In this document: positions 1 to 64,000 of the stretch, piece after piece | How positions within the stretch are numbered: the stretch's first letter is position 1 | Layout of the letters: each line of letters begins with the position of its first letter | Assembly (NCBI GenBank): GCA_022823305.1 | Contig: JAJDXK010000004.1 | Span: 62,001 to 126,000 of the forward strand | Direction of reading: 5' to 3' | DNA from: Alphaproteobacteria bacterium | Lineage (GTDB): Bacteria; Pseudomonadota; Alphaproteobacteria; UBA828 | DNA: 64,000 nucleotides | Made by a program: the position numbers and the translations under genes | The notes under the pieces: generated by a model | Told to the model about the DNA's origin: nothing | Seen by the model: the letters and a program-made list of their open reading frames with translations, nothing else | The model's database searches: none

Positions 1-459
1 TATCTCCGCCTCGGCGGGCGCGTGCCGGAGCGCGCGGTAATGCCGACGGACGGCCCCTTCCGCCTCGGCCGGGCGACACGGCTCGCAGACGGCGCGGACG
101 TGACGGTGATCGCCTGCGGCGCGCTGGTGGCGCCGGCCCTCGATGCCGCCGCCGCGCTCGCCATCCAGGGCATCGGCGCACGCGTCCTCAACATGTCCAC
201 CGTCAAGCCGCTGGACGAGGAGGCGATCCTCGCGGCGGCCGAGGAGACGCGCGGCATCGTCACCGCCGAGGAGCACCACCTCACCGGCGGGCTCGGCGGC
301 GCCGTGGCGGAGCTTCTCGCGGTCCGCCGGCCGACGCCCATGCGCATGGTCGGCATGCCCGACGAATTCGCGTGCGTGGGGCCGACCGACCGCATCCGTG
401 CCCGCTACGGCATGAGCGCGCAGCACATCGCGGATGCCTGTCTCGAGCTGACGGGCTGA
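1..459 (+). CDS. Transketolase C-terminal subunit-like protein (5' end outside window)
   Basis: Only the last 152 codons are present; the frame is open from base 1. The fragment matches the C-terminal domain of split transketolase or DXS-like enzymes: a beta strand ending in VTVIACGALV, then the signature INMSTVKPLDEEAI-type segment (here LNMSTVKPLDEEAI) and the EEHHLTGGLGGAVAE segment typical of that domain. In this family the domain helps form the subunit interface, while thiamine diphosphate is bound by the missing N-terminal parts. The N-terminal subunit gene should lie just left of the window. It could equally be the beta subunit of a related 2-oxo acid dehydrogenase, but the length after the central domain and the motifs favour transketolase. 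Confidence 0.85.
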   Translation, partial: YLRLGGRVPERAVMPTDGPFRLGRATRLADGADVTVIACGALVAPALDAAAALAIQGIGARVLNMSTVKPLDEEAILAAAEETRGIVTAEEHHLTGGLGGAVAELLAVRRPTPMRMVGMPDEFACVGPTDRIRARYGMSAQHIADACLELTG

Positions 460-471
460 AGGCGCCGGCGC

Positions 472-999
<528 letters not shown>

Positions 1000-1087
1000 G
1001 GTCTCTCTCCCTTCTGCGGCCGGGCACCCGGCCGCGGTCCATGTGGTTGTTGATCCATCAATACGGTCTTTTTCCCGCTCTTGGGAG

Positions 1088-1753
1088 TCAGGGCTGCCCG
1101 TCCGCGCCGGCGACGGCGGCCATGAAGGCGGCGAGGCGGGCGCTATCGAGCGCGCCGGCGCTGCGCACGCCGGTGCAGAGGTCGACGCCCCAGGGGCGCA
1201 CGCGGCGGATCGCGTCTGCGACATTGCCGGCATTCAGCCCGCCGGCGAGGAAAACGGGGCGGGGCACCTCGGCCACGATGCGCCGGCTGAGCCGCCAGTC
1301 GTGCACCCGCCCGGTGCCGCCCAGCTCCTTCACCCTGGCCGCGGGGTTGCCGGAATCGAGCAGGAGGCCGTCCACCAGCGGCGCGATGCGCCTGGCCTCG
1401 GCCACCGCGTCCTCGCCCCGCACGTGGATCACCTGCACCAGTGCGATGCCGGGGAGCGCCTGCCGCAGCACCGGGTAGGCGCCCGCCGCCAGCGCGTCGC
1501 AGAGCTGCAGGGTGTTGACGCCGCAGCGGCGCTGCTGGGCGACGATGGCGTCAGGCTCGGTCGCCGAGGTGAGGAGGAAGGTGCCCGCGGCAGGCGGCGC
1601 AATGGCGGCGATCTCGGCGATCAGGTCTTCCGCGATCACGCCCGGCCCGCTCGGCATGGCGGAGACGAGGCCGAGCGCGTCCGCGCCCGCGCCCATGGCG
1701 GTGCGCGCCTCGCCCGTGCTGGCGATGCAGCAGATCTTCACCCGCGTCCGCAT
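1088..1753 (-). CDS. TrpF-like phosphoribosylanthranilate isomerase family protein
   Basis: A 221-residue TIM-barrel protein resembling phosphoribosylanthranilate isomerase. The first strand has KICC (residues 6-9), where the catalytic Cys8 is kept but the family's next residue, normally Gly, is Cys. The general-acid Asp is probably Asp133 in LLLDS, and the phosphate-binding end of the barrel is recognisable as LAGGLNAGNV (169-178) and GVDLCTGV. Usual TrpF length is about 200-220. It is not next to trpB or trpA; its upstream neighbour is a luciferase-like monooxygenase 37 bases away. No clear Shine-Dalgarno precedes the ATG. Whether it makes tryptophan or is a paralogue with another ketose isomerase role cannot be settled here. 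Confidence 0.75.
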   Translation of the reverse strand: MRTRVKICCIASTGEARTAMGAGADALGLVSAMPSGPGVIAEDLIAEIAAIAPPAAGTFLLTSATEPDAIVAQQRRCGVNTLQLCDALAAGAYPVLRQALPGIALVQVIHVRGEDAVAEARRIAPLVDGLLLDSGNPAARVKELGGTGRVHDWRLSRRIVAEVPRPVFLAGGLNAGNVADAIRRVRPWGVDLCTGVRSAGALDSARLAAFMAAVAGADGQP

Positions 1754-1790
1754 CGGTCCGGAGCGTGCCGGCGCGCGGAGATGGCCGAGG

Positions 1791-2903
1791 TCAGGCCGCG
1801 GCGCGATCGCCGAGCGCGCGTCGCAGCCTTGGCATGACCTCGCCGGCCATGAGCCGCATGGAGTTGAGCAGGTGCCTCTTGTGGGTCTCGTCGAGGCAGT
1901 CGGTCGCGGTCATGAGGATGGTGCCGAAGGGCCCCACCTCCTCGCGCAGCGCGAGGATCTGCTCGGCCACCGAGTCCGGGTCGCCGGCGATGGAGAAGCT
2001 GTCGCAGGCGTATTCCGGCGTCACGTCCTCGTCCGCCATCTCGGGTCCGCTCTTCATGATGGCGTGGAAGGCCGCGCGCCTGACCAGCGTCACCAGATAG
2101 CCGTAGTAGTGGGCGAAGGGTCCGGCGGGGTCTCGCACGTAGTCACGGGCCCAGGCGTCGTCGGCGGCGACGAAGATCGAGCGCGCCACGCGCCAGTCCG
2201 CCGGCCCCGGCTTGCGACCGGCTCGCGCGCAGCCGGCGGCGAAGCCCTGCCAGTGGTTCCTGATGGTGGAGACCGGCACGAAGTTGGCCGAGATCACGCC
2301 CCAGCCGCGCGCCGCGGCCGCCTGCACGCCGCCGGATTCGGGACTCATGGCCGAGGCCACGAGCGGCGGGTGCGGCTTCTGGAAGGGCTTGATCATGGCG
2401 CCGACGCCGAGGTCGGGCCAGTGGTAGTCCTCAAGCCTGAGCGTCCAGTACTTGCCCCTGATGTCGTAGGGCGGCTCGGTCGACCAGAGCTTGAGGATGG
2501 TCTCGATCGCCTCGCCCGCCATCTCGCGGCGGACCTGCAGGTCGGTCACGCCGAACATCTCGAAGTCGCTGACCAGGCCGCCCGGGCTCACGCCCAGGAT
2601 CAGCCGCCCGTCGCTGAGGTGGTCGAGCAGGGCGGCATGAGCCGCGGTCTGTACCGGGTGGCGCTGGGGCAGATTGACCACGCCGGTGCCGAGCTTCATC
2701 CGCTCGGTGCGCCCGATCAGGTTGGAGAGGAACATGAAGGGGCAGGTGACCGGCTCGCTCAGCGTCGTGTAGTGCTCGCCGATCCAGAATTCGTCGAAGC
2801 CGAGGCGGTCGCAGGCGACCGCGACCTCCACGTCCTCCTTGAGCACCGTGTGGGTGTCCCGCCGGTGGTCGTTCACCGGCATCATGAACATGCCGAGCTT
2901 CAT
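1791..2903 (-). CDS. Luciferase-like (LLM class) flavin-dependent monooxygenase
   Basis: This 370-residue protein has the bacterial luciferase-like TIM barrel. The N-terminus MKLGMFMMP, the FDEFWIGEHY strand, the MKLGTGVVNLPQRHPVQTA segment and the later GRLILGVSPGG loop are characteristic of the FMNH2/F420-dependent LLM superfamily. In proteobacteria such enzymes use reduced FMN from a separate reductase to oxidise diverse small substrates; the substrate here is unknown. Start ATG is preceded by a strong CAGGAGG site. No flavin reductase gene is adjacent. The TrpF-like gene follows 37 bases downstream on the same strand. Confidence 0.88.
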   Translation of the reverse strand: MKLGMFMMPVNDHRRDTHTVLKEDVEVAVACDRLGFDEFWIGEHYTTLSEPVTCPFMFLSNLIGRTERMKLGTGVVNLPQRHPVQTAAHAALLDHLSDGRLILGVSPGGLVSDFEMFGVTDLQVRREMAGEAIETILKLWSTEPPYDIRGKYWTLRLEDYHWPDLGVGAMIKPFQKPHPPLVASAMSPESGGVQAAAARGWGVISANFVPVSTIRNHWQGFAAGCARAGRKPGPADWRVARSIFVAADDAWARDYVRDPAGPFAHYYGYLVTLVRRAAFHAIMKSGPEMADEDVTPEYACDSFSIAGDPDSVAEQILALREEVGPFGTILMTATDCLDETHKRHLLNSMRLMAGEVMPRLRRALGDRAAA

Positions 2904-2986
2904 CCCGCCCCCCTCCTGTCAGGGCCGGACTGAACCACGGAGGGACGGTGCGGGGCAAGCGCCCGCGGCCGCCGCGCGGGGCGGGA

Positions 2987-4024
2987 TCAGCACTCGTCGA
3001 CCGTGCCGCCGGCCTCGCGCCAGGCGGCGATGCCGCCGATCATGTGGCAGACGTTGCGCACCCCGCTCTGGCGCGAGCTCTCGACCGCCATCGCCGAGCG
3101 CTCGCCGAAGGCGCAGTAGTAGACCAGCCGGTGCCCGGGGCGGCCGGCGAGCGCGCGCAGCGCCCCGCCGGGCTCGATCATGCCGGCGAGCAGGCCGTAG
3201 GGCGCATGCACCGAGCCGGGGATCGCGCCCTCGCGCGCCCGCTCGCCGGCCTCGCGCAGGTCGACCAGGATGTCGTCGGGCCGGCGGTCGTGCATGACCT
3301 CCTGCACGCTCAGCGCGCACTCCGGATGGGCCTCGTCCTCCTGGCCGCGGCCGACGTGCAGGTTGGCCGGCACGGCCACGTCCATCATCTTCGGGTCGGC
3401 CAGGTCGAGCGCACCCATCAGCGCCGCGTACTCGGCCGGCGAGGAGACCTGGAGGCGCGGGTTGAAGCGCTTCTCCTCGCCGATGGTGCTGACCGTGTCG
3501 CCCTTGTAGTCGTGGCCGGGGTAGACCAGCGTCTCCTCGGGCAACGCGAGCAGCTTGCCGAAGAGCGAGTCGTACTGCTGCAGCGCGTCGCCGTTCTGGA
3601 AGTCGGTGCGGCCGGTGCCCCGGATCAGCAGCGTGTCGCCGGTGAAGACGCGGTCCTCCATGACGAAGCTGTAGGATTCCGCCGTATGGCCCGGGGTGTG
3701 CAGCGCGCGCAGGCTGACGCCATCGATCTCGATCGCATCGCCGTCGGCCACGCGCATCGAGACCACGTCCACCGGCGCCTCCCGCCCCATCACGGTGACG
3801 CAGCGGGTGCGGTCGCGCAGTTCCGCCATGCCGCTGATGTGGTCGGCGTGGACGTGGGTGTCCAGCACCTTGGCAAGGGTGAGGCCGAGTTCGTCGAGCA
3901 GCGCGAGGTAGCGCTCCACCCGCTCCTGCACCGGGTCGATGACGAGGGCCTCGCCGCCGGCGCGCCCGCCCAGCAGGTAGGTGTAGGTGCCGGAGTCCTG
4001 ATGATAGAGCTGGCGAAAGATCAT
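2987..4024 (-). CDS. Persulfide dioxygenase-rhodanese fusion (ETHE1-like MBL plus sulfurtransferase)
   Basis: A 345-residue two-domain enzyme. Residues 1-about 235 are an ETHE1-type metallo-beta-lactamase domain: HVHADH at 57-62, His113 in TPGHTAES, Asp130 in FTGDTLLIRGTGRTDF and His171 in YPGHDYKG. The GTGRTDFQNGD stretch is typical of persulfide dioxygenases, which oxidise glutathione persulfide to sulfite with one iron. Residues about 240-345 are a single rhodanese domain with a complete active-site loop CAFGERS (Cys304, Arg309), so it should be active. Such fusions are known in bacteria and couple persulfide oxidation to sulfane-sulfur transfer in sulfide detoxification. The ATG at 4024 gives the normal MIFRQLYH start; upstream in-frame sequence is Arg-rich and unlikely to be translated. 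Confidence 0.9.
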   Translation of the reverse strand: MIFRQLYHQDSGTYTYLLGGRAGGEALVIDPVQERVERYLALLDELGLTLAKVLDTHVHADHISGMAELRDRTRCVTVMGREAPVDVVSMRVADGDAIEIDGVSLRALHTPGHTAESYSFVMEDRVFTGDTLLIRGTGRTDFQNGDALQQYDSLFGKLLALPEETLVYPGHDYKGDTVSTIGEEKRFNPRLQVSSPAEYAALMGALDLADPKMMDVAVPANLHVGRGQEDEAHPECALSVQEVMHDRRPDDILVDLREAGERAREGAIPGSVHAPYGLLAGMIEPGGALRALAGRPGHRLVYYCAFGERSAMAVESSRQSGVRNVCHMIGGIAAWREAGGTVDEC

Positions 4025-4268
4025 CGTCCGTCGTCCGCCGGTCCGTTCGCCCGTCCCATTGTACGGTCTCGCGCCGGCCTCGGGCCACCGGGAAGCGGAC
4101 GTCCTCCGGGCCTCCCACCTCCTGCCGGCATTCTCGTGTCCCTCGGGCGCATCGCACGGCTCTGGGCGCGTATCCGGCCGACGCGCTCGCTCCGCTCGAT
4201 CGTGCGACCCGCGTGCGAAGCGAGGAACGCGCGCAGCCGGATGCAATCCCGCCCGGTCGGATCGTGAT
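4025..4268. other. 244-base intergenic spacer
   Basis: This non-coding gap separates formate-THF ligase (upstream in minus-strand transcription) from the persulfide dioxygenase fusion. It contains an imperfect inverted repeat, CTCGCTCCGC at 4186-4195 against GCGAAGCGAG at 4215-4224 (9 of 10 pairing, 19-base loop). That could be part of a terminator for the ligase gene, but there is no T-run after it on the minus strand. I see no convincing promoter or small gene. Confidence 0.4.
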
Positions 4269-5975
4269 CTAGAACAGCCCGGTGATGTGGCCGTTCTCGT
4301 CGACGGCGATGGAATCGGCGGCGGGAACGCGGGGGAGGCCGGGCATGGTCATGATCGCGCCGCAGATCACCACCACGAACTCGGCGCCGCCCGAGAGCCG
4401 CACCTCGCGCACCGGCACCTCGAAGCCGGAGGGCGCGTTGCGGAGGGCAGCGTCTGCCGAGAAGCTGTACTGCGTCTTGGCCATGCAGACGGGGAAGTGC
4501 CCGAAGCCGCCCTTCTGCAGGTCGTCGAGCTGGCGGCGCACCGTCGCGTCCGCCGTGATGCCCTCGGCGCCGTAGATACGCCGCGCCACGGTCTCGATCT
4601 TCTCCCAGAGCGGCATCTCGTCCGGATAGAGGGGCTGGAAGTTCGACGGCGTCCCCTCGATCGTGCCCACCACCTCGTGCGCCAGCGCCTCGCAGCCGGC
4701 GCCGCCCATGGCCCAGTGGTCGCACTCGACCGCCTTCACCCCCATCTCGGCGCAGCGCTCGGCCACCAGCGCGCGCTCGGCCTCCGTGTCGGCGGAGAAG
4801 CGGTTGATCGCGACCACCGCCGGCACGCCGTAGCCCTGGACGTTGCGCACATGGCGGGCGAGGTTCTCCATCCCCGTTGCCAGCGCCTCCAGGTTCTCGG
4901 CGCCGAGGTCGCTGCGCGCGACACCGCCGTGCATCTTCAGCGCCCGGATGGTGGCGACGATCACCGCGCAGTCGGGCGCGAGGCCTGCCTTGCGGCACTT
5001 GATGTCGAAGAACTTCTCGGCGCCCAGGTCGGCGCCGAAGCCGGCCTCGGTCACCACGTAGTCGGCGAGCTTGAGCGCGGCTCTGGTGGCGATCACCGAG
5101 TTGCAGCCGTGCGCGATGTTGGCGAAGGGGCCGCCGTGGATCAGCGCCGGGTTGTTCTCCAGCGTCTGCACCAGGTTGGGCGCGAGCGCGTCCTTCAGCA
5201 GCGCGGTCATGGCGCCGTCGGCGTTGACGGCGCTGGCGCGCACCGGCTCGCGCTGGCGCGTCAGCCCCACCACGATGTTGCCAAGGCGCGCGCGCAGGTC
5301 GTCGAGGTCGCGCGAGAGGCAGAAGATCGCCATCACCTCCGACGCCACGGTGATGTCGAAGCCGTCCTCGCGCGGGAAGCCGTTGGCGACGCCGCCGAGG
5401 GAGGAAACCACGGAGCGCAGCGCGCGGTCGTTCATGTCGACGACGCGGCGCCAGCTGACGCGGCGCGGGTCGATGCCTGCCGCGTTGCCCCAGTAGACGT
5501 GGTTGTCCACCATCGCCGCCAACAGGTTGTTGGCGGCGCCGATGGCGTGGAAGTCGCCGGTGAAGTGGAGGTTGATGTCCTCCATCGGCACGACCTGCGC
5601 GTAGCCGCCGCCGGCCGCGCCCCCCTTGACGCCGAAGCAGGGACCGAGGCTCGGCTCGCGCAGCGCCATGACGGCCTTCTTGCCGATCAGGTTGAGGCCG
5701 TCGCCCAGACCCACGGTGGTGGTGGTCTTGCCCTCGCCCGCCGGCGTCGGCGTGATCGCCGTGACCAGGATCAGCTTGCCGTCCGCGCGGTCCTGCAGCG
5801 AGCCGATGTGCTCGAGGGTGATCTTCGCCTTGTCGTGGCCGTAGGGGACCAGGTGGTCGGGCGCGATGCCGAGGCGGTCCTGCGCGAGCTCGAGGATCGG
5901 GCGCTTGGAGGCTGCGCGCGCGATGTCGATGTCGCTCTTGGGATCGGTGTGCTGTGAGCCTGTGGGTTGGGCCAT
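4269..5975 (-). CDS. fhs: Formate--tetrahydrofolate ligase
   Basis: This 568-residue enzyme makes 10-formyl-THF from formate, THF and ATP in cytosolic one-carbon metabolism. The family P-loop is plain ([18 protein letters not shown]), as are the preceding ITLEHI-type strand, the [13 protein letters not shown] segment and the [21 protein letters not shown] segment (quoted here only as names of conserved blocks around residues 300-340). The length is normal for the family. The ATG is preceded by GGGGAGCGG. It stands alone between the bc1 genes and the persulfide dioxygenase gene, with over 70 bases on its upstream side and 244 downstream. Formate assimilation or serine-cycle links are possible but no partner genes are nearby. 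Confidence 0.97.
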
Positions 5976-6046
5976 GATCCGCTCCCCTCTCTGTCCGGTC
6001 CGGCGGCCAGCCCCGCCGCCATGCCCCTGCCCGACGAGGGAGCGCG

Positions 6047-6817
6047 CTAGTGCAGCCTGGCCCAGACGCGGCGGTAGATGACGAAGAGCACCGCGGTGAG
6101 CACGAAGACGAAGATCAGCACCTTGAGGCCGGTCTCCTTGCGCTCCTCCAGCTCCGGTTCCGCCGCCCAGGAGAGGAAGGCGGTGACGTCGCGGGCGTGC
6201 TGCTCGAGAGTCATGGGCGTGCCGTCCACGTACTCGACGGCCTCGTCGTAGAGGGGCGCCACCATGGCGATCTGCTGGCCCGGGAAGAAGTGGTTGAAAT
6301 TCATGCCGTCGGCCATCTCCATGCCCTCGGGCGCCTCTTCCTCGTAGCCGGTCATCAGCGCGTAGATGTAGTCTGCGCCGCCTTCGCGCGCCTTGGTGAT
6401 GAGCGAGAGGTCGGGCGGCAGGGCGCCGCCGTTGGCGTAGCGCGCCTCGTTGTCGTTGGCGAAGGGCGAGGGCCAGTAATCGGAGAGCCTGGCGGTGCGG
6501 TCGAACATCTCGCCCTCGTCGTCGGGCCCGTCCTCGACCTCGTACTCGGCGGCGATCGCCTTCGCCTCGTCGGCGGTGAAGCCGATCTCCACCAGGTTGC
6601 GGAAGGCGATGTACTGGAGCGAATGGCAGGCGGAGCAGACCTCCTGGAAGACCTGGAAGCCGCGCTGCAGCTCGCCCCGGTCGAAGGAGCCGAAGACGCC
6701 TTCGTGCTGCCAGTCCTGATCGGGGACGTCCGCCGTCTCTCCGGCGGCATGCGCGGCCTGGCCGCCCGAGAGGGCGAGCGCGCCGATCACCAGCCCGGCC
6801 AGCAGGGCACGCCGCAT
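6047..6817 (-). CDS. petC: Cytochrome c1 of the bc1 complex
   Basis: A 256-residue exported c-type cytochrome. A signal peptide (residues 1 to about 24, ending near AHAAGE) leads into the mature domain with one haem site CSACH (Cys61, Cys64, His65). Met185 in QQIAMVAPL is the likely sixth haem ligand. A single C-terminal membrane anchor spans about 231-248 and ends with YRRVWARLH. The protein passes electrons from the Rieske centre to soluble or membrane cytochrome c. Its ATG overlaps the stop of the cytochrome b gene by one base (TGATG), so translation is probably coupled. It is the last gene of petABC. Confidence 0.96.
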
Positions 6818-8103
6818 CACGACTGCTCCCCCGAGGCCGGGGCCGCTGCGGCCCCTGCTGCGCCGGCCGCCGCCGCCTCGCCGGCCCCCTCGCCCCCCTT
6901 CAGCACCGCCTGGTGTATGCTCTCGGGCACCTTCGTCGGCCGCTCGAACTTGCCGATCAGCGGCACGACGATGAGGAAGTGCGCGAAGTAGTAGCCGGTG
7001 GTGACCTGCCCGATCCAGATGAAGTTGCCCTCGGGCGTGTTGGCGCCGACCCAGCCGAGCGCGATGCAGTCCACCACGAAGACCCAGAAGGCCCACTTGT
7101 AGATCGGGCGGAAGCGCGCGCTGCGCACCCGCGAGGTATCCAGCCAGGGCAGGATGAAGAGGATCAGGATCGAGGCGGCCATCGCCACGACGCCGCCGAG
7201 CTTGTCGGGGATCGCGCGCAGGATCGCGTAGAAGGGCAGGAAGTACCATTCCGGCACGATATGCGCCGGCGTCTGCAGCGGGTTCGCCTTCTCGTAGTTG
7301 ATCACCTCGCCCAGCACGTTCGGCATGTAGAAGGTGAAGAGCAGCAGGATGAACATCATCACGCCCAGCCCGAACATGTCCTTGACGGTGTAGTAGGGGT
7401 GGAAGGGGATGGTGTCCTTGTCGCTCTTGATGTCGATGCCGAGCGGGTTGTTCGACTTGCGGTGGTGCAGCGCCCAGAGGTGGATGAAGACCACGGCGAA
7501 GATCACGAAGGGCAGCAGGTAGTGCAGCGCGTAGAAGCGGACCAGCGTGGGATGGTCAACCGAGAAGCCGCCCCACAGCCAGGTCACCACGGTCTCGCCG
7601 ATCCACGGGATCGCCGAGGTCATGTTGGTGATCACCGTCGCCGCCCAGAAGCTCATCTGCCCCCAGGGCAGCACGTAGCCCATGAAGGCGGACGCCATCA
7701 TGAGCAGCAGGATGATGACGCCCATCCACCACAGGATCTCGCGCGGCGACTTGTAGGAGCCGTAGTAGAGGCCGCGGAAGAGGTGGATGTAGACCACGGC
7801 GAAGAACATCGAGGCGCCGTTGGCGTGGAGGTAGCGCATCAGCCAGCCCCACTCCACGTCGCGCATGATGTGCTCGACCGAATCGAAGGCGTGGTCGGCA
7901 TGCGGCGTGTAGTGCATCGCCAGCACCACGCCGGTCACGATCTGCAGCACCAGCATGAAGCCGGCGAGCGAGCCGAAGTTCCACCAGTAATTCAGGTTGC
8001 GCGGCGCCGGGTAGTCGATGAGGTGCTTGTTGGTCCAGCTGAAGACCGGCAGGCGATACTCGATCCACTGGGCGACGCGGTTCTGCGGCACGGGTGTGGT
8101 CAT
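6817..8103 (-). CDS. petB: Cytochrome b of the bc1 complex
   Basis: A 428-residue multi-helix membrane protein with full-length cytochrome b hallmarks: [12 protein letters not shown] around the Qo site, paired haem-ligand histidines in helices B and D, and the Qo-site PEWY motif near residue 284 followed by [13 protein letters not shown]. The last 25-30 residues form an Ala/Gly-rich extension after the final helix, beyond the usual end of the family; its role is unknown. It oxidises ubiquinol and moves protons across the inner membrane. The start lies 12 bases after the Rieske stop and the stop overlaps petC by one base. Confidence 0.97.
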
Positions 8104-8115
8104 CGGCGCCAGCCC

Positions 8116-8670
8116 CTAACCGATCCGGACCAGGGTGTCGTCGAGGAACTCGTACGTCGGCACCGGCAGGTTGGCCGGCGCCGGGCCCTTGCGGATGCGG
8201 CCGGAGGTGTCGTAGTGCGAGCCGTGGCAGGGGCAGAACCAGCCGCCGAACTCGCCCCTGGGGTCGCCCAGCTTGGAGCCCAGCGGCACGCAGCCGAGGT
8301 GGGTGCACACCCCTTCCACGATCAGCCACTGCGCCTGCGGCGCCCTCTCGGAATCCGGCTGCGGGTCGGAGAGCTCGTCGAGCGACGCCGCCTGCGCCGC
8401 GGCGATCTCGTCGGCCGTGCGGTGGCGCACGAAGACGGGCCGGCCGCGCCACTTGACGACGATGGTCTGGCCTTCCTCGATGGCCGAGAGATCGACCTCG
8501 GTGGACGCCAGCGCCAGCACGTCGGCCGACGGGTTCATGGTCTCGATCAGCGGCCAGACGACGGCCACCGTCGCCATGCCGCCCATGGCGCCCGCCGCCA
8601 GCACCAGGAAGTCGCGCCGCTTGCCCCCGTCTTCCGACAAGCTTTCTGAGGGCGGCGCCGCGTCTGCCAT
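8116..8670 (-). CDS. petA: Rieske iron-sulfur subunit of the bc1 complex
   Basis: A 184-residue protein with an N-terminal membrane anchor (about residues 21-42, preceded by GGKRRDF, a twin-arginine-type signal) and a C-terminal Rieske domain. Cluster box 1 is CTHLGC (Cys122, His124, Cys127) and box 2 is CPCHGS (Cys146, Cys148, His149). By family rules Cys122, His124, Cys146 and His149 hold the 2Fe-2S cluster and Cys127-Cys148 form the disulfide. I chose the ATG at 8670 because it gives the normal N-terminus; an upstream in-frame ATG at 8739 would add 23 residues and abuts a palindrome. First gene of petABC. Confidence 0.96.
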
Positions 8671-8739
8671 GGTCGGACCCTTTGGATTGCCGTGCGGGAT
8701 TGCCAACGAGGACCTGAATTTCAACGACGGTAACGGCAT

Positions 8740-8762
8740 GCTCGCGGCCGGCGGCCGCGAGC
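8740..8762. repeat. 11-bp perfect inverted repeat upstream of petABC
   Basis: GCTCGCGGCCG and its exact complement flank a single central base. It lies 70 bases before the petA start and 64 bases after the lipoprotein stop, in a 156-base spacer. The near-zero spacer suits a dimeric DNA-binding protein better than a hairpin, though a slightly opened hairpin is also possible. No T-run follows on either strand, so I do not call it a terminator. Confidence 0.5.
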
Positions 8763-8826
8763 GGCGAAAGGGTTAGCACGGGCGAATGGCAAGGGCAAGA
8801 CGCTATGAAAGAGGGCCGTGAATTCT

Positions 8827-9435
8827 CTAATTCCCCGGCGTGAAGAGCACCAACTCATGCTTGACCGGCACCTGCGATCCGTCGAGGCGGGAGTGCCAGG
8901 TGCGGATGCTGCGCCCCAGATCGGGCGAGACGTAGAGGGCGCGTCTCTCGGTCGCAGACGTGCAGACCGTATGGAATACACGGAAGAATCCGGCCGAGTT
9001 CTGCACCCGGTCCTGCTTCGTGACCGTGCAGTCCACCTCCTCGTCCCACCGCTCCCCGCTAGAGTCTGAACCCACTCTCCGGTAGCGCCAGGTTCGTCCG
9101 ATCTCGAGCGGCCACATGTGGCCGGCTGTCAGGGTGACGGTCTGGGTGCCGTCGGGATGGGGCCTGCAACTCGTCCACGCCGTCCGCGGCGACAGGCCGT
9201 CGCGGGGCAGCGTGTAGACGCAGTCGCTCTCGGCCACCTCGTAGCGCATGGAGGTGGCGTCCATCGCCACGAGCGTGTGCGTGGTCGTTCCCGTCCGGCT
9301 GTGCCAGACCTCGGTGTCGCCGACGGCCCGGGTGGGTTCATCCATCGGGAAGAGCGGCCCGGCGCCGCAACCGCCGAGCACGAGCAGGGCCGCCAGAGCG
9401 AGAACGCAAGTCGGAGCCGTGACGGCGGCTCTCAT
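8827..9435 (-). CDS. Putative lipoprotein of unknown function
   Basis: This 202-residue protein begins with a lipoprotein signal: MRAA, a hydrophobic stretch, then the lipobox LGGC with Cys23 as the likely lipidated residue. The next residues (GAGP) lack Asp at +2, so outer-membrane sorting by the Lol system would be expected. The mature part is mostly beta-like with four further cysteines, and contains WPLEIGRTWRYR, a pattern seen in many small periplasmic beta proteins of unknown role. A strong AAGGGAGG ribosome site precedes the ATG. I do not recognise a specific family. It sits between hyuB and petA on the same strand. Confidence 0.8.
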   Translation of the reverse strand: MRAAVTAPTCVLALAALLVLGGCGAGPLFPMDEPTRAVGDTEVWHSRTGTTTHTLVAMDATSMRYEVAESDCVYTLPRDGLSPRTAWTSCRPHPDGTQTVTLTAGHMWPLEIGRTWRYRRVGSDSSGERWDEEVDCTVTKQDRVQNSAGFFRVFHTVCTSATERRALYVSPDLGRSIRTWHSRLDGSQVPVKHELVLFTPGN

Positions 9436-9511
9436 GGCGTGCCTCCCTTGCCGTGCGCAGCCATCGTGCTGCCGGCGTGCGGGGTGCCGCAAGGGATTTT
9501 GGCGCACCGCC

Positions 9512-11302
9512 CTATGAAGCGGCGGCCCTGAGCGCCTCCGTCGCCTCCCGATCCACCGCCAGCGTGTCGTCCTCGCGGGCGCCGGTGAGCGCCACGCCGT
9601 AAACCTCGCGGGCGCGCACGGGCGTCTCCCAGCCGCGGGCGACGTCCATGCACACCCGCTCGGGGTCGCGCTCCATGGGCTCGCCGTAGCCGCCGCCGCC
9701 GGCATCGAGCCCGCGTATCATCTCGCCGGGCTGGAGCACGAGCTGGACGACATTGGGGAGCTTGGTCTCGTCGCCGTTGGCGCCGACCTTGAACTGGGTC
9801 GCCGGCGCGCCGTCGTGGCCGCCCCGGGCGCCCCGTGCCGGGTTGATCTGGCAGTCGGAGGGGATGATCACGGTCATCGGGTCCTTGCGCGGGCCGTAGA
9901 CCACCTCGCTGGCGGGGCCGCCTCGGTAACGCCCGGCGCCACCGGTCTCGGGCAGCACGCGCACCGATTCGAAGAGCATCGGGTGCTTCACCTCGGCGAG
10001 CTCCACGCTGTCGCGATACATGAGGCCCGAGACCACCGGCAGCACATAGGTGACCCAGCCGTCCGCCTTCGGTCCGGCGGGGCCGCCGTTCACCACCATC
10101 GTGAGCTGGTTGACGTAGGGATCGCCGCCGCGCCGGAAGTCCGCGCCGCTGATCACCGCGGTGCCGGCGCACATGGCGCTGCCGCCCTCCGCCAGGCCGT
10201 AGCCGTCGCCGAGCTTCGCCATCGCCGAGTGGGTGATGTTGACCAGGCGGTCGGCGACGTTGGTGGTCGCCATCGAGGTGGAATGGGGGAAGGACGGGCG
10301 GCCGACGACGCAGCCGTCGCGCAGCAGCACGTCCACGCGCCGGAACGACCCGCCGTTGTGCGGAATCTCCGGCCCCAGGCAGTTGAAGAAGCCGCACAGG
10401 ACGTTGTTGACGGCGCAGGCCTCGGACTCGTTGAGGCCGCAGTCCACGCAATCGATGTTGTCGCGCAGGTCGATGGTGACCCGCCCCTCGTCGGGGTCGA
10501 TGCGGAGCTCGACCTTGATCGGGATGCCGTCGGGCAGGAAGGGCTCGAAGGGGTCGTGCGCGCCGTCGGCCTCGACCTCGGCCCTGGGCAGGTTCCTGAT
10601 CGCCTGCACCATGCGGCGCTCGGAGTAGTCGAACCACTCGCGGATGAAGGTCCTGATGGTCTCCATGCCGTACTTCGCGCAGAACTCCTTGAGGCGGCGC
10701 TCGGCGATGCGCGCGGCGCCGAGCTCGGCCAGGAAGTCGCCGTACCACTGCTCCGGCACCCTGATCCTGCGGCGGCACATGCGGATGATGTCGTCCACCA
10801 TCTCGTAGTCCCGCTGCACGCGGACGCAGGGGAAGATGAGCGAGCCTTCCTCGTACACGTCCTTCGCCGCGGCGTGATAGGTGGTCGGGATGCTGTTGCC
10901 GATATCGGCCTGATGGCCCTTGGCAAGCGCGGTAAACATGTGCTCGCCGTCGATGAAGACCGGCACGATCACCGCGTGATCGGCCGGGTGCGTGTTGCCG
11001 AGGTAGGGGTCGTTGTGGAGGAAGGCGTCGCCCTCCGCGAGATCGGTGTGCAGATCGGTCATGGCGCGCGTCTGCAGGTGCGAGCCGAAGATGTGGACCG
11101 GCAGGCCCTCCGCCGTCGCCAGAAGCTGGTTGTCGGCGGTGCAGATGGCGCAGGAGAAGTCGCGCGCGCCCGCGATCACGGCCGAGCGCGCCGCCTTGAG
11201 CAGCGTGTTCGACATCTCGCGCACGATGCCGTCGAGCCGGTTGGAGAGCACCGAGAGCAGGACCGGGTCGAGCGCCTGCGTCTGTTGCGCGGGATCTGTC
11301 AT
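9512..11302 (-). CDS. hyuB: Hydantoinase B/oxoprolinase family protein
   Basis: This 596-residue protein matches HyuB, the partner of HyuA in ATP-dependent N-methylhydantoinase or 5-oxoprolinase and related to acetone carboxylase alpha. Family blocks include LSNRLDGIVREMSNTLLKAA near residue 20, HNDPYLGNTHPADH near 96 (a conserved acidic/His cluster), the GHQADIG segment and the C-terminal GGGGYGEP motif. It probably hydrolyses a cyclic imide or lactam together with HyuA using ATP. One base separates the HyuA stop from this ATG, and a GGAGG site lies inside the end of hyuA, so the two are coupled. The exact substrate is not deducible. Confidence 0.93.
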   Translation of the reverse strand: MTDPAQQTQALDPVLLSVLSNRLDGIVREMSNTLLKAARSAVIAGARDFSCAICTADNQLLATAEGLPVHIFGSHLQTRAMTDLHTDLAEGDAFLHNDPYLGNTHPADHAVIVPVFIDGEHMFTALAKGHQADIGNSIPTTYHAAAKDVYEEGSLIFPCVRVQRDYEMVDDIIRMCRRRIRVPEQWYGDFLAELGAARIAERRLKEFCAKYGMETIRTFIREWFDYSERRMVQAIRNLPRAEVEADGAHDPFEPFLPDGIPIKVELRIDPDEGRVTIDLRDNIDCVDCGLNESEACAVNNVLCGFFNCLGPEIPHNGGSFRRVDVLLRDGCVVGRPSFPHSTSMATTNVADRLVNITHSAMAKLGDGYGLAEGGSAMCAGTAVISGADFRRGGDPYVNQLTMVVNGGPAGPKADGWVTYVLPVVSGLMYRDSVELAEVKHPMLFESVRVLPETGGAGRYRGGPASEVVYGPRKDPMTVIIPSDCQINPARGARGGHDGAPATQFKVGANGDETKLPNVVQLVLQPGEMIRGLDAGGGGYGEPMERDPERVCMDVARGWETPVRAREVYGVALTGAREDDTLAVDREATEALRAAAS

Positions 11303-11303
11303 C

Positions 11304-13376
11304 TCAGCAGGCCTCCAGGATGAAGTTGCCGGAATCGCTCAGCCGGGCCCGTGTGCCGGGGTCGACCACGATGGTGGTGGTCGGCTCCTCGATGATCGCG
11401 GGGCCCTCGATGACGGCGCCGGAGCTCAGGTTGCGGCCGAGATAGATCGGCGTCTCGATCCTCTCGCCCCCGCCGAAGTAGGCGGCGCGGCGGCTGTCGG
11501 GGACGGGCGGCCCCGCCGCGTCCGCGCTCGACGGCGGCCGCGGCGCGCTGTCGAGGCCGACCGAGACCCGGCCCTTCCAGTTGAGGCATTCGAGCAGGCT
11601 GTCCGGGTCGCGCACGGCGAAGACCTGCTCGTGGGTGGCGTGAAAGCGCTCGACCAGGGCGTCGACGTCCCGCTCGGTCTCGAAGTGCTCGGTCGGCAGC
11701 GCCACTTCGAGCTCCCACACCTGGAAGAGGTAGCGGGCCTCGACGAAGCGCTCGATGCGCATGCCCTCGAGCCCGCGCTCGCCGAGCGTCGCGGCGAAGC
11801 GTTCGAGCTCGGCGTCGATGGACTCGAGCACGGCGTTCACGCCTTCGAAATCGAAGCCGGCCGAGCGCGTGACCATGCTCGCCGAGTGCTCGTGGATCAC
11901 CTCGGAGACCTGCATCCCGCATGCGCTGAGCACGGCGGCGGTGCGCGGCAGGATCACCCGCTCGCAGCCGAGCTCGCCGGCGATCGCCATGATGCCGAGG
12001 CCGGCGGCGCCGCCGCCCGCCACCAGGGTGCACTCCCGGGGGTTGAATCCCTCGGTCACGGTGATGTCCTGGATCGCCTTGATCATCAGCTCGTTGGCGA
12101 GGCTCATGATGGCGTGCGCGCCGTCGTCGAGGGAAGTGCCGAGCTGCTCGGCGAGCGAGCCTACCGCACGCCTGGCCGCGTCCTCGTCCAGCGCGAGCCT
12201 GCCGCCGAGGAAGTAGTCGGGATCGAGGTAGCCGAGCAGCAGCGCCGCGTCGGTCACCGTGGGCTCGGTCCCGCCCGCGCCGTAGCAGGCCGGCCCCGGC
12301 ACGGCGCCGGCGCTGCGCGGGCCGACGCGGAGCAGGCCGCCCGGGTCGATCCAGGCGACGGACCCGCCGCCCGCGCCGATGCTGCGCACGTCGACCGAGG
12401 AGATCGCGAGGATGTGGCCGACCCAGACGCCGCCGATCCAGGTCTCGCGGGTCTGCCTCACCGCGCCGCCCCGCACCAGGCTCACGTCGAAGGTGGTACC
12501 GCCGGTGTCGCAGACGATCACGTCGTCGCCGAAGTCCTCCATCTCCGAGTAGGCGAGCGCCGCCACCGGCGCCATGGCGGGGCCGGACTTCACTGTGTGG
12601 ATGGGGCGCTCGACCAGCTCGTCCACGTGCATGCAGCCGCCGACGGAGGTGCTCACCAGGATCTCGCCGCGGCATCCGGCGCTGCGCAGGTCGTTCCCCA
12701 TGTCCCGCAGGTGCGCCTGCATGAGCGGCTTGAGCGAGGCGTCGATGGCGGTGGCCGAGGCGCGGCGGTACTCGCGCACGATCGGGATCAGCCGGTGCGA
12801 GAGCGTGTAGGGCACGCCGGGGAGCTCCTCCTCGATCAGCGCGGCCAGCGCCTGCTCGTGCGCCGGGTTCGCCACCGCCCAGAGCAGGCAGACGGCGACC
12901 GCCTCGAAGCCCCGTTCCTTCACCAGCCCGAGCACGTCGCGCGCCTGCTCTCGCTCGAGCGGCGTGACCACGCCGCCCTCGGCATCGATGCGCTCCCTGA
13001 CCTCGAAGGTATGCGCCTGCGGGATGTAGGGGTCGGGGTAGTCGGTGGTGAAGTCGTGGACCCCGTGCTTGCCGCCCTCCTTGAGCACCAGGATGTCGGG
13101 GAAGCCCGCCGTGACCAGGAACGCGGTCTTGGCGACCGCGCCCTGGACGATGGCGTTGGTGGCCCGCGTGGTGCCGTAGATCAAGAGGTCGGTCTCGCCG
13201 AGCAGCTGGGGCAGGCTGAGGTCGAGCTGCTCGGCCGCGTTTTCCAGCGCGCCCCGCATGCCCTCGAAGATGCGGTCGGGCGTGGTCGGCGCCTTGCCGA
13301 TCACCTCGCGGCCGTCGCCGCCGGCCACGACATCGGTGAAGGTGCCGCCGGTATCGACGGAGATGCGAAAGCCCAC
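11304..13376 (-). CDS. hyuA: Hydantoinase A/5-oxoprolinase family protein
   Basis: A 690-residue ASKHA-fold ATPase subunit. The N-terminal ISVDTGGTFTDVV phosphate-binding motif, the later VCDTGGTTFDVSLV motif near residue 277 and the SIGAGGGSVAW loop are diagnostic. HyuA phosphorylates or activates the cyclic amide that HyuB then opens. I chose the GTG at 13376 since it places the ATP motif at the normal distance and has AGGGA upstream; longer starts run into Arg-rich non-protein-like sequence overlapping the aminotransferase gene. The downstream aminotransferase-hyuA-hyuB order suggests one transcript that degrades a nitrogen heterocycle and then uses the amine. Confidence 0.92.
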   Translation of the reverse strand: MGFRISVDTGGTFTDVVAGGDGREVIGKAPTTPDRIFEGMRGALENAAEQLDLSLPQLLGETDLLIYGTTRATNAIVQGAVAKTAFLVTAGFPDILVLKEGGKHGVHDFTTDYPDPYIPQAHTFEVRERIDAEGGVVTPLEREQARDVLGLVKERGFEAVAVCLLWAVANPAHEQALAALIEEELPGVPYTLSHRLIPIVREYRRASATAIDASLKPLMQAHLRDMGNDLRSAGCRGEILVSTSVGGCMHVDELVERPIHTVKSGPAMAPVAALAYSEMEDFGDDVIVCDTGGTTFDVSLVRGGAVRQTRETWIGGVWVGHILAISSVDVRSIGAGGGSVAWIDPGGLLRVGPRSAGAVPGPACYGAGGTEPTVTDAALLLGYLDPDYFLGGRLALDEDAARRAVGSLAEQLGTSLDDGAHAIMSLANELMIKAIQDITVTEGFNPRECTLVAGGGAAGLGIMAIAGELGCERVILPRTAAVLSACGMQVSEVIHEHSASMVTRSAGFDFEGVNAVLESIDAELERFAATLGERGLEGMRIERFVEARYLFQVWELEVALPTEHFETERDVDALVERFHATHEQVFAVRDPDSLLECLNWKGRVSVGLDSAPRPPSSADAAGPPVPDSRRAAYFGGGERIETPIYLGRNLSSGAVIEGPAIIEEPTTTIVVDPGTRARLSDSGNFILEAC

Positions 13377-13410
13377 GGCGGAGTCCCTGCGCGCGACGGG
13401 CGGGCCAGGC

Positions 13411-14808
13411 TCAGCCCTTGCCGAAGACGCTCTCCACGGCCTCGCCGAAGATGCCGACGCTCTCGTCGACATCCGCGCGGCTGAAGGTGAGCGGCGGCGA
13501 GAAGGCGTTGACCGGCAGGAAGGGCAGCGCACGCGTCAGCAGGCCGCGCTCCTGCGCCGCGGCCGAGACGCGCCGGTGCGCCGGCGGCGTCATGTCTGGC
13601 GCCGCCTTGCTGCCGGGCTCCGCCACGTACTCGACGCCGTGCATCAGGCCCGCGCCGCGGATGTCGCCGACGTTGGGGTGGTCGCCCACCCGCTCGATCA
13701 GGCACTGCTTGAGGTAGGGGCCGACCTCTGCCGCGTTGGCGACGAGGTTCTCCGACTCCATGATCTCCAGGTTGGCGAGGCCCACCGCGCCGCCCACCGG
13801 GTGGCCGGAATAGGTGAAGCCGTGGGCGAACACGCCGACCTCGGGGGTGCCGTCGGCCAGCACCTGCCAGACCTCGTCGGAGATCGCCACCGCCGACATC
13901 GGGAAGTAGGCGCTGGTGAGGCCCTTGGCGAAGGTGATCATGTCGGGCTTGAGGTCGAAGTAGCTCGCGCCGAACCAGGTGCCGAGACGCCCGAAGCCGG
14001 TGATCACCTCGTCGGCGATGAAGAGGATGTCGTGCTTCTTCAGGATCGCCTGCACCTTGTCGTAGTAGCCGCCGCCGGGAACGATCACGCCGCCGGTGCC
14101 CATCACGGGCTCGGCGATGAAGGCGGCGACCGTCTCCGGCCCCTCGCGCTCGATCATGGCTTCCAGCGAGGCCGCCATGCGGTCGGCGAACGCTTCCTCG
14201 CTCTCGCCCTCCAGGCCCTCGCGCCAGTAGTGCGGGCAGTCGGTGTGCAGCACGCCCTCGAAGGGCAGGTCGAAGGCCTTGTGGTAGAGGGGGATGCCGG
14301 TGAGGCTGCCTGCCGCGCCGGTGACGCCGTGATAGGCGCCGATGCGCGAGATGATCTTCTTCTTCTCGGGCCGGCCACGCAGGTTGTTGTAGTAGCGCAC
14401 CAGCTTGAACTGGGTGTCGTTGCCGTCGGAGCCCGAGAGGCCGAAGAACACCTTGCCGATGTGGTGGCAGTCGGCGTGCTCGTGCAGCAGGGAGAGCAGC
14501 TTCTCCGCCAGCCTGATCTGCGGCTCGTTCGAGGCGGCGCCGAAGGTGTGGTAGAAGCCGATGCGCGCCATCTCGTCCGCCGCGACCTCGGCGAGCCGGG
14601 TGCGCCCGTAGCCGATGTTGACGCACCAGAGCGCGGCCGCGGCGTCGATGTAGCCGTTGCCCTGGCGGTCGTAGACCTTCACGCCCCCGCTCCTGCCGTA
14701 GATGACGGGGCCGGCATCCTGGTGCTCGGCGATCGAGGTGACCGGGTGGAGCAGGACCTGCCTGTCGAGCTCCTCCAGCGAGATGTTCTGGGCCTGATCG
14801 AGCGACAT
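13411..14808 (-). CDS. Class III (omega-type) PLP aminotransferase
   Basis: A 465-residue fold-type I aminotransferase. The PLP Schiff-base lysine is Lys295 in [13 protein letters not shown]; Asp266 in [11 protein letters not shown] contacts the pyridine nitrogen; GSDGND near 127 and YHGVTGA near 159 bind phosphate and ring. The N-terminal block [16 protein letters not shown] and [11 protein letters not shown] are seen in omega-amine:pyruvate type enzymes. The likely role is moving an amino group from an omega- or beta-amine onto pyruvate or 2-oxoglutarate. GGGAGACGCAGC precedes the ATG. It lies 34 bases upstream of hyuA and is probably co-transcribed with it. Confidence 0.93.
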
Positions 14809-14915
14809 GCTGCGTCTCCCTGTTGCGGGCCGGCACGCCGCCGCAACGGTCGGACCGCACGGCAGCCGGGGCGCGCAGCGTAAGCCAGCGCGGGCGAGGC
14901 GGCAACGGTGAGGGG

Positions 14916-15788
14916 TCAGTCGGGGTTGTCGATGGGTTCGTCGCGGGTCCAGTCGTAGGTGCCCGCGTCGCGCTCGGCCACGGCCTGCTTCCAGCCGACC
15001 TCCTCGGCCCGCTTCTTGAAGTTCAGCCCCTCGGGCGAGTGGCGGGTGATGCCGTCGAAGATGGTGGCGAGGCGCTGGGTGTTCATCAGGCCGGTGGACT
15101 CGATCGCCTGGTTGATGACCAGCTTCTGCATGGCGAGCTGGTTGACCGGCACGCCTGCCATGCGCCGGGCCAGCGCCTCCACCTCGTCGTCGAGCGCCGC
15201 CGCCGGCACCGCCTTCAGCACCAGGCCCATCTCCGCCGCCTCCCGGCCGCTGATCCGGTCGCCGGTGAAGAGCATGCGCTTCGCCCGCTCGGGACCCAGG
15301 CGATAGACCCACATGGCGGTCGTGGGACAACCCCAGACGCGGGCCGGCATGTAGCCGATCTCCGCGTCCTCGGCCATGAGCGTCAGGTCGGCGCAGAGCG
15401 CGATGTCGGAGCCGCCGGCGAGCGCGAAGCCGTGAACCTTGCAGATCACCGGCTTCAGCGCCCGCCAGAGCGCCATGAAGTGCTGGGTGTTGCGCCACAT
15501 GAAGGCGTAGTCCTGGATCGGGTCCCAGGGCATCTCCTGGCCGGCGTAGCCGCCCTCGCCTCCGTCCGTGTTCCCTTCCGCATAGCGGGTGAGGTCGTAG
15601 CCGGCGCAGAAGGCGCGCCCTGCGCCCGAGAGCACCATGACGTGGACCTCCGGGTCGGCATCGGCGCGGGCGACGGCATCTGCCAGCTCGACCGGCAGCG
15701 CGTCGTCGATGGCGTTCAGCACCTCGGGCCGGTTGAGCGTGATCCGCGCGATCCGTCCGTCGCGCTCGCAGAGCACTCTCGCCGTCAT
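14916..15788 (-). CDS. Enoyl-CoA hydratase/isomerase (crotonase) family protein with altered catalytic residues
   Basis: A 290-residue crotonase-fold protein. The two oxyanion-hole strands are intact: RAFCAGYDL (58-66) and the [13 protein letters not shown] segment (119-131). The two catalytic glutamates of true hydratases are not: the first position is Asp128 (GGSD) and the second appears to be Ala149 in MPARVWG. So the fold should bind acyl-CoA, but water addition by the usual route is doubtful; hydrolase, isomerase or lyase chemistry is possible. A longer loop (about 66-95) also sets it apart. Its ATG overlaps the end of the acyl-CoA synthetase gene by four bases (ATGA). Confidence 0.85.
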
Positions 15789-17404
15789 CGCGCCTCCTCC
15801 CGGTACAGGCCTTCGAGATAGCCCTCCCGCAGCCTGAACTTCTGGATCTTGCCCGAGCCCGTCATGGGGAAGCCGTCCACCCGGCACCAGACGGCCGGCG
15901 TCTTCTGCGGCGCGAGGCGGGCGCGGCAATGGACATGCAGGGCGTCCGCGTCCAGCGCCCGACCGCCCTCGCTGCGGATGAAGGCGGCGATCACCTCGCC
16001 CCAGGTCTCGTCGGGCAGGCCGACCACGGAGACCTCGGCGACGCTCTCGTGCTCCAGCAGGACGTTCTCGATCTCGGCCGGGAAGTGGTTCTCGCCGCCG
16101 CGGATGATCATGTCCTTCACCCGGCCGGTGATGCGCACGTAGCCGCGCGCATCCATGGTGCCGAGGTCGCCGGTGTGCAGCCAGCCGTCGGCGTCGATGG
16201 TCTCGGCCGTCGCCGCGTCGTCGGCGTGGTAGCCCAGCATGACGCAGGGCCCGCGCGCGCAGATCTCGCCGGCCTCGCCGATGGCGGCGGTGCCGTTGTC
16301 GGCGAGGCGGCGGATCGAGACCTCGGTCTGCGCGATCGGCTGGCCCACGGTGTCGCAGATGTCGTCGATGCCGTCGTCGAGATGGTGCTGGGTGACGACC
16401 GGGCAGTACTCGGTCTGGCCGTAGAGGGTCGAGACGGCGCAGCCGAAGCTCTGGCGCACGCGGCGCACAAGCTCGGGCGCCACCATGGCACCGCCGGAGC
16501 TCACCAGCTCCAGCGTCGAGACGTCGCGGGGAGAGGCCTCGTGGGCGTCGAGCAGGGCCAGGATCATGGTCGGCACGCCGCAGATGACGGTGGCCTTCTC
16601 GCTTTCGATCAGTCCCAGGATCGCGTGCGGATCGAAGAGGCTGACGAGCACCATGCGGCAGCCGGCCTGCAGCGAGCCCAGTGTGATCATGCCGCAGCCG
16701 CTGGTGTGGAACATCGGCATGGGGTTGATCCAGGTCGACCGCTCGGTGACGCCGCAGCGTCCCGCGTAGTAGCACGCGTTGTTGACGAGGCCGCGATGGC
16801 TCAGCACCGCCCCCTTGGGAAAGCCGGTGGTACCGGAGGTGTACTGGATCTGCGCCGCGTCGCCGGGCGCGACCTCGGGCAGCGCGGGCACCGCCTCGCT
16901 CCCGGCATAGAGCGCCGCCGCGTCGTCCATGTCGACGACCTCGCGGATCGCGTCGAGCCCGTCCACGGCCTGGGCACCGATCCCGGCCATCGGGTTGCCC
17001 CGGTACTCGTCCACGAGAAAGAGCGCCACCGCCCCGGACTTCTCGAGCACGTAGCGCAGCTCCCGCACCTGGAAGGCCGGGTTGGCCGTCACCAGCACCA
17101 GCCCGGCGAGCGCGCAGGCGTACTCCATGAAGACCCATTCCGGGCTGTTGGGCGACCAGACGGCGACCCGCTCGCCGGGGCGGAAGCGCGAGGCCAGCGC
17201 GCCCGCGAGCCGCTCGCTCTCGGCGAGCACTTCGGCGTAGCTCCAGCGCCGGCCGACCTCGCTGGACTGGCGGACCTCGACCAGGGCTTCCGCCGCCGGG
17301 CGCCGCGCCGCGGTCTCGCGCAGCATCCCGCCGACGGCGATCTCGCGCACGTCGGCATCCCGCTGCGCCGGGAAGTGGGCCTCGCTCAGCGCGACCTCAT
17401 ACAC
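15785..17404 (-). CDS. AMP-dependent acyl-CoA synthetase
   Basis: A 539-residue ANL-superfamily ligase that activates a carboxylic acid to its CoA thioester through an acyl-AMP. Motifs in order: the P-loop [16 protein letters not shown] near 190, YGQTEYCP near 333, the [17 protein letters not shown] hinge region near 415-440 with [15 protein letters not shown], and the C-terminal catalytic lysine in GSGKIQKF. The GTG at 17404 has GAGG upstream and a normal N-terminus; further upstream the frame is Arg/Pro-rich and unlikely. It is translationally coupled to the atypical crotonase gene, so the two probably act on the same unknown acid. Confidence 0.9.
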
Positions 17405-17445
17405 GGCCCGCCTCGCGGGTGTGCGCGCGGGCCGTTCTCGCAGCC

Positions 17446-18507
17446 TCAGGCGAGCCAGCGGGAGAGGTTGGCGCGCACATAGTCGTCGTCGGCGAGGTGG
17501 GGATAGGCGGCGGAGACGCGGTCGATCTCGTCGGCCTGGCCGGGGCTCAGCCCTTCCTCCGGGTCGAGGCACCAGATGCCGCGCATCAGCCCCTGGCGGC
17601 GCAGCACCTCGTGGCAGCCGGCGATGCAGCCGCGGAAGTCGTTGGCCACGTCGAAGAGCGCGGCGTTGCAGTCGGTGATCTGGGAGTCCAGCGCCAGGAA
17701 CGCCGCGTCGACGGCGCCCGCGTCCGCCGCCGCATGCGCCTGCTCCAGCAGCTCCACCGCGCGCCTGACCCAGACGCTCCAGTGCCCGAGCAGCCCGCCC
17801 CTGATGCGCACCGTCACCGCGTCCTCGCCGCGCATGAGACGCCAGGGCGTGACGAGGTCGAGCAGGATGTGGTCGTCGTTGCCGGTATAGAGCGTCACGC
17901 GCTCCTCGGCCCCGGCCTCGACCACGCCCCGCACCACGTCGAGGGTGCGGTAACGGTTGAAGGGCGCGACCTTGATCGCCACCACGTTCTCCAGCGCGGC
18001 CAGCCGGCGCCAGAAGGAGGGGCCGAGCACGACGCCGCCCACCGCCGGCTGCAGGTAGAAGCCCACCAGCGGAATCTGCGCGGCAAGCCGGGCGCAGTGC
18101 TCCAGCCGCTCGTCCTCGCTGGCCGAGGCGAAGGCGGCGAGGCTCACCATGCCGGCATGGTAGCCGAGGCCGAGGGCCGTATCCGCCTCCGCCAGCGCCT
18201 GCTCGGTGCGGCCGACGAGGCCGGCGATGCGCACCAGCGGCCGCTCGGTCCAGGTTTCTACCGTCTCGGCCGCGAGGCGCAGCACCGGCTCGTAGAGCCC
18301 CGCCTCGCGGATCGCGAACTGCGTGGTATGGACGCCGACCGCGAGCCCGCCGGCACCGGCGTCGATGTAGTAGCGGCTGAGCGCGCGCTGCCGCTCCGCA
18401 TCCAGCCGGCGCTCGGCATCGAGCGCGAGTGGATGGGCCGGGATCACCACGCCACGCGCGAGCTGCGCCCGCACCGGCGCCGGCACATCCGCCCAGGCGA
18501 GGCTCAC
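17446..18507 (-). CDS. DapA-like (dihydrodipicolinate synthase/NAL family) aldolase
   Basis: A 353-residue class I aldolase-like TIM barrel of the DapA/N-acetylneuraminate lyase family. The Schiff-base lysine is probably Lys179 in VVAIKVAPFNR, and Tyr151 in GFYLQPAVGG is at the place of the family's proton-shuttle tyrosine. The protein is 50-60 residues longer than DapA, with an extended C-terminus, and is not near lysine genes, so it is likely a catabolic aldolase or dehydratase rather than true DapA. It starts with GTG overlapping the upstream stop (GTGA), the third gene of a tightly coupled trio. Confidence 0.82.
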   Translation of the reverse strand: MSLAWADVPAPVRAQLARGVVIPAHPLALDAERRLDAERQRALSRYYIDAGAGGLAVGVHTTQFAIREAGLYEPVLRLAAETVETWTERPLVRIAGLVGRTEQALAEADTALGLGYHAGMVSLAAFASASEDERLEHCARLAAQIPLVGFYLQPAVGGVVLGPSFWRRLAALENVVAIKVAPFNRYRTLDVVRGVVEAGAEERVTLYTGNDDHILLDLVTPWRLMRGEDAVTVRIRGGLLGHWSVWVRRAVELLEQAHAAADAGAVDAAFLALDSQITDCNAALFDVANDFRGCIAGCHEVLRRQGLMRGIWCLDPEEGLSPGQADEIDRVSAAYPHLADDDYVRANLSRWLA

Positions 18508-19565
18508 GATGCCGCCGGCGCCGAGAACACGCCGTCCCTCACCTCGTACCGGGTGGGCTTGGCGAGGCTCGGCATGTCGCGCGCCACCCAGTCCGCCACC
18601 CAGTCGATCATCTGCCCGAGCGGCACGCGCGGATAGCCGAACAGGGCGAAGGCGCGTGCAGCGTTGGTGAGCCAGCCGGTCGATGCCTCGGTGCCGGTGA
18701 AGACCGGCTCGCGCTCCAGCCGCGCGCCAAAGGCCGTGGCGAGCGCGCGGATGCTCACCGTCTCCGGCCCGCTCACGTTGATGGGCGCCGCCGGCACGGT
18801 GCAGTGCTCGAGGCAGCGCAGGGCCATCGCGTTGGCGTCGCCCTGCCAGATGACGTTGACGTGGCCGGTGGCGAGGTCGATCGGTGCGCCGTCGCGGACC
18901 TTGCGGGCCACGTCGTGCAGCACGCCGTAGCGCATGTCGATGGCGTAGTTGAGCCGCACCAGCCGCCCCGGCGTGCCGTGAACGCGCGAGAAGTACCGGA
19001 TCAGCCGCTCGCGCCCGGCGCAGGAGTTGGCGTACTCGCCGGGCGGAGGCGTCGGCGGCGTCTCTTCCGTCGCGCCCTGGGAGCAGACATCGACGAAGGG
19101 ATAGACGCAGCCGGTGGAGAAGGCGACGATCCTGGACTCGCGGAAGGTCTCGGCGACCACCGCCGGCACGTAGGCGTTCATCGCCCAGGTCAGGTCGTCG
19201 TCGCCCGCGGCGCCGAACTTGCGGCCCGCCATGAACACCACGTTGGCAAGGCGGGGCAGCGCCTGCACCGCATCGCGATCGAGCAGGTCGCATTCGATGA
19301 CCTCGACGCCCCAGTGGGCAAGCTTGTCGCGCACGCGCGGATCGCTGAAGCGGGCGACGCCGACGACGCGCTTCGCGGGCGCGGCGCGCTTGGCAAGGCC
19401 GGCGAGCGTCGGCCCCATCTTGCCGCCGACGCCCAAAACGATGATGTCGCCCTCCACCCGCGCGAGCGCCTCGCGGAGCGCCTCGTCCGGCGTGGTCATG
19501 CACGCCTCGAGCGCGGCCTCGTCGGCGAAGCGCGCGGGCCACGCGGGCGCGCCGGCGGCGCTCAT
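18504..19565 (-). CDS. NAD-dependent epimerase/dehydratase-like SDR lacking the catalytic lysine
   Basis: A 353-residue extended-SDR protein. A Rossmann entry IIVLGVGGKMG (41-51) and the strand VAFSTGCVYPF (147-157) with Ser/Thr and Tyr are typical. The catalytic YxxxK place reads Tyr178-Ala-Asn-Ser-Cys182, so the usual lysine is a cysteine. This argues against ordinary dehydrogenase chemistry or for a specialised reaction. The gene overlaps the nitrilase gene by four bases (ATGA) on one side and the aldolase gene by four (GTGA) on the other, so the three are one translational unit and probably one pathway. Confidence 0.83.
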   Translation of the reverse strand: MSAAGAPAWPARFADEAALEACMTTPDEALREALARVEGDIIVLGVGGKMGPTLAGLAKRAAPAKRVVGVARFSDPRVRDKLAHWGVEVIECDLLDRDAVQALPRLANVVFMAGRKFGAAGDDDLTWAMNAYVPAVVAETFRESRIVAFSTGCVYPFVDVCSQGATEETPPTPPPGEYANSCAGRERLIRYFSRVHGTPGRLVRLNYAIDMRYGVLHDVARKVRDGAPIDLATGHVNVIWQGDANAMALRCLEHCTVPAAPINVSGPETVSIRALATAFGARLEREPVFTGTEASTGWLTNAARAFALFGYPRVPLGQMIDWVADWVARDMPSLAKPTRYEVRDGVFSAPAAS

Positions 19566-20398
19566 TCGAGAAGCTCGGGGCGGCGGTCGGCGCGGTAGGT
19601 GGCGATGGCGCGCCAGCGGTCGAGGTCCTCCTGCGCGATATCGATGCGCGCCACCGCGAGCCCCTCGCCTTCGCTCAGCGCCGCGAGGATCTTTCCCGAA
19701 GGGCCGGCGATGCAGGAATGGCCGAGGCTGGTGAAGGTGAGGCCGGGCGCCGGCTCCTCCTCGCCGACCCGGTTGGCCATGGCGACGAAAGTGCCGTTCT
19801 CCAGCGCGCGGGTGGCGGCGAGTGCCTGCGTCACCGGGCCCGTCCAGCCCCAGGTCTCGCGCTGGTAGGCGTCGCCGATCCAGTTGGTGCTGTTGACGAT
19901 GAGCTCGGCGCCGAGGTCGGCCAGCCGCCGCACGTAGTCGGCGAAGATCAAGTCGTAGCAGATGGTCATGCCGACCCGGCCGAGCGCGGTCTCGGCCACG
20001 CGGGCGCCCTCGCCGAGGCGACAGACCTCGCGCTCGGAGGCGAAGAGGTGGGCCTTGTCGTAGACGGCGAGGCATTGCCCGTCCGGCCCGAAGAGGAGCT
20101 GCGAGTTGTAGACGCCGCCCTCGCGCCTTGTGTAGGCGCCGACGGCCATGGTGAGCCCGTTCTCCCGCGCGATCGCGCCGAGGCGCCGGGCGGCAGGCCC
20201 GTCCGGAGGCTCGGCAAGCGCCTCCAGCCGGTCACCCAGGAAGTAGCCGGTGGTGGCGCACTCGGGGAAGACCGCAAGCTCCGCCCCTTGCGCCGCGGCG
20301 GCGCGGGCGAAGCGGGCGATGGTGGCGAGGTTCGCCTCCACGTCGCCCGTGGTGCAGTCCATCTGCACCACCGCCAGCGTCCAGGCCACGCCGCTCAT
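19562..20398 (-). CDS. Carbon-nitrogen hydrolase (nitrilase superfamily)
   Basis: A 278-residue amidase-type nitrilase-superfamily protein with a complete triad: Glu46 (FPECATTG), Lys115 (YDKAHLF) and Cys147 (TICYDLIF). Members hydrolyse amides or carbamoyl compounds, or transfer the acyl group. The YDKAHLF and CYDLRF-like blocks resemble omega-amidase and N-carbamoyl hydrolase branches, but the substrate is not predictable. A strong AGGAGAGG site precedes the ATG. It begins the nitrilase-SDR-aldolase trio, 21 bases after the FadN-like gene, and may be on the same long transcript. Confidence 0.92.
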   Translation of the reverse strand: MSGVAWTLAVVQMDCTTGDVEANLATIARFARAAAAQGAELAVFPECATTGYFLGDRLEALAEPPDGPAARRLGAIARENGLTMAVGAYTRREGGVYNSQLLFGPDGQCLAVYDKAHLFASEREVCRLGEGARVAETALGRVGMTICYDLIFADYVRRLADLGAELIVNSTNWIGDAYQRETWGWTGPVTQALAATRALENGTFVAMANRVGEEEPAPGLTFTSLGHSCIAGPSGKILAALSEGEGLAVARIDIAQEDLDRWRAIATYRADRRPELLE

Positions 20399-20419
20399 CG
20401 CGCCTCTCCTGCCGCCGGG

Positions 20420-22747
20420 CTAGTTCCTGAGCGGCTTGCCGGTCTCCAGCATGTGCTCCATGCGGGCGATGGTGCCGGGTGTGCGGATCAGCGCGAGCAG
20501 CGCCTCGCGCTCCAGCTCCGAGAGCCGGTCCTCCGGGACCTCCCGGGTGGTATCGGTATCGCCGCCGGTTAGCACGTTGCCGAGGTGCTCCACCACCACG
20601 AGGTCGTGGGGCGTCGCCTTGCGCGTCTTGGCGAGGCCCCTGACTGCCATCTTGAGCGCGACGCGCCCGGTCTTGCCCGGCAGCTTGACCGTCGCGGGCT
20701 CGGGCGGCGCGTAGTCCTCCGCCAGCGCCAGTGCCCTGGCCTTGGCGTCCGCCAGCAGGCGGTCGCGGTTGGCGCTGATGCCGTCGCCCTCGCGCAGGAA
20801 ACCGAGCCCGCGCGCCTGCTTGGCCGAGCGCGAGACCTTGGCGAGGCCGATGGTCTCGAACACCCTGGAGACCGCGGGCATGGCGCCGCCGAAGCCGGTC
20901 TTGCCGCTGGTCAGCGCGCGCACCATCATCTCCTTGCAGCCGCCCCAGCCGGGCACGAGGCCGACGCCGACCTCGACCAGGCCCATGTAGCTCTCGGCAT
21001 GGGCCTGCACGGCGTCGCAGTGCAGCAGGATCTCGCAGCCGCCGCCGAGCGCCATGCCCGACGGCGCGCCCACCACCGGGAAGGGCGCGAACTTGAGCGA
21101 CCTGAAGGCCGCCTGCCCCTCCTCGATGGTCTCCTCGATCATGGACCAGGCCCCGACATTCACGACGAAGAGCGCGAGCCCGAGGTTCATGCCGACGGAG
21201 AAGTTGCTGCCCTCGTTGTGGATCACCAGCGCCCGCATCCCGTCGCCCACGGTCTCCACCGACCGCGTCACCATGGCCATGATCTCGGTATCGAGCGCGT
21301 TCATCTTCGAGTGGAACTCGAGGCAGGCGACGCCGTCGCCGATGTCCCACAGGCTGGCCGAGCCATTCTTCGCCAGCGGCCTGGCCGTGCGCTTGATGTC
21401 GGAGAGCAGCAGAACGCCGTCCGGCCGCGCCAGCGGCACGTAGCGGCAGCCGCCGTCGAGATGCTCGGCGCGGCCCTCTGCGAGCCGATGGAAGCCGCCG
21501 CCCGCCGCCGCCGCCCCGAGCAGCGGCGGGATCTCCCTGCCCTCGCCCGCAAGCTTTTCCGCGAACCAGCCGGCGCCCACCTCGTCGATCAGCGCGAAGG
21601 GGCCGCGCTTCCAGTTGTAGCCGAGGCGCATGGCGCGATCGACCGCCCCCACGTCGCCCGCGATCTCGGGCACCAGGCCGGCGGTGTAGGCGAGCGTGCC
21701 CGACATCACCCGCCAGGCGTATTCGCCGCACTTGTCGGGGAACTCGAAGAGGGCGCGGAGCGAGCGGCCCGCCTGCTCGACGCTCTCGAGCCTCGGGCGG
21801 AGCGCGGGGCCGTATTCGCCGCTCTCGAGGTCGATGACCTGCTTCTCCTTCGTCTCGGAATCGGGCTTCAGCCGGTAGAAGCCGCCCTTGCCCTTGCGCC
21901 CGATGTAGCCCTGCTCGATCATCGACTTGACCAGCGCGGGCTCGTCGTAGACCGCGTGGAAGGCGTCGCTCCCGGGCAGCGAGTCCTTGAGACTCCGGCC
22001 CACCAGCGGCATCAGGTCGAGGCCGACCAGATCGATCAGCCCGAAGACGCCCGTCTTGGGCACGCCGACGGGGCGGGAGAGCAGCGCGTCCGCCTCCTCC
22101 ACCGTCACGCCGCCCTCCATCGCCGCGCGCACGGCGAGCACCAGCCAGTAGGTGCCGATGCGATTGGCGATGAAGCCCGGCGTGTCGTTGCAGGGCACCA
22201 CGCCCTTGCCGAGCTTGCGATCGGCGAAGTCGCAGACGGCCGCCACCGCGTCCGCCCGGGTCTCGGGCCCCGCCACCACCTCCAGCAGCCGCATGTAACG
22301 CGGCGGGTTGAAGAAGTGGGTGATGAGGAAGTCGCGGGCGAATGCCTCCGGCATGCCGTCGAGCAGCATGCGAGCCGGGATCGTCGACGTGTTGGAGGAG
22401 ACGATGGAACCCGCTTTCCGCACCGCATCGATCTTGGCGTAGACGGCCTGCTTGGCGTCGACCCGCTCGATCACCGCCTCGACGATCCAGTCGGCATCGG
22501 CGAGCAGGTCGAGGTGATCCTCGACGTTGCCGGTGGTTATGCGCCTGGCGTCCGCCTTCTCCATGAAGGGGGCGGGGTCGGTCTTGAGCATGCGCGCCAC
22601 CGCGCCGTCTGCGAGCGCGTTCCGGTCGCTCGCGCCGTCGGGCACGATGTCGAGCAGCACCACGTCGTGACCGGCATTGGCGATGTGGGCGGCGATGCCG
22701 CCGCCCATCAGGCCCGCGCCGATGACGGCGGCCTTCTCGATCGCCAT
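20420..22747 (-). CDS. FadN-like 3-hydroxyacyl-CoA dehydrogenase/enoyl-CoA hydratase
   Basis: A 775-residue bifunctional beta-oxidation enzyme with domain order dehydrogenase first, hydratase last, as in FadN and opposite to FadB. Residues 1 to about 300 hold the NAD domain (VIGAGLMGGGIAAHIANAG at 8-26; SSNTSTIP; HFFNPPRYMRLLEVV). A second dehydrogenase C-domain follows (YTAGLVPEI, GYNWKRGPFALIDE). The crotonase part, from about 455, keeps GMALGGGCEI and EVGVGLVPGWGG, with both catalytic glutamates. It hydrates 2-enoyl-CoA and oxidises the L-3-hydroxy product with NAD+. Its ATG overlaps the thiolase stop by one base. Confidence 0.93.
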   Translation of the reverse strand: MAIEKAAVIGAGLMGGGIAAHIANAGHDVVLLDIVPDGASDRNALADGAVARMLKTDPAPFMEKADARRITTGNVEDHLDLLADADWIVEAVIERVDAKQAVYAKIDAVRKAGSIVSSNTSTIPARMLLDGMPEAFARDFLITHFFNPPRYMRLLEVVAGPETRADAVAAVCDFADRKLGKGVVPCNDTPGFIANRIGTYWLVLAVRAAMEGGVTVEEADALLSRPVGVPKTGVFGLIDLVGLDLMPLVGRSLKDSLPGSDAFHAVYDEPALVKSMIEQGYIGRKGKGGFYRLKPDSETKEKQVIDLESGEYGPALRPRLESVEQAGRSLRALFEFPDKCGEYAWRVMSGTLAYTAGLVPEIAGDVGAVDRAMRLGYNWKRGPFALIDEVGAGWFAEKLAGEGREIPPLLGAAAAGGGFHRLAEGRAEHLDGGCRYVPLARPDGVLLLSDIKRTARPLAKNGSASLWDIGDGVACLEFHSKMNALDTEIMAMVTRSVETVGDGMRALVIHNEGSNFSVGMNLGLALFVVNVGAWSMIEETIEEGQAAFRSLKFAPFPVVGAPSGMALGGGCEILLHCDAVQAHAESYMGLVEVGVGLVPGWGGCKEMMVRALTSGKTGFGGAMPAVSRVFETIGLAKVSRSAKQARGLGFLREGDGISANRDRLLADAKARALALAEDYAPPEPATVKLPGKTGRVALKMAVRGLAKTRKATPHDLVVVEHLGNVLTGGDTDTTREVPEDRLSELEREALLALIRTPGTIARMEHMLETGKPLRN

Positions 22748-23883
22748 CAAGCGGCCTCGAGCACGGTGGAGATGCCCTGGCCACCGCCGATGCACTGGGT
22801 GGCGAGCGCGTAGCGCTTGTCCTCGCGGCTGAGGATCTGCGCCGCCTTGCCGGTGATGCGCGCGCCGGTGGCGCCCAGCGGGTGGCCGATGGCGATGGCG
22901 CCGCCGTCGATGTTCATGCGCTCCAGGTCGATGGCGAGCTCGCGCACGCAGGCGAGCGCCTGCACCGCGAAGGCCTCGTTGAGCTCGACCACGTCGACGT
23001 CGGCCATCTTGATGCCGGCACGCGCCAGCGCCTTCTCCGACGAGACCACCGGGCCGTAGCCCATGATCTCGGGCGCACACCCGGCGACCGCGATGGCCTT
23101 GATGCGGGCGAGCACGGAAAGGTCGTTGCGTGCGGCGAACTCCTCGGTGCAGACCAGCACCGCGGCAGCACCGTCGGTGAGCGGCGACGAGGTGCCGGCG
23201 GTGACGGTGCCGTCCGCATCGAAGGCGGGCTCCAGCCCGGCGAGCACCTCCGGGTTGGTGCCGGGGCGGATGCAGCCGTCGCGCTCGACCGTGCCCTCCG
23301 CCGTCTCGACCGCGATCACCTCGCCCGCGAACCTGCCGTCCTCCCAGGCGGCGGCTGCGCGGGCGTGGCTGGTGACGGCCAGCGCCTCCTGCTCCTCGCG
23401 CGTGATCTGGTACTTGCGCGCGAGGTTCTCGGCGGTCTCGCCCATCGACATGTAGGCGCCCTCGTTCTTCTCGTAGAGGTCGGGATTGGGCGCGGGGTTG
23501 AAGCCGCCCATGGGCACCCGGCTCATGGATTCCACGCCGGCGCAGATGAAGGCCTCACCCGCATCCATGCGGATGGCGCCGGCTGCGATGTGGATCGCCT
23601 GCATCGACGAGCCGCAGAAGCGGTTGACGGTGGCGCCGGCGACCGAGATCGGCAGGTCGGCGATCAGGGCCACGATGCGGCCGAGGTTGAAGCCCTGCTC
23701 GCCCTCGGGGAAGGCGCAGCCGATGATCAGGTCCTCGATCTCGGCGGGGTCGACGCCGGTCTGGGCCAGCAGGCCGTGAACGACCTCTGCGGCGAGGTCG
23801 TCCGGCCGCTTCTCGACCAGCGCGCCCTTGTGGGCGAAGTGAAAGGGCGAACGGGCATAGCCGGCGATGACGGCGTTCTTCAT
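22747..23883 (-). CDS. Acetyl-CoA acyltransferase (thiolase)
   Basis: A 378-residue thiolase for the last step of beta-oxidation. The acyl-accepting Cys90 is in VNRFCGSSMQAI; NEAFAVQ, GHPLGATGAR and the C-terminal CIGGGQG carry the other catalytic residues, so the active site is complete. The lack of the shorter biosynthetic-thiolase loop and the partner gene indicate degradation (FadA-like). AAGAGGC precedes the ATG. It is coupled to the FadN-like gene downstream and lies 55 bases after the acyl-CoA synthetase gene. Confidence 0.94.
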   Translation of the reverse strand: MKNAVIAGYARSPFHFAHKGALVEKRPDDLAAEVVHGLLAQTGVDPAEIEDLIIGCAFPEGEQGFNLGRIVALIADLPISVAGATVNRFCGSSMQAIHIAAGAIRMDAGEAFICAGVESMSRVPMGGFNPAPNPDLYEKNEGAYMSMGETAENLARKYQITREEQEALAVTSHARAAAAWEDGRFAGEVIAVETAEGTVERDGCIRPGTNPEVLAGLEPAFDADGTVTAGTSSPLTDGAAAVLVCTEEFAARNDLSVLARIKAIAVAGCAPEIMGYGPVVSSEKALARAGIKMADVDVVELNEAFAVQALACVRELAIDLERMNIDGGAIAIGHPLGATGARITGKAAQILSREDKRYALATQCIGGGQGISTVLEAA

Positions 23884-23938
23884 GGGCTCAGGCCTCTTGC
23901 TCAGTCTGATTTCGGTGTGTCGCGGCGTCGTGCGGCGC

Positions 23939-25657
23939 TCAGGCGGAGGCGTCGGCGCCCTGCTTGGCCGCCTCTTCGGCGATCAGCTCCTTCTTGGAGA
24001 GCTTGCCGATGATGGTCTTCGGCAGCTCGTCGCGGAACTCGATCTGCTTGGGCATCTCGATCGGCGAAAGCTTGTCCTTGAGAAAGCCGGTCAGCTCGTC
24101 CGCGCTCAGGCTCTCGCCCTCCTTGAGCCGGACGAAGGCCTTGACGGTCTGCTGGCGGTGGGCGTCGTCGACGCCGATCACCGTCACCTCCAGTACCGAC
24201 GGGTGCTTGTAGATCGCCTCCTCCACGTGGCGCGGATAGACGTTGTAGCCGCCGGCGATGATGACCTCCTTCAGCCGGTCGATGAGGTAGACGTAGCCGT
24301 CCTCGTCGATGCGGCCGACGTCGCCGGTGTGGAAACGCCCGCCGGCGAAGGCACGTGCGTTCTCCTCGTCGCGCTTCCAGTAGCCCTTCATCACCTGCGG
24401 GCCCGTGATGCAGATCTCGCCGATCTCGCCCTGGGGCAGCACCGTCTCGGGCTCGTCGATCGAGGTGATCTCGACCACGGTGCCGGGCACCGGCACGCCG
24501 AGCGATCCCTCGCGGCTTCCCCCCGGCGTGGTCGGGTTGCAGATCGCGACCGGCGAGGTCTCGCTCAACCCGTAGCCTTCCACCAGGGTGCAGCCGGAGA
24601 GCTTCTGGAACTTCTCCTGCACCTCGCGCGGCAGCGAGGCGCCGCCCGAGAGGCAGAGCTTGATCGAGGAGAGGTCGTACTTGCCTGCCGCCACGTCGGG
24701 GTGGCCGTTGATCGCGATGTAGATGGTGGGCACGGCGGGGAAGAAGGTCGGCCGCTTCTTGTGGACGACCTTGAGCACGGTGTCGAGCTCGAAGCGCGGC
24801 AGCAGGATCATCTTCGCGCCGACCTTGATGCTGAAATTCATCACCACGGCCATGGCGAAGACGTGGAAGAGGGGCAGCACGCCGACCATGACCTCGCGGC
24901 CTTCCTCGGTATCCGGCATCATCATCGCCCCCTGCGCCACGTTCGCGCTGAGGTTGGCGTGAGTCAGCATCGCGCCCTTGGAGGTTCCGGTGGTGCCGCC
25001 GGTGTACTGCAGCACCGCGACGTCCTCCCTCGCGTCGATCTCCACCGGCGACGGCCTGCCGGCGTTGTCGAGCAGCGCGCTGAAGCGGACGTGGCGGGAA
25101 TCGCGTGGAATCTTGGCGATCTCCTTGCCCTTGACGATGGGGAAGAGCAGCCGCTTGAGGCCGGGCAGCATCTCCGCCATGGAGACGATCACCAGATGCG
25201 TGAGCCGCGTCTGGTCGAGGGCGATGCGGGCCTTGTCGTAGAGGATGGAGAGGTCGAGGGTGACCAGGATGTCGGCCTCCGCATCCTCGATCTGGAACTT
25301 GATCTCCTCGATGGCGTAGAGCGGGTTGACGTTGACCACCGTCCCGCCCGCCTTGAGCACGCCGTAGTAGACCGCGATGAAGGCGGGGCAGTTGGGCAGC
25401 AGGATGCCGACCTTGGTGCCCTTGCCGACGCCGAGCTTCTGGAAGCCCTCGGCCGCCCGGTTCGCCTGTGCGCCCAGCTCGCGGTAGCTGGTGATCTTGT
25501 CCATGAAGTCGACCGCCGGCCGGTCGCCGAAGCGGGCCACGGCATCGTCCATCAGTCGGTGCAGCGGCCCCGTCGGCAGCGGCGCGTGCCAGTCGACGTT
25601 TTCGGGATAGGATTTCTCCCAAGGGTGGGCTGCGCCCTGCGCGTCGCTCTCAGCCAT
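23939..25657 (-). CDS. Long-chain acyl-CoA synthetase (FadD-like)
   Basis: A 572-residue AMP-forming fatty acyl-CoA ligase. The P-loop is YTGGTTGTSKGAMLTH, followed by EGYGLSETSP, the FHTGDVGRIDEDGYVYLIDR-type motor region (blocks around residues 420-440), KEVIIAGGYNVYPRHVEE and the catalytic lysine in IIGKLSKKEL. It begins the beta-oxidation operon with the thiolase and FadN-like genes. A strong AGGAG lies at the right distance. It is transcribed away from the polyketide synthase gene across a 283-base gap, so the two may share a regulatory region; whether it also feeds a fatty-acyl starter to the synthase is open. Confidence 0.93.
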   Translation of the reverse strand: MAESDAQGAAHPWEKSYPENVDWHAPLPTGPLHRLMDDAVARFGDRPAVDFMDKITSYRELGAQANRAAEGFQKLGVGKGTKVGILLPNCPAFIAVYYGVLKAGGTVVNVNPLYAIEEIKFQIEDAEADILVTLDLSILYDKARIALDQTRLTHLVIVSMAEMLPGLKRLLFPIVKGKEIAKIPRDSRHVRFSALLDNAGRPSPVEIDAREDVAVLQYTGGTTGTSKGAMLTHANLSANVAQGAMMMPDTEEGREVMVGVLPLFHVFAMAVVMNFSIKVGAKMILLPRFELDTVLKVVHKKRPTFFPAVPTIYIAINGHPDVAAGKYDLSSIKLCLSGGASLPREVQEKFQKLSGCTLVEGYGLSETSPVAICNPTTPGGSREGSLGVPVPGTVVEITSIDEPETVLPQGEIGEICITGPQVMKGYWKRDEENARAFAGGRFHTGDVGRIDEDGYVYLIDRLKEVIIAGGYNVYPRHVEEAIYKHPSVLEVTVIGVDDAHRQQTVKAFVRLKEGESLSADELTGFLKDKLSPIEMPKQIEFRDELPKTIIGKLSKKELIAEEAAKQGADASA

Positions 25658-25940
25658 GCGCTCCGCTCCTTACGTCCCGGGAATCGCGTCCCTGCCCTGT
25701 CCAGGTGCCGGGGAAGCGCTCGGAGGCACTATGGAAACCCCCCTTGCCGCCGTCAAGGCGGGAAACCGGAATGTGCTGCCCTGGTTCGACATGTCGCTCC
25801 CGGCTTGCGGCGATGCCATGGCCGCGCCGGCGCCGCTCAAGTATGATTGAGGCGAGACAAACCGCGATGGGTCGGCAACGAGCGTGCGCGGAGGGGCCGC
25901 GCACCGATATCTCTCCTTCGGCACCGTATCGAGAGAGACC
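25658..25940. promoter_or_regulatory. Divergent intergenic region before the PKS
   Basis: A 283-base gap between the divergent fadD-like and PKS genes that must carry promoters for both directions. A TATGAT at 25842-25847 (5 of 6 matches to a sigma-70 -10 box) faces the PKS, but the sequence 17 bases upstream is a poor -35, so it may need an activator. GAGAGA at 25931-25936 is the PKS ribosome site. No operator symmetry or small gene is evident. Confidence 0.35.
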
Positions 25941-28900
25941 ATGAGTTCAACGGGGGGCGAAAACGCGGCTGCCATCGTCGGGTACGGTCATCGTATGCCC
26001 GGCGGACTGCAGTCGGACTCCGATTTCTGGCGCCTGCTCAGCGAGCGGGAGATCGTCCAGGAGCCGATCAGGGGTCGCTATGGCAGGGGCCACCACCCCA
26101 TAGGGGAATTCTCAGGCCCGGGGCGTCTTGCCAGCCCCTACGAGGGTCTGATTCGCGACGAAGACGAACTGCTCTTCGACCGGACCTTCTTCGGCATGTC
26201 TCACAATGAATTGAGGCAGACCGAGCCGCAGGTCAGGATGCTGCTCAATTGCGCGTGGGAGACCATCGAACACGCCGGTTGGGACCTCCATTCGTTGCGC
26301 AACAGCCCCACCGGGGTCTTCGTCGGCTCGCAGGTGCCGGCGGTGTCCAACTGGCGGCCGCAGCACGGCGTCACGGAGAACTCCGTGTCCGGCATCAGCC
26401 TTGCCATGCTGGCCAACCGGGTCTCGTACCACTTCAACCTCATGGGGTCGTCCGCGACCTACTGCACGGCATGCTCCGCCGGGCTGAGCGCGCTGCACGC
26501 GGCGATGAACGCGCTTGCCTGCGGCGACTGCGACCAGGCACTTGTCGGCGCCGTCACCTATCTGGGCAGCGCCAGGATGAGCAGCGGCTTCAACCTCATG
26601 GGAGTCATCAGCCCCGAGGGCAGGTGCCGCTCCTTCGATGCCGGTGCCAACGGCTACATGCGCTCCGAAGGATCGTTCTGCTTTGCCATCAAGCCGCTGG
26701 CGGCGGCCGAGCGGGACGGCGACGCGATCTACGCCGTGATCGAGGCGACCGCAGTCAATGCGGCGGGCACGGCGGACGGCACCGAAGGGCTCGCGCCGGG
26801 CCGCTTCATCAGCGCGCCAACCCGCCATTCCCAGGCCCAGTTGATGCGTGAGGCCGGCGCCCGCGCCGGCCTCGCGCCCGGCGACTTCGACTACATCGAG
26901 GCGCACGCGACAGGCACCGCGGTCGGCGACCCGATCGAGGGCAACGCCATCGTGGAGGCATTCGCCGACCCCGGGCGCGACGTTCCGCTCAGGGTCTCCA
27001 GCGTCAAGAGCAACGTCGGACACATGGAGGCCGCCGCCTTCCACTGCGCCCTGCTCAAGGTCGTCCTGATGATGCAGCGGCGCACCTTCGCGCCCACGTC
27101 GAACAACTTCCAGGTGCCCAACCCCGAAATCGACTTCGACTCCTGCCCCATGCGGGTGCAGACGGAGTGCGAACCCTTCCCCCGGCATCCCGTCGTGGTC
27201 GGGATCAACTCGTTCGGCTTCGGCGGGGCCAACGGGCACTGCGTGGTGCGCGAGTACCGGCCGGCGCGGCCCAGGCTCTGGTCGGTGCCGCTGGCGCCGC
27301 AGGCCGGCTTCATGATCCCCCTCTCGGCACGCACGCCCAGGGCGCTGGCCGAGAGCGCGAGGCGGCTGCGCGGCACGCTCGACGGGGAAGAGGCGGACCT
27401 CTACGCGCTCGCCGGCACTCTCAGCCGCCGCCGCACCCACTTCGCCGCGCGGACGGCGTTCGCGGTGCGCAACGTGCAGGAGCTCGCAGAGGCGCTGGAT
27501 ACCTTCGCGGAAGAGGAGGCGCCTGTCGCCACCGCAGGGGAGGGCGAGCGGCGGCTGGCGATGGTCTTCGCCGGGCAGGGCACGCAGTGGGCCGGCTGCG
27601 GCCGCGATCTCTACGACGCACATCCCGTCTTCCGCCGCGTCATCGACGCCGTCGACGCGCACTGGCGGGAGCACGCGGAGAGCTCGTTGCGCGAGGCCTG
27701 CTTCGAGGCCCCGCAGGCCGCCCTCGACGAGTGCGCGCTGGCGCAGCCCGTGATCTTCGCCATCCAGTGCGCCCTGGTGGAGCTGTTCAAGACCTGGGGC
27801 GTCCACCCCGACTGCGTCCTCGGGCACAGCTCCGGCGAGGTCGCCGCGGCCTATGCCTCGGGCGCGCTCTCGCTCGCCGACGCGACGCGCCTCGTGTTCC
27901 ACCGCGCTACCCTGCAGCAGCGCGTGGCGGGGTCGGGGCGCATGCTGGCGATCGGCCTCGATCGGCCGGGGGTGGAAGAGCTGCTGGACGGCCTGGACAT
28001 TCCCTTCCGCCTGGACGGGAGCCGGCCCGTCCTGGTCGAGATCGCCTGCGAGAACGCGCCGGCCAACACCGTCATCTGCGGCCGCGAGGCCGAGCTGCAG
28101 CCCGTGATCGACGAGCTGGACCGGCGCAGCCTCCAGAACCGGCTGATCCCGGGCAACATCGCCTTCCACTCCCGGGCGATGGACGAGATCAGGGACGATG
28201 CGCTGGACGCGCTCGCCTTCCTCGACGAGCGCGCCTTCGACGCCGACGTGCCCTTCGTCTCGTCGGTGACGGGCGTCGAGACGGAGCGGCTGGACAGCGC
28301 CTACTGGTGGTCGAACATTCGCAGGCCGGTCCGCTTCGCCGCCGCGATGGAGACCGTCACGCGCGACCACAGGCCCGACGTGGTGCTGGAGCTCGCGCCC
28401 CACTCGGCCCTGCAGCCCATCATCGCCCAATGCGTGGAGGGCGGATCGTCGCCGCCCGTCTCCGTTCCGACCTTCATGCGGGACGAGGACACGTGCCACG
28501 GCTTCCGCGAATCGCTGGGCGCCCTCTTCAGGGCCGGCGTGGCCCTGGACTTCGCGGCCCAGTATCCGCGGCCCGAACCCATCGCCCACCTGCTGCCCGG
28601 ACATCCGAGAGACGAGAAGAGGACCGTCGACACCACGCTGGACGACGAGTTCTTCCTGAATCAAGGCGAGTACGCACACGGCCCCCTGGTCGGTCACCGG
28701 ATTCCGAGCGACCATCTGCTGTTCGAGGCGCGGCTGTCCGAAAGGGCTTTTCCGTGGCTGGCGGAGCACCGCGTCCATCACGCGCCGATCATGCCGGCCG
28801 CCGGCTATATCGAGCTGCTGTTGCAGGCTCTGGGCGGCGTTCCGGTCCATTTCGACGTGCTCGAGTTCTTGCAGCCCTGCCCCATCCCGAAGACTCCGGT

Positions 28901-31900
28901 CAGGCTGCAGACCGCGCTTTATCCGGTCCCCGATTCTCCCGGCGAATACACCTTCCAGGTCTCGACGCTGCCTTACGAGGTCGATGCGAAAAGCCAACTG
29001 CACTGCCGCGGGAGCGTACGCCTGATCGACGCGCCGCCGGAGCTGGACGCAGCGGAAACGCTGTCGGACCTGGACGCCTCGCGCTACGAGCCTCTTCGCT
29101 ATGCAGCCGACGAGGAAATATACGAGCGCTTCGAGGTGATCCTCGGAGAGACCTTCCAATACGGCCCCCACTTCAGGAACATTCGCAAGCTCAGGCGCGA
29201 TCCGCAGACCGGCCGCCTCCTGCTGGATGTCGCGGTCGACGAGGCGCTGTGGGCGGGCGCGCGAGAAGAGGGATACGTCTCCTTTCCGCCCCTCCTTGAC
29301 GGCGGGCTTCAGTCCTTTCTCTACGACCTGATGCTCGGCGCCGATCGTTTCGCCATTCCCCTGCGGGCCGAAAACGTGACCTTCCTCGGTGCGCCGACGG
29401 TGCCGCGCCTCGTCTGCCAACTGACCTATCCCGGCGGCAGGCGATACGAGGTCGACGACAAGGGCCAGTACAATGTCCCCAACGGCGAGTGGGTTTCCGG
29501 CAGGCTGAACTTCTACGACGACGCGACCGGTGCCCTCACCCTTCACGTCGAGAAGTACATCTCCTTCATCTCGTATCCCAGACGGGTCGACCTGCCGCAG
29601 AGCAAGCACCGCATCGTCTGGCAACCCAAGTTCGTGGCCGACGGCCGCGCGGTCGCGGACCGGCTGCCGGAGGGCGAGATCGAGCCGTCCGCCCTGCTGG
29701 CCGCACTGGAGCGGGCGGATGGCGCCGACGGCGAGGTGCGCGCCTGCCACGCGCTGGAGTTCGCCGGATCAAGGAAGCCGGAGCGGACCGTGCTCCACCG
29801 CTGCATCGACCATCTCTCGGGCGACGACGCGCAGAGCGAGTTCTGGCTGATCGGCGACGACGAGGACGACGCCCGGACCTACTACGACGCGTTCCACGTA
29901 AGCGACGCGGCGCTCCGCTTCGACTGCCTCGATCCGGCCGCGGACCGCTCCTCGGCGCTCGACGGGGGCCTGCTGCGTCCCGGCGCGGCGGAGATCCTGT
30001 TCCTCCACCGCGACGGAGATGCGTTCACGCCCGAGGACTGGCGCATCTGGCAGGAGGTAACGGTCGCGGGCGCTCTGGCGCTGGTCTCCCATGACGAAGG
30101 CGGGGAGATCGAGCCCGGCGCAGGCTGGACCGTGCTTCGTGCGGGCGCACGCTCGACACTGCTGCAGGCGCCGCTACAGCCCGCGGACCAGCCGGACCCG
30201 GCGCCGCTACCGGGCCCGCGCTGGGTGCTTGGGGAGGCGCAGAGCTGGGCGGCGGCCTGGACATCGCTGCTCGACGATGCCGCGGTCCACGCAATCCCCT
30301 GCGAGGCCCTCGCGTCGGATCGGCCCTTCGAGCCCGAGGCGTGGCCGGATGCGGCCGACGTGCAGGCGATCGACGTCTTCTTCGACCGGGACCACCGGGA
30401 CCCGACCGGCGAGCGCGCCGTGTCCGCGCTCGTCGCCTTCGTCCGCGCGCTGGTCCCCTGCAGGGTCGACCAGGCGAGCAGCCGGTGCCGCCTTACCGTG
30501 GCGACCCGCAAGGCCGCCTTCGACGTGGAGAATGCGCGCGGCAGCGCGCTCTGGGGCGCGGTGCGCAGCATGGCCGCCGAGATCGCCGAGGAGGCCAGGC
30601 TCGATTTCCGCCTCGTTGACCTCGCCACCGCCGGCGACCTCGAGACGCTGGCGTGGCTCGCCCGGCACGATCTGCGCGAGCGCGAGCTCGCGGTGCGCGA
30701 GGGCCGCCTGTGGGTGCCGCGGGTCGTGAGCAATCGCGAGCAGTTCCCGCGCGTCCCCGCCGGCGAGAGTCCGCCCTACCGGCTCTTTCTGGACAACGCC
30801 GGACAGATCAGCGGCCTCAGGATGAAGACCTGCGAGCCCCCGCCGCTGGCCCCGCACAGCGTGGAGATCGACGTGGCTGCCGCGGCGCTCAACTTCCGCG
30901 ATGTCATGGTGACGCTCGGGCTGCTGCCCGCATTGGCCTACGAGCGCTCGGCGCTCGGCCGCGAGGTCGGCATGGAGGCGAGCGGCGTGGTCCGTCGCGC
31001 CGGCGTGGCGGTGGACGGGCTCGAGCCCGGCGACGAGGTGGTCTTCGTCGACGGCGGCTGCATCGCCAATCGCGCGGTCGTCGGCCAGCACCGCGTCTTC
31101 CCCAAGCCCGCGGGCCTCGGCATGGAAGAGGCCGCGTCATCGCTCTCGGTCTACGTCACCGCGTACTACGCGCTGATTCACCTGGCCCGGCTGCGCAAGG
31201 GCCAGCGCGTCCTCATCCACTCGGCCATGGGCGGCATAGGGCAGGCCGCCATCGCGCTCGCCGGCAACGTGGGTGCGGAGATCTACGCCACCGCGGGCAA
31301 CGAGGACAAACGCGCGCGGCTGCTGGAGCTTGGCGTCAGGGCGGCCTTCGATTCCCACAGCGACGCGTGGTACGAGGGGCTGATGCAGGCGACCAGCGGC
31401 CAGGGCGTCGATGTCGTGCTGAACTCGCTCGCCGGCCGCCACGTTCCCCTCTGCCTGCAGGCGCTCAGGGCCGGCGGCTGGCACTGCGAGATCGGCAAGG
31501 TCGACATCTACGCCGACAGCGCGCCCGGCTTGCGCGTCTTCCGCAAGAACCTGCGCTTCGCCGCCATCGACCTCGACCGTCTGATGGTCGACGACCCGCT
31601 GCTCTCGCGCGAGCTCTCCGAGGCCTGCCTCGACCTGCTCGAGCGCGGCGTGGTGCCGCCCTTGCCGGTGACCTGCTTCCCTTACGGCGACTACGCGAAG
31701 GCGCTGCGTCTGATGACCTCGGGCCAGCACCAGGGCAAGCTGGTGCTCAAGGCGCCGGCGGCGTCCGCCGATCCGGACTTCCCCATTGACGATCGGCGGC
31801 CCCTGCTGGACCCGGAGGGAACCTATCTCGTGACCGGCGGCCTGGGCGGCTTCGGCCAGCGGCTCTTGCCCTACCTCGTGACCGCCGGCGCGCGTCACCT

Positions 31901-33008
31901 CACCCTGATGGACCGCGACCCCGAGCGCCGCCGCAGCGAATACTGGCTGCGCCAGTCCACGACGCTCGCAGCCATGGGCGAGGGCGTCGAGATCGACCTG
32001 GTGCAGGGCGACCTGGCGGTCGAGGCGGACGTGCGCCGCTGTGTCGCCAACGTGAAGAGACCGCTCAAGGGCGTGTTCCACCTTGCCGGCACGCTGGACG
32101 ATTGCCTGCTGGGCGACCTGACGGCGGACTCCGTCGCCGAGGTCTTCGCACCCAAGGCGCACGGCGCCCTGCATCTGCACAATGCCACCGCCGGCCTCGC
32201 GCTCGATCACTTCGTCCTGGTCTCGTCCACCTCGGCGACCTTCGGCAATCCGGGACAGATCAACTACAGCGCCGCCAACGCGTTTCTGGACGGCCTCGCC
32301 GCCTGCCGCCGCCGGCAGGGGCTGCCGGCCCTCTCCTACAACCTGGCGGCCGTCGCCGACGCCGGCATGGCCGCACGCAATCTCGGCGTGCTGCGTCTGA
32401 TGCGGGCCGCCGGCATGCCGCCCGTGAGCAGCTACTGCGCCATCGCCAACCTGGACTACGCACTCCGCAAGATGGATGACGGAGACCACCTGATCACCGC
32501 GCTCTTCAAGCGCGTGCTCTGGCGCGTCGAGTCCGCCGACTACATGCGCAGCGGCCGCCTGATGAGCAACCAGGACGCGTTCGAGGTCGGCTCCGACGAG
32601 CATCTGACGGTCGATAGCGTCATGGCGCAGATCGCCGCGAAGGTCGCCGAGCTCTGCGGCCACGACGAGGGCGGCATGGAGGAGCCCCTCTCAAGCTTCG
32701 GGCTCAACTCCATCTCCGTCGCCGAGCTGGGGGCGTTCATCCAGAGCGAGTTCAACTTCCAGGCGAGCGCGCTGGAGCTCATGACCACGGCCTCGTGCCA
32801 CTCGCTGGCTCACGCCATCGTCTTCGGCACGAAGAGCGATGATGAGGCGGAGGCCGAGGGCGAGGGCGAGGGGATCGACGGCGCGCTCCCCGTTGCCGAG
32901 CGCCGCGCGCGCCGCAGGCCGTCGGTCTTCGCCAGCCCGCCGGAGGACCACTTTCCGCCGGCGCCTTGCAGCAAAGGGGGCGCCGCGGAAGCCCTGCCCG
33001 TCCGGTAG
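25941..33008 (+). CDS. Fully reducing iterative-type modular type I polyketide synthase (KS-AT-DH-ER-KR-ACP)
   Basis: A 2355-residue megasynthase. KS about 8-440: Cys178 in CTACSAGL, His322 (EAHATGT) and His361 (NVGHMEA). AT about 540-860: GQGTQWAG, Ser630 in GHSSG, and AFHS at 742-744, closer to malonyl than methylmalonyl type. DH about 915-1210: His943 in HRVHHAPIMP and Asp1120 in LLDGGLQ. About 1280-1390 looks like a degenerate methyltransferase without a SAM glycine motif. ER about 1612-1940: HSAMGGIGQAA. KR about 1960-2150: VTGGLGGFG, an LDD motif near 2052-2054, Ser2096 and Tyr2109. ACP about 2225-2295: Ser2257 in GLNSIS. No thioesterase; a 60-residue acidic then Arg-rich tail ends it. 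A full reducing loop predicts a saturated chain, probably built iteratively. The next gene, 9 bases on, encodes the likely release enzyme. I chose ATG 25941 for its GAGAGA site. Confidence 0.95.
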   Translation: MSSTGGENAAAIVGYGHRMPGGLQSDSDFWRLLSEREIVQEPIRGRYGRGHHPIGEFSGPGRLASPYEGLIRDEDELLFDRTFFGMSHNELRQTEPQVRMLLNCAWETIEHAGWDLHSLRNSPTGVFVGSQVPAVSNWRPQHGVTENSVSGISLAMLANRVSYHFNLMGSSATYCTACSAGLSALHAAMNALACGDCDQALVGAVTYLGSARMSSGFNLMGVISPEGRCRSFDAGANGYMRSEGSFCFAIKPLAAAERDGDAIYAVIEATAVNAAGTADGTEGLAPGRFISAPTRHSQAQLMREAGARAGLAPGDFDYIEAHATGTAVGDPIEGNAIVEAFADPGRDVPLRVSSVKSNVGHMEAAAFHCALLKVVLMMQRRTFAPTSNNFQVPNPEIDFDSCPMRVQTECEPFPRHPVVVGINSFGFGGANGHCVVREYRPARPRLWSVPLAPQAGFMIPLSARTPRALAESARRLRGTLDGEEADLYALAGTLSRRRTHFAARTAFAVRNVQELAEALDTFAEEEAPVATAGEGERRLAMVFAGQGTQWAGCGRDLYDAHPVFRRVIDAVDAHWREHAESSLREACFEAPQAALDECALAQPVIFAIQCALVELFKTWGVHPDCVLGHSSGEVAAAYASGALSLADATRLVFHRATLQQRVAGSGRMLAIGLDRPGVEELLDGLDIPFRLDGSRPVLVEIACENAPANTVICGREAELQPVIDELDRRSLQNRLIPGNIAFHSRAMDEIRDDALDALAFLDERAFDADVPFVSSVTGVETERLDSAYWWSNIRRPVRFAAAMETVTRDHRPDVVLELAPHSALQPIIAQCVEGGSSPPVSVPTFMRDEDTCHGFRESLGALFRAGVALDFAAQYPRPEPIAHLLPGHPRDEKRTVDTTLDDEFFLNQGEYAHGPLVGHRIPSDHLLFEARLSERAFPWLAEHRVHHAPIMPAAGYIELLLQALGGVPVHFDVLEFLQPCPIPKTPVRLQTALYPVPDSPGEYTFQVSTLPYEVDAKSQLHCRGSVRLIDAPPELDAAETLSDLDASRYEPLRYAADEEIYERFEVILGETFQYGPHFRNIRKLRRDPQTGRLLLDVAVDEALWAGAREEGYVSFPPLLDGGLQSFLYDLMLGADRFAIPLRAENVTFLGAPTVPRLVCQLTYPGGRRYEVDDKGQYNVPNGEWVSGRLNFYDDATGALTLHVEKYISFISYPRRVDLPQSKHRIVWQPKFVADGRAVADRLPEGEIEPSALLAALERADGADGEVRACHALEFAGSRKPERTVLHRCIDHLSGDDAQSEFWLIGDDEDDARTYYDAFHVSDAALRFDCLDPAADRSSALDGGLLRPGAAEILFLHRDGDAFTPEDWRIWQEVTVAGALALVSHDEGGEIEPGAGWTVLRAGARSTLLQAPLQPADQPDPAPLPGPRWVLGEAQSWAAAWTSLLDDAAVHAIPCEALASDRPFEPEAWPDAADVQAIDVFFDRDHRDPTGERAVSALVAFVRALVPCRVDQASSRCRLTVATRKAAFDVENARGSALWGAVRSMAAEIAEEARLDFRLVDLATAGDLETLAWLARHDLRERELAVREGRLWVPRVVSNREQFPRVPAGESPPYRLFLDNAGQISGLRMKTCEPPPLAPHSVEIDVAAAALNFRDVMVTLGLLPALAYERSALGREVGMEASGVVRRAGVAVDGLEPGDEVVFVDGGCIANRAVVGQHRVFPKPAGLGMEEAASSLSVYVTAYYALIHLARLRKGQRVLIHSAMGGIGQAAIALAGNVGAEIYATAGNEDKRARLLELGVRAAFDSHSDAWYEGLMQATSGQGVDVVLNSLAGRHVPLCLQALRAGGWHCEIGKVDIYADSAPGLRVFRKNLRFAAIDLDRLMVDDPLLSRELSEACLDLLERGVVPPLPVTCFPYGDYAKALRLMTSGQHQGKLVLKAPAASADPDFPIDDRRPLLDPEGTYLVTGGLGGFGQRLLPYLVTAGARHLTLMDRDPERRRSEYWLRQSTTLAAMGEGVEIDLVQGDLAVEADVRRCVANVKRPLKGVFHLAGTLDDCLLGDLTADSVAEVFAPKAHGALHLHNATAGLALDHFVLVSSTSATFGNPGQINYSAANAFLDGLAACRRRQGLPALSYNLAAVADAGMAARNLGVLRLMRAAGMPPVSSYCAIANLDYALRKMDDGDHLITALFKRVLWRVESADYMRSGRLMSNQDAFEVGSDEHLTVDSVMAQIAAKVAELCGHDEGGMEEPLSSFGLNSISVAELGAFIQSEFNFQASALELMTTASCHSLAHAIVFGTKSDDEAEAEGEGEGIDGALPVAERRARRRPSVFASPPEDHFPPAPCSKGGAAEALPVR

Positions 33009-33017
33009 CAGGCTGCG

Positions 33018-35549
33018 GTGGCGACAGAACGGTCCGGGGAACTCGCCGTGGCGGAACCGAGCGGCGCAGACCGGGCGGTGTCGCCGCTCGTGGGCCGGCT
33101 GCCGCCGCAGTGCCAGAGAGACGTGGATGCGCTGCGTCGTGTCGTCCATGCGGCGCTCGCGCGGGAGACGCCGGCCGCACCCGTCTCGCCGGCCGATCTT
33201 CGAGAGGTCCTGCTGACCGGCGCCACCGGGTTCGCAGGACGCTTCTTCCTGCGCGAGCTCCTGCGCCAGAGCGAGACGCTGGTCGTGCACTGCCTGGTGC
33301 GCGCCGAGAGCGCCGCGCATGGCGTCGAGCGGCTCCGCGAGGCCATGGAGTACGCGGAAATCTGGGAGGAGAACTGGGCGCCGCGCGTGCGCGTGGTGGC
33401 GGGCGACGTCTGCGCGGACCGCTTCGGCCTGAGCGACGCCGTGTTTGACGGTCTCTGCCAGCGGATCGACGCGGTCTATCACGTTGCCGCCAACGTGGAC
33501 CTGGTCCTGTCCTATGCCGACATACGCGCGACCAACGTGCTCGGCTTTCGTTCCGTGCTCGAGCTCTGTCTGCGCACGCGCCTCAAGCACCTCTTCCACG
33601 CCTCCACCATGGCGGTTTTCCCGGCCTATTTCTGCGATTTCGGCGGAGAGCACCGCCACAGCCGCATCGAGCATCAGATGCAGCCCGACCTGGCCAGCAT
33701 GAAATCAACCTTTCCGCTCGGCGCCATCGGCTATCCGTGGAGCAAGCTGGTGGCCGAGCAGGGCGTGCTCTTCGCACAGGCGGCTGGCATACCGGCCGCG
33801 ATCTTTCGGCTGCCGCAGATGGGGCTTTCCAGCACAGGGTATTCGCAGGCGAGCGACTTTCCCACGCGCCTCTTCGCCGCGGCGAGCCAGCTCGGCAAGG
33901 CGCCGCAGGGCTTTTCCATCCAGAGAAACGCCGAGCCGGTCGACACGGTCAGCGAACTCTGCACGGCGATCTCGTTCAACCCCGAGCGCCGCTTCACCAT
34001 CTACCATTGCTGCGATCCAGAGCCCCCTTACGAAGATCTGGAGGTCGCCGATCTGGGCTACTACTGGCAAAGCGTTCCCTACGCATCCTTCAAGCGCTCG
34101 TGCCAGGCCCTGGGCGAAGAGTCCCCGCTGCGCGGCCAGTGGGTGCTGATCGACCATTTTGCGCCTTACTGGTTCAGCGAGGACAAGTCCGGCCGCACGG
34201 GGCTGGTCTGCGACCGTGCCATTCGGGAGGACTGCCCCCGCCCGATCAAGTGGCCTGCGCTGCTGATCAGGCACGCGCGCTCGTATGACTGGATCAGGCG
34301 CAACCGGGAGGGATGGCCCTATCCGCTCCCCCGTGGCCGCCTGGATTTCGACGGCCTCGTCGCTCAGGCCGAGCGCTTCGCCCGGAGAATGGGCGTGCCC
34401 TTCGAGGCGACCTACCCTGCGTGGATGCGCGAGGGGCTCGAGAAGCTCGTGGAAGCGCTGCAATCGCCGGAGGCCGGACTGCGGGAAACGCGGCTCAGCC
34501 ATCTCGTGTACGGGCTGACCCGCGCGCTCCGCAGCAACGCGGCGCTCGCCCGCGAAGCGCAGCAGCACCCCGAAATCGAGCGGGAGGCGATCACCCGGCC
34601 AGTCTTCATCGTCGGCATCAACCGCACCGGCACGACCTTCCTGCACCGCCTCCTGGCCCGCGACCCGGGGTTCTGGGCATTGCGGCGCTACGAGCTGACG
34701 GAGCCGGTGCTGCCCGGCGGCGCGTATGCCACCGTGGCAGGCACGACCGACGATCCCCGCCGGGCCTACGCAGAAGAGCTGACGGCCGCGACCAACGTCG
34801 TCGATACACTCGCGGGGCTCCACCCTACCGATATCGACGAGCCCGAGGAGGACCTGTGGATCCTCTGGCTCACGTTCTCGACCTGGATATTCTCGACCGC
34901 GTACCACGTACCGACCTATGGCCGCTGGCTGGCCGGGAGCGGATCGCGCTACGCCTACGCCCACCATCGGCGCGTGATGCAGCACTACACCTGGCAGCGC
35001 CGGCGGCGCGAGGCGAACGAGCGGCGCAACTGGCTGCTCAAGATGCCCTTTCACCTCATGGAACTGGAGGTGCTGCTGGAGACCTACCCGGATGCCGTCT
35101 TCATCCAGACCCATCGCGAGCCCGCCCGCTTCATGGGCTCGTGGAACAGCATCGTGGAGCGGATACGGGGCTTTTCCACCGAACCGCGGCCGCCGCACGA
35201 GACCGGCGCCGAGCAGCTGGCGTTCATGAGCGGCATGCTCAACGACGCGATGCGGTTCCGGGCCTCCCGTCCCGCGCTCGAAGAACGCTGGGTCGACGTG
35301 CGCTACGCCGATCTGGTCGACGACCCGATGGCGGTCGTGCGGGACATCTACGGGCGCTTCGGCTGGCCGCTGGATCGGGCCGCGGCCGCCGCCATGGACG
35401 AATGGCTTGCGCTTCAGGCGGAGCAGCGCCGCCACGAGCCGCGCCACGAGTACAGCCTGGAGGACTACGGCCTCACGCCGGAGGCCGTCGATGACGCGTT
35501 TGCGCCCTATCGGGACTTCACCGCCGCGCGCGGAATCGACCTGTCGTGA
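33018..35549 (+). CDS. Thioester reductase-sulfotransferase fusion protein
   Basis: An 843-residue two-domain protein starting at GTG, 9 bases after the PKS stop. Residues about 62-420 are an extended SDR of the thioester-reductase type: VLLTGATGFAGRFFLREL opens the Rossmann fold, HASTMAVFP gives the Ser/Thr, and Tyr239/Lys243 (GYPWSKL) form YxxxK. Such domains release carrier-bound chains with NAD(P)H as aldehyde, sometimes on to alcohol. Residues about 527-843 are a PAPS-dependent sulfotransferase: phosphosulfate loop VGINRTGTTFLHRLL (532-546), KMPFHLMELE (675-684), and THREPARFMGSWNS (698-711) with Arg700 and Ser708 for the 3'-phosphate. Residues 20-60 are helical and could dock the PKS. 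The inferred role is reductive release plus sulfation. It could instead sulfate the carrier-bound chain before release. Confidence 0.9.
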   Translation: MATERSGELAVAEPSGADRAVSPLVGRLPPQCQRDVDALRRVVHAALARETPAAPVSPADLREVLLTGATGFAGRFFLRELLRQSETLVVHCLVRAESAAHGVERLREAMEYAEIWEENWAPRVRVVAGDVCADRFGLSDAVFDGLCQRIDAVYHVAANVDLVLSYADIRATNVLGFRSVLELCLRTRLKHLFHASTMAVFPAYFCDFGGEHRHSRIEHQMQPDLASMKSTFPLGAIGYPWSKLVAEQGVLFAQAAGIPAAIFRLPQMGLSSTGYSQASDFPTRLFAAASQLGKAPQGFSIQRNAEPVDTVSELCTAISFNPERRFTIYHCCDPEPPYEDLEVADLGYYWQSVPYASFKRSCQALGEESPLRGQWVLIDHFAPYWFSEDKSGRTGLVCDRAIREDCPRPIKWPALLIRHARSYDWIRRNREGWPYPLPRGRLDFDGLVAQAERFARRMGVPFEATYPAWMREGLEKLVEALQSPEAGLRETRLSHLVYGLTRALRSNAALAREAQQHPEIEREAITRPVFIVGINRTGTTFLHRLLARDPGFWALRRYELTEPVLPGGAYATVAGTTDDPRRAYAEELTAATNVVDTLAGLHPTDIDEPEEDLWILWLTFSTWIFSTAYHVPTYGRWLAGSGSRYAYAHHRRVMQHYTWQRRRREANERRNWLLKMPFHLMELEVLLETYPDAVFIQTHREPARFMGSWNSIVERIRGFSTEPRPPHETGAEQLAFMSGMLNDAMRFRASRPALEERWVDVRYADLVDDPMAVVRDIYGRFGWPLDRAAAAAMDEWLALQAEQRRHEPRHEYSLEDYGLTPEAVDDAFAPYRDFTAARGIDLS

Positions 35550-35553
35550 CGGG

Positions 35554-38500
35554 CTATTCCCGGCGGCCCTCGACGATCATCACCAGCGCGGGCAGCACGA
35601 AGAGGATCGACAGGGTGGAGAAGGTAAGGCCACCCACCATGCTGACGACGAAGGGCACGAAGCCGATCAGATCATCGCCGCGCTCGTAGAGCAGGGGCGA
35701 GAGGCCCAGCAGCGTGGTGAGGGTCGTCAGGAACACCGCGCGGAAGCGCTGGCGGGTGGCCGCCGCCGCCGCCGCGATGGCCGGAATCATCGCGCTTTCC
35801 CGCCGGATCCTGTTGTAGCGATCCAGCAGCACCAGGGCGTCGTTCACCACCACGCCGCCGACCGCGATCATGCCGAAGAACGACATGGTGGTCAGATCCC
35901 AGCCGAGGATCCAGTGACTCACGACCGCGCCCGCGAAGGCGATCGGAATTCCCGCCACTGCGATAATCGGCTTCCAGTAGCTGCGCAGGAAGGCCGCGAT
36001 GAGCGCGTAGATCGCGATCAGGACGATGGGGACGAGAACGCTCAGCGTCTCGAGCATGTCGCCCTCGTCCCGGGCGCCCGCTTCGACCTCGACCGAAAGA
36101 CCGGGATAGTTCGCGAGAAGGACGGGAATGACGTGCTCCCGGATCTCCCCCCGCGCCCGAAGGGGCGTTATCACCGCCGTGTCCGCCCGCGCGTTGACGC
36201 GCGCAGCCCGCTTGCCGTCGATGCGTGTCAGCGTCGCCGGCTCGCGCTTCTCGGTGATACGCGCCACCAGCGAGAGCGGCACCTCGCCGCCGCCGGGCCG
36301 GTGGATCCGCTCGCTGGCGAGCTCGCTCAGGCTGCGCCGGCGCTCGGCCGGGTACCTGACCACGACCTTGACTTCCTCGCGGCCACGCTGGATGCGCTGG
36401 ACCTCGACACCGTGGAAATTGGCGCGCAGCTGCCGGCCGATGAGGGCCGGGGTGAGCCCCGCGGCCTCGCCCGCCGGCGTCAGCGCGACCTCGAAGTGCC
36501 GCTTGCCCAGCGCCAGGTCGTCCGAGATGCCGTAGATCCCCGGCACGGCCGCCATGCCCGATCTCAGCTCCGAGGCGGCGGCTCTCAAGGTCTCCATGTC
36601 GTCGTGCTTGAGCGAGTAGGAGACGCTCGGTCTCACGTCGACGCGCCTTGAGCGAATGTCGACCTTTTCCAGGTTCGGCAGGGTGCCGACGGCGCGGCGC
36701 CATGCCCGCCCGATCTCCACCGGGGACGCCGCGCGCTCGGGCCGTTCGCTGAGGTGCAGGCGCACCGAGGCGAGATGACTGCTGTTCAGCCTCTCCCCGA
36801 TCTTTCGCGTCGCCTCGACATTGCCGACGATCATGCTCACCGCGTCGATGGGAGTCCCCTCGAGCGTATCGTTGATGCCGTGCCCCGCTTCCACGAAGCG
36901 CTCGGCCGCGGCGACCGTCTCCTCGAATGGCGTGCCCGCCGGCAGGTAGAGGTCCGCCTGCACGTTGTCGGTGCTGCTCAGCTTCTCGTCGAACATGACG
37001 ACGCGCACGGTATCGGAGCCGATGAGCAGCACGGCGGCGCCCAGAACGAGGATGCCGCCGACGATCGCCAGCCAGACGTTGCGCACGGTCCACGAGGCTG
37101 CCGGGGCCACGACCCTGTCGCGAACCTCGTCCAGCCATCCGCCGACCTGGCTCTGCACGTCGCTCAGCGGCGAGAGGCTCCAGCGCCTCCCGTGCGACAG
37201 GTGCGCCGGCAGTATGAAGAACGCGGCAACCAGCGAAACGAGCAGGACGAAGATGGCAACGTAGGGGAAGACGTTGACGATCTGATACGCGGGCGAGGTG
37301 ATGAAGAGGAAGGGCAGGAAGGCCAGAATCGTCGTGACGGCGCCGATGGTCAGCGGACCCACCATGGCCCGCGCGCCCGAGATGGCCGCCTCCAGCGCGC
37401 CCTTTCCCCTCTCGCGTTCCGCCGCGATGCTCTCGCCCACGACGACGGCGTCGTCGACGACGATGCCGACCAGCAGGAAGAAGCCGAAGATCGTGCCGAG
37501 GTTGAGCGTCAGGTCCGCAGCGTCGAAGAACATCAGCGACCCGACGAACGACAGGGGGATGCCGACGGTCATCCACAGCGCGATGCGGAGCTCGAAGACG
37601 AGAACGAGGGAGATGAACACCAGGATGATGCCGACCGCACCGTTCTTCGCGATCTCCAGCAAACGGTTGAATATGGGGCTGGCATTGTCGTTCCAGATGC
37701 TGACGCTCACGCCCTCGGGCGGGTCGTAGGCCGCGAGCAGGCCCCTGATGTCGTCGGCCATCTCGATGACGGACTGCTCCTCGGTCGCATTGATGCGAAC
37801 GAGCACCGCCGGACTGCCGTTGACCTCGGTGATCACCTCCTCGTCGACGAACCCGTCGCGGATCGTGGCGACGTCGCCGAGCGTGACGATCGTGCCGTCG
37901 AGCTGGGTGATGAGCGGAATGTCCTCGAAGTCCTGCCCGACGCCCCTCTTGGCGACGGTGTGCAGAACCACGCTGCCGGCATCGGTCCGTATCTCGCCAA
38001 TGGTGAGGTTGAGGGAGGCCCGCCTTACCGCGGCGGAAACTTCGGTGAGCGAGAGGTTGTGACGGCGCAGCTCCTCCTCGCTCAGCTCTATGGCGATCTC
38101 GCGGTCGCGGGTGCCCTTCAGCGCCACCTGGGAAACCGACGGCAGTTGCAGCACCCTGTCGCGCAGGTCTTCCGCAGCGAGGCGCAATGCGTCCTCGGAA
38201 AGGGCGGGCGAGGCGACGGCCAGCGTCATGACCTCGTGGGAGACCTTCAGGAGCTCGACGTCCGGCTGCTCCGCCCGCACGGGCGGGAAGTTCTCGATGC
38301 TGTCGATCGCGCTCTGGATGTCGTTGAAGACGGCGTCGGAATCCGCGAAGGTCGACATCTCCACCGTGACCTTGCCGATCCCTTGGCTCGCGGTCCCTAC
38401 CACGCGCTCGACGCCGGGCAGCCCGACGACGCTCTCTTCGATCCGGCGGTTGACGTCCTCCTCGACCTCCTGGGGCGAGGCGCCCGGATACAGCACCGTG

Positions 38501-38709
38501 ACCGCAGCCCGCCGGGCCTCGATATCTGGATAGTACTGGACGACGAGCTGGAGCCCCGACAGTACGCCGCCGACGATCAGCAGCACCATGAGCAGGTTGG
38601 CGGCGACGGGGTTGCCGGCGAAGTAGGCGATCAGCCCCGATTTCAGGCCGGAGTGTTCCGGCTGTACTGCGGGCCCGGCGCTGCTGCCGCCTGCGTCGGT
38701 CATGCTCAT
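35554..38709 (-). CDS. RND (HAE1-type) efflux transporter permease
   Basis: A 1051-residue inner-membrane pump of the AcrB/MexB superfamily. It has the expected twelve helices in two halves with large periplasmic domains. The helix-4 proton-relay pair is present as GIVVDDAVVVGES, and its counterpart in the second half is VVVNDALVLLDRYNR. The pump would use the proton gradient to expel lipophilic compounds through a fusion protein and an outer-membrane channel; no channel gene is in the window. The fusion-protein gene lies 12 bases upstream. Its stop lies only 4 bases from the stop of the converging PKS-partner gene, so any terminators must lie inside coding sequence. Confidence 0.93.
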   Translation of the reverse strand: MSMTDAGGSSAGPAVQPEHSGLKSGLIAYFAGNPVAANLLMVLLIVGGVLSGLQLVVQYYPDIEARRAAVTVLYPGASPQEVEEDVNRRIEESVVGLPGVERVVGTASQGIGKVTVEMSTFADSDAVFNDIQSAIDSIENFPPVRAEQPDVELLKVSHEVMTLAVASPALSEDALRLAAEDLRDRVLQLPSVSQVALKGTRDREIAIELSEEELRRHNLSLTEVSAAVRRASLNLTIGEIRTDAGSVVLHTVAKRGVGQDFEDIPLITQLDGTIVTLGDVATIRDGFVDEEVITEVNGSPAVLVRINATEEQSVIEMADDIRGLLAAYDPPEGVSVSIWNDNASPIFNRLLEIAKNGAVGIILVFISLVLVFELRIALWMTVGIPLSFVGSLMFFDAADLTLNLGTIFGFFLLVGIVVDDAVVVGESIAAERERGKGALEAAISGARAMVGPLTIGAVTTILAFLPFLFITSPAYQIVNVFPYVAIFVLLVSLVAAFFILPAHLSHGRRWSLSPLSDVQSQVGGWLDEVRDRVVAPAASWTVRNVWLAIVGGILVLGAAVLLIGSDTVRVVMFDEKLSSTDNVQADLYLPAGTPFEETVAAAERFVEAGHGINDTLEGTPIDAVSMIVGNVEATRKIGERLNSSHLASVRLHLSERPERAASPVEIGRAWRRAVGTLPNLEKVDIRSRRVDVRPSVSYSLKHDDMETLRAAASELRSGMAAVPGIYGISDDLALGKRHFEVALTPAGEAAGLTPALIGRQLRANFHGVEVQRIQRGREEVKVVVRYPAERRRSLSELASERIHRPGGGEVPLSLVARITEKREPATLTRIDGKRAARVNARADTAVITPLRARGEIREHVIPVLLANYPGLSVEVEAGARDEGDMLETLSVLVPIVLIAIYALIAAFLRSYWKPIIAVAGIPIAFAGAVVSHWILGWDLTTMSFFGMIAVGGVVVNDALVLLDRYNRIRRESAMIPAIAAAAAATRQRFRAVFLTTLTTLLGLSPLLYERGDDLIGFVPFVVSMVGGLTFSTLSILFVLPALVMIVEGRRE

Positions 38710-38721
38710 TGCCCGGCTCCG

Positions 38722-39906
38722 CTATTCCGACGCCGGTGCAGCGCTGGCCTCGACGGCCAATCCTTCCCGCGCCGCCGGCAACGAGCCGACGACGACGCCG
38801 TCGCCTGCGTCGAATGCCTCCACCACCACGCCGCCGTCGGCGTGTCCCAGCAGGCGCGGGGCCACGGCCTTCAACGCGCCGCCGTCGACGACCCAGACGC
38901 TGTCGCGGTCCTGCAGCGCCGCCTCCGGCAGCACGAACACGTTGTCGTGCACCGGGCCTGCGACCGAGACCTCCGCGAACGAGCCGGGCAGCGGCAGCGT
39001 ATCCGCCGGCTGATCTTCCGCGAACCGGAGGAAGAGCGTCGCGAGACGGGTCTTGGGGGCGATCGCCGCCGAGGTGCGCTCCACCGTCGCGGTAAACGTA
39101 CCCGCCGCCGTGCGAACCGTGGCGGCGCGACCGATGGCCGGCGCGAGAGAGGCCAGGTCATCCTGCCCGATCGGCGCTCTTACTTGGAGCGCGTCCGTGC
39201 GATAGACGGTGCCCAGATTCGCGGCGCGGCCGACGAGCTCGGCGGGGCCGACGAACTGGCCGACTTCGATATCAGCCGCCGCCACCCGGCTGTCGTAGGG
39301 AAGGGATATCTCCGTTCGTTCGAGCTGGAGCTGCGCCAGCTTCAGCTCGGCCTGCGCCTTCATGAGGGCGGCTTCCGCCTGGGCGATCTGCGGCGCGCGG
39401 CGAACCCGTCCCGGGACCTCGGCCCCGGGGTTCTCGCGCGCGAACGCCGCCGCGCTCTCCGCGCCCAGGGCCCTCTCCACCTGAACCCGCGCCTCTGCTT
39501 CGCTGACGGCAGCGGCCGCAACGTCACGCTGGAGCTCGTGCTCGGCCGGATCGATCCTGATAAAGGTCTCGTTGGCGGCGATCGACCCGCCGTTGCGGAA
39601 ATTCGGCGATACCCAGGCCACGCGGCCCTCGACCTCGGAGGTGACCCTCACGTTGCCGTGGAGCGTCACCCCTCCCATCAGGTGGACCGTCAACGCCTGC
39701 TCTGTCGGCGCCGGCTTGACCACGGTGACGGTGGGCTTTACCGGGTCGCCAGCCACGTCCGATATGGCGTCCCACTCCACCTGGCTGGGCGCCTGCGCGA
39801 AGTAAAGAGCGACGCCGATCGCAGCCAGAATCAACGCCAGTTGAGCGTAGCCGAGCCACCTCGGCCGGCCGCTTCGACCCGTGGAGGATTCCCCTTCCTG
39901 CGCCAT
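38722..39906 (-). CDS. RND periplasmic membrane-fusion (HlyD/AcrA-type) subunit
   Basis: A 394-residue adaptor protein. Residues 17-40 form an N-terminal membrane anchor with no lipobox. Then come a beta-barrel/lipoyl half (SEVEGRVAWVSPNFRNGGSI-type block near 88-107), an alpha hairpin of Ala/Glu-rich heptads (about 115-190), the second lipoyl half (ISLPYDSRVAAADIEVGQFV near 195) and C-terminal barrel domains. It bridges the RND pump and an outer-membrane channel. The ATG is preceded by an eight-G run on the coding strand rather than a normal ribosome site. Confidence 0.92.
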   Translation of the reverse strand: MAQEGESSTGRSGRPRWLGYAQLALILAAIGVALYFAQAPSQVEWDAISDVAGDPVKPTVTVVKPAPTEQALTVHLMGGVTLHGNVRVTSEVEGRVAWVSPNFRNGGSIAANETFIRIDPAEHELQRDVAAAAVSEAEARVQVERALGAESAAAFARENPGAEVPGRVRRAPQIAQAEAALMKAQAELKLAQLQLERTEISLPYDSRVAAADIEVGQFVGPAELVGRAANLGTVYRTDALQVRAPIGQDDLASLAPAIGRAATVRTAAGTFTATVERTSAAIAPKTRLATLFLRFAEDQPADTLPLPGSFAEVSVAGPVHDNVFVLPEAALQDRDSVWVVDGGALKAVAPRLLGHADGGVVVEAFDAGDGVVVGSLPAAREGLAVEASAAPASE

Positions 39907-39915
39907 CTTATCCGG

Positions 39916-39923
39916 CCCCCCCC
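39916..39923 (-). repeat. G8 homopolymer in the leader of the fusion-protein gene
   Basis: Eight consecutive G residues on the coding strand (C on plus) lie 10-17 bases upstream of the ATG, where the ribosome-binding site should be. Runs of this length are prone to slippage in replication or transcription. No longer homopolymer run was noticed elsewhere in the window. Confidence 0.6.
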
Positions 39924-40099
39924 GTAGCGCCCTGTCTCGCTAATTCAAGACGGCGATCTTCTTATGCTTTGTCCGGCATCACGCTGACATCCACCGACAC
40001 AGCCTGTCAATGCCGCGTCGTGCCAGGCGATGCATCGATGAAAGAGCGGCCTGTACTCGTGGGACAGCCAACTGAAGCAGGTGGCAGCACGGCCAACCG

Positions 40100-40132
40100 C
40101 AACGGCCGCCCCGTATCCGCCGGCGGCCGTTG
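40100..40132. repeat. 11-bp perfect inverted repeat upstream of the CaiC-like ligase
   Basis: CAACGGCCGCC at 40100-40110 is matched exactly by GGCGGCCGTTG at 40122-40132 around an 11-base loop. It sits in the 277-base divergent gap between the RND fusion gene and the CoA ligase gene, 51 bases before the ligase ATG. It may be a leader hairpin or an operator. No T-run follows, so it is not a standard terminator. The rest of the gap shows no clear promoter. Confidence 0.5.
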
Positions 40133-40183
40133 ACTCGGGCCCGGCGGCCCTCATGCTGGCGCCATGAGGGCGAGAGACCCGCG

Positions 40184-41809
40184 ATGCTGACGATCGGCAC
40201 GGACGCCGATAACTGGCTGGTCCACCGCGTGCTGGAGCAGCGCGCGGCCGAGCGCCCGGACCACCCGGTGATGCACTGGGAGGGACAGGACTACACCTAC
40301 GCCGCGATCAACCGCGAGGCCAACCGTATCGCCGCCGGCCTCGAGGCGCGCGGCATCGCGCCCGGCGCCCGCTGCGCCGTGATGATGCAGAACACGCCGG
40401 CGCACGTCTTCGTCTGGTTCGCCACCGCCAAGCTCGGCGTGGTCGAGGTGCCGATCAACACCGCCTACCGCGGCGATATCCTCACCCACATCGTCAGCAG
40501 TGCACGCGTGACGGCGATGGTGCTGGACGCGGAGTTCGTGCCCGTGGTCGCCCGCATCGCCGAGGGCTGCCCCGGCCTCGGCACCTTCATCGTGGCCGGC
40601 GGCGAGATCGAGGACGCGCGCCGCGCGCTGCCCGGCGTCGTGCTCTCGCTGGACGAGGTGGCGGCGGGCGACGGCGCGGACGTACCACGCTCCATCGAGG
40701 CTACCACCACGGCCTGCATCATGTTCACCTCCGGCACCACGGGGCCGTCCAAGGGCGTGGTCATCAACAACCACTTCGAGCTCTCGTTCGCCGTCGTCTT
40801 CAACGAGATCGTCTCGCTCCGCACGGGCGACGTGACCTACAACTTCCTCCCCTTCTTCCACATCGCCGGCAAGTTCATCATGCTCGGCACCATGCTGGCG
40901 GACTGCCGCATGCTGCTGCGCGCGCGCTTCAGCGCCGGCCGCTTCTGGGCCGACGTGCGCGCACACGGCGTGACCGTGACGGTGGGCGTGGGCGGCATCT
41001 GCCACATGCTCTGGGCCGAGCCGCGCCGGCCCGACGACGCGGACAACCCGCTGCGGATGATTTACTCGGTGCCCAACCCGCACGACGTGCAGGAAGAGTT
41101 CCTCGAGCGCTTCGGCCTGCAGCTCACCGAGGGCTACGGCTCCACCGAGGCCAACATCGTCGTCTACACCCGGCCCGACGAGCCGACGCCCAAGGGCACG
41201 GCCGGGCGCGCCGCGCCCTACTACGAGGTGGCGATCGTCGACGAGCTCGACCGCCCGGTGCCGCCCGGCACCTCGGGCGAGATCGTGGTGCGCGCCAGGC
41301 ACCCCTACATCCTGATGGAGGGCTACGACGGCCTGCCGGAGGCAACGCTCGCGGCCTTCCGCAACCTCTGGTTCCACAGCGGCGACCGCGGCCACATGGA
41401 CGAGAATGGCTTCCTCTTCTTCCACGACCGCATGAAGGACGCGATCCGCCGCCGGGGCGAGAACATCTCGTCCTTCGAGGTCGAGCGCATCGTCAACAAG
41501 CACCCCGGCGTCGCCGAGACCGCCGCCATCGCCGTCGCCGCCGACGTCGGCGAGGACGAAGTGAAGGTGGTGGTGGTGCGCAACCCGGGCACGAACCTCA
41601 CCGAGGAGGCGCTGCTGCGTCACTGCGTGGCCGAGATGCCCTACTTCATGGTCCCGCGCTTCATCGAGTTCCGGGCCGACCTGCCGCGTACGCCGACGCA
41701 GAAGGTGCGCAAGGTGGCGCTCAGGGCGGAGGGCATCACGCCCGCCACCTGGGACCGCGAGGCGGCGGGGTTCAGGGTGACCCGTGACGGGCTCGAGCGC
41801 CGCCCCTGA
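40184..41809 (+). CDS. CaiC-like AMP-dependent acyl-CoA ligase
   Basis: A 541-residue ANL ligase most like the crotonobetaine/carnitine-CoA ligase branch. Motifs: MFTSGTTGPSKGVVINN, EGYGSTEANIVV, WFHSGDRGHMDENGFLFF, KDAIRRRGENISSFEVE, and a C-terminal lysine in RTPTQKVRK. It should activate a small polar or branched acid. The ATG at 40184, preceded by GAGAGA, gives the normal N-terminus (DNWLVHRVLEQRA). The following TPR gene starts inside its last 26 bases. CaiC homologues are often assigned from this branch without being carnitine enzymes, so the substrate is uncertain. Confidence 0.88.
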   Translation: MLTIGTDADNWLVHRVLEQRAAERPDHPVMHWEGQDYTYAAINREANRIAAGLEARGIAPGARCAVMMQNTPAHVFVWFATAKLGVVEVPINTAYRGDILTHIVSSARVTAMVLDAEFVPVVARIAEGCPGLGTFIVAGGEIEDARRALPGVVLSLDEVAAGDGADVPRSIEATTTACIMFTSGTTGPSKGVVINNHFELSFAVVFNEIVSLRTGDVTYNFLPFFHIAGKFIMLGTMLADCRMLLRARFSAGRFWADVRAHGVTVTVGVGGICHMLWAEPRRPDDADNPLRMIYSVPNPHDVQEEFLERFGLQLTEGYGSTEANIVVYTRPDEPTPKGTAGRAAPYYEVAIVDELDRPVPPGTSGEIVVRARHPYILMEGYDGLPEATLAAFRNLWFHSGDRGHMDENGFLFFHDRMKDAIRRRGENISSFEVERIVNKHPGVAETAAIAVAADVGEDEVKVVVVRNPGTNLTEEALLRHCVAEMPYFMVPRFIEFRADLPRTPTQKVRKVALRAEGITPATWDREAAGFRVTRDGLERRP

Positions 41810-43172
41810 GCGCGCGCCCGGCGTGGGCGCGGCCTTCGCCGCCTACCGCGCGGGCCGTGCCGGCGAGGCCGAGGCCATCGGCCGCGCCATCCTTGCCCGC
41901 GACCCGCGGGACGCAGGCGCGCATTACGTCTGCGGCCTCGTTGCCGCCGACCGCGGTGCGCTCGAGAGCGCGCGGCAAGCCTTCGAGAACGCAGTCGCGT
42001 TGGCGCCGGACAAGGCGAGCCTGCACACCACTCTCGGCAACCTGGCGTTGCGGCAAGGCGACGACAGCGCGGCCGAGCGCGCCTTCCGCACCGCGCTCGC
42101 TCTGGCGCCGGGCGCGGTGGCGGCCCACACCAATCTCGGTTTGGCGCTAAAGCGCCAGGGGCGGCTGGAGGAGGCCGTCGCCTCCTTCCGCGCAGGTCTC
42201 GCGCTCCATCGGGGCTCCGCCTGGTGGGGCAGCGACCCGGCGAGCGGCGAGGCCGTGCTCGACCCGGCCCAGCTGGAGGCCTTCCGCAGCGCGTCGCGGG
42301 CCAAGCTCGCGCACGACCTGGCGCAGCTCGACCACCTGCGGGAGAAGGACCGTCTGCCCCCTTCCCTAGAGCCGATGCGCGCGGGTCTGGCCCAGGTGCT
42401 CGCCGGCTTCGGCGGCGAGGACGCGCCGGGGAGGCCGCGCCGCCTCACCGATGCCGAACGGCAGCTCATCGGCCCAATCTACAACCGCGTCATCCACCGC
42501 CCGCCGGAGGAGCCGGTGGCGCCGGTGCTCGACCCCGGCCTCGACTGCGCCGCGATCGAGCGGCGCTACCGCGAGGCCTCGCCTTCGGTCGTGGTCGTCG
42601 ACGACCTGCTCGACCCGCAGGCGCTGGCCGCGCTGCAGCGCTTCTGCCTGGAAGCCACGATCTGGTTCGATTGCAAGGAGCACGGGCTCTACCTCGGCAC
42701 CTACCTGCACGAGGGCTTCGACCACCCGGTGCTCATCGCGCTGGCCCGCGAACTGGGGCAGAGGCTCGGGGGCATCATGGGCGGGCACCGGCTCGCCCAG
42801 ATGTGGGCCTTCAGCTACGGCCAGGACGGCGCGGGCACGCGCAAGCACGCGGACGCGGCCGCGATCAACGTCAACCTCTGGATCACGCCGGACGAGGCCT
42901 GCCCCGAGCCTGCGGGCGCCGGCATGATCGTGCACAACGTCGCGGCGCCGCCCGAGTGGCACTTTTCGGACTACAATCTCGACCCGGCGCCGCTGGAGCG
43001 CCTCGTCGCACGGGAGGGCAAGACGCCGGTGCGGGTTCCCTATCGTTGCAACCGGGCGGTGATCTTCGATTCCAGCCTGATCCACGAGAGCGGCGGGGTG
43101 CGCTTCCGCAGCGGCTACGCCAACCGGCGCATCAACCTCACCCTCCTCTTCGGCGAGCGGGCGGAGGCTTGA
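41784..43172 (+). CDS. TPR protein with C-terminal 2OG-Fe(II) oxygenase-like domain
   Basis: A 462-residue protein. Residues 15-142 contain three to four tetratricopeptide repeats (for example ALAPDKASLHTTLGNLALRQG and the repeat after it). Residues about 265-460 look like a prolyl-hydroxylase-type jelly roll with an iron site His355-x-Asp357 (RKHADAAAIN), distal His434 (SLIHESGG) and a likely 2-oxoglutarate arginine, Arg449 (NRRINLTLLFG). Such fusions often hydroxylate proteins or peptides; the target is unknown. Start is GTG 41784 with AGGGTG upstream, overlapping the ligase gene by 26 bases; a second GTG at 41823 is possible. Confidence 0.8.
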   Translation: MTGSSAAPERAPGVGAAFAAYRAGRAGEAEAIGRAILARDPRDAGAHYVCGLVAADRGALESARQAFENAVALAPDKASLHTTLGNLALRQGDDSAAERAFRTALALAPGAVAAHTNLGLALKRQGRLEEAVASFRAGLALHRGSAWWGSDPASGEAVLDPAQLEAFRSASRAKLAHDLAQLDHLREKDRLPPSLEPMRAGLAQVLAGFGGEDAPGRPRRLTDAERQLIGPIYNRVIHRPPEEPVAPVLDPGLDCAAIERRYREASPSVVVVDDLLDPQALAALQRFCLEATIWFDCKEHGLYLGTYLHEGFDHPVLIALARELGQRLGGIMGGHRLAQMWAFSYGQDGAGTRKHADAAAINVNLWITPDEACPEPAGAGMIVHNVAAPPEWHFSDYNLDPAPLERLVAREGKTPVRVPYRCNRAVIFDSSLIHESGGVRFRSGYANRRINLTLLFGERAEA

Positions 43173-43243
43173 GCGACGGCGGCGAGGTGTGATGCGATCC
43201 GGCGGCGACGCCGGGCGCGGGGAACGAACGACGGAGCGAAGAG

Positions 43244-44653
43244 ATGCTTAGCCACTGGCTGACGGAAGCCGGCCTCTCGCCGGACGACGCGCAACCAGCC
43301 CTGGAAGGCGATACGCGCGCGGACATCTGCATCGTCGGCGGCGGCTACGCCGGGCTGTGGACGGCGCTCCGGCTCAAGGAGCGCGACCCCTCCATCGACA
43401 TCGCAATCGTCGAGAAGGGGCTCTGCGGCAGCGGCGCGAGCGGGCGCAACGGCGGCTTCGTGCTGAGCTGGTGGGCCAAGTTCGGCTCGCTCTGCAAGTT
43501 CTGCCCGTCGGACGAGGCGGTGCGCCTCGCCCGCGCGTCCGCCGATGCGGTGGGCGAGATCGGCCGCTTCTGCGCCGACAACGGCATCGACGCGCACTTC
43601 CGCGGCGACGGCTGGCTGTGGGCGGCGACGAGCGAGTCCCAGGTCGGCTCCTGGACGGCGCTGCTCGACACGCTGGAGCGGCACCAGGAGCACCCCTTCG
43701 AGCGCTGGGAGCCGGAGACGGTGCAGCGCCGCTCGGGCTCCGCGCGCAACATGGCCGGCGTGTTCGAGCCGACCGCGGCCTCGGTGCAGCCGGCCATGCT
43801 GGCGCAGGGCCTGCGCAGGGCGGCCCTCGCCAAGGACGTGCGCATCTACGAGCGGACGCCGATGATGAGCCTCCACCGCGGCCGGCCGCCCAAGGTGGTG
43901 ACCCCCAGGGGCATCGTGACGGCGGAGAAGGTGGTCGTCGTCATGAACACCTGGGCCACCATGTTCCCGGAGCTGAGGCGCACCATCGTCGTGGTCGCAA
44001 GCGACGTGGTGGCGACCCAGCCGATGCCCGAGCGCCTCGCCGCCGCCGGCTGGACCGACGGCATGTGCATCTCCGATTCCCGCACGCTCGTGAACTACTA
44101 CCGCCCGACCATGGACGGACGCATCGCCTTCGGCACCGGCGGCGGGCGGCTCTCCTTCGGCAACCGGGTGGGCGAGCGCTACGACGGACCCTCGCCGCGG
44201 GCGCGCGAGATCGAGGGCTTCTTCCGCCACATCTACCCGGGCTTCAGCGACGTGCCGATCGCGACGCACTGGACCGGGCCGATCGACCGTTCCCTCAGCG
44301 GGCTCCCCTTCTTCGGCCGCCTCGACGGCCGCGACGACCTGCTCTACGGCCTCGGCTTCTCCGGCAACGGCGTCGGCCCCACCTCGGTGGGCGGGCGCAT
44401 CCTCGCCTCGCTCGCCCTCGGCGCGAAGGACGAGTGGTCGGCGTGCGGGCTGGTGCGGGACGACGTGGGTCTCTTCCCGCGCGAGCCGGTGCGCTACGTC
44501 GGCGGACGCATGGTGATCGCGGCCAACCGACGCAAGGAGCGCCTGGAGGACGAGGGGCGCACGCCCGGCCCGCTCACGGTCAGGCTCGCCGGCCTCGCGC
44601 CCGCCGGCCTGGTGCCGGTCAAGGGCGTCGACGCGCCGGCGGCGAAGGCCTGA
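43244..44653 (+). CDS. FAD-dependent amine/amino-acid oxidase (DAO family)
   Basis: A 469-residue flavoprotein. The dinucleotide-binding motif IVGGGYAGLWTALRL opens the chain (30-44), followed by GSGASGRNGGFVLSW, characteristic of gamma-glutamylputrescine oxidase-like and related DAO enzymes, and a C-terminal FAD-binding block GLGFSGNGVGPTSVGGRIL. It probably oxidises an amine or amino acid with oxygen. A C-terminal tail of about 60 residues beyond the core is unusual. It is followed 3 bases later by a hydrolase gene. Confidence 0.88.
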   Translation: MLSHWLTEAGLSPDDAQPALEGDTRADICIVGGGYAGLWTALRLKERDPSIDIAIVEKGLCGSGASGRNGGFVLSWWAKFGSLCKFCPSDEAVRLARASADAVGEIGRFCADNGIDAHFRGDGWLWAATSESQVGSWTALLDTLERHQEHPFERWEPETVQRRSGSARNMAGVFEPTAASVQPAMLAQGLRRAALAKDVRIYERTPMMSLHRGRPPKVVTPRGIVTAEKVVVVMNTWATMFPELRRTIVVVASDVVATQPMPERLAAAGWTDGMCISDSRTLVNYYRPTMDGRIAFGTGGGRLSFGNRVGERYDGPSPRAREIEGFFRHIYPGFSDVPIATHWTGPIDRSLSGLPFFGRLDGRDDLLYGLGFSGNGVGPTSVGGRILASLALGAKDEWSACGLVRDDVGLFPREPVRYVGGRMVIAANRRKERLEDEGRTPGPLTVRLAGLAPAGLVPVKGVDAPAAKA

Positions 44654-44656
44654 GGT

Positions 44657-45604
44657 GTGGCCGCCGAGCCACTGCCCCGGCTAGGGACGCTTACCGCACA
44701 CGACGGCTTCCCGCTTCGCACGGTCGTCTGGCCCGCACCGCCGGGGGGCGGGCGGGGCACGGTGGTGCTGCTGCAGGGGCGGGCCGAGTTCGTCGAGAAG
44801 TACGGGGAGACCGTGGGCGACCTCGGGGCCCGCGGCTTCGCCGTCTACGCGCTGGACTGGCGGGGCCAGGGCCGCTCCGGCCGGGTGCTGAAGGATCCGC
44901 GCAAGGGTCATGTCGTCAGCTACGACGACTATCTCAAGGACCTGGACCTGTTCCTGGAGCGGCTGGTCGTCCCCGACGCCCCGCGGCCCATCGTGGTGCT
45001 GGCCCATTCCATGGGCGGCCACGTCGTGCTGCGCCACCGCGCCCAGCATGATGACGGCACGCCTTACTTCGCGGCGGGGATCGCGCTGTCCGCGCCGATG
45101 GTGGACGTCCTGATGACGCCTGCGCAACAGGCGCTGGGCGCGGTGCTCACCGTCGCCGCCATGAGCGTCGGCCTCAGGAACCAGTACGTGCCGGTGCGCG
45201 GCCCCTTCCCGCCGCCCTTCGAGGGCAACCCCCTTACGCGCGACCGCGCGCGCTACGAGCGCATGCTGGCGCTCCTGCGCGAGTACCCCGCGCTCGGCAT
45301 CGGCTGGCCGACGGTGGGCTGGCTCGCCGCCACCCGGCGCTCGGTCGCCATCCTGCGGGGCCCCGGCTATCCGGAGCGGATCGCGACGCCGGTGCTGATC
45401 GTGAGCGCGGAGAACGACAGGGTGGTCTCCAACGCGGCCCAGGCGCGCCTCGCCGCCCGCCTGCCCGACTGCCGGCTCGAGACCGTCGCCGGCTCCCGCC
45501 ACGAGCCCCTGATGGAGACGGACGAGGTCAGGGCGCGGGTCTTCGCCCTCTTCGACGCCTTCGTGGACGAGGTGCTGGGCGGCGCCGCTCAACCCAGCCG
45601 GTAA
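44657..45604 (+). CDS. Alpha/beta hydrolase (lysophospholipase/monoacylglycerol lipase type)
   Basis: A 315-residue alpha/beta hydrolase. The nucleophile is Ser118 in LAHSMGGHV; the acid is in SAENDRVV and the histidine in GSRHEPLME, completing the triad. The DWRGQGRSGR strand-loop is typical of the Hydrolase_4 group that cleaves lysophospholipids and monoglycerides. Start is GTG, 3 bases after the FAD oxidase stop. Its last 16 bases overlap the end of the converging amidohydrolase gene. Confidence 0.88.
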   Translation: MAAEPLPRLGTLTAHDGFPLRTVVWPAPPGGGRGTVVLLQGRAEFVEKYGETVGDLGARGFAVYALDWRGQGRSGRVLKDPRKGHVVSYDDYLKDLDLFLERLVVPDAPRPIVVLAHSMGGHVVLRHRAQHDDGTPYFAAGIALSAPMVDVLMTPAQQALGAVLTVAAMSVGLRNQYVPVRGPFPPPFEGNPLTRDRARYERMLALLREYPALGIGWPTVGWLAATRRSVAILRGPGYPERIATPVLIVSAENDRVVSNAAQARLAARLPDCRLETVAGSRHEPLMETDEVRARVFALFDAFVDEVLGGAAQPSR

Positions 45605-46494
45605 AGGCGGACGGCGTTGTCGTGGAAGAGCGCGCGCTGCTCGCCCGGCGCCAGATCGGCGATGATGGTCCTGAACGAATCGTAGATGGCATCGGCACCG
45701 CCGTGCAGCCCGGCCACGGGGAAGTCGCTCGCGAACATGCAGCGCTCCGGCCCGAAGGCGTCGATGGTGTGGCGGATGAAGGGGCGCGTGCTTTCGGTGG
45801 TCCAGTCGTGGTCGTAGGCGCCGAGGTCGGAGATCTTGACCGCGACGTTGTCCGCGCCGGCGAGCGCGCTCATGCCGGCGCGCCAAGCGGCGATGGCGTC
45901 GTCGTCGCGGTCGGCGGGGCTACCGGTGTGGTTGAGGATGATCTGCGTCTCCGGGAAGGCGCGGGCGAGGTCGAGCGCGTCTGCGAGCTGGCCCGAATAG
46001 ATCATCAGGTCGAAGGAGAGGCCGAAGCGCTGCAGCAGGCCGAAGCCGCGCCGCCAGGCGGCGTCCTGCATCTGGTCGGCGCGCTCGTTGAAGGACCAGG
46101 CGGGTTTCTCGTGCCAGCTCATGATCTGGCGGATGCCGCGCATGTTGGCGTGCGCGCAATGGGCCTCCAGCACCGCCTCGGCGTCCGCGTCCTCGAGCCG
46201 GGCGTAGGCAACGATGCCGTGGGGGAAGCCGTGCGCGTCGGCGATGGCCTGCAGCCAGCGCGTCTCGGCCACCGGGTCGTCGAGGAAGCTCGCCTGGATG
46301 TGAACCGATTTCGCCAGGCCGACGCCCGCCATGTCCGCGAGATAGTCGGCCAGCAGGTAGTCGCGGATCAGCGGCGCGGTGCTGCCGAACACCACCTCGC
46401 GGGGGCCGTCGGCGAGCCACGCGTAGCGGCCCGAGGCGAGCTCCCAGAGGTGATGGTGGGCGTCGACGACGGGTCCGTCATAGAGGCTGGTCAT
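45589..46494 (-). CDS. Amidohydrolase_2 family lactonase-like protein
   Basis: A 301-residue TIM-barrel metal hydrolase. The metal motif DAHHHLWEL (11-19), IILNHTGSP and the C-terminal MFASDFPVAGL Asp are the marks of the family that includes 2-pyrone-4,6-dicarboxylate and sugar-acid lactonases. It probably opens a lactone or decarboxylates an acid. I took the ATG at 46494, preceded by GGGGAGCGG, rather than an in-frame start 18 codons upstream. Lies 55 bases after the MaoC gene and ends overlapping the hydrolase gene. Confidence 0.88.
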   Translation of the reverse strand: MTSLYDGPVVDAHHHLWELASGRYAWLADGPREVVFGSTAPLIRDYLLADYLADMAGVGLAKSVHIQASFLDDPVAETRWLQAIADAHGFPHGIVAYARLEDADAEAVLEAHCAHANMRGIRQIMSWHEKPAWSFNERADQMQDAAWRRGFGLLQRFGLSFDLMIYSGQLADALDLARAFPETQIILNHTGSPADRDDDAIAAWRAGMSALAGADNVAVKISDLGAYDHDWTTESTRPFIRHTIDAFGPERCMFASDFPVAGLHGGADAIYDSFRTIIADLAPGEQRALFHDNAVRLYRLG

Positions 46495-46549
46495 GGCCCG
46501 CTCCCCTGCATTCTCCCGCGTGCGATGGCCGCACAGGGGTGCGCGCAAG

Positions 46550-47032
46550 TCAAGAATCCGCCGGCCGGCGCATCAGGATGTGGACGATCTCGTAGCTCAG
46601 CACCGCCTCGTCCCGCTGGTTGCGGACCTCGTAGGCCATGCGCAGGTAGCCGCGGTCGGGCTTCGAGCGCGAGGGGCGCGTCTCGGCGACGGTGGCGATC
46701 GCGTGGATGCGGTCGCCCGACCGCGCCGGGCGGCGGAAGCGCACGTTGTCGATCCCCGGCCCGCCGATGCAGGCCTCGCCCAGGAGGCCGAGGTCGTGGA
46801 AGAGCCGGAAGCCGAGCGCCATGGTCTGGAAGCCGCTGGCGATGAGCCCGCCGTAGGGCCCCGCTGCCGCGCTCTCGGCATCGACGTGGATGGGCTGGGG
46901 ATCGAACTGGCGCGCGAAGGCGACGATCTCCGCCTCGTCCAGCACCGTCTCGCCAGTGACGAAGCGCTCGCCCGCCGCGAAGTCGTCGAAGAAGCGGGCC
47001 GAGGCCGGGCCGGGCGCCGGGTCTGCGCTCAC
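46550..47032 (-). CDS. MaoC-like hot-dog dehydratase
   Basis: A 160-residue hot-dog protein of the MaoC (R-specific enoyl-CoA hydratase) type. The catalytic pair is Asp44 and His49 in QFDPQPIHVD, followed by GGLIASGFQT. It would hydrate a 2-enoyl-CoA or dehydrate the 3-hydroxy form. Start is GTG overlapping the flavin monooxygenase stop (GTGA), so the two are coupled. Confidence 0.88.
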   Translation of the reverse strand: MSADPAPGPASARFFDDFAAGERFVTGETVLDEAEIVAFARQFDPQPIHVDAESAAAGPYGGLIASGFQTMALGFRLFHDLGLLGEACIGGPGIDNVRFRRPARSGDRIHAIATVAETRPSRSKPDRGYLRMAYEVRNQRDEAVLSYEIVHILMRRPADS

Positions 47033-48186
47033 AGCGTCGGGTTGTCGATCTCGAGCCCGTAAAGCATCCGCCCGTAGGTCGTGAAGTTCACGTCCTTGTT
47101 CTGGGTGAAATGCTGGTTGGCCACCATCATGTCGGTGAAGAGGTTGCCGAGCGAGCTCGAGCTGTAGACGCTGGCCGCGCCCGAGAGGTCCCAGATGGCG
47201 CGCGAGGCGTCCATGGCGATGTTGCCGGCGTAGGTGGCGAGCGCGCGGCAGCGGGCGCGCTCCTCCAGCGTGGGCAGGCGGCCCTCGTCGCAGGCGATGG
47301 CGCTGATCTCGTCCGCCGCCATCTTCAGGAGCTGCCGCGCGCAGTCCACGGCGGCCCGGGACTCGGCGAAGCGGATGTGCTGCGAGGCGAAGGCGGCGAC
47401 GTTCTTCTCCGCCATGATGGAGCCCTTCTTCCTCGCGATCTCGTTGTACTCGGCGACGATCTCCAGCGCGATGCCGACCGCGCCGCTGGTGATGCCGATG
47501 CCGAAGATGGGATAGCTCGGCAGCGCGTAGAAGGGCCGCTCGCGCCAGTGGCCGCCGGGGGATTCGCCGCCGCGCAGCGCCTCCATCGAGAGCGCGCGGC
47601 GCTCGGGCACGAAGAACTCCTCGAGCTGCACGTGGTTGGTGCCGCTGCCGCGCAGGCCGAGCGCGTGCCAGGTGTCGAGGATCTCGATCTCGTCCCGCCT
47701 GATGAGGAAGTGCAGGTGACTCTCGTGCTCGCCGGCCCGGCCCTCCTCGTAGCCGGAGACGATGCACCAGTCACAGGTGTCGACACCGGTGACGAAGGGC
47801 CAGCGCCCGCTGACGCGGTAGCCGCCCTCGGCGCGCCGGTAGCGGCCGAGACTCTGGATCAGGATGCCGGCGACCATGTTCCTGGGGTCGTCGCCCCAGA
47901 CCTCGTCCTGCATCTCGCGCGGCCACTGGGCAACCATGAAGGCGTGAATGACGTACTGCACCGTGGCCCAGCCGGTGGAGCCGCAGGCGGCGCCGATCTC
48001 GGAGACGGCGTCGACGATGTTGCGCAGCGGCCCGCCCTCGCCGCCGTAGGCCGGCGGCTGCAGCAGCCGCGCCGCACCCGATTCCCGGATCATCCCGCGG
48101 ATTTCGGGCAGGACCTTGCGGTGCTCGCGGGTCTCCTCGCGCCGCGCGCGCAGGGCGGGCAGAAGGGCTGAGAGATCGGCGCGCAT
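47029..48186 (-). CDS. Acyl-CoA dehydrogenase-fold (group D) flavin monooxygenase
   Basis: A 385-residue protein with the acyl-CoA dehydrogenase fold, in the HsaA/HpaB-like group D monooxygenase branch rather than the dehydrogenases. Support: the short N-terminus LLPALRARREETREHRKVLPE, the YRVSGRWPFVTGVD strand (a dehydrogenase would have the usual G.K..ITN pattern), HALGLRGSGTNHVQLEEFFVP and a C-terminal HF-TQNKD segment instead of the dehydrogenase catalytic Glu region. Such enzymes use reduced FMN or FAD from a partner reductase to hydroxylate phenolic or other substrates; no reductase gene is adjacent. Good AGAGGGAG ribosome site; coupled to the MaoC gene. Confidence 0.85.
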   Translation of the reverse strand: MRADLSALLPALRARREETREHRKVLPEIRGMIRESGAARLLQPPAYGGEGGPLRNIVDAVSEIGAACGSTGWATVQYVIHAFMVAQWPREMQDEVWGDDPRNMVAGILIQSLGRYRRAEGGYRVSGRWPFVTGVDTCDWCIVSGYEEGRAGEHESHLHFLIRRDEIEILDTWHALGLRGSGTNHVQLEEFFVPERRALSMEALRGGESPGGHWRERPFYALPSYPIFGIGITSGAVGIALEIVAEYNEIARKKGSIMAEKNVAAFASQHIRFAESRAAVDCARQLLKMAADEISAIACDEGRLPTLEERARCRALATYAGNIAMDASRAIWDLSGAASVYSSSSLGNLFTDMMVANQHFTQNKDVNFTTYGRMLYGLEIDNPTL

Positions 48187-48310
48187 GGCTCCCTCTTGCT
48201 GATCCACGATGCCGGGAGAACGGCTCCCACGCCGGCCGGCGGCCCCGGCGCGCGCCATCATGGCGACGCCCGACGGCGGGAACAAGACCGGCCGCCCGCT
48301 TGGCCGAACG

Positions 48311-48343
48311 CTTGTGCTTGACCAAGCCTTGACCAAGTGCAAG
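48311..48343. promoter_or_regulatory. Symmetric CTTG/CAAG operator upstream of the Phd/VapC module
   Basis: The 33-base site contains six tetramers in mirror order: CTTG at 48311, CTTG at 48317, CAAG at 48323, then one central base, CTTG at 48328, CAAG at 48334, CAAG at 48340. Spacers mirror too (2, 2, 1, 2, 2). Two copies of CTTGACCAAG start 11 bases apart, one DNA turn. A possible -35 (TTGACC, 48329-48334) overlaps the site, with a weak -10 (GATAAG) at 48350. It is probably the autoregulatory operator of the antitoxin, 54 bases before its ATG. Confidence 0.7.
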
Positions 48344-48397
48344 ACGGCGGATAAGTGTCGACATCCACAGCGGCCGACGCGGCTGCGGGAGGAAATC

Positions 48398-48631
48398 ATG
48401 TCCCAAACGGTCAATGTCGGAGAAGCCAAGGCACAACTCTCGCGGCTGATCGCGCAAGCGGAAGCCGGCGAGGACGTGATTATCGCACGCGACGGCGTGC
48501 CCGCCGTCCGCATCGTGCCGGTGGAGAGACCCATCGCCGAGACCGTCGCATTGATTCGACAGGAACGGGCGCGCAGGCCGAGGGTTCCTGCGAGTGAGAT
48601 TCGTGCCGCCAAGGAAGAGGGCCGCGCCTGA
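48398..48631 (+). CDS. Phd/YefM-type antitoxin
   Basis: A 77-residue protein whose N-terminus TVNVGEAKAQLSRLI is the DNA-binding Phd/YefM fold, and whose C-terminus, rich in Arg, Ala and Glu, should wrap the toxin. It neutralises the VapC-type toxin and represses its own promoter. The ATG at 48398 has a strong GGGAGG. Its stop overlaps the toxin start by one base (TGATG). Confidence 0.9.
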   Translation: MSQTVNVGEAKAQLSRLIAQAEAGEDVIIARDGVPAVRIVPVERPIAETVALIRQERARRPRVPASEIRAAKEEGRA

Positions 48632-49032
48632 TGGCGATCGTTTTGGACGCCTCGATCGCCGCCGCGTGGTGTTTCCCCGACGAGCAGGCCGAGGCTGCAG
48701 AGCGGGTGCTTGACGGCCTGTCGCGGCTCGGCGGCGTAATCCCCGGAATATTCAGCTACGAGATCAGTAACGTCCTCATCGTGAACGAGCGCCGCGGACG
48801 CATCGATCAGACAGAAAGCATGCGCTTCCTGATGCGCTTGCGGTCACTGCGTCTGATGCAGGACGTTGCCCATGACGAGGACGCAGTCATGGCACTCGCA
48901 CGCAAGCATGGGCTGAGTGCCTATGACGCGGCATATCTGGAGACTGCGCTGCGCCGCGGCGACAGTCTGGCCACCCTCGACAAGAACCTGGCAAAGGCCG
49001 CTGCCGTTGAAGGCGTCGATCTGATCTGCTGA
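48631..49032 (+). CDS. vapC: VapC-type PIN-domain toxin
   Basis: A 133-residue PIN-domain ribonuclease toxin. Four acidic residues of the metal site are visible: Asp6 (VLDAS), Glu44 (SYEISN), Asp99 (SAYDAAYLE) and Asp117 (ATLDKN). Such proteins cut specific RNAs, often tRNA. With the Phd-type antitoxin it forms a type II toxin-antitoxin pair. The module sits alone between divergent metabolic genes. Confidence 0.93.
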   Translation: MAIVLDASIAAAWCFPDEQAEAAERVLDGLSRLGGVIPGIFSYEISNVLIVNERRGRIDQTESMRFLMRLRSLRLMQDVAHDEDAVMALARKHGLSAYDAAYLETALRRGDSLATLDKNLAKAAAVEGVDLIC

Positions 49033-49133
49033 TGCTCTGGACGAAATTCGCCCGGTGGCCGGAACAATGCCGGCCGCGACCCGTCCCGCGCGCCCGAATG
49101 GGGTTCCGCGCCGCCCGCGTAAGGCTGTAGTCT

Positions 49134-49157
49134 CCCGGCGCGCGGCGGGGCGCCGGG
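49134..49157 (+). other. GC-rich hairpin between vapC and the SDR gene
   Basis: CCCGGCGC and GCGCCGGG form an 8-bp perfect stem around an 8-base loop, 24 bases before the SDR start. No U-run follows, so a terminator role for vapC is doubtful; it could slow entry into the SDR mRNA or be chance in GC-rich DNA. The rest of the 148-base gap shows nothing notable. Confidence 0.3.
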
Positions 49158-49180
49158 CTTGAGAACACGGGGAGGACGGC

Positions 49181-49906
49181 ATGGGCGGGACGGCGATCGT
49201 GATCGGCGTGGGCGCAGGCGAAGGGCTGGGCGCGGCGGTCTGCCGCATGGCGGCGAGCGAGGGGCTGCACGTCTTCGTCGGCGGCCGCACCGGGGACAAG
49301 GTCGAGGCGGTGGCGGACGCGATCCGCACGGCCGGCGGGCAGGCCACCGCACAGGTCGCCGACACCACCGACGAAGGCTCGGTCACCGCCTTCGTCGCGG
49401 CGGCGGAGCGCGAAGGGCCCATCGACCTCGCCGTCTTCAACGCCGGCAACAACATGCCGGGCAACCCGCTGGAGATGGAGGCGGACTACTTCGAGACCTG
49501 CTGGCGCATCGGCTGCTTCGGCGGCTTCCTCTTCAGCCGCGAGGCGCTGCGCCGCATGGTGCCGCGCGGTGCGGGCACCCTGCTGCTCACGGGCGCGAGC
49601 GCGTCGATGCGCGGCAAGCCCAACTTCGCCGCCTTCACCACCGCCAAGGCCGGGCTCCGGGCGCTCGGCCAGAGCCTCGCGCGCGAGTTCGGCCCGCAGG
49701 GCATCCACGTGGCCCACGTGGTGGTCGACGGCGGCATCGACGGCTATCGGCTCAAGACCCGCGCGCCCGAGTTCGCCGCGCGCATGGGCGAGGGCGGGCT
49801 GATCGGCCTCGACGGGCTCGCGGAGTCCTACCGCTTTCTCTACCGCCAGCCGCGCAACGCCTGGACCCAGGAGCTCGACCTGCGCACCCACAAGGAAGAG
49901 TTCTGA
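49181..49906 (+). CDS. Short-chain dehydrogenase-like protein with Tyr-to-Phe at the active site
   Basis: A 241-residue classical SDR fold. The cofactor motif is GVGAGEGLG (9-17), NAG appears at 87-89 and the Ser strand is LLTGAS (135-140). The catalytic tyrosine position of YxxxK is Phe152 (FTTAK), with Lys156 kept. This removes the usual acid/base, so it may be a non-classical reductase, or bind NAD(P) without normal turnover. GGGGAGG precedes the ATG. A CoA-transferase gene follows 51 bases later. Confidence 0.85.
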   Translation: MGGTAIVIGVGAGEGLGAAVCRMAASEGLHVFVGGRTGDKVEAVADAIRTAGGQATAQVADTTDEGSVTAFVAAAEREGPIDLAVFNAGNNMPGNPLEMEADYFETCWRIGCFGGFLFSREALRRMVPRGAGTLLLTGASASMRGKPNFAAFTTAKAGLRALGQSLAREFGPQGIHVAHVVVDGGIDGYRLKTRAPEFAARMGEGGLIGLDGLAESYRFLYRQPRNAWTQELDLRTHKEEF

Positions 49907-49922
49907 GCGCGCCCGGCCGCGA

Positions 49923-49928
49923 TTGACA
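49923..49928 (+). promoter_or_regulatory. Consensus TTGACA before the CaiB/BaiF gene
   Basis: A perfect -35 hexamer lies 16 bases after the SDR stop and 29 before the next ATG. With a normal spacer the -10 region would be CTTTCT, which is weak, and transcription would begin at or next to the ATG. No ribosome site precedes that ATG, so leaderless initiation is possible. Confidence 0.3.
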
Positions 49929-49957
49929 CGCCGGGCCAAACCCCGCTTTCTGCCGCC

Positions 49958-51160
49958 ATGTCCGCGAAGCTGCCGCTCCACGGCGTCCGCGTCATCGACC
50001 TCGCGACCTTCATCGCGGGGCCGTTTACCGCCGCCATCCTCAGCGAGTTCGGCGCCGAGGTCATCAAGGTCGAGCAGCCGGGGCTGGGTGATCCGCTGCG
50101 CAAGTTCGGCTCCCCCAGCCAGCGGGGCGACGGCTACGCCTGGCTCTCGGAGCAGCGCAACAAGAAGTCCGTCACCCTCGACCTGCGCCGGCCCGAGGGC
50201 GCGGCCCTCTTCAAGCGGCTCGTCGCCGAGGCCGACGTGCTGTGCGAGAACTTTCGCCCCGGCACGCTGGAGAAATGGGGCCTGGGGCCCGACGAGCTGA
50301 AGGCCGTCAACCCCGCGCTGGTGCTGGTGCGCATCTCGGGCTACGGCCAGACCGGCCCCTATCGCGACCGCCCGGGCTTCGCCCGCATCGCGCACGCCTT
50401 CGGCGGGCTTACGCACCTGACGGGCGAGCCCGGCGGGCCGCCGCTCACGCCCGGCTCCACCTCGCTCGCCGACTACATCTCCGGCCTCTACGGCGCCGTC
50501 GGCACGCTGCTGGCGCTGCGCAGCCGGGAGGAGACGGGCGGGCAGACGATCGACATCGCGCTCTACGAATCGATCTTCCGCGTGCTCGACGAGATGGCCC
50601 CGCTCTTCGCTGCCACCGGCTTCGTCCGCCCCCGGCTGGGGCTCATGACCAGCAACGTCTGCCCGCATGGCCACTTCGAGTGCGGCGACGGCGGCTGGGT
50701 CGCCATCGCGTGCACCAGCGACAAGATGTGGCGCCGCATGGCCCAGGTGCTGGAGCGCGACGAGCTGGGCGAGGATCCCCGCTTCGCCACCAGCGCGAGC
50801 CGGGTGGAGAACCGCGACGAGGTCGAGGCCATGGTCACGGCCTTCACCCTCTCGCTGCCGCGCGATGCGGTGGTCGAGACCTGCAACGCCGGCGGGGTGC
50901 CGACGGCGCCGATCTACTCCGTCGCCGACATCTTCGAGGACCCGCACTACCGCGCGCGCGGCACCCTGCAGGAGGTGGTCGAGCCCGAGAGCGGCGAGCA
51001 TGTCCATGTGCCGGGCGTGCTGCCGGCGCTCTCGGAGACGCCGGGGCGGATCGAGAGCCTGGGCCCCCGCCTCGGCGCCCACAACGACGAGGTCTACGGC
51101 GGCCTGCTCGGCCTCTCGGCAGACGAGCGCGCGGCGCTCCGCGAGAAGGGGGTGATCTGA
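49958..51160 (+). CDS. CaiB/BaiF family (class III) CoA-transferase
   Basis: A 400-residue CoA-transferase. It starts with the family pattern GVRVIDLATFIAGPFTAAIL, then the EVIKVEQP CoA-binding segment, and holds the catalytic Asp172 in STSLADYISG, which forms the aspartyl-acyl intermediate. It moves CoA between carboxylic acids. The stop is directly followed by the thiE ATG with no gap. The donor and acceptor acids are unknown. Confidence 0.92.
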   Translation: MSAKLPLHGVRVIDLATFIAGPFTAAILSEFGAEVIKVEQPGLGDPLRKFGSPSQRGDGYAWLSEQRNKKSVTLDLRRPEGAALFKRLVAEADVLCENFRPGTLEKWGLGPDELKAVNPALVLVRISGYGQTGPYRDRPGFARIAHAFGGLTHLTGEPGGPPLTPGSTSLADYISGLYGAVGTLLALRSREETGGQTIDIALYESIFRVLDEMAPLFAATGFVRPRLGLMTSNVCPHGHFECGDGGWVAIACTSDKMWRRMAQVLERDELGEDPRFATSASRVENRDEVEAMVTAFTLSLPRDAVVETCNAGGVPTAPIYSVADIFEDPHYRARGTLQEVVEPESGEHVHVPGVLPALSETPGRIESLGPRLGAHNDEVYGGLLGLSADERAALREKGVI

Positions 51161-51799
51161 ATGCGGGAGCCCTGCCGGCTCTACCTCATCACCCCGCCCG
51201 CGTTCGCGCTCGACCCCTTCGCCGAACAGCTCGAGGCTGCGCTCCACGCCGGCGACGTCGCCTGCCTCCAGCTCCGGCTCAAGGAGGGCGACGACGATGC
51301 CGTGCGCCGCGCCGGCGAGCGGCTGAAGCCCATCTGCGACGCGCGCGACGTGCCGCTCATCGTCAACGACCGGCCCGACCTCGCCGCCGAGATCGGCGCC
51401 GACGGCGTCCACGTTGGCGCCGACGACGCGGGCTACGCCGAGGCGCGCGCGCGCGTGGGCGCGGACGCGACGGTGGGCGTGAGCTGCTACGATTCCCGCC
51501 ACCTCGCCATGGAGGCCGCGGCCTCGGGCGCCGACTACGTGGCCTTCGGCGCCTTCTTCCCTACCGAGACCAAGACGCCGCGCGCGCGCGCCGACATCCA
51601 CCTCATCAAGTGGTGGCACACGCTGATGGTCGTGCCCTGTGTCGCGATCGGCGGCATCACGGCGGAGAACTGCGCACCGCTGGTCGCGAACGGCGCCGAC
51701 TTCCTCGCCGTGATCGGCGGCGTCTGGTCACATCCGGAGGGGCCCGAGGCGGGCGTGCGCGCGATCAACCGTGCCATTGCCAGCGCCGGGGCGAGTTGA
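51161..51799 (+). CDS. thiE: Thiamine phosphate synthase
   Basis: A 212-residue TIM-barrel enzyme joining the pyrimidine and thiazole halves of thiamine. Signature blocks: [10 protein letters not shown] at the start, [30 protein letters not shown] and [15 protein letters not shown], then VAIGGIT near the phosphate site. No other thiamine gene is nearby, so the operon setting (after a CoA-transferase) is unusual. Length and motifs are normal. Confidence 0.9.
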
Positions 51800-51805
51800 T
51801 ATAGG
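51777..51805 (+). promoter_or_regulatory. Predicted sigma-70 promoter of efp
   Basis: TTGCCA (51777-51782, 5 of 6 matches) and TATAGG (51800-51805, 4 of 6) are exactly 17 bases apart. The -35 lies inside the end of thiE and the -10 touches its stop codon. Transcription would start near 51812, about 20 bases before the efp ATG. The short leader has a weak CTGCC/GGCAG pairing. Confidence 0.55.
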
Positions 51806-51832
51806 CTCCTGCCTTCCGCCACGGCAGAACCC

Positions 51833-52399
51833 ATGAAGATCAACGGCAACGCCATCCGCCCCGGCATGGTGATCGAGCATCAGGATCGCCTCTGGGTCGC
51901 GGTGAAGATCCAGCACACCCAGCCCGGCAAGGGCGGCGCCTACCTCCAGGTCGAGCTCAAGGACCTGCGCGACGGCACCAAGCTGAACGAGCGCTTCCGC
52001 GCCTCCGAGAGCGTCGAGCGCGCCCGCCTCGACCAGAAGCGCTACCAGTTCCTCTACGAGGACGGCGACCTGCTCCACTTCATGGACCAGGACACCTACG
52101 AGCAGACCAGCCTCGCGCGCGATCTGATCGGCGAGGGGATGGCCTTTCTCCAGGAGGGAATGACCGTCACCATCGAGTCACACGAGGGCGTCGCGCTCGG
52201 CGTGACCCTGCCGGACACCGCGGTGCAGACCGTGACCGAGACCGAGCCGGTGGTGAAGGGGCAGACGGCCGCGGCCTCGTACAAGCCCGCGCTGCTCGAC
52301 AACGGCGTGCGCCTGATGGTGCCGCCGCACATCTCCGAGGGCGAGCGCGTGGTGGTGAGCACCGCCGATTCGACCTATGTCGAGCGCGCCCGCGACTGA
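51833..52399 (+). CDS. efp: Elongation factor P
   Basis: A 188-residue three-domain translation factor that rescues ribosomes stalled on polyproline. The tip loop of domain I reads TQPGKGGAY with Lys33 as the residue normally modified. The ending is typical of domain III ([21 protein letters not shown]). No lysine-modification genes (epmA/epmB) are in the window. The start has only a weak ribosome site. Confidence 0.97.
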
Positions 52400-52412
52400 C
52401 GCACCCACGCTG

Positions 52413-52433
52413 GGGCGGGACCGCCGCCCGCCC
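52413..52433 (+). terminator. Possible hairpin terminator after efp
   Basis: GGGCGGG and CCCGCCC form a 7-bp stem with a 7-base loop, 14 bases after the efp stop. A C-rich rather than T-rich stretch follows, so factor-independent termination would be weak. Confidence 0.3.
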
Positions 52434-52459
52434 TCCCCCCTCGACACGACCGCCACCCC

Positions 52460-53257
52460 ATGTCCCGCCGCTCGCCGCTGATCACGGTCATGGTCAACGC
52501 CGCCTACAAGGCGGCGCGCGACCTGATCCACGACTTCGGCGAGGTCGAGAACCTGCAGGTCTCGCGCAAGGGGCCGGCCGACTTCGTCTCCGCCGCCGAC
52601 CACCGGGCCGAGAAGACGCTGGTGGCGGAGCTGGGGCGCGCGAGGCCGCGCTTCGGCTTCCTGCTCGAGGAAGGCGGCGCCGTCGAGGGCGAGGACAGCT
52701 CCAACCGCTGGGTGGTCGACCCCCTGGACGGCACCACCAATTTCCTGCACGGGCTGCCTCACTTCGCGATCTCCATCGGGCTCGAGCGCGACGGCAAGCC
52801 CCATGCCGGCGTGATCTACGACCCGGTGCGCGACGAGCTCTTCTGGGCGGAAAACGGCGCCGGCGCCTTCCTCAACAACCAGCGGCTCAGGGTCTCCGCC
52901 CGACGCGAGCTGGCGCCGGCGCTGCTCGCGACGGGGCTGCCCTTCAGCGCCCGCCCGCGCTACCCGGGTCACGTCGAGATGGTGCGCCGGCTCGCCGGCG
53001 AGAGCGCGGGCGTGCGCCGCACCGGCTCGACCGCGCTCGACCTCGCCTACGTCGCCGCCGGGCGCTTCGACGGCTACTGGGGCTTCGGCATGGAGCCCTG
53101 GGACCTCGCCGCCGGCATCATCATCGTGCGCGAGTCCGGCGGCATCGTCACCGAGACGGGCGGCGGCGCGGACTCCATGACCAGCGGCGACGTGCTGGCC
53201 GCGAACGGCCACCTCCACGGCCTGCTGCGGGAGGCGCTGGCCTCGGCCGCAGGCTGA
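52460..53257 (+). CDS. Inositol monophosphatase family protein
   Basis: A 265-residue magnesium phosphatase of the IMPase/SuhB family. Metal-site residues: Glu70/Glu71 (LLEEGG), Asp87 and Asp90 in WVVDPLDGTTNFLHG, and Asp215 in EPWDLAAG. It likely hydrolyses inositol phosphates or similar, and SuhB members also aid rRNA transcription. It follows efp in a common alphaproteobacterial order. No ribosome site is evident before the ATG. Confidence 0.93.
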   Translation: MSRRSPLITVMVNAAYKAARDLIHDFGEVENLQVSRKGPADFVSAADHRAEKTLVAELGRARPRFGFLLEEGGAVEGEDSSNRWVVDPLDGTTNFLHGLPHFAISIGLERDGKPHAGVIYDPVRDELFWAENGAGAFLNNQRLRVSARRELAPALLATGLPFSARPRYPGHVEMVRRLAGESAGVRRTGSTALDLAYVAAGRFDGYWGFGMEPWDLAAGIIIVRESGGIVTETGGGADSMTSGDVLAANGHLHGLLREALASAAG

Positions 53258-53354
53258 GCGCGGCCCATGGGTGGCAGTTCCGCGCGCCTTGGGCGAAAAT
53301 GCGGGCGGACATCGGACGACGCGGGGCGCGGGCCCCGCAGGGAGGCTTACAGGC

Positions 53355-54623
53355 ATGGACGTGATCTTGAAGAACGCCCTCGTCGCGCACGAGGGCCAGC
53401 CGGTGCGCGCCGCCGACATCGCCATCGAGGGCGAGCGCATCGCAGCCGTCGAGCCGGGGATCACGGCCGAGGCGGGCGAGACGATCGACTGCGCCGGCCG
53501 GCTGGTCTCGGGCTCGCTGATCGACCCGCACGTCCATCTCGACGCGGTGCTCACCGCGAATCTCGAGGCCAACATCTCGGGCACGCTGCACGAGGGCATC
53601 GCCATCTGGGGCCGGCAGAAGGAGGACCGCAACCTCGAGGCGGTCAAGGCGCGGGCGAAGCGGGCGATCGACTGGGAGGTGGCCCAGGGCGCGGGCTTCA
53701 TCCGCACCCACGCCGATACCTCGGACGAGGACCAGCTCTCCATGCAGGCGCTGCTGGAGGTCAAGGACGAGGTCAGCGACCGGGTCGACCTGCAGGTCGT
53801 CGCCTTCCCCCAAGACGGCATCCACAGCCACCCGGGCGGGCCCGAGCTCTTCCTCCGCGCGCTCGACATGGGCCCCGACGTGATCGGCGGCATCCCCCAC
53901 AACGAGGCGACGCGGGAGGCGGGCGTCGCCAGCCTCAAGCTGATCTTCGACGAGGCCGAGAAGCGCGGCCTCCTGATCGACACCCACTGCGACGAGGTGG
54001 ACGATCCCAACTCGCGCTTCACCGAGGTGATGGCGCACGAGACCTATTACCGCGGCATGCAGGGGCGCGTGACCGCGAGCCACTGCGCGGCCATGCACTC
54101 CTACGCCAACGCCTACGCCTTCCGCCTCTTCGGCTGGCTGCAGCGGGGCGGGCTCAACATCGTCGCCAACCCCTTCGACAACCTGATCCTTCTGGCGCGG
54201 GAGGACAGCTACCCCAAGCGCCGCGCCATGACCCGCGTCAAGGAGCTGTGGCAGGCCGGAATCACCGTCGGCATCGGCCACGATTCGATCATGGACCCTT
54301 GGTATCCGCTGGGCCGCGGCGACATGGTGCAGGCGGCCTCGCTCGCGCTCCACGTCTGTCAGATGTCGGGCCAGGCCGAGATCGACGCCTGCTTCGACAT
54401 GGTGACCTGGAAGAACGCCCAGATTCTCGCGCTGGAGGATTACGGCGTCGCGCCGGGCTGCCGCGCCGACCTCGCGGTGTTCGACGCCGCCAGCAAGGCC
54501 GACGTGCTGCGCCTCAACCCGGCCTGTACGCACGTCTTCAAGCGCGGCAAGCTGGTCGCCGAGACCCCGCCCGCACAGTGTACGGTGATGGGCCAGCCGG
54601 TCGACATGCGGATGGATGGCTGA
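53355..54623 (+). CDS. CodA-like cytosine deaminase family amidohydrolase
   Basis: A 422-residue metal-dependent deaminase close to cytosine deaminase. Zinc or iron ligands: His59 and His61 in DPHVHLD, then IDTHCDEVDDP (His and nearby Glu), ASHCAAMHS and Asp in GIGHDSIMDPW. The segment SGTLHEGIAIWGRQKE is a CodA hallmark near residue 75. Substrates in the family include cytosine, isoguanine and creatinine-like rings. The ATG at 53355 is preceded by GGAGG somewhat far upstream. Next to an acyl-CoA dehydrogenase gene 35 bases on. Confidence 0.88.
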   Translation: MDVILKNALVAHEGQPVRAADIAIEGERIAAVEPGITAEAGETIDCAGRLVSGSLIDPHVHLDAVLTANLEANISGTLHEGIAIWGRQKEDRNLEAVKARAKRAIDWEVAQGAGFIRTHADTSDEDQLSMQALLEVKDEVSDRVDLQVVAFPQDGIHSHPGGPELFLRALDMGPDVIGGIPHNEATREAGVASLKLIFDEAEKRGLLIDTHCDEVDDPNSRFTEVMAHETYYRGMQGRVTASHCAAMHSYANAYAFRLFGWLQRGGLNIVANPFDNLILLAREDSYPKRRAMTRVKELWQAGITVGIGHDSIMDPWYPLGRGDMVQAASLALHVCQMSGQAEIDACFDMVTWKNAQILALEDYGVAPGCRADLAVFDAASKADVLRLNPACTHVFKRGKLVAETPPAQCTVMGQPVDMRMDG

Positions 54624-54658
54624 GCGCGGCCTCACGGGCAGCGAGGAGAGAGACGATC

Positions 54659-56437
54659 ATGCAGACCTACAGCGCACCGCTCCGCGACATGCGCTTCGTG
54701 CTCAACGAGCTGCTCGACGTGGGCACGCTCAGCACGCTGCCCGGCTACGAGGACGCGACGCCCGACGTGATCGACGCCATGATCGAGGAGGGCGCCAAGC
54801 TCTGCGAGAACACGCTGCTGCCGCTCAACCGCCCGGCCGACGAGGAGGGCTGCCACTACGAGAACGGCGTGGTGCGCACGCCGCAGGGTTACAAGGAGGC
54901 CTACCGGACCTTCGTCGATGCCGGCTGGACCGGCGTCACGCTGGCGCCCGACTACGGCGGCAAGGGGCTGCCGCAGCTCATCAGCATGGTCTTCGACGAG
55001 ATGGTCTGCTCGACCAATCTGGCCTTCGGCGTCTATCCGCTGCTCTCCAACGGCGCCGCGGCGCTGATCGAGCTGCACGCGACGGAGGCGCTCAAGCAGG
55101 CCTACCTGCCCCGCCTCGCCGACGGCACCTGGAGCGGCACCATGTGCCTGACCGAGCCCCACTGCGGCACCGACCTCGGCCTGATTCGCACCAAGGCGGT
55201 GCCGACGGGCGAGGGCCGCTATGCGATCTCCGGCACCAAGATCTTCATCTCCGCCGGCGAGCACGACCTCACCGAGAACATCGTCCACCTGGTACTGGCG
55301 AAGCTGCCCGATGCGCCGGCGGGCGTGCGCGGCATCAGCCTCTTCCTAGTGCCGAAGCGCACGCTGGACGCCGACGGCACGCCGGGGCCCGCCAACGGCG
55401 TCTCCTGCGGCTCGATCGAGGAGAAGATGGGCATCCACGGCTCCGCCACCTGCGTGATGCACTTCGAGGAGGCGGAGGGCTACCTGATCGGCGCGCCGCA
55501 CAAGGGCTTGCGCTGCATGTTCACGATGATGAACGGCGCCCGCCTCGGCGTCGGGCTGCAGGGCCTGGGCCTCGGCGAGACCGCCTACCAGAGCGCGACG
55601 GCTTACGCGAAGGACCGGCGCCAGGGGCGCGGGCTCGCCGGCGCGGAGGAGCCGGAGGCCACCGCCGACCCCATCATCGTCCACCCCGACGTGCGCCGCA
55701 TGCTGCTCACCCAGCGCGCCATCAACGAGGGCGCCCGCGCGTTCGCCTACTGGGTCGCGCTGCAGCTCGACATCTCCCGCAGGCACGAGGACTCCTCGGT
55801 GCGCGAGGACGCGGACGAGCTGGTCCAGCTCATGACGCCGATCATCAAGGCCTTCTTCACCGACTACGGCTTCGAGGCCACCAACCTCGCACTCCAGGTC
55901 CACGGCGGGCACGGCTACATCCGCGAGCACGGCATGGAGCAGCTCGTGCGCGACGCGCGGATCAGCCAGATCTACGAGGGCGCGAACGGCATCCAGGCGC
56001 TCGACCTGGTGGGCCGCAAGCTGCCGCAGCGGGCCGGCCGCTACCTGCGCCACTTCTTCCACCCTGCCGTGGAGTTCGTCGAGGCCAACAAGGACGACCC
56101 CGAGCTCGCCGACATCGTGGCGCCCGTGGGCAAGGCGCTCGGCAAGCTGCAGACCGCCACGCTGGTCATCGCCCAGCGCGGGCTCGGCGATCCCGAGGAG
56201 GCGGGTGCCGCGGCCTCCGACTACCTCCGCATGTTCGGGCTGGTGGCGGTCGGCTACATGTGGTGCCAGATGGCAAAGCTCGCCCGCGACAAGCAGAACG
56301 GCGAGGCCTTCTACGACACCAAGCTCAAGACCGCGCGCTTCTACGTGCAGAAGGTCCTGCCGGACTCGGCCGGGCTCTTCCTCAAGATCATGGCCGGCAA
56401 GGGCGCGGTCATGGCCCACGAGGCCGAGGAGTTCTAG
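54659..56437 (+). CDS. Acyl-CoA dehydrogenase (long DmdC/FadE-like form)
   Basis: A 592-residue flavoprotein of the long acyl-CoA dehydrogenase subgroup with an extra C-terminal domain. The FAD/substrate blocks are MCLTEPHCGTDLG, ISGTKIFISAGEHD and QVHGGHGYIREHGMEQLVRD; the catalytic Glu is probably Glu440 in QIYEGANGIQALDL. It oxidises an acyl-CoA to the 2-enoyl-CoA and passes electrons to ETF. AGGAGAG precedes the ATG. It is followed 18 bases later by the CoA-transferase-like pair, likely the same operon. Confidence 0.94.
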   Translation: MQTYSAPLRDMRFVLNELLDVGTLSTLPGYEDATPDVIDAMIEEGAKLCENTLLPLNRPADEEGCHYENGVVRTPQGYKEAYRTFVDAGWTGVTLAPDYGGKGLPQLISMVFDEMVCSTNLAFGVYPLLSNGAAALIELHATEALKQAYLPRLADGTWSGTMCLTEPHCGTDLGLIRTKAVPTGEGRYAISGTKIFISAGEHDLTENIVHLVLAKLPDAPAGVRGISLFLVPKRTLDADGTPGPANGVSCGSIEEKMGIHGSATCVMHFEEAEGYLIGAPHKGLRCMFTMMNGARLGVGLQGLGLGETAYQSATAYAKDRRQGRGLAGAEEPEATADPIIVHPDVRRMLLTQRAINEGARAFAYWVALQLDISRRHEDSSVREDADELVQLMTPIIKAFFTDYGFEATNLALQVHGGHGYIREHGMEQLVRDARISQIYEGANGIQALDLVGRKLPQRAGRYLRHFFHPAVEFVEANKDDPELADIVAPVGKALGKLQTATLVIAQRGLGDPEEAGAAASDYLRMFGLVAVGYMWCQMAKLARDKQNGEAFYDTKLKTARFYVQKVLPDSAGLFLKIMAGKGAVMAHEAEEF

Positions 56438-56455
56438 GGGGAGAAGGCGCGCGCC

Positions 56456-57289
56456 GTGACCGAGACGCTGTCCCTCGACCGGCTGGCGGGTCGGGTTGCC
56501 GACGGTGCGGTGCTGGCGCTGCCGCCGGACTATTCCTTCGTGCCCATGGCGGCGGTACGCGCGCTGGTGCGCCGGCCCGTGCGCAATCTGAACCTGTTGA
56601 CGGTGCCGCAGGCCGGCATCGCCGCGGACCTGCTGATCGGCGCCAGCTGCGTCGCCACCATCGAGACCGCGGCGGTGAGCCTGGGCGAGCTGGGCAATGC
56701 GCCGCGCTTCACCGCGGCGGTCGAGGGCGGCCGGCTCGCGATCCGCGAATCCACATGCCCGGCGATCCACGCGGCGCTGCAGGCGGGCGAGAAGGGCGTG
56801 CCCTTCATGCCCCTGCGCGGGCTCATCGGCTCGGACCTTGTCGCGGCCCGGCCCGACTGGCGGGTGATCGACAACCCGCTGGCGGACGGCGGCGACCCCA
56901 TCGTCGTGCTGCCGGCGCTCCGGCCCGATGTCGCGCTCTTCCACGCACCTTTCGCCGACGAGCAGGGCAACGTCTGGCTGGGCGCGCGGCGCGAGCTCGT
57001 GACCATGGCCCATGCCGCGCGCGAGACCCTGGTCACGGTCGAGGAGGTGCGCGCGTGCGACCTGCTGGCCGACGACGCGCTCGCCGCCGGCACCCTGCCC
57101 GCGCTCTACGTCACGGCGCTGGCCGAGGCGCCCGAAGGCGCCTGGCCGCTCGGGCTCCCGGGCCGCTACGAGGCCGACCGCGACCACCTCGCCGAATACG
57201 CGCGGCTCGCAGCCAGCGAGGAGGGCTTCGCGGAATACTGCGCGGAGCACGTGGACGAGGACGTGACCGGCCTCTGCGCCGCCGAATGA
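56456..57289 (+). CDS. CoA-transferase-like subunit A (glutaconate CoA-transferase/IpdA type)
   Basis: A 277-residue class I CoA-transferase alpha-like subunit. Family blocks include an N-terminal DGAVLALP segment, the IRESTCPAIHAALQAGEKG segment with Glu98, and VPFMPLRGLIGSDL. It resembles glutaconate CoA-transferase and the steroid-ring hydrolase subunit IpdA. The chain needs its partner, encoded next with a four-base overlap (ATGA). Start is GTG. Whether it transfers CoA or hydrolyses a cyclic CoA ester depends on the partner's active site. Confidence 0.82.
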   Translation: MTETLSLDRLAGRVADGAVLALPPDYSFVPMAAVRALVRRPVRNLNLLTVPQAGIAADLLIGASCVATIETAAVSLGELGNAPRFTAAVEGGRLAIRESTCPAIHAALQAGEKGVPFMPLRGLIGSDLVAARPDWRVIDNPLADGGDPIVVLPALRPDVALFHAPFADEQGNVWLGARRELVTMAHAARETLVTVEEVRACDLLADDALAAGTLPALYVTALAEAPEGAWPLGLPGRYEADRDHLAEYARLAASEEGFAEYCAEHVDEDVTGLCAAE

Positions 57290-58014
57290 ACCCGGACAAG
57301 ACCGCGCTCCTGATCGAGACCATCGCCGGCATGCTGGAGGGCCTCGGCCGTGTCGCGGTCGGGGCCTCCTCGCCCATTCCGGCGGCGGCGGCGCTGCTCG
57401 CGCGCGAGCGGGGCGGCGGCAGGCCCGCGCTCAGCCTGCTGGGCAGCCAGGCCGGGAGCGACATGACAGACGGCGGGCGCGAGCTCTTCGACCGCGCCGG
57501 CCAGGGCCGCATCGACGCCTTCTTCCTCGGCGGCGTGCAGATCGACGGCGGCGCCAGCATCAATCTGGTGGGCACCGGCCCGCACCCGGCGGCAAGCAAG
57601 CGCTTCCCCGGCTCCTACGGCTCGGCCTACCTCTACTTCGTGGTGCCGCGCGTGATCCTCTTCCGCATCGAGCACACGCCGCGCACGCTGGTGCGCAAGG
57701 TGGACTTCGTGAGCGCGCCGGGCACCAGCCCAGCCGGCGTCTACAGGCCGGGCGGACCCTACGCGCTGGTGACCGGGCGCTGCGTCTTCCGCTTCGCGCC
57801 GGAGGCCAGGCGCTTCCGCCTCGTCTCGCTGCATCCCGGCCACGATCTCGACGAGGTGCGGACCAATACCGGCTTCGACTTCGACTGCAACGAGGAGCCG
57901 CCCGTGACGCCGGCGCCCGAGCCGGAGACGCTGGCGCTCATCCGCGGCCCCGTGGGCGAGGCGCTGGCCGAGGTCTATCCCCGCTTCGCTGCCGGCCTGC
58001 GGGATGGCAATTGA
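57286..58014 (+). CDS. CoA-transferase-like subunit B (IpdB/GctB type) with Gln at the nucleophile position
   Basis: A 242-residue partner of the preceding subunit. In transferases of this class a Glu in the motif near residue 54 attacks the acyl-CoA. Here the aligned stretch ALSLLGSQAGSDM has Gln55, so the covalent CoA-transfer route appears lost. This pattern is consistent with members that act as hydrolases of ring CoA esters, as described for IpdAB. The SINLVGTGPHPAASKRFPGS segment is family-typical. Encoded in overlap with subunit A, downstream of an acyl-CoA dehydrogenase. Confidence 0.82.
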   Translation: MNPDKTALLIETIAGMLEGLGRVAVGASSPIPAAAALLARERGGGRPALSLLGSQAGSDMTDGGRELFDRAGQGRIDAFFLGGVQIDGGASINLVGTGPHPAASKRFPGSYGSAYLYFVVPRVILFRIEHTPRTLVRKVDFVSAPGTSPAGVYRPGGPYALVTGRCVFRFAPEARRFRLVSLHPGHDLDEVRTNTGFDFDCNEEPPVTPAPEPETLALIRGPVGEALAEVYPRFAAGLRDGN

Positions 58015-58040
58015 GATTTAAGCAAAGGCCGCAGCAAGAT
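58011..58040 (+). promoter_or_regulatory. Weak promoter candidate before the ArsI-like gene
   Basis: TTGAGA (58011-58016, 5 of 6) overlaps the upstream stop codon; CAAGAT (58035-58040) is 18 bases on but matches a -10 poorly. The surrounding stretch is clearly more AT-rich than its neighbours. Confidence 0.25.
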
Positions 58041-58117
58041 AAGGCGTAGTGCGGCGGTGACACGGGGCGGGAAATCGGTGTAAACGGGGCGTGCCGGCCG
58101 CAGGCAAGAGGAAGAAG

Positions 58118-58543
58118 ATGATGAAGCGCGTCCACATCGCCCTCACGGTAAACGACCTGGACCGCTCGGTCGCGTTCTACTCGACCCTCTTCGGCGCCGA
58201 GCCGACGGTGCTGAAGCAGGACTACGCGAAGTGGATGCTGGAGGATCCGCGCGTGAACCTCTCGATCACGACTGGCTGCGGCGCGCCTGGGGTGGATCAT
58301 CTCGGCATCCAGACCGAGACGGCGGACGAGCTTGGCGCGCTCGCAGGCCGCCTCAAGGCCGCGGGCGAGCGCCACATCGACCAGGCTGACGCGCACTGCT
58401 GCTATGCGCGCGGCGACAAGACCTGGGTCTACGACCCGGAGGGCGTGGCGTGGGAGACCTTCCACACCACCGGCGCGATCACCCGCTACGGCGAGGACCT
58501 CGCACCCGGGACCGGCGCGCGATCGGACGCGGCCGGCAACTGA
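58118..58543 (+). CDS. ArsI/CadI-like VOC (glyoxalase-fold) protein
   Basis: A 141-residue single-domain VOC protein matching the ArsI/CadI group. The iron-site residues are His6 (RVHIALTV), His61 (VDHLGIQ) and Glu113 (AWETFH), and a vicinal cysteine pair Cys94-Cys95 lies in AHCCYARGDKTW, the hallmark of ArsI C-As lyases, which cleave the methyl-arsenic bond of methylarsenite. DYAKWMLEDP is also group-typical. Two ATGs (58118, 58121) follow a GAGG site; I give the first. No other arsenic or cadmium resistance gene is near, so the role needs testing. Confidence 0.78.
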   Translation: MMKRVHIALTVNDLDRSVAFYSTLFGAEPTVLKQDYAKWMLEDPRVNLSITTGCGAPGVDHLGIQTETADELGALAGRLKAAGERHIDQADAHCCYARGDKTWVYDPEGVAWETFHTTGAITRYGEDLAPGTGARSDAAGN

Positions 58544-58606
58544 CGGGCCGCACTGCCTGCAACAAGGAACTGAAGAAGAAGAACGTACCCTAACACGGAG
58601 TTACCC

Positions 58607-60010
58607 ATGTCATCATCGAATCCGGCGTTCCTCACCGCCGGGGAGGCTGCCGAGGCCATCCAGGCCCGGCGGCTGAGCCCGGTCGACCTCGTTGACGCCC
58701 TGCTCGCCCGCATCGACGCCCACGACGAGACGATTCACGCCTTCGCCGCGGTGTACCGCGACGAGGCGCGGGCCTGCGCCGAGGCCGCGCACAAGGCGAT
58801 CCGCGCCGGCCACGCCATCGGCCCCTGGCACGGCGTGCCGATCGCGCTCAAGGACATCATCGACATGGAGGGCCGCATCACCACGGGCGGCAGCAAGCAC
58901 TGGGAGAGGCGCGTCTCACCCACCACGGCAACTCTCGCGCGCCGGCTGATCGAGGCCGGGATGATCGTCATCGGCAAGGCCAACACGGTGGAATTCGCCA
59001 TGGGCGGCTGGGGCACCAACCGGCACATGGGCTCGCCGCGCAACCCGTGGGACGCCGAGGTGCACCGCGCCGCCGGCGGCTCCAGCAGCGGTTCCGGCGC
59101 CTCGGTCGCCGCCCGCCTCGTGCCCTGGGCGATCGGCACCGACACCGGCGGCTCCGTGCGCATTCCCTCGGCATGGTGCGGGCTCGCCGGCCTCAAGGCG
59201 ACCATCGGGCGGATCAGCGCCGCAGGCGTCCTGCCGCTCGCGCACACCCTCGACACGCCGGGCCCGATGACGCGCTCGGTGGAGGACGCGGCCCGGCTCT
59301 ACGACCTGCTGCAGGGACCGGACCCGGCCGATCCGGCGACGCTGCGCCATCCGCCCGACGACCCCATGCCCCACCTGCGCCGGGGCGTCGCGGGCCTGCG
59401 CCTCGGCATCGCGACCGAGGCCGAGCGGCGCGGCGTCGATGCCGAGGTGCTGGCCGCCTACGACGCCGCCGTGGACGAACTGGAACGCCTGGGCGCCCGC
59501 TGCGAGACGCTGGCGTTGCCGCGCTCGGCGGCCGACTACGGCGCCCGCGTGGGCAAGCTGATCGGCACCGAGGGCTACTTCCACGTGGGCGCGCTGACCG
59601 ACGACCCCTCGCTTCCCATCGACGACGACGTGCGCCCGCGCATCGGGCTGGGCAAGGGTGTTTCCGCCGTCGACTACCTCGCCCTGCTGCGGACGCGCGA
59701 CGAGGACAAGCGGACCGCCGCGGCCGCGATGGAGGGATTCGACGCCTACCTCACGCCGGGCACGCTGACGCCGGCGCCGGCGGTGGCCGAGATCGACCAG
59801 TCGATGACGCCGGCCCACTTCACGCGGCTCGTCAACTGGCTGGAGTGGTGCGCGCTCGTGGTGCCTGACGGCTTCAGCGCAGGCGGACTGCCGACGGCGC
59901 TCCACGTCGTCTGCCGCGGGCACGACGAGGCGACGGCGCTGCGCATCGGCTGGGCCTACGAGCAGGCCACGGCGTGGCGCCTGCGCACGCCCCCCGGCCT
60001 CGACGCCTGA
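58607..60010 (+). CDS. Amidase signature family protein
   Basis: A 467-residue amidase. The Ser-cisSer-Lys triad is Lys82 (PIALKDIID), a Ser in GGSSSGSG near 159 and Ser183 in GTDTGGSVRIP. The family hydrolyses amides and carbamates, and includes GatA-like transamidases, but GatB/GatC are not adjacent. A CACGGAG ribosome site precedes the ATG. The deacetylase, CxxC protein and CobW genes downstream may be co-transcribed. Confidence 0.92.
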   Translation: MSSSNPAFLTAGEAAEAIQARRLSPVDLVDALLARIDAHDETIHAFAAVYRDEARACAEAAHKAIRAGHAIGPWHGVPIALKDIIDMEGRITTGGSKHWERRVSPTTATLARRLIEAGMIVIGKANTVEFAMGGWGTNRHMGSPRNPWDAEVHRAAGGSSSGSGASVAARLVPWAIGTDTGGSVRIPSAWCGLAGLKATIGRISAAGVLPLAHTLDTPGPMTRSVEDAARLYDLLQGPDPADPATLRHPPDDPMPHLRRGVAGLRLGIATEAERRGVDAEVLAAYDAAVDELERLGARCETLALPRSAADYGARVGKLIGTEGYFHVGALTDDPSLPIDDDVRPRIGLGKGVSAVDYLALLRTRDEDKRTAAAAMEGFDAYLTPGTLTPAPAVAEIDQSMTPAHFTRLVNWLEWCALVVPDGFSAGGLPTALHVVCRGHDEATALRIGWAYEQATAWRLRTPPGLDA

Positions 60011-60085
60011 GCGGCGCCGGCGGCGGTTGTCAGCGCCCGCCGGCACTCGTAGTCTCCGCGCCAATCAAGCCGAGAGGAGGTCGCG

Positions 60086-60991
60086 ATGGCCAAGAAGGAA
60101 ATCTTCGTGGGGATCGGCGTGGACGTCGATTCGGTGGCGGGGCAGATCGGCTCCTACGCCGGCGGCGAGTCGCCGAGCGACATCTCGCGGGGCGTGTTCG
60201 CCTCCGAGGTCGGCGTCCCCCGCATGCTCAAGCTCTTCGACCGGGCGGGCATCTGCACGAGCTGGTTCATCCCCGGCCACTCGATCGAGACCTTCCCGAA
60301 GGAGATGAAGGCAGTCGCCGCCGCGGGCCACGAGATCGGGCTGCACGGCTACACCCACGAGAACCCGATCGCGATGACGCCCGAGCAGGAGGCCGACGTC
60401 CTCGACAAGTCCCTGGACCTGGCCACCAAGCTCGCCGGCAAGGCGCCGACCGGCTACGTGGCGCCCTGGTGGGAGATGAGCGCCTACACGCCGCACCTGC
60501 TTATGGAGCGCGGCATCAAGTACGACCACAGCCAGATGCACCACGACTTCGAACCCTACTGGATGCGGATCAACGAGGAGTGGACGCTGATCGACTACTC
60601 CAAGCCGGCGAAGACGTGGATGAAGCCGATGAAGAAGGGCACCACCTTCCCCATCGTGCAGATTCCGGGGAGCTGGTACCTCGACGACCTGCCGCCGATG
60701 ATGTTCATGAAGAAGGTGCCGAACTCCGGCGGCTGGACCAACCCGCGCGACATCGAGGACTGGTGGCGCGACCAGTTCGACTGGGTCTATCGCGAGATGG
60801 ACTACGCGGTCTACACGCTCACCATCCACCCCGACATCTCGGGCCGGCCCCAGACCCTGCTGATGCTGGAGCGCATCATCGCCCACATCGCCGCCCACGA
60901 AGGCGTGATCTGGGCGACCTTCGACGAGATCGCCGACGACTTCATCAAGCGCCGGCCCTTCAAGGGCAAGCGGGGCGGCAGGAAGAAGTAG
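60086..60991 (+). CDS. NodB-fold polysaccharide deacetylase family protein
   Basis: A 301-residue NodB-homology protein. Asp13 and Asp15 (GVDVDSV) supply the base and first metal ligand; His87 and His91 in [10 protein letters not shown] form the second motif. The lack of a signal peptide and its Trp-rich insert (about residue 128-200) resemble cytosolic PuuE/allantoinase-type or imidase members rather than secreted chitin deacetylases. An imide or N-acyl substrate is plausible next to an amidase. Confidence 0.85.
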
Positions 60992-61004
60992 GCCGGCGCC
61001 CGCG

Positions 61005-61352
61005 ATGTGCGCGCTCTGCGGCGTCTTCAGCGACGGCCCGCACTGGACCGAGGCAGGCACCGATGCGGGCCGCAGCACCGCGGCGCCGAGCGGGCGGGAG
61101 CGTCACCTGGAGCGCGCGCGCCGGCTCGCGCTTCTGAACCGCGTGCTCGGCCTCTACGGCTGTGCCGCCGACGACTGGGCCGGCGCGCACTACATGGTGC
61201 AGCGGCGGAGCGGCGGCGCCACCGAGATGGCGAGCGACCTGCCGACGCTCTGGGCCGCGCTCGAGAGCCTGACCGGGCAGGCGCCCGACCCCCTCGACCC
61301 CGCCCTGGTCGCGCGGCTGGAAGGCGGGCCGGCGGAGCGCGGGGCGCTTTGA
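61005..61352 (+). CDS. Small CxxC protein of unknown function
   Basis: A 115-residue protein opening with MCALCGVFSDGPHW, so a CxxC pair lies at residues 2-5. The body is helical with HYMVQRRSGG in the middle. I do not recognise a family. It starts 14 bases after the deacetylase stop and ends 14 bases before the CobW gene, so co-expression is likely. The CxxC and the metal chaperone-like neighbour suggest a metal-bound protein, which is inference only. Confidence 0.7.
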   Translation: MCALCGVFSDGPHWTEAGTDAGRSTAAPSGRERHLERARRLALLNRVLGLYGCAADDWAGAHYMVQRRSGGATEMASDLPTLWAALESLTGQAPDPLDPALVARLEGGPAERGAL

Positions 61353-61365
61353 AGGCGGGCGAACG

Positions 61366-62418
61366 ATGGCGGCCTACGCGAAACTGACCCCGGTCATCGT
61401 CGTCACAGGCTTCCTCGGCAGCGGCAAGACGACGCTGCTGAACCGCATGCTGCGCCACCCTTCCCTCGCCGACGCCGCGGTGCTGGTCAACGAGTTCGGC
61501 GCCGTCGGCCTCGACCACTTCCTGGTCGAGGCGATGGACGAGAACACCGTGCTGCTGGAGAGCGGCTGCCTCTGCTGCACCATCCGGGGCGACCTCAAGG
61601 ACTCGATCCTCGCGCTCAACAGCCGCCGCGCCCGGGGCGAAATCCCGCCCTACCGGCAGCTCATCGTGGAGACCACGGGCCTCGCCGACCCGGCGCCCAT
61701 CCTCTTCACCCTCAGCGCGGACACGGTGTTGAAGCACCACTATCGCCTGGGCTCGGTGATAACGACGGTGGACGGCGTGAACGGGCTCAGCCAGCTCGAT
61801 CGCCACCCGGAATCGGTGAAGCAGGCGACGGTGGCGGACCGGATCGTGCTGACCAAGTCCGACATCGCCGAGGCCGCGACGCTGGAGCGCCTGCGCGCGA
61901 GGCTCGCGCGGCTCAACGGCTCCGCCGAGCTGATCGTCGCCGTGAACGGCCAGGTCGACGTGCCGCGCCTGCTGCGCGCCGATGTCTACGATCCGCGCAC
62001 CAAGGGGGCCGAGGTGCGCCGCTGGCTCGCGGCCGAGGCCAAGAAGGACGCGGCCGAAGCAGGCGCCGGCCACGCGCATGCGCACGACGTCTCGCGCCAC
62101 GACGAGCACATCCGCTCCTTCACGCTGAGCTTCGAGGGCGCGCTCGACTGGACCGCCTTCGGCATCTGGCTGACCATGCTGCTGCACAGCCACGGCGAGC
62201 GCGTGCTGCGGGTGAAGGGCATCCTCAACGTCGCCGGCATCGAGGCCCCGGTGGTGGTCAACGGCGTGCAGCACGTGGTCCACCCGCCGATCCACCTCGC
62301 CGCCTGGCCGGGCGAGGACCGCCGCTCGCACATCGTCTTCATCGTCGACGACCTGGCGCAGGTGGACATCGAGCGCTCGCTCGCCGCCTTCAACCGCCTG
62401 GCCGCCGAGGCCGCCTGA
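61366..62418 (+). CDS. CobW/P47K family metal-trafficking GTPase
   Basis: A 350-residue G3E GTPase. The P-loop is GFLGSGKTT (15-23), the metal motif CLCC is at 68-71, and TKSD is the guanine-specificity motif near residue 163. A His-rich stretch near 228-245 (GHAHAHDV and DEHI) could bind Zn or Co. Such proteins insert metals into partner enzymes. Its neighbours are metal-dependent hydrolases (deacetylase, amidohydrolase genes), a likely target. Confidence 0.93.
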   Translation: MAAYAKLTPVIVVTGFLGSGKTTLLNRMLRHPSLADAAVLVNEFGAVGLDHFLVEAMDENTVLLESGCLCCTIRGDLKDSILALNSRRARGEIPPYRQLIVETTGLADPAPILFTLSADTVLKHHYRLGSVITTVDGVNGLSQLDRHPESVKQATVADRIVLTKSDIAEAATLERLRARLARLNGSAELIVAVNGQVDVPRLLRADVYDPRTKGAEVRRWLAAEAKKDAAEAGAGHAHAHDVSRHDEHIRSFTLSFEGALDWTAFGIWLTMLLHSHGERVLRVKGILNVAGIEAPVVVNGVQHVVHPPIHLAAWPGEDRRSHIVFIVDDLAQVDIERSLAAFNRLAAEAA

Positions 62419-62428
62419 GGAGAACGCC

Positions 62429-63373
62429 ATGCCGGAGAAGATCGCGATCGTGGGCGTGGGCCTCGTGGGCAGCGCCTGGGCCATCGTCTTCGCCCGCGCC
62501 GGCCACCGGGTCGCGCTCTACGACGCAACGGAGGGCCAGTGCGAGGCCGCGCTCGCGCGCATCGAGACCAACCTCGAGGCGCTGCAAGGCCACGGGCTGA
62601 TCGACGACCCGGCCGCGGCACGGGCGCGCATCGCCGTCTCCACCGGCCTCGCCGACGCGCTGGACGGCGCGGCCTACGCGCAGGAGAGCGTGTTCGAGCG
62701 CGCCGACGTGAAGCGCGCGGTCTACGAGCGGATCGACGGCATCGCCGGGCCCGACCTCGTCGTCGGCTCGTCGTCCTCCGGCATTCCCTGCTCGACCTTC
62801 ACCGAGGGGCTGGACATCGGCCCGCGCTGCCTGGTCGCCCACCCCATCAACCCGCCCTACGTGATCCCGCTGGTGGAGATGGTGCCGGCCCCCTGGACCG
62901 AGGAGGAGACGGCGAGCCGCTGCTGGGCGCTGATGGAGGCGGCCGGCATGAAGCCGGTCAGGCTCACGCGGGAGATCGACGGCTTCATCGCCAACCGGCT
63001 GCAGGCGGCGCTGCTCTGGGAAGCCTTCCGCCTGCTGGAGGGCGGCTACGCCACGGCCAAGGACATCGACACCACGATCTCGGCCGGTCTCGGCCGGCGC
63101 TGGGCCTTCATCGGGCCCTTCGAGACCATCGACCTCAACGCGCCGGGCGGCCTCGCCGACTTCTGCGCCCGGCTGCACGACGGCTTCTACGAATTCGTCA
63201 AGCAGAGCGAGCCGGCCCAGCCGCTCTCCGACGCAGTGGTTTCCAAGGCGCACGAGGAACGCCGCGGCCGTCTGCCGATGGCCGAGCACGGCGACCGCCA
63301 GGCCTGGCGCGACCGCCGCCTCATGGGCCTCGCCGCGCACCTCCGCGACGCAGGGCGCGACGCGGGGGAATAG
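62429..63373 (+). CDS. 3-hydroxyacyl-CoA dehydrogenase family (CryL1/L-carnitine dehydrogenase-like) protein
   Basis: A 314-residue NAD dehydrogenase of the lambda-crystallin/L-gulonate or L-carnitine dehydrogenase type: IAIVGVGLVGSAWAIVFARAG at the N-terminus (5-25), HPINPPYVIPLVE holding the catalytic His, and the C-terminal GLGRRWAFIGPFETIDLNAPGG motif specific to this group. It oxidises a 3-hydroxy acid rather than a long acyl-CoA. It lies 10 bases after the CobW gene. Confidence 0.9.
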   Translation: MPEKIAIVGVGLVGSAWAIVFARAGHRVALYDATEGQCEAALARIETNLEALQGHGLIDDPAAARARIAVSTGLADALDGAAYAQESVFERADVKRAVYERIDGIAGPDLVVGSSSSGIPCSTFTEGLDIGPRCLVAHPINPPYVIPLVEMVPAPWTEEETASRCWALMEAAGMKPVRLTREIDGFIANRLQAALLWEAFRLLEGGYATAKDIDTTISAGLGRRWAFIGPFETIDLNAPGGLADFCARLHDGFYEFVKQSEPAQPLSDAVVSKAHEERRGRLPMAEHGDRQAWRDRRLMGLAAHLRDAGRDAGE

Positions 63374-63398
63374 ACAGGAAGCCGGTCGGCGCCGGCTC

Positions 63399-64000
63399 TC
63401 AGTAGCGGAAGCCGGTGAGCTCCTCGCTCAGCGCCCACAGGTGGCTTGCGGTCTCCTCGTCGCGGGAGGCGAGCGAGCTGGTGGCCTCGCGGCTCTTGTC
63501 GAAGTAGCGGCCCGAGACTCCCTCGACCTCGGCACTGGTCGCGACGTGAACGCTGGTGCGCGCGCCGGCCTCCACGTCGATCGCGGAAAGCCGCATCGCG
63601 CCCTTGAGCACGGTGGAGAAGAGCCAGCCGTTGTTCTGCCCGAACCTGCTGGCGACGAAGCCGGGGTGCAGGCAGTTGGCCGTCACCGCCGTTCCCTCCA
63701 GCAGTCCGGCGAGGCGATAGGTGAAGAGGACGTTGGCGAGCTTGCTCTGGGCGTAGGCGGTCCACCCGCGATAGCGCCTGGTGCCCTGCGGGTCCTCCAG
63801 GTCGATCCGCCCGCTGCGGTGGGCCTGGGACGCGACGTTGACGATGCGCGCCGCAGGGCTCGCCTTCAGCTTCTCCAGCAGCAGCCCGGTGAGCAGGAAA
63901 TAGCCGAGATGGTTGAGCGCGAAGGTCATCTCGATCCCGTCCGCGCTCTCGCGCCGGCGGGTGAACATGGCGCCGACGTTGTTGACCAGCACGTCGATGG
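63399..64000 (-). CDS. SDR (retinol dehydrogenase-like), 5' end beyond the window
   Basis: The last 200 codons of a classical SDR; the N-terminal Rossmann motif is off the right edge. IDVLVNNVG is the NNAG-type strand, IVNVASQAHRSG the Ser strand and YAQSKLANVL the catalytic YxxxK. The C-terminal half resembles retinol-dehydrogenase-type reductases of carbonyls. It converges on the CryL1-like gene with a 25-base gap. Confidence 0.88.
   Translation of the reverse strand, partial: IDVLVNNVGAMFTRRRESADGIEMTFALNHLGYFLLTGLLLEKLKASPAARIVNVASQAHRSGRIDLEDPQGTRRYRGWTAYAQSKLANVLFTYRLAGLLEGTAVTANCLHPGFVASRFGQNNGWLFSTVLKGAMRLSAIDVEAGARTSVHVATSAEVEGVSGRYFDKSREATSSLASRDEETASHLWALSEELTGFRY

Follow-up and report, generated by a model that had tools for sequence, protein, structure and literature searches.

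A copy of the swfA-swfB gene pair in an alphaproteobacterial genome bin, with an unlinked swfC and a candidate route to sulfated lipids

The type I polyketide synthase (PKS) gene and the reductase-sulfotransferase gene that lie side by side in the 64,000-nucleotide stretch of DNA analyzed here (the window) are almost certainly a swfA-swfB pair, as judged from their motifs, architecture, and relatives. The swf genes, whose name stands for "sponge (symbiont) widespread FASs," were described from Plakortis simplex by Della Sala et al. in 2013 (PMC3908369), and a 2014 study left their source organism unresolved (PMC4245539). A preliminary description of the window did not recognize the pair as a described system, which was wrong: the 2013 paper contains the same domain reading and already proposed an alkyl sulfate product (PMC3908369). 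The window pair is a further copy of this known, unsolved family, and our additions to the 2013 account are an unlinked swfC, hosts in multiple phyla, family-wide conservation of catalytic residues, an APS kinase, and the resemblance of the sulfotransferase (ST) domain to Stf1 and Stf9.

Results

The reading of open reading frames and Pfam domain prediction agree on a single-module PKS that starts at an ATG at 25941 and ends with the stop codon at 33006 to 33008 (Table 1); a longer reading from a GTG at 25884 is disfavored, as full-length homologues align from the ATG. Pfam places KS, AT, DH, ER (ADH_N/ADH_zinc), and KR domains and one PP-binding domain on SwfA, in which no loading domain is recognizable, and returned no thioesterase match in SwfA or SwfB. 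On the same strand, nine noncoding bases separate swfA from swfB, whose product matches NAD_binding_4 (E = 1e-51) and Sulfotransfer_3 (E = 2e-38) in Pfam and the TIGR01746 thioester reductase in NCBIfam with 214.9 bits, just above the cutoff of 213.35. These matches, together with the predicted structure of SwfB, bear out what the preliminary description had said of the two proteins, namely, a PKS with this domain set and no release domain, followed 9 bases downstream by a thioester reductase joined to a PAPS-type sulfotransferase. The sulfolipid-1 synthase Pks2 and Pks13 are ruled out as the identity of SwfA; they are its top NCBIfam matches, and their scores (861.6 bits against a cutoff of 2400 and 481 against 2100) fall far below the cutoffs. 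DNA repeats around the pair gave weak matches only, which we read as ordinary for GC-rich coding DNA.

Table 1. Coordinates of swfA, swfB, and their domains in the window
Feature	Position	Strand	Residues and motifs
swfA, type I PKS/FAS, one module, 2355 aa, KS-AT-DH-ER-KR-ACP, no thioesterase	25941..33008	+	
KS domain of SwfA	25971..27260	+	C178, H322 (HATGT), H361; EPQVR replacing DPQQR, a swf signature
AT domain of SwfA	27564..28544	+	GHSSGE, IAFH (malonyl type), swf signature QCALVEL
DH domain of SwfA	28683..29396	+	invariant H943, D1120
ER domain of SwfA, NADPH-dependent, zinc-ADH-like	30792..31751	+	
KR domain of SwfA	31818..32357	+	invariant K2072, S2096, Y2109; LDD motif
ACP domain of SwfA	32628..32816	+	invariant S2257
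swfB, thioester reductase-sulfotransferase fusion, 843 aa, putative GTG start	33018..35549	+	
R (thioester reductase) domain of SwfB	33207..34094	+	GxxGxxG (68-74), T197/Y239/K243
ST (sulfotransferase) domain of SwfB	34599..35375	+	PAPS loop RTGTT 536-540; R700, S708 conserved

The pair matches the published swf clusters (pPS11G3, pPSA11D7, and POR_0547-0550) in the domain order of the PKS, in the R-ST fusion encoded by the gene after swfA, and in the placement of swfA directly before swfB. Published SwfA proteins have 2349 and 2361 aa and published SwfB proteins 839 and 832 aa (PMC3908369), compared with 2355 and 843 aa here. In the KS domain of SwfA, the second Q of DPQQR is replaced by V (EPQVR, residue 95), where the family rule is I or V, with E in place of the D of the aligned-loci consensus DPQVR, and HATGT stands for HGTGT at residue 322. 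The AT signatures IAFH (residue 740), GHSSGE (628), and QCALVEL (609) are also present. The sole departure among the SwfA signatures compared is the AT primer motif FAGQGTQW, with A for the S of the consensus FSGQGTQW. By the motif rule used in PMC3908369, the AT sequence suggests malonyl-CoA as the extender.

The predicted active sites appear intact across the family. In an alignment of 29 loci, with only sequences that have letters at a position counted there, all sequences keep C178, H322, and H361 of the KS; S630, R655, and H743 of the AT; H943 and D1120 of the DH; K2072, S2096, and Y2109 of the KR; and S2257 of the ACP. The R-ST fusion is kept across the aligned SwfB loci, as are the glycines of GxxGxxG, Y239, and K243 in the R domain and RTGTT, R700, and S708 in the ST domain, while T197 is T or S. 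We presume the catalytic roles of these positions from family knowledge.

A phmmer search of the PDB matched one half of SwfB to the terminal R domain of MxaA and the other half to two mycobacterial sulfotransferases. We modeled SwfB with AlphaFold2 from a 31-member alignment (mean pLDDT, 79.2; pTM, 0.70), and the model aligned with solved Stf1 and Stf9 at TM scores (by target) of 0.83 and 0.81, with the R domains of MxaA and a Streptomyces coelicolor PKS at 0.68 to 0.81, and only weakly with the olefin-synthase ST 4gox (0.48). As modeled, the ST domain of SwfB is closer to the mycobacterial Stf1 and Stf9 than to the olefin-synthase ST.

On contig C62 (L062:320-2533, minus strand), the same genome has a gene for an APS kinase with a fused, CysN-like C-terminal part, so that a supply of PAPS is plausible, and the genome carries two PPTase-family genes. 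According to PMC3908369, the ACPS of E. coli fails to activate the ACP of SwfA. The APS kinase gene adjoins a second sulfotransferase gene (Sulfotransfer_3, 41 bits), itself next to a gene that by eye resembles a molybdopterin biosynthesis gene (MoeA-like). A candidate PAP phosphatase (CysQ) at 52460-53254 of the window is unsupported; its best NCBIfam match is inositol-1-monophosphatase, under the cutoff. On contig C23 (L061:1874-12220, minus strand), Pfam reads a second large PKS of 3449 aa as KS-AT-DH-MT-ER-KR-ACP-KS; its methyltransferase and extra KS are reminiscent of the other sponge-specific family, sup.

Searching genome contigs with SwfB for the same two-gene pair, a step that the preliminary description had proposed, yielded 36 relatives at 52 to 81% identity; the pair is thus neither chance nor artifact. 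All 36 are metagenome-assembled genomes (MAGs) labeled Alphaproteobacteria, Gammaproteobacteria, Gemmatimonadota, Acidobacteriota, Nitrospirota, or Binatota, and judging from record titles, most swf-bearing MAGs are probably sponge derived. Because all are draft bins, one absence or one linkage taken alone weighs little. Palauibacterales, one relevant order, has been described as cosmopolitan (PMC10469786). In a sample of 399 genomes of the phylum, the genome of the window was the only one to match swfB, and among 60 relatives, the matches were limited to members of its genus.

swfA accompanies swfB in 35 of the 36 loci, and the exception (L022) ends at a contig edge. The usual order is A-B; swfC sits between the two in L028 and L035, L024 has two swfC copies there, and L038 has the order B-A-C. 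The identities of SwfA and SwfB are correlated (Pearson r, 0.87; 406 pairs from 29 loci), indicating that the two genes travel together. In the SwfB tree, a proteobacterial clade stands apart from a Gemmatimonadota/Acidobacteriota/Nitrospirota/Binatota group. One gammaproteobacterial bin (L037) falls inside Gemmatimonadota and other gammaproteobacterial bins fall among Alphaproteobacteria, placements that reflect either horizontal transfer or binning error.

The third gene of the family, swfC, encodes a B12-type radical SAM protein with a CX3CX2C motif, which lies in the operon in two of the three published clusters and is missing from pPSA11D7 (PMC3908369). Since pPSA11D7 is a fosmid insert, this may not be a true absence. 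No radical SAM gene lies beside the window swfAB, a feature shared with pPSA11D7. Unlike the published clusters, the window copy lies in an alphaproteobacterial bin and has its swfC on another contig (C100); this swfC has B12-binding, Radical_SAM, and DUF4070 domains and is 78% identical to the L009 copy. In 24 of the 36 other loci, no more than about 10 kb separates swfC from swfB, and the 23 linked copies that are long enough show the motif CPFDCEFC. Of 16 other genomes selected because they carry swfAB, 13 also had swfC, and none of the 398 other sampled genomes of the phylum did; seven of these 398 have matches that are just 39 to 46% identical paralogues. Among 12 near relatives, swfC was present in three of the four with swfB and in one of the eight without it (G003, 67% complete). 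This pattern of occurrence indicates that swfC accompanies swfAB even when unlinked.

Upstream of swfA, on the minus strand (20420-25657), lie genes for a 3-hydroxyacyl-CoA dehydrogenase, a thiolase, and an acyl-CoA ligase, and downstream of swfB, also on the minus strand (35554-39906), lie those for an RND-family transporter and its likely membrane-fusion partner. We rejected these beta-oxidation and pump genes as functional partners, as they are not general swf neighbors: an RND pump lies 3' of swfB in one other locus (L022), with related transporter genes in L009, L023, and L028. Seven proteobacterial loci (L009, L014, L017, L018, L019, L020, and L031) have a short-chain dehydrogenase gene (about 250 to 280 aa) in the vicinity of swf; none was seen near the window swf. 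Ten loci (L024, L025, L027, L030, L037, L038, and L040-L043) have an STAS-type anti-anti-sigma factor homologue near swf, in keeping with the anti-anti-sigma genes that adjoin swf in the gene list of fosmid pPS11G3. In L015 (10001-13065), swfB is followed by a second, partial C-terminal copy that is 61.9% identical to the window protein over residues 702 to 840.

Discussion

We lean modestly toward a model in which swfAB is an operon carried by an uncultured, sponge-symbiont-type alphaproteobacterium and directs a whole route of iterative chain building, reductive release, O-sulfation, and possibly methylation by SwfC. SwfA would extend a chain with malonyl-CoA in the manner of an animal-type fatty acid synthase, where we infer both the iteration and the chain length, and its KR, DH, and ER domains would leave a largely saturated acyl chain on the ACP. 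Because SwfA has no thioesterase, the acyl-ACP would be passed to SwfB, whose R domain would use NADPH to release an aldehyde or, if it reduces twice, a primary alcohol; we presume the four-electron course over the two-electron one. The ST domain would then move sulfate from PAPS to a hydroxyl, presumably that of the released alcohol, to give an alkyl sulfate. Methylation of the chain may be the task of SwfC, the B12-binding radical SAM protein whose gene is on another contig. Reductive release followed by sulfation to an alkyl sulfate had been suggested in the preliminary description and is reasonable as a reading of the domains. Several points count against the model. SwfA shows no loading domain from which a starter could be read. 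The sole reported heterologous expression, in which E. coli BAP1 received the P. simplex PS11G3 cluster, yielded no new compound, and the 2013 authors know of no such alkyl sulfates widespread in sponges, with the qualification that standard lipid work-up would miss them (PMC3908369). Our literature search, with thin coverage of subscription journals, found no later characterized swf product.

As reported in PMC3908369, the multimodular type I FAS of coccidia has contiguous C-terminal R and ST domains after a fatty-acid-type synthase; unlike swf, it is eukaryotic, multimodular, and a single polypeptide. Homologous R domains release the chain reductively in MxaA of myxalamid and MxcG of myxochelin biosynthesis; that of SwfB differs in being joined to a sulfotransferase and in residing on a different polypeptide from the ACP.

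The sulfate could also be placed on the carrier-bound chain or on an internal hydroxyl; the R domain would still release an aldehyde or alcohol, but the product would be a chain-sulfated lipid in place of a terminal alkyl sulfate. We regard this as unlikely but worth bearing in mind: hydroxyls could survive if an iterative PKS omits some reductive steps, a possibility raised in PMC3908369, and no sequence feature that we examined fixes the sulfate acceptor or decides between two- and four-electron reduction. Against it, the whole reductive set (KR, DH, and ER) is intact and conserved throughout the family, and the joining of R and ST in one protein favors consecutive action at the same end of the chain.

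Improbable, in our view, is an arrangement in which the R domain stops at an aldehyde that other enzymes use and the ST sulfates a separate metabolite, the fusion merely keeping both together. Release by a two-electron reduction is a known activity of R domains generally (PMC3908369), but R and ST stay joined throughout the aligned loci, and the acceptor that an ST would naturally use is an alcohol.

We consider it improbable to much the same degree that sulfate serves as a leaving group, with the ST acting on a beta-hydroxyacyl-ACP for later elimination. The swf paper cites the curacin A precedent (PMC3908369), CurM and the cyanobacterial olefin synthase (Ols) likewise couple a PKS to a PAPS sulfotransferase, and the olefin-synthase ST is a weak structural match to SwfB. 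That route, however, uses the thioesterase that follows the ST in CurM and Ols, where the window pair has an R domain instead, and the ST of SwfB fits Stf1 and Stf9 far better than 4gox, all of which makes a curacin-type course less likely. That SwfA is a WcbR/RkpA-type synthase for the lipid moiety of capsular polysaccharide, the first annotation given to the poribacterial POR_0547/0548 (PMC3908369), is very improbable, since the flanking genes scanned at the window are for beta-oxidation and an RND-type transporter and include no capsule genes, and since SwfA carries the swf signatures, whereas WcbR and RkpA keep DPQQR and HGTGT (PMC3908369).

Beyond the alkyl sulfate route itself, we put forward the tentative and rather doubtful idea that swfABC makes lipids of a class that has escaped detection, namely, long-chain alkyl sulfates that may be methyl branched, and that horizontal transfer has carried the genes among sponge symbionts in several unrelated phyla, with swfC a regular but often unlinked component. 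The swf genes have been an orphan family since 2013, present in many sponges with a product never found; an alkyl sulfate, if that is what they make, would have escaped common lipid protocols. The three proteins to coexpress are now defined, where a cluster with no adjacent swfC would mislead one into omitting the third. With swf now placed in binned genomes of several phyla and accompanied by a regular gene set, the question of its hosts becomes answerable.
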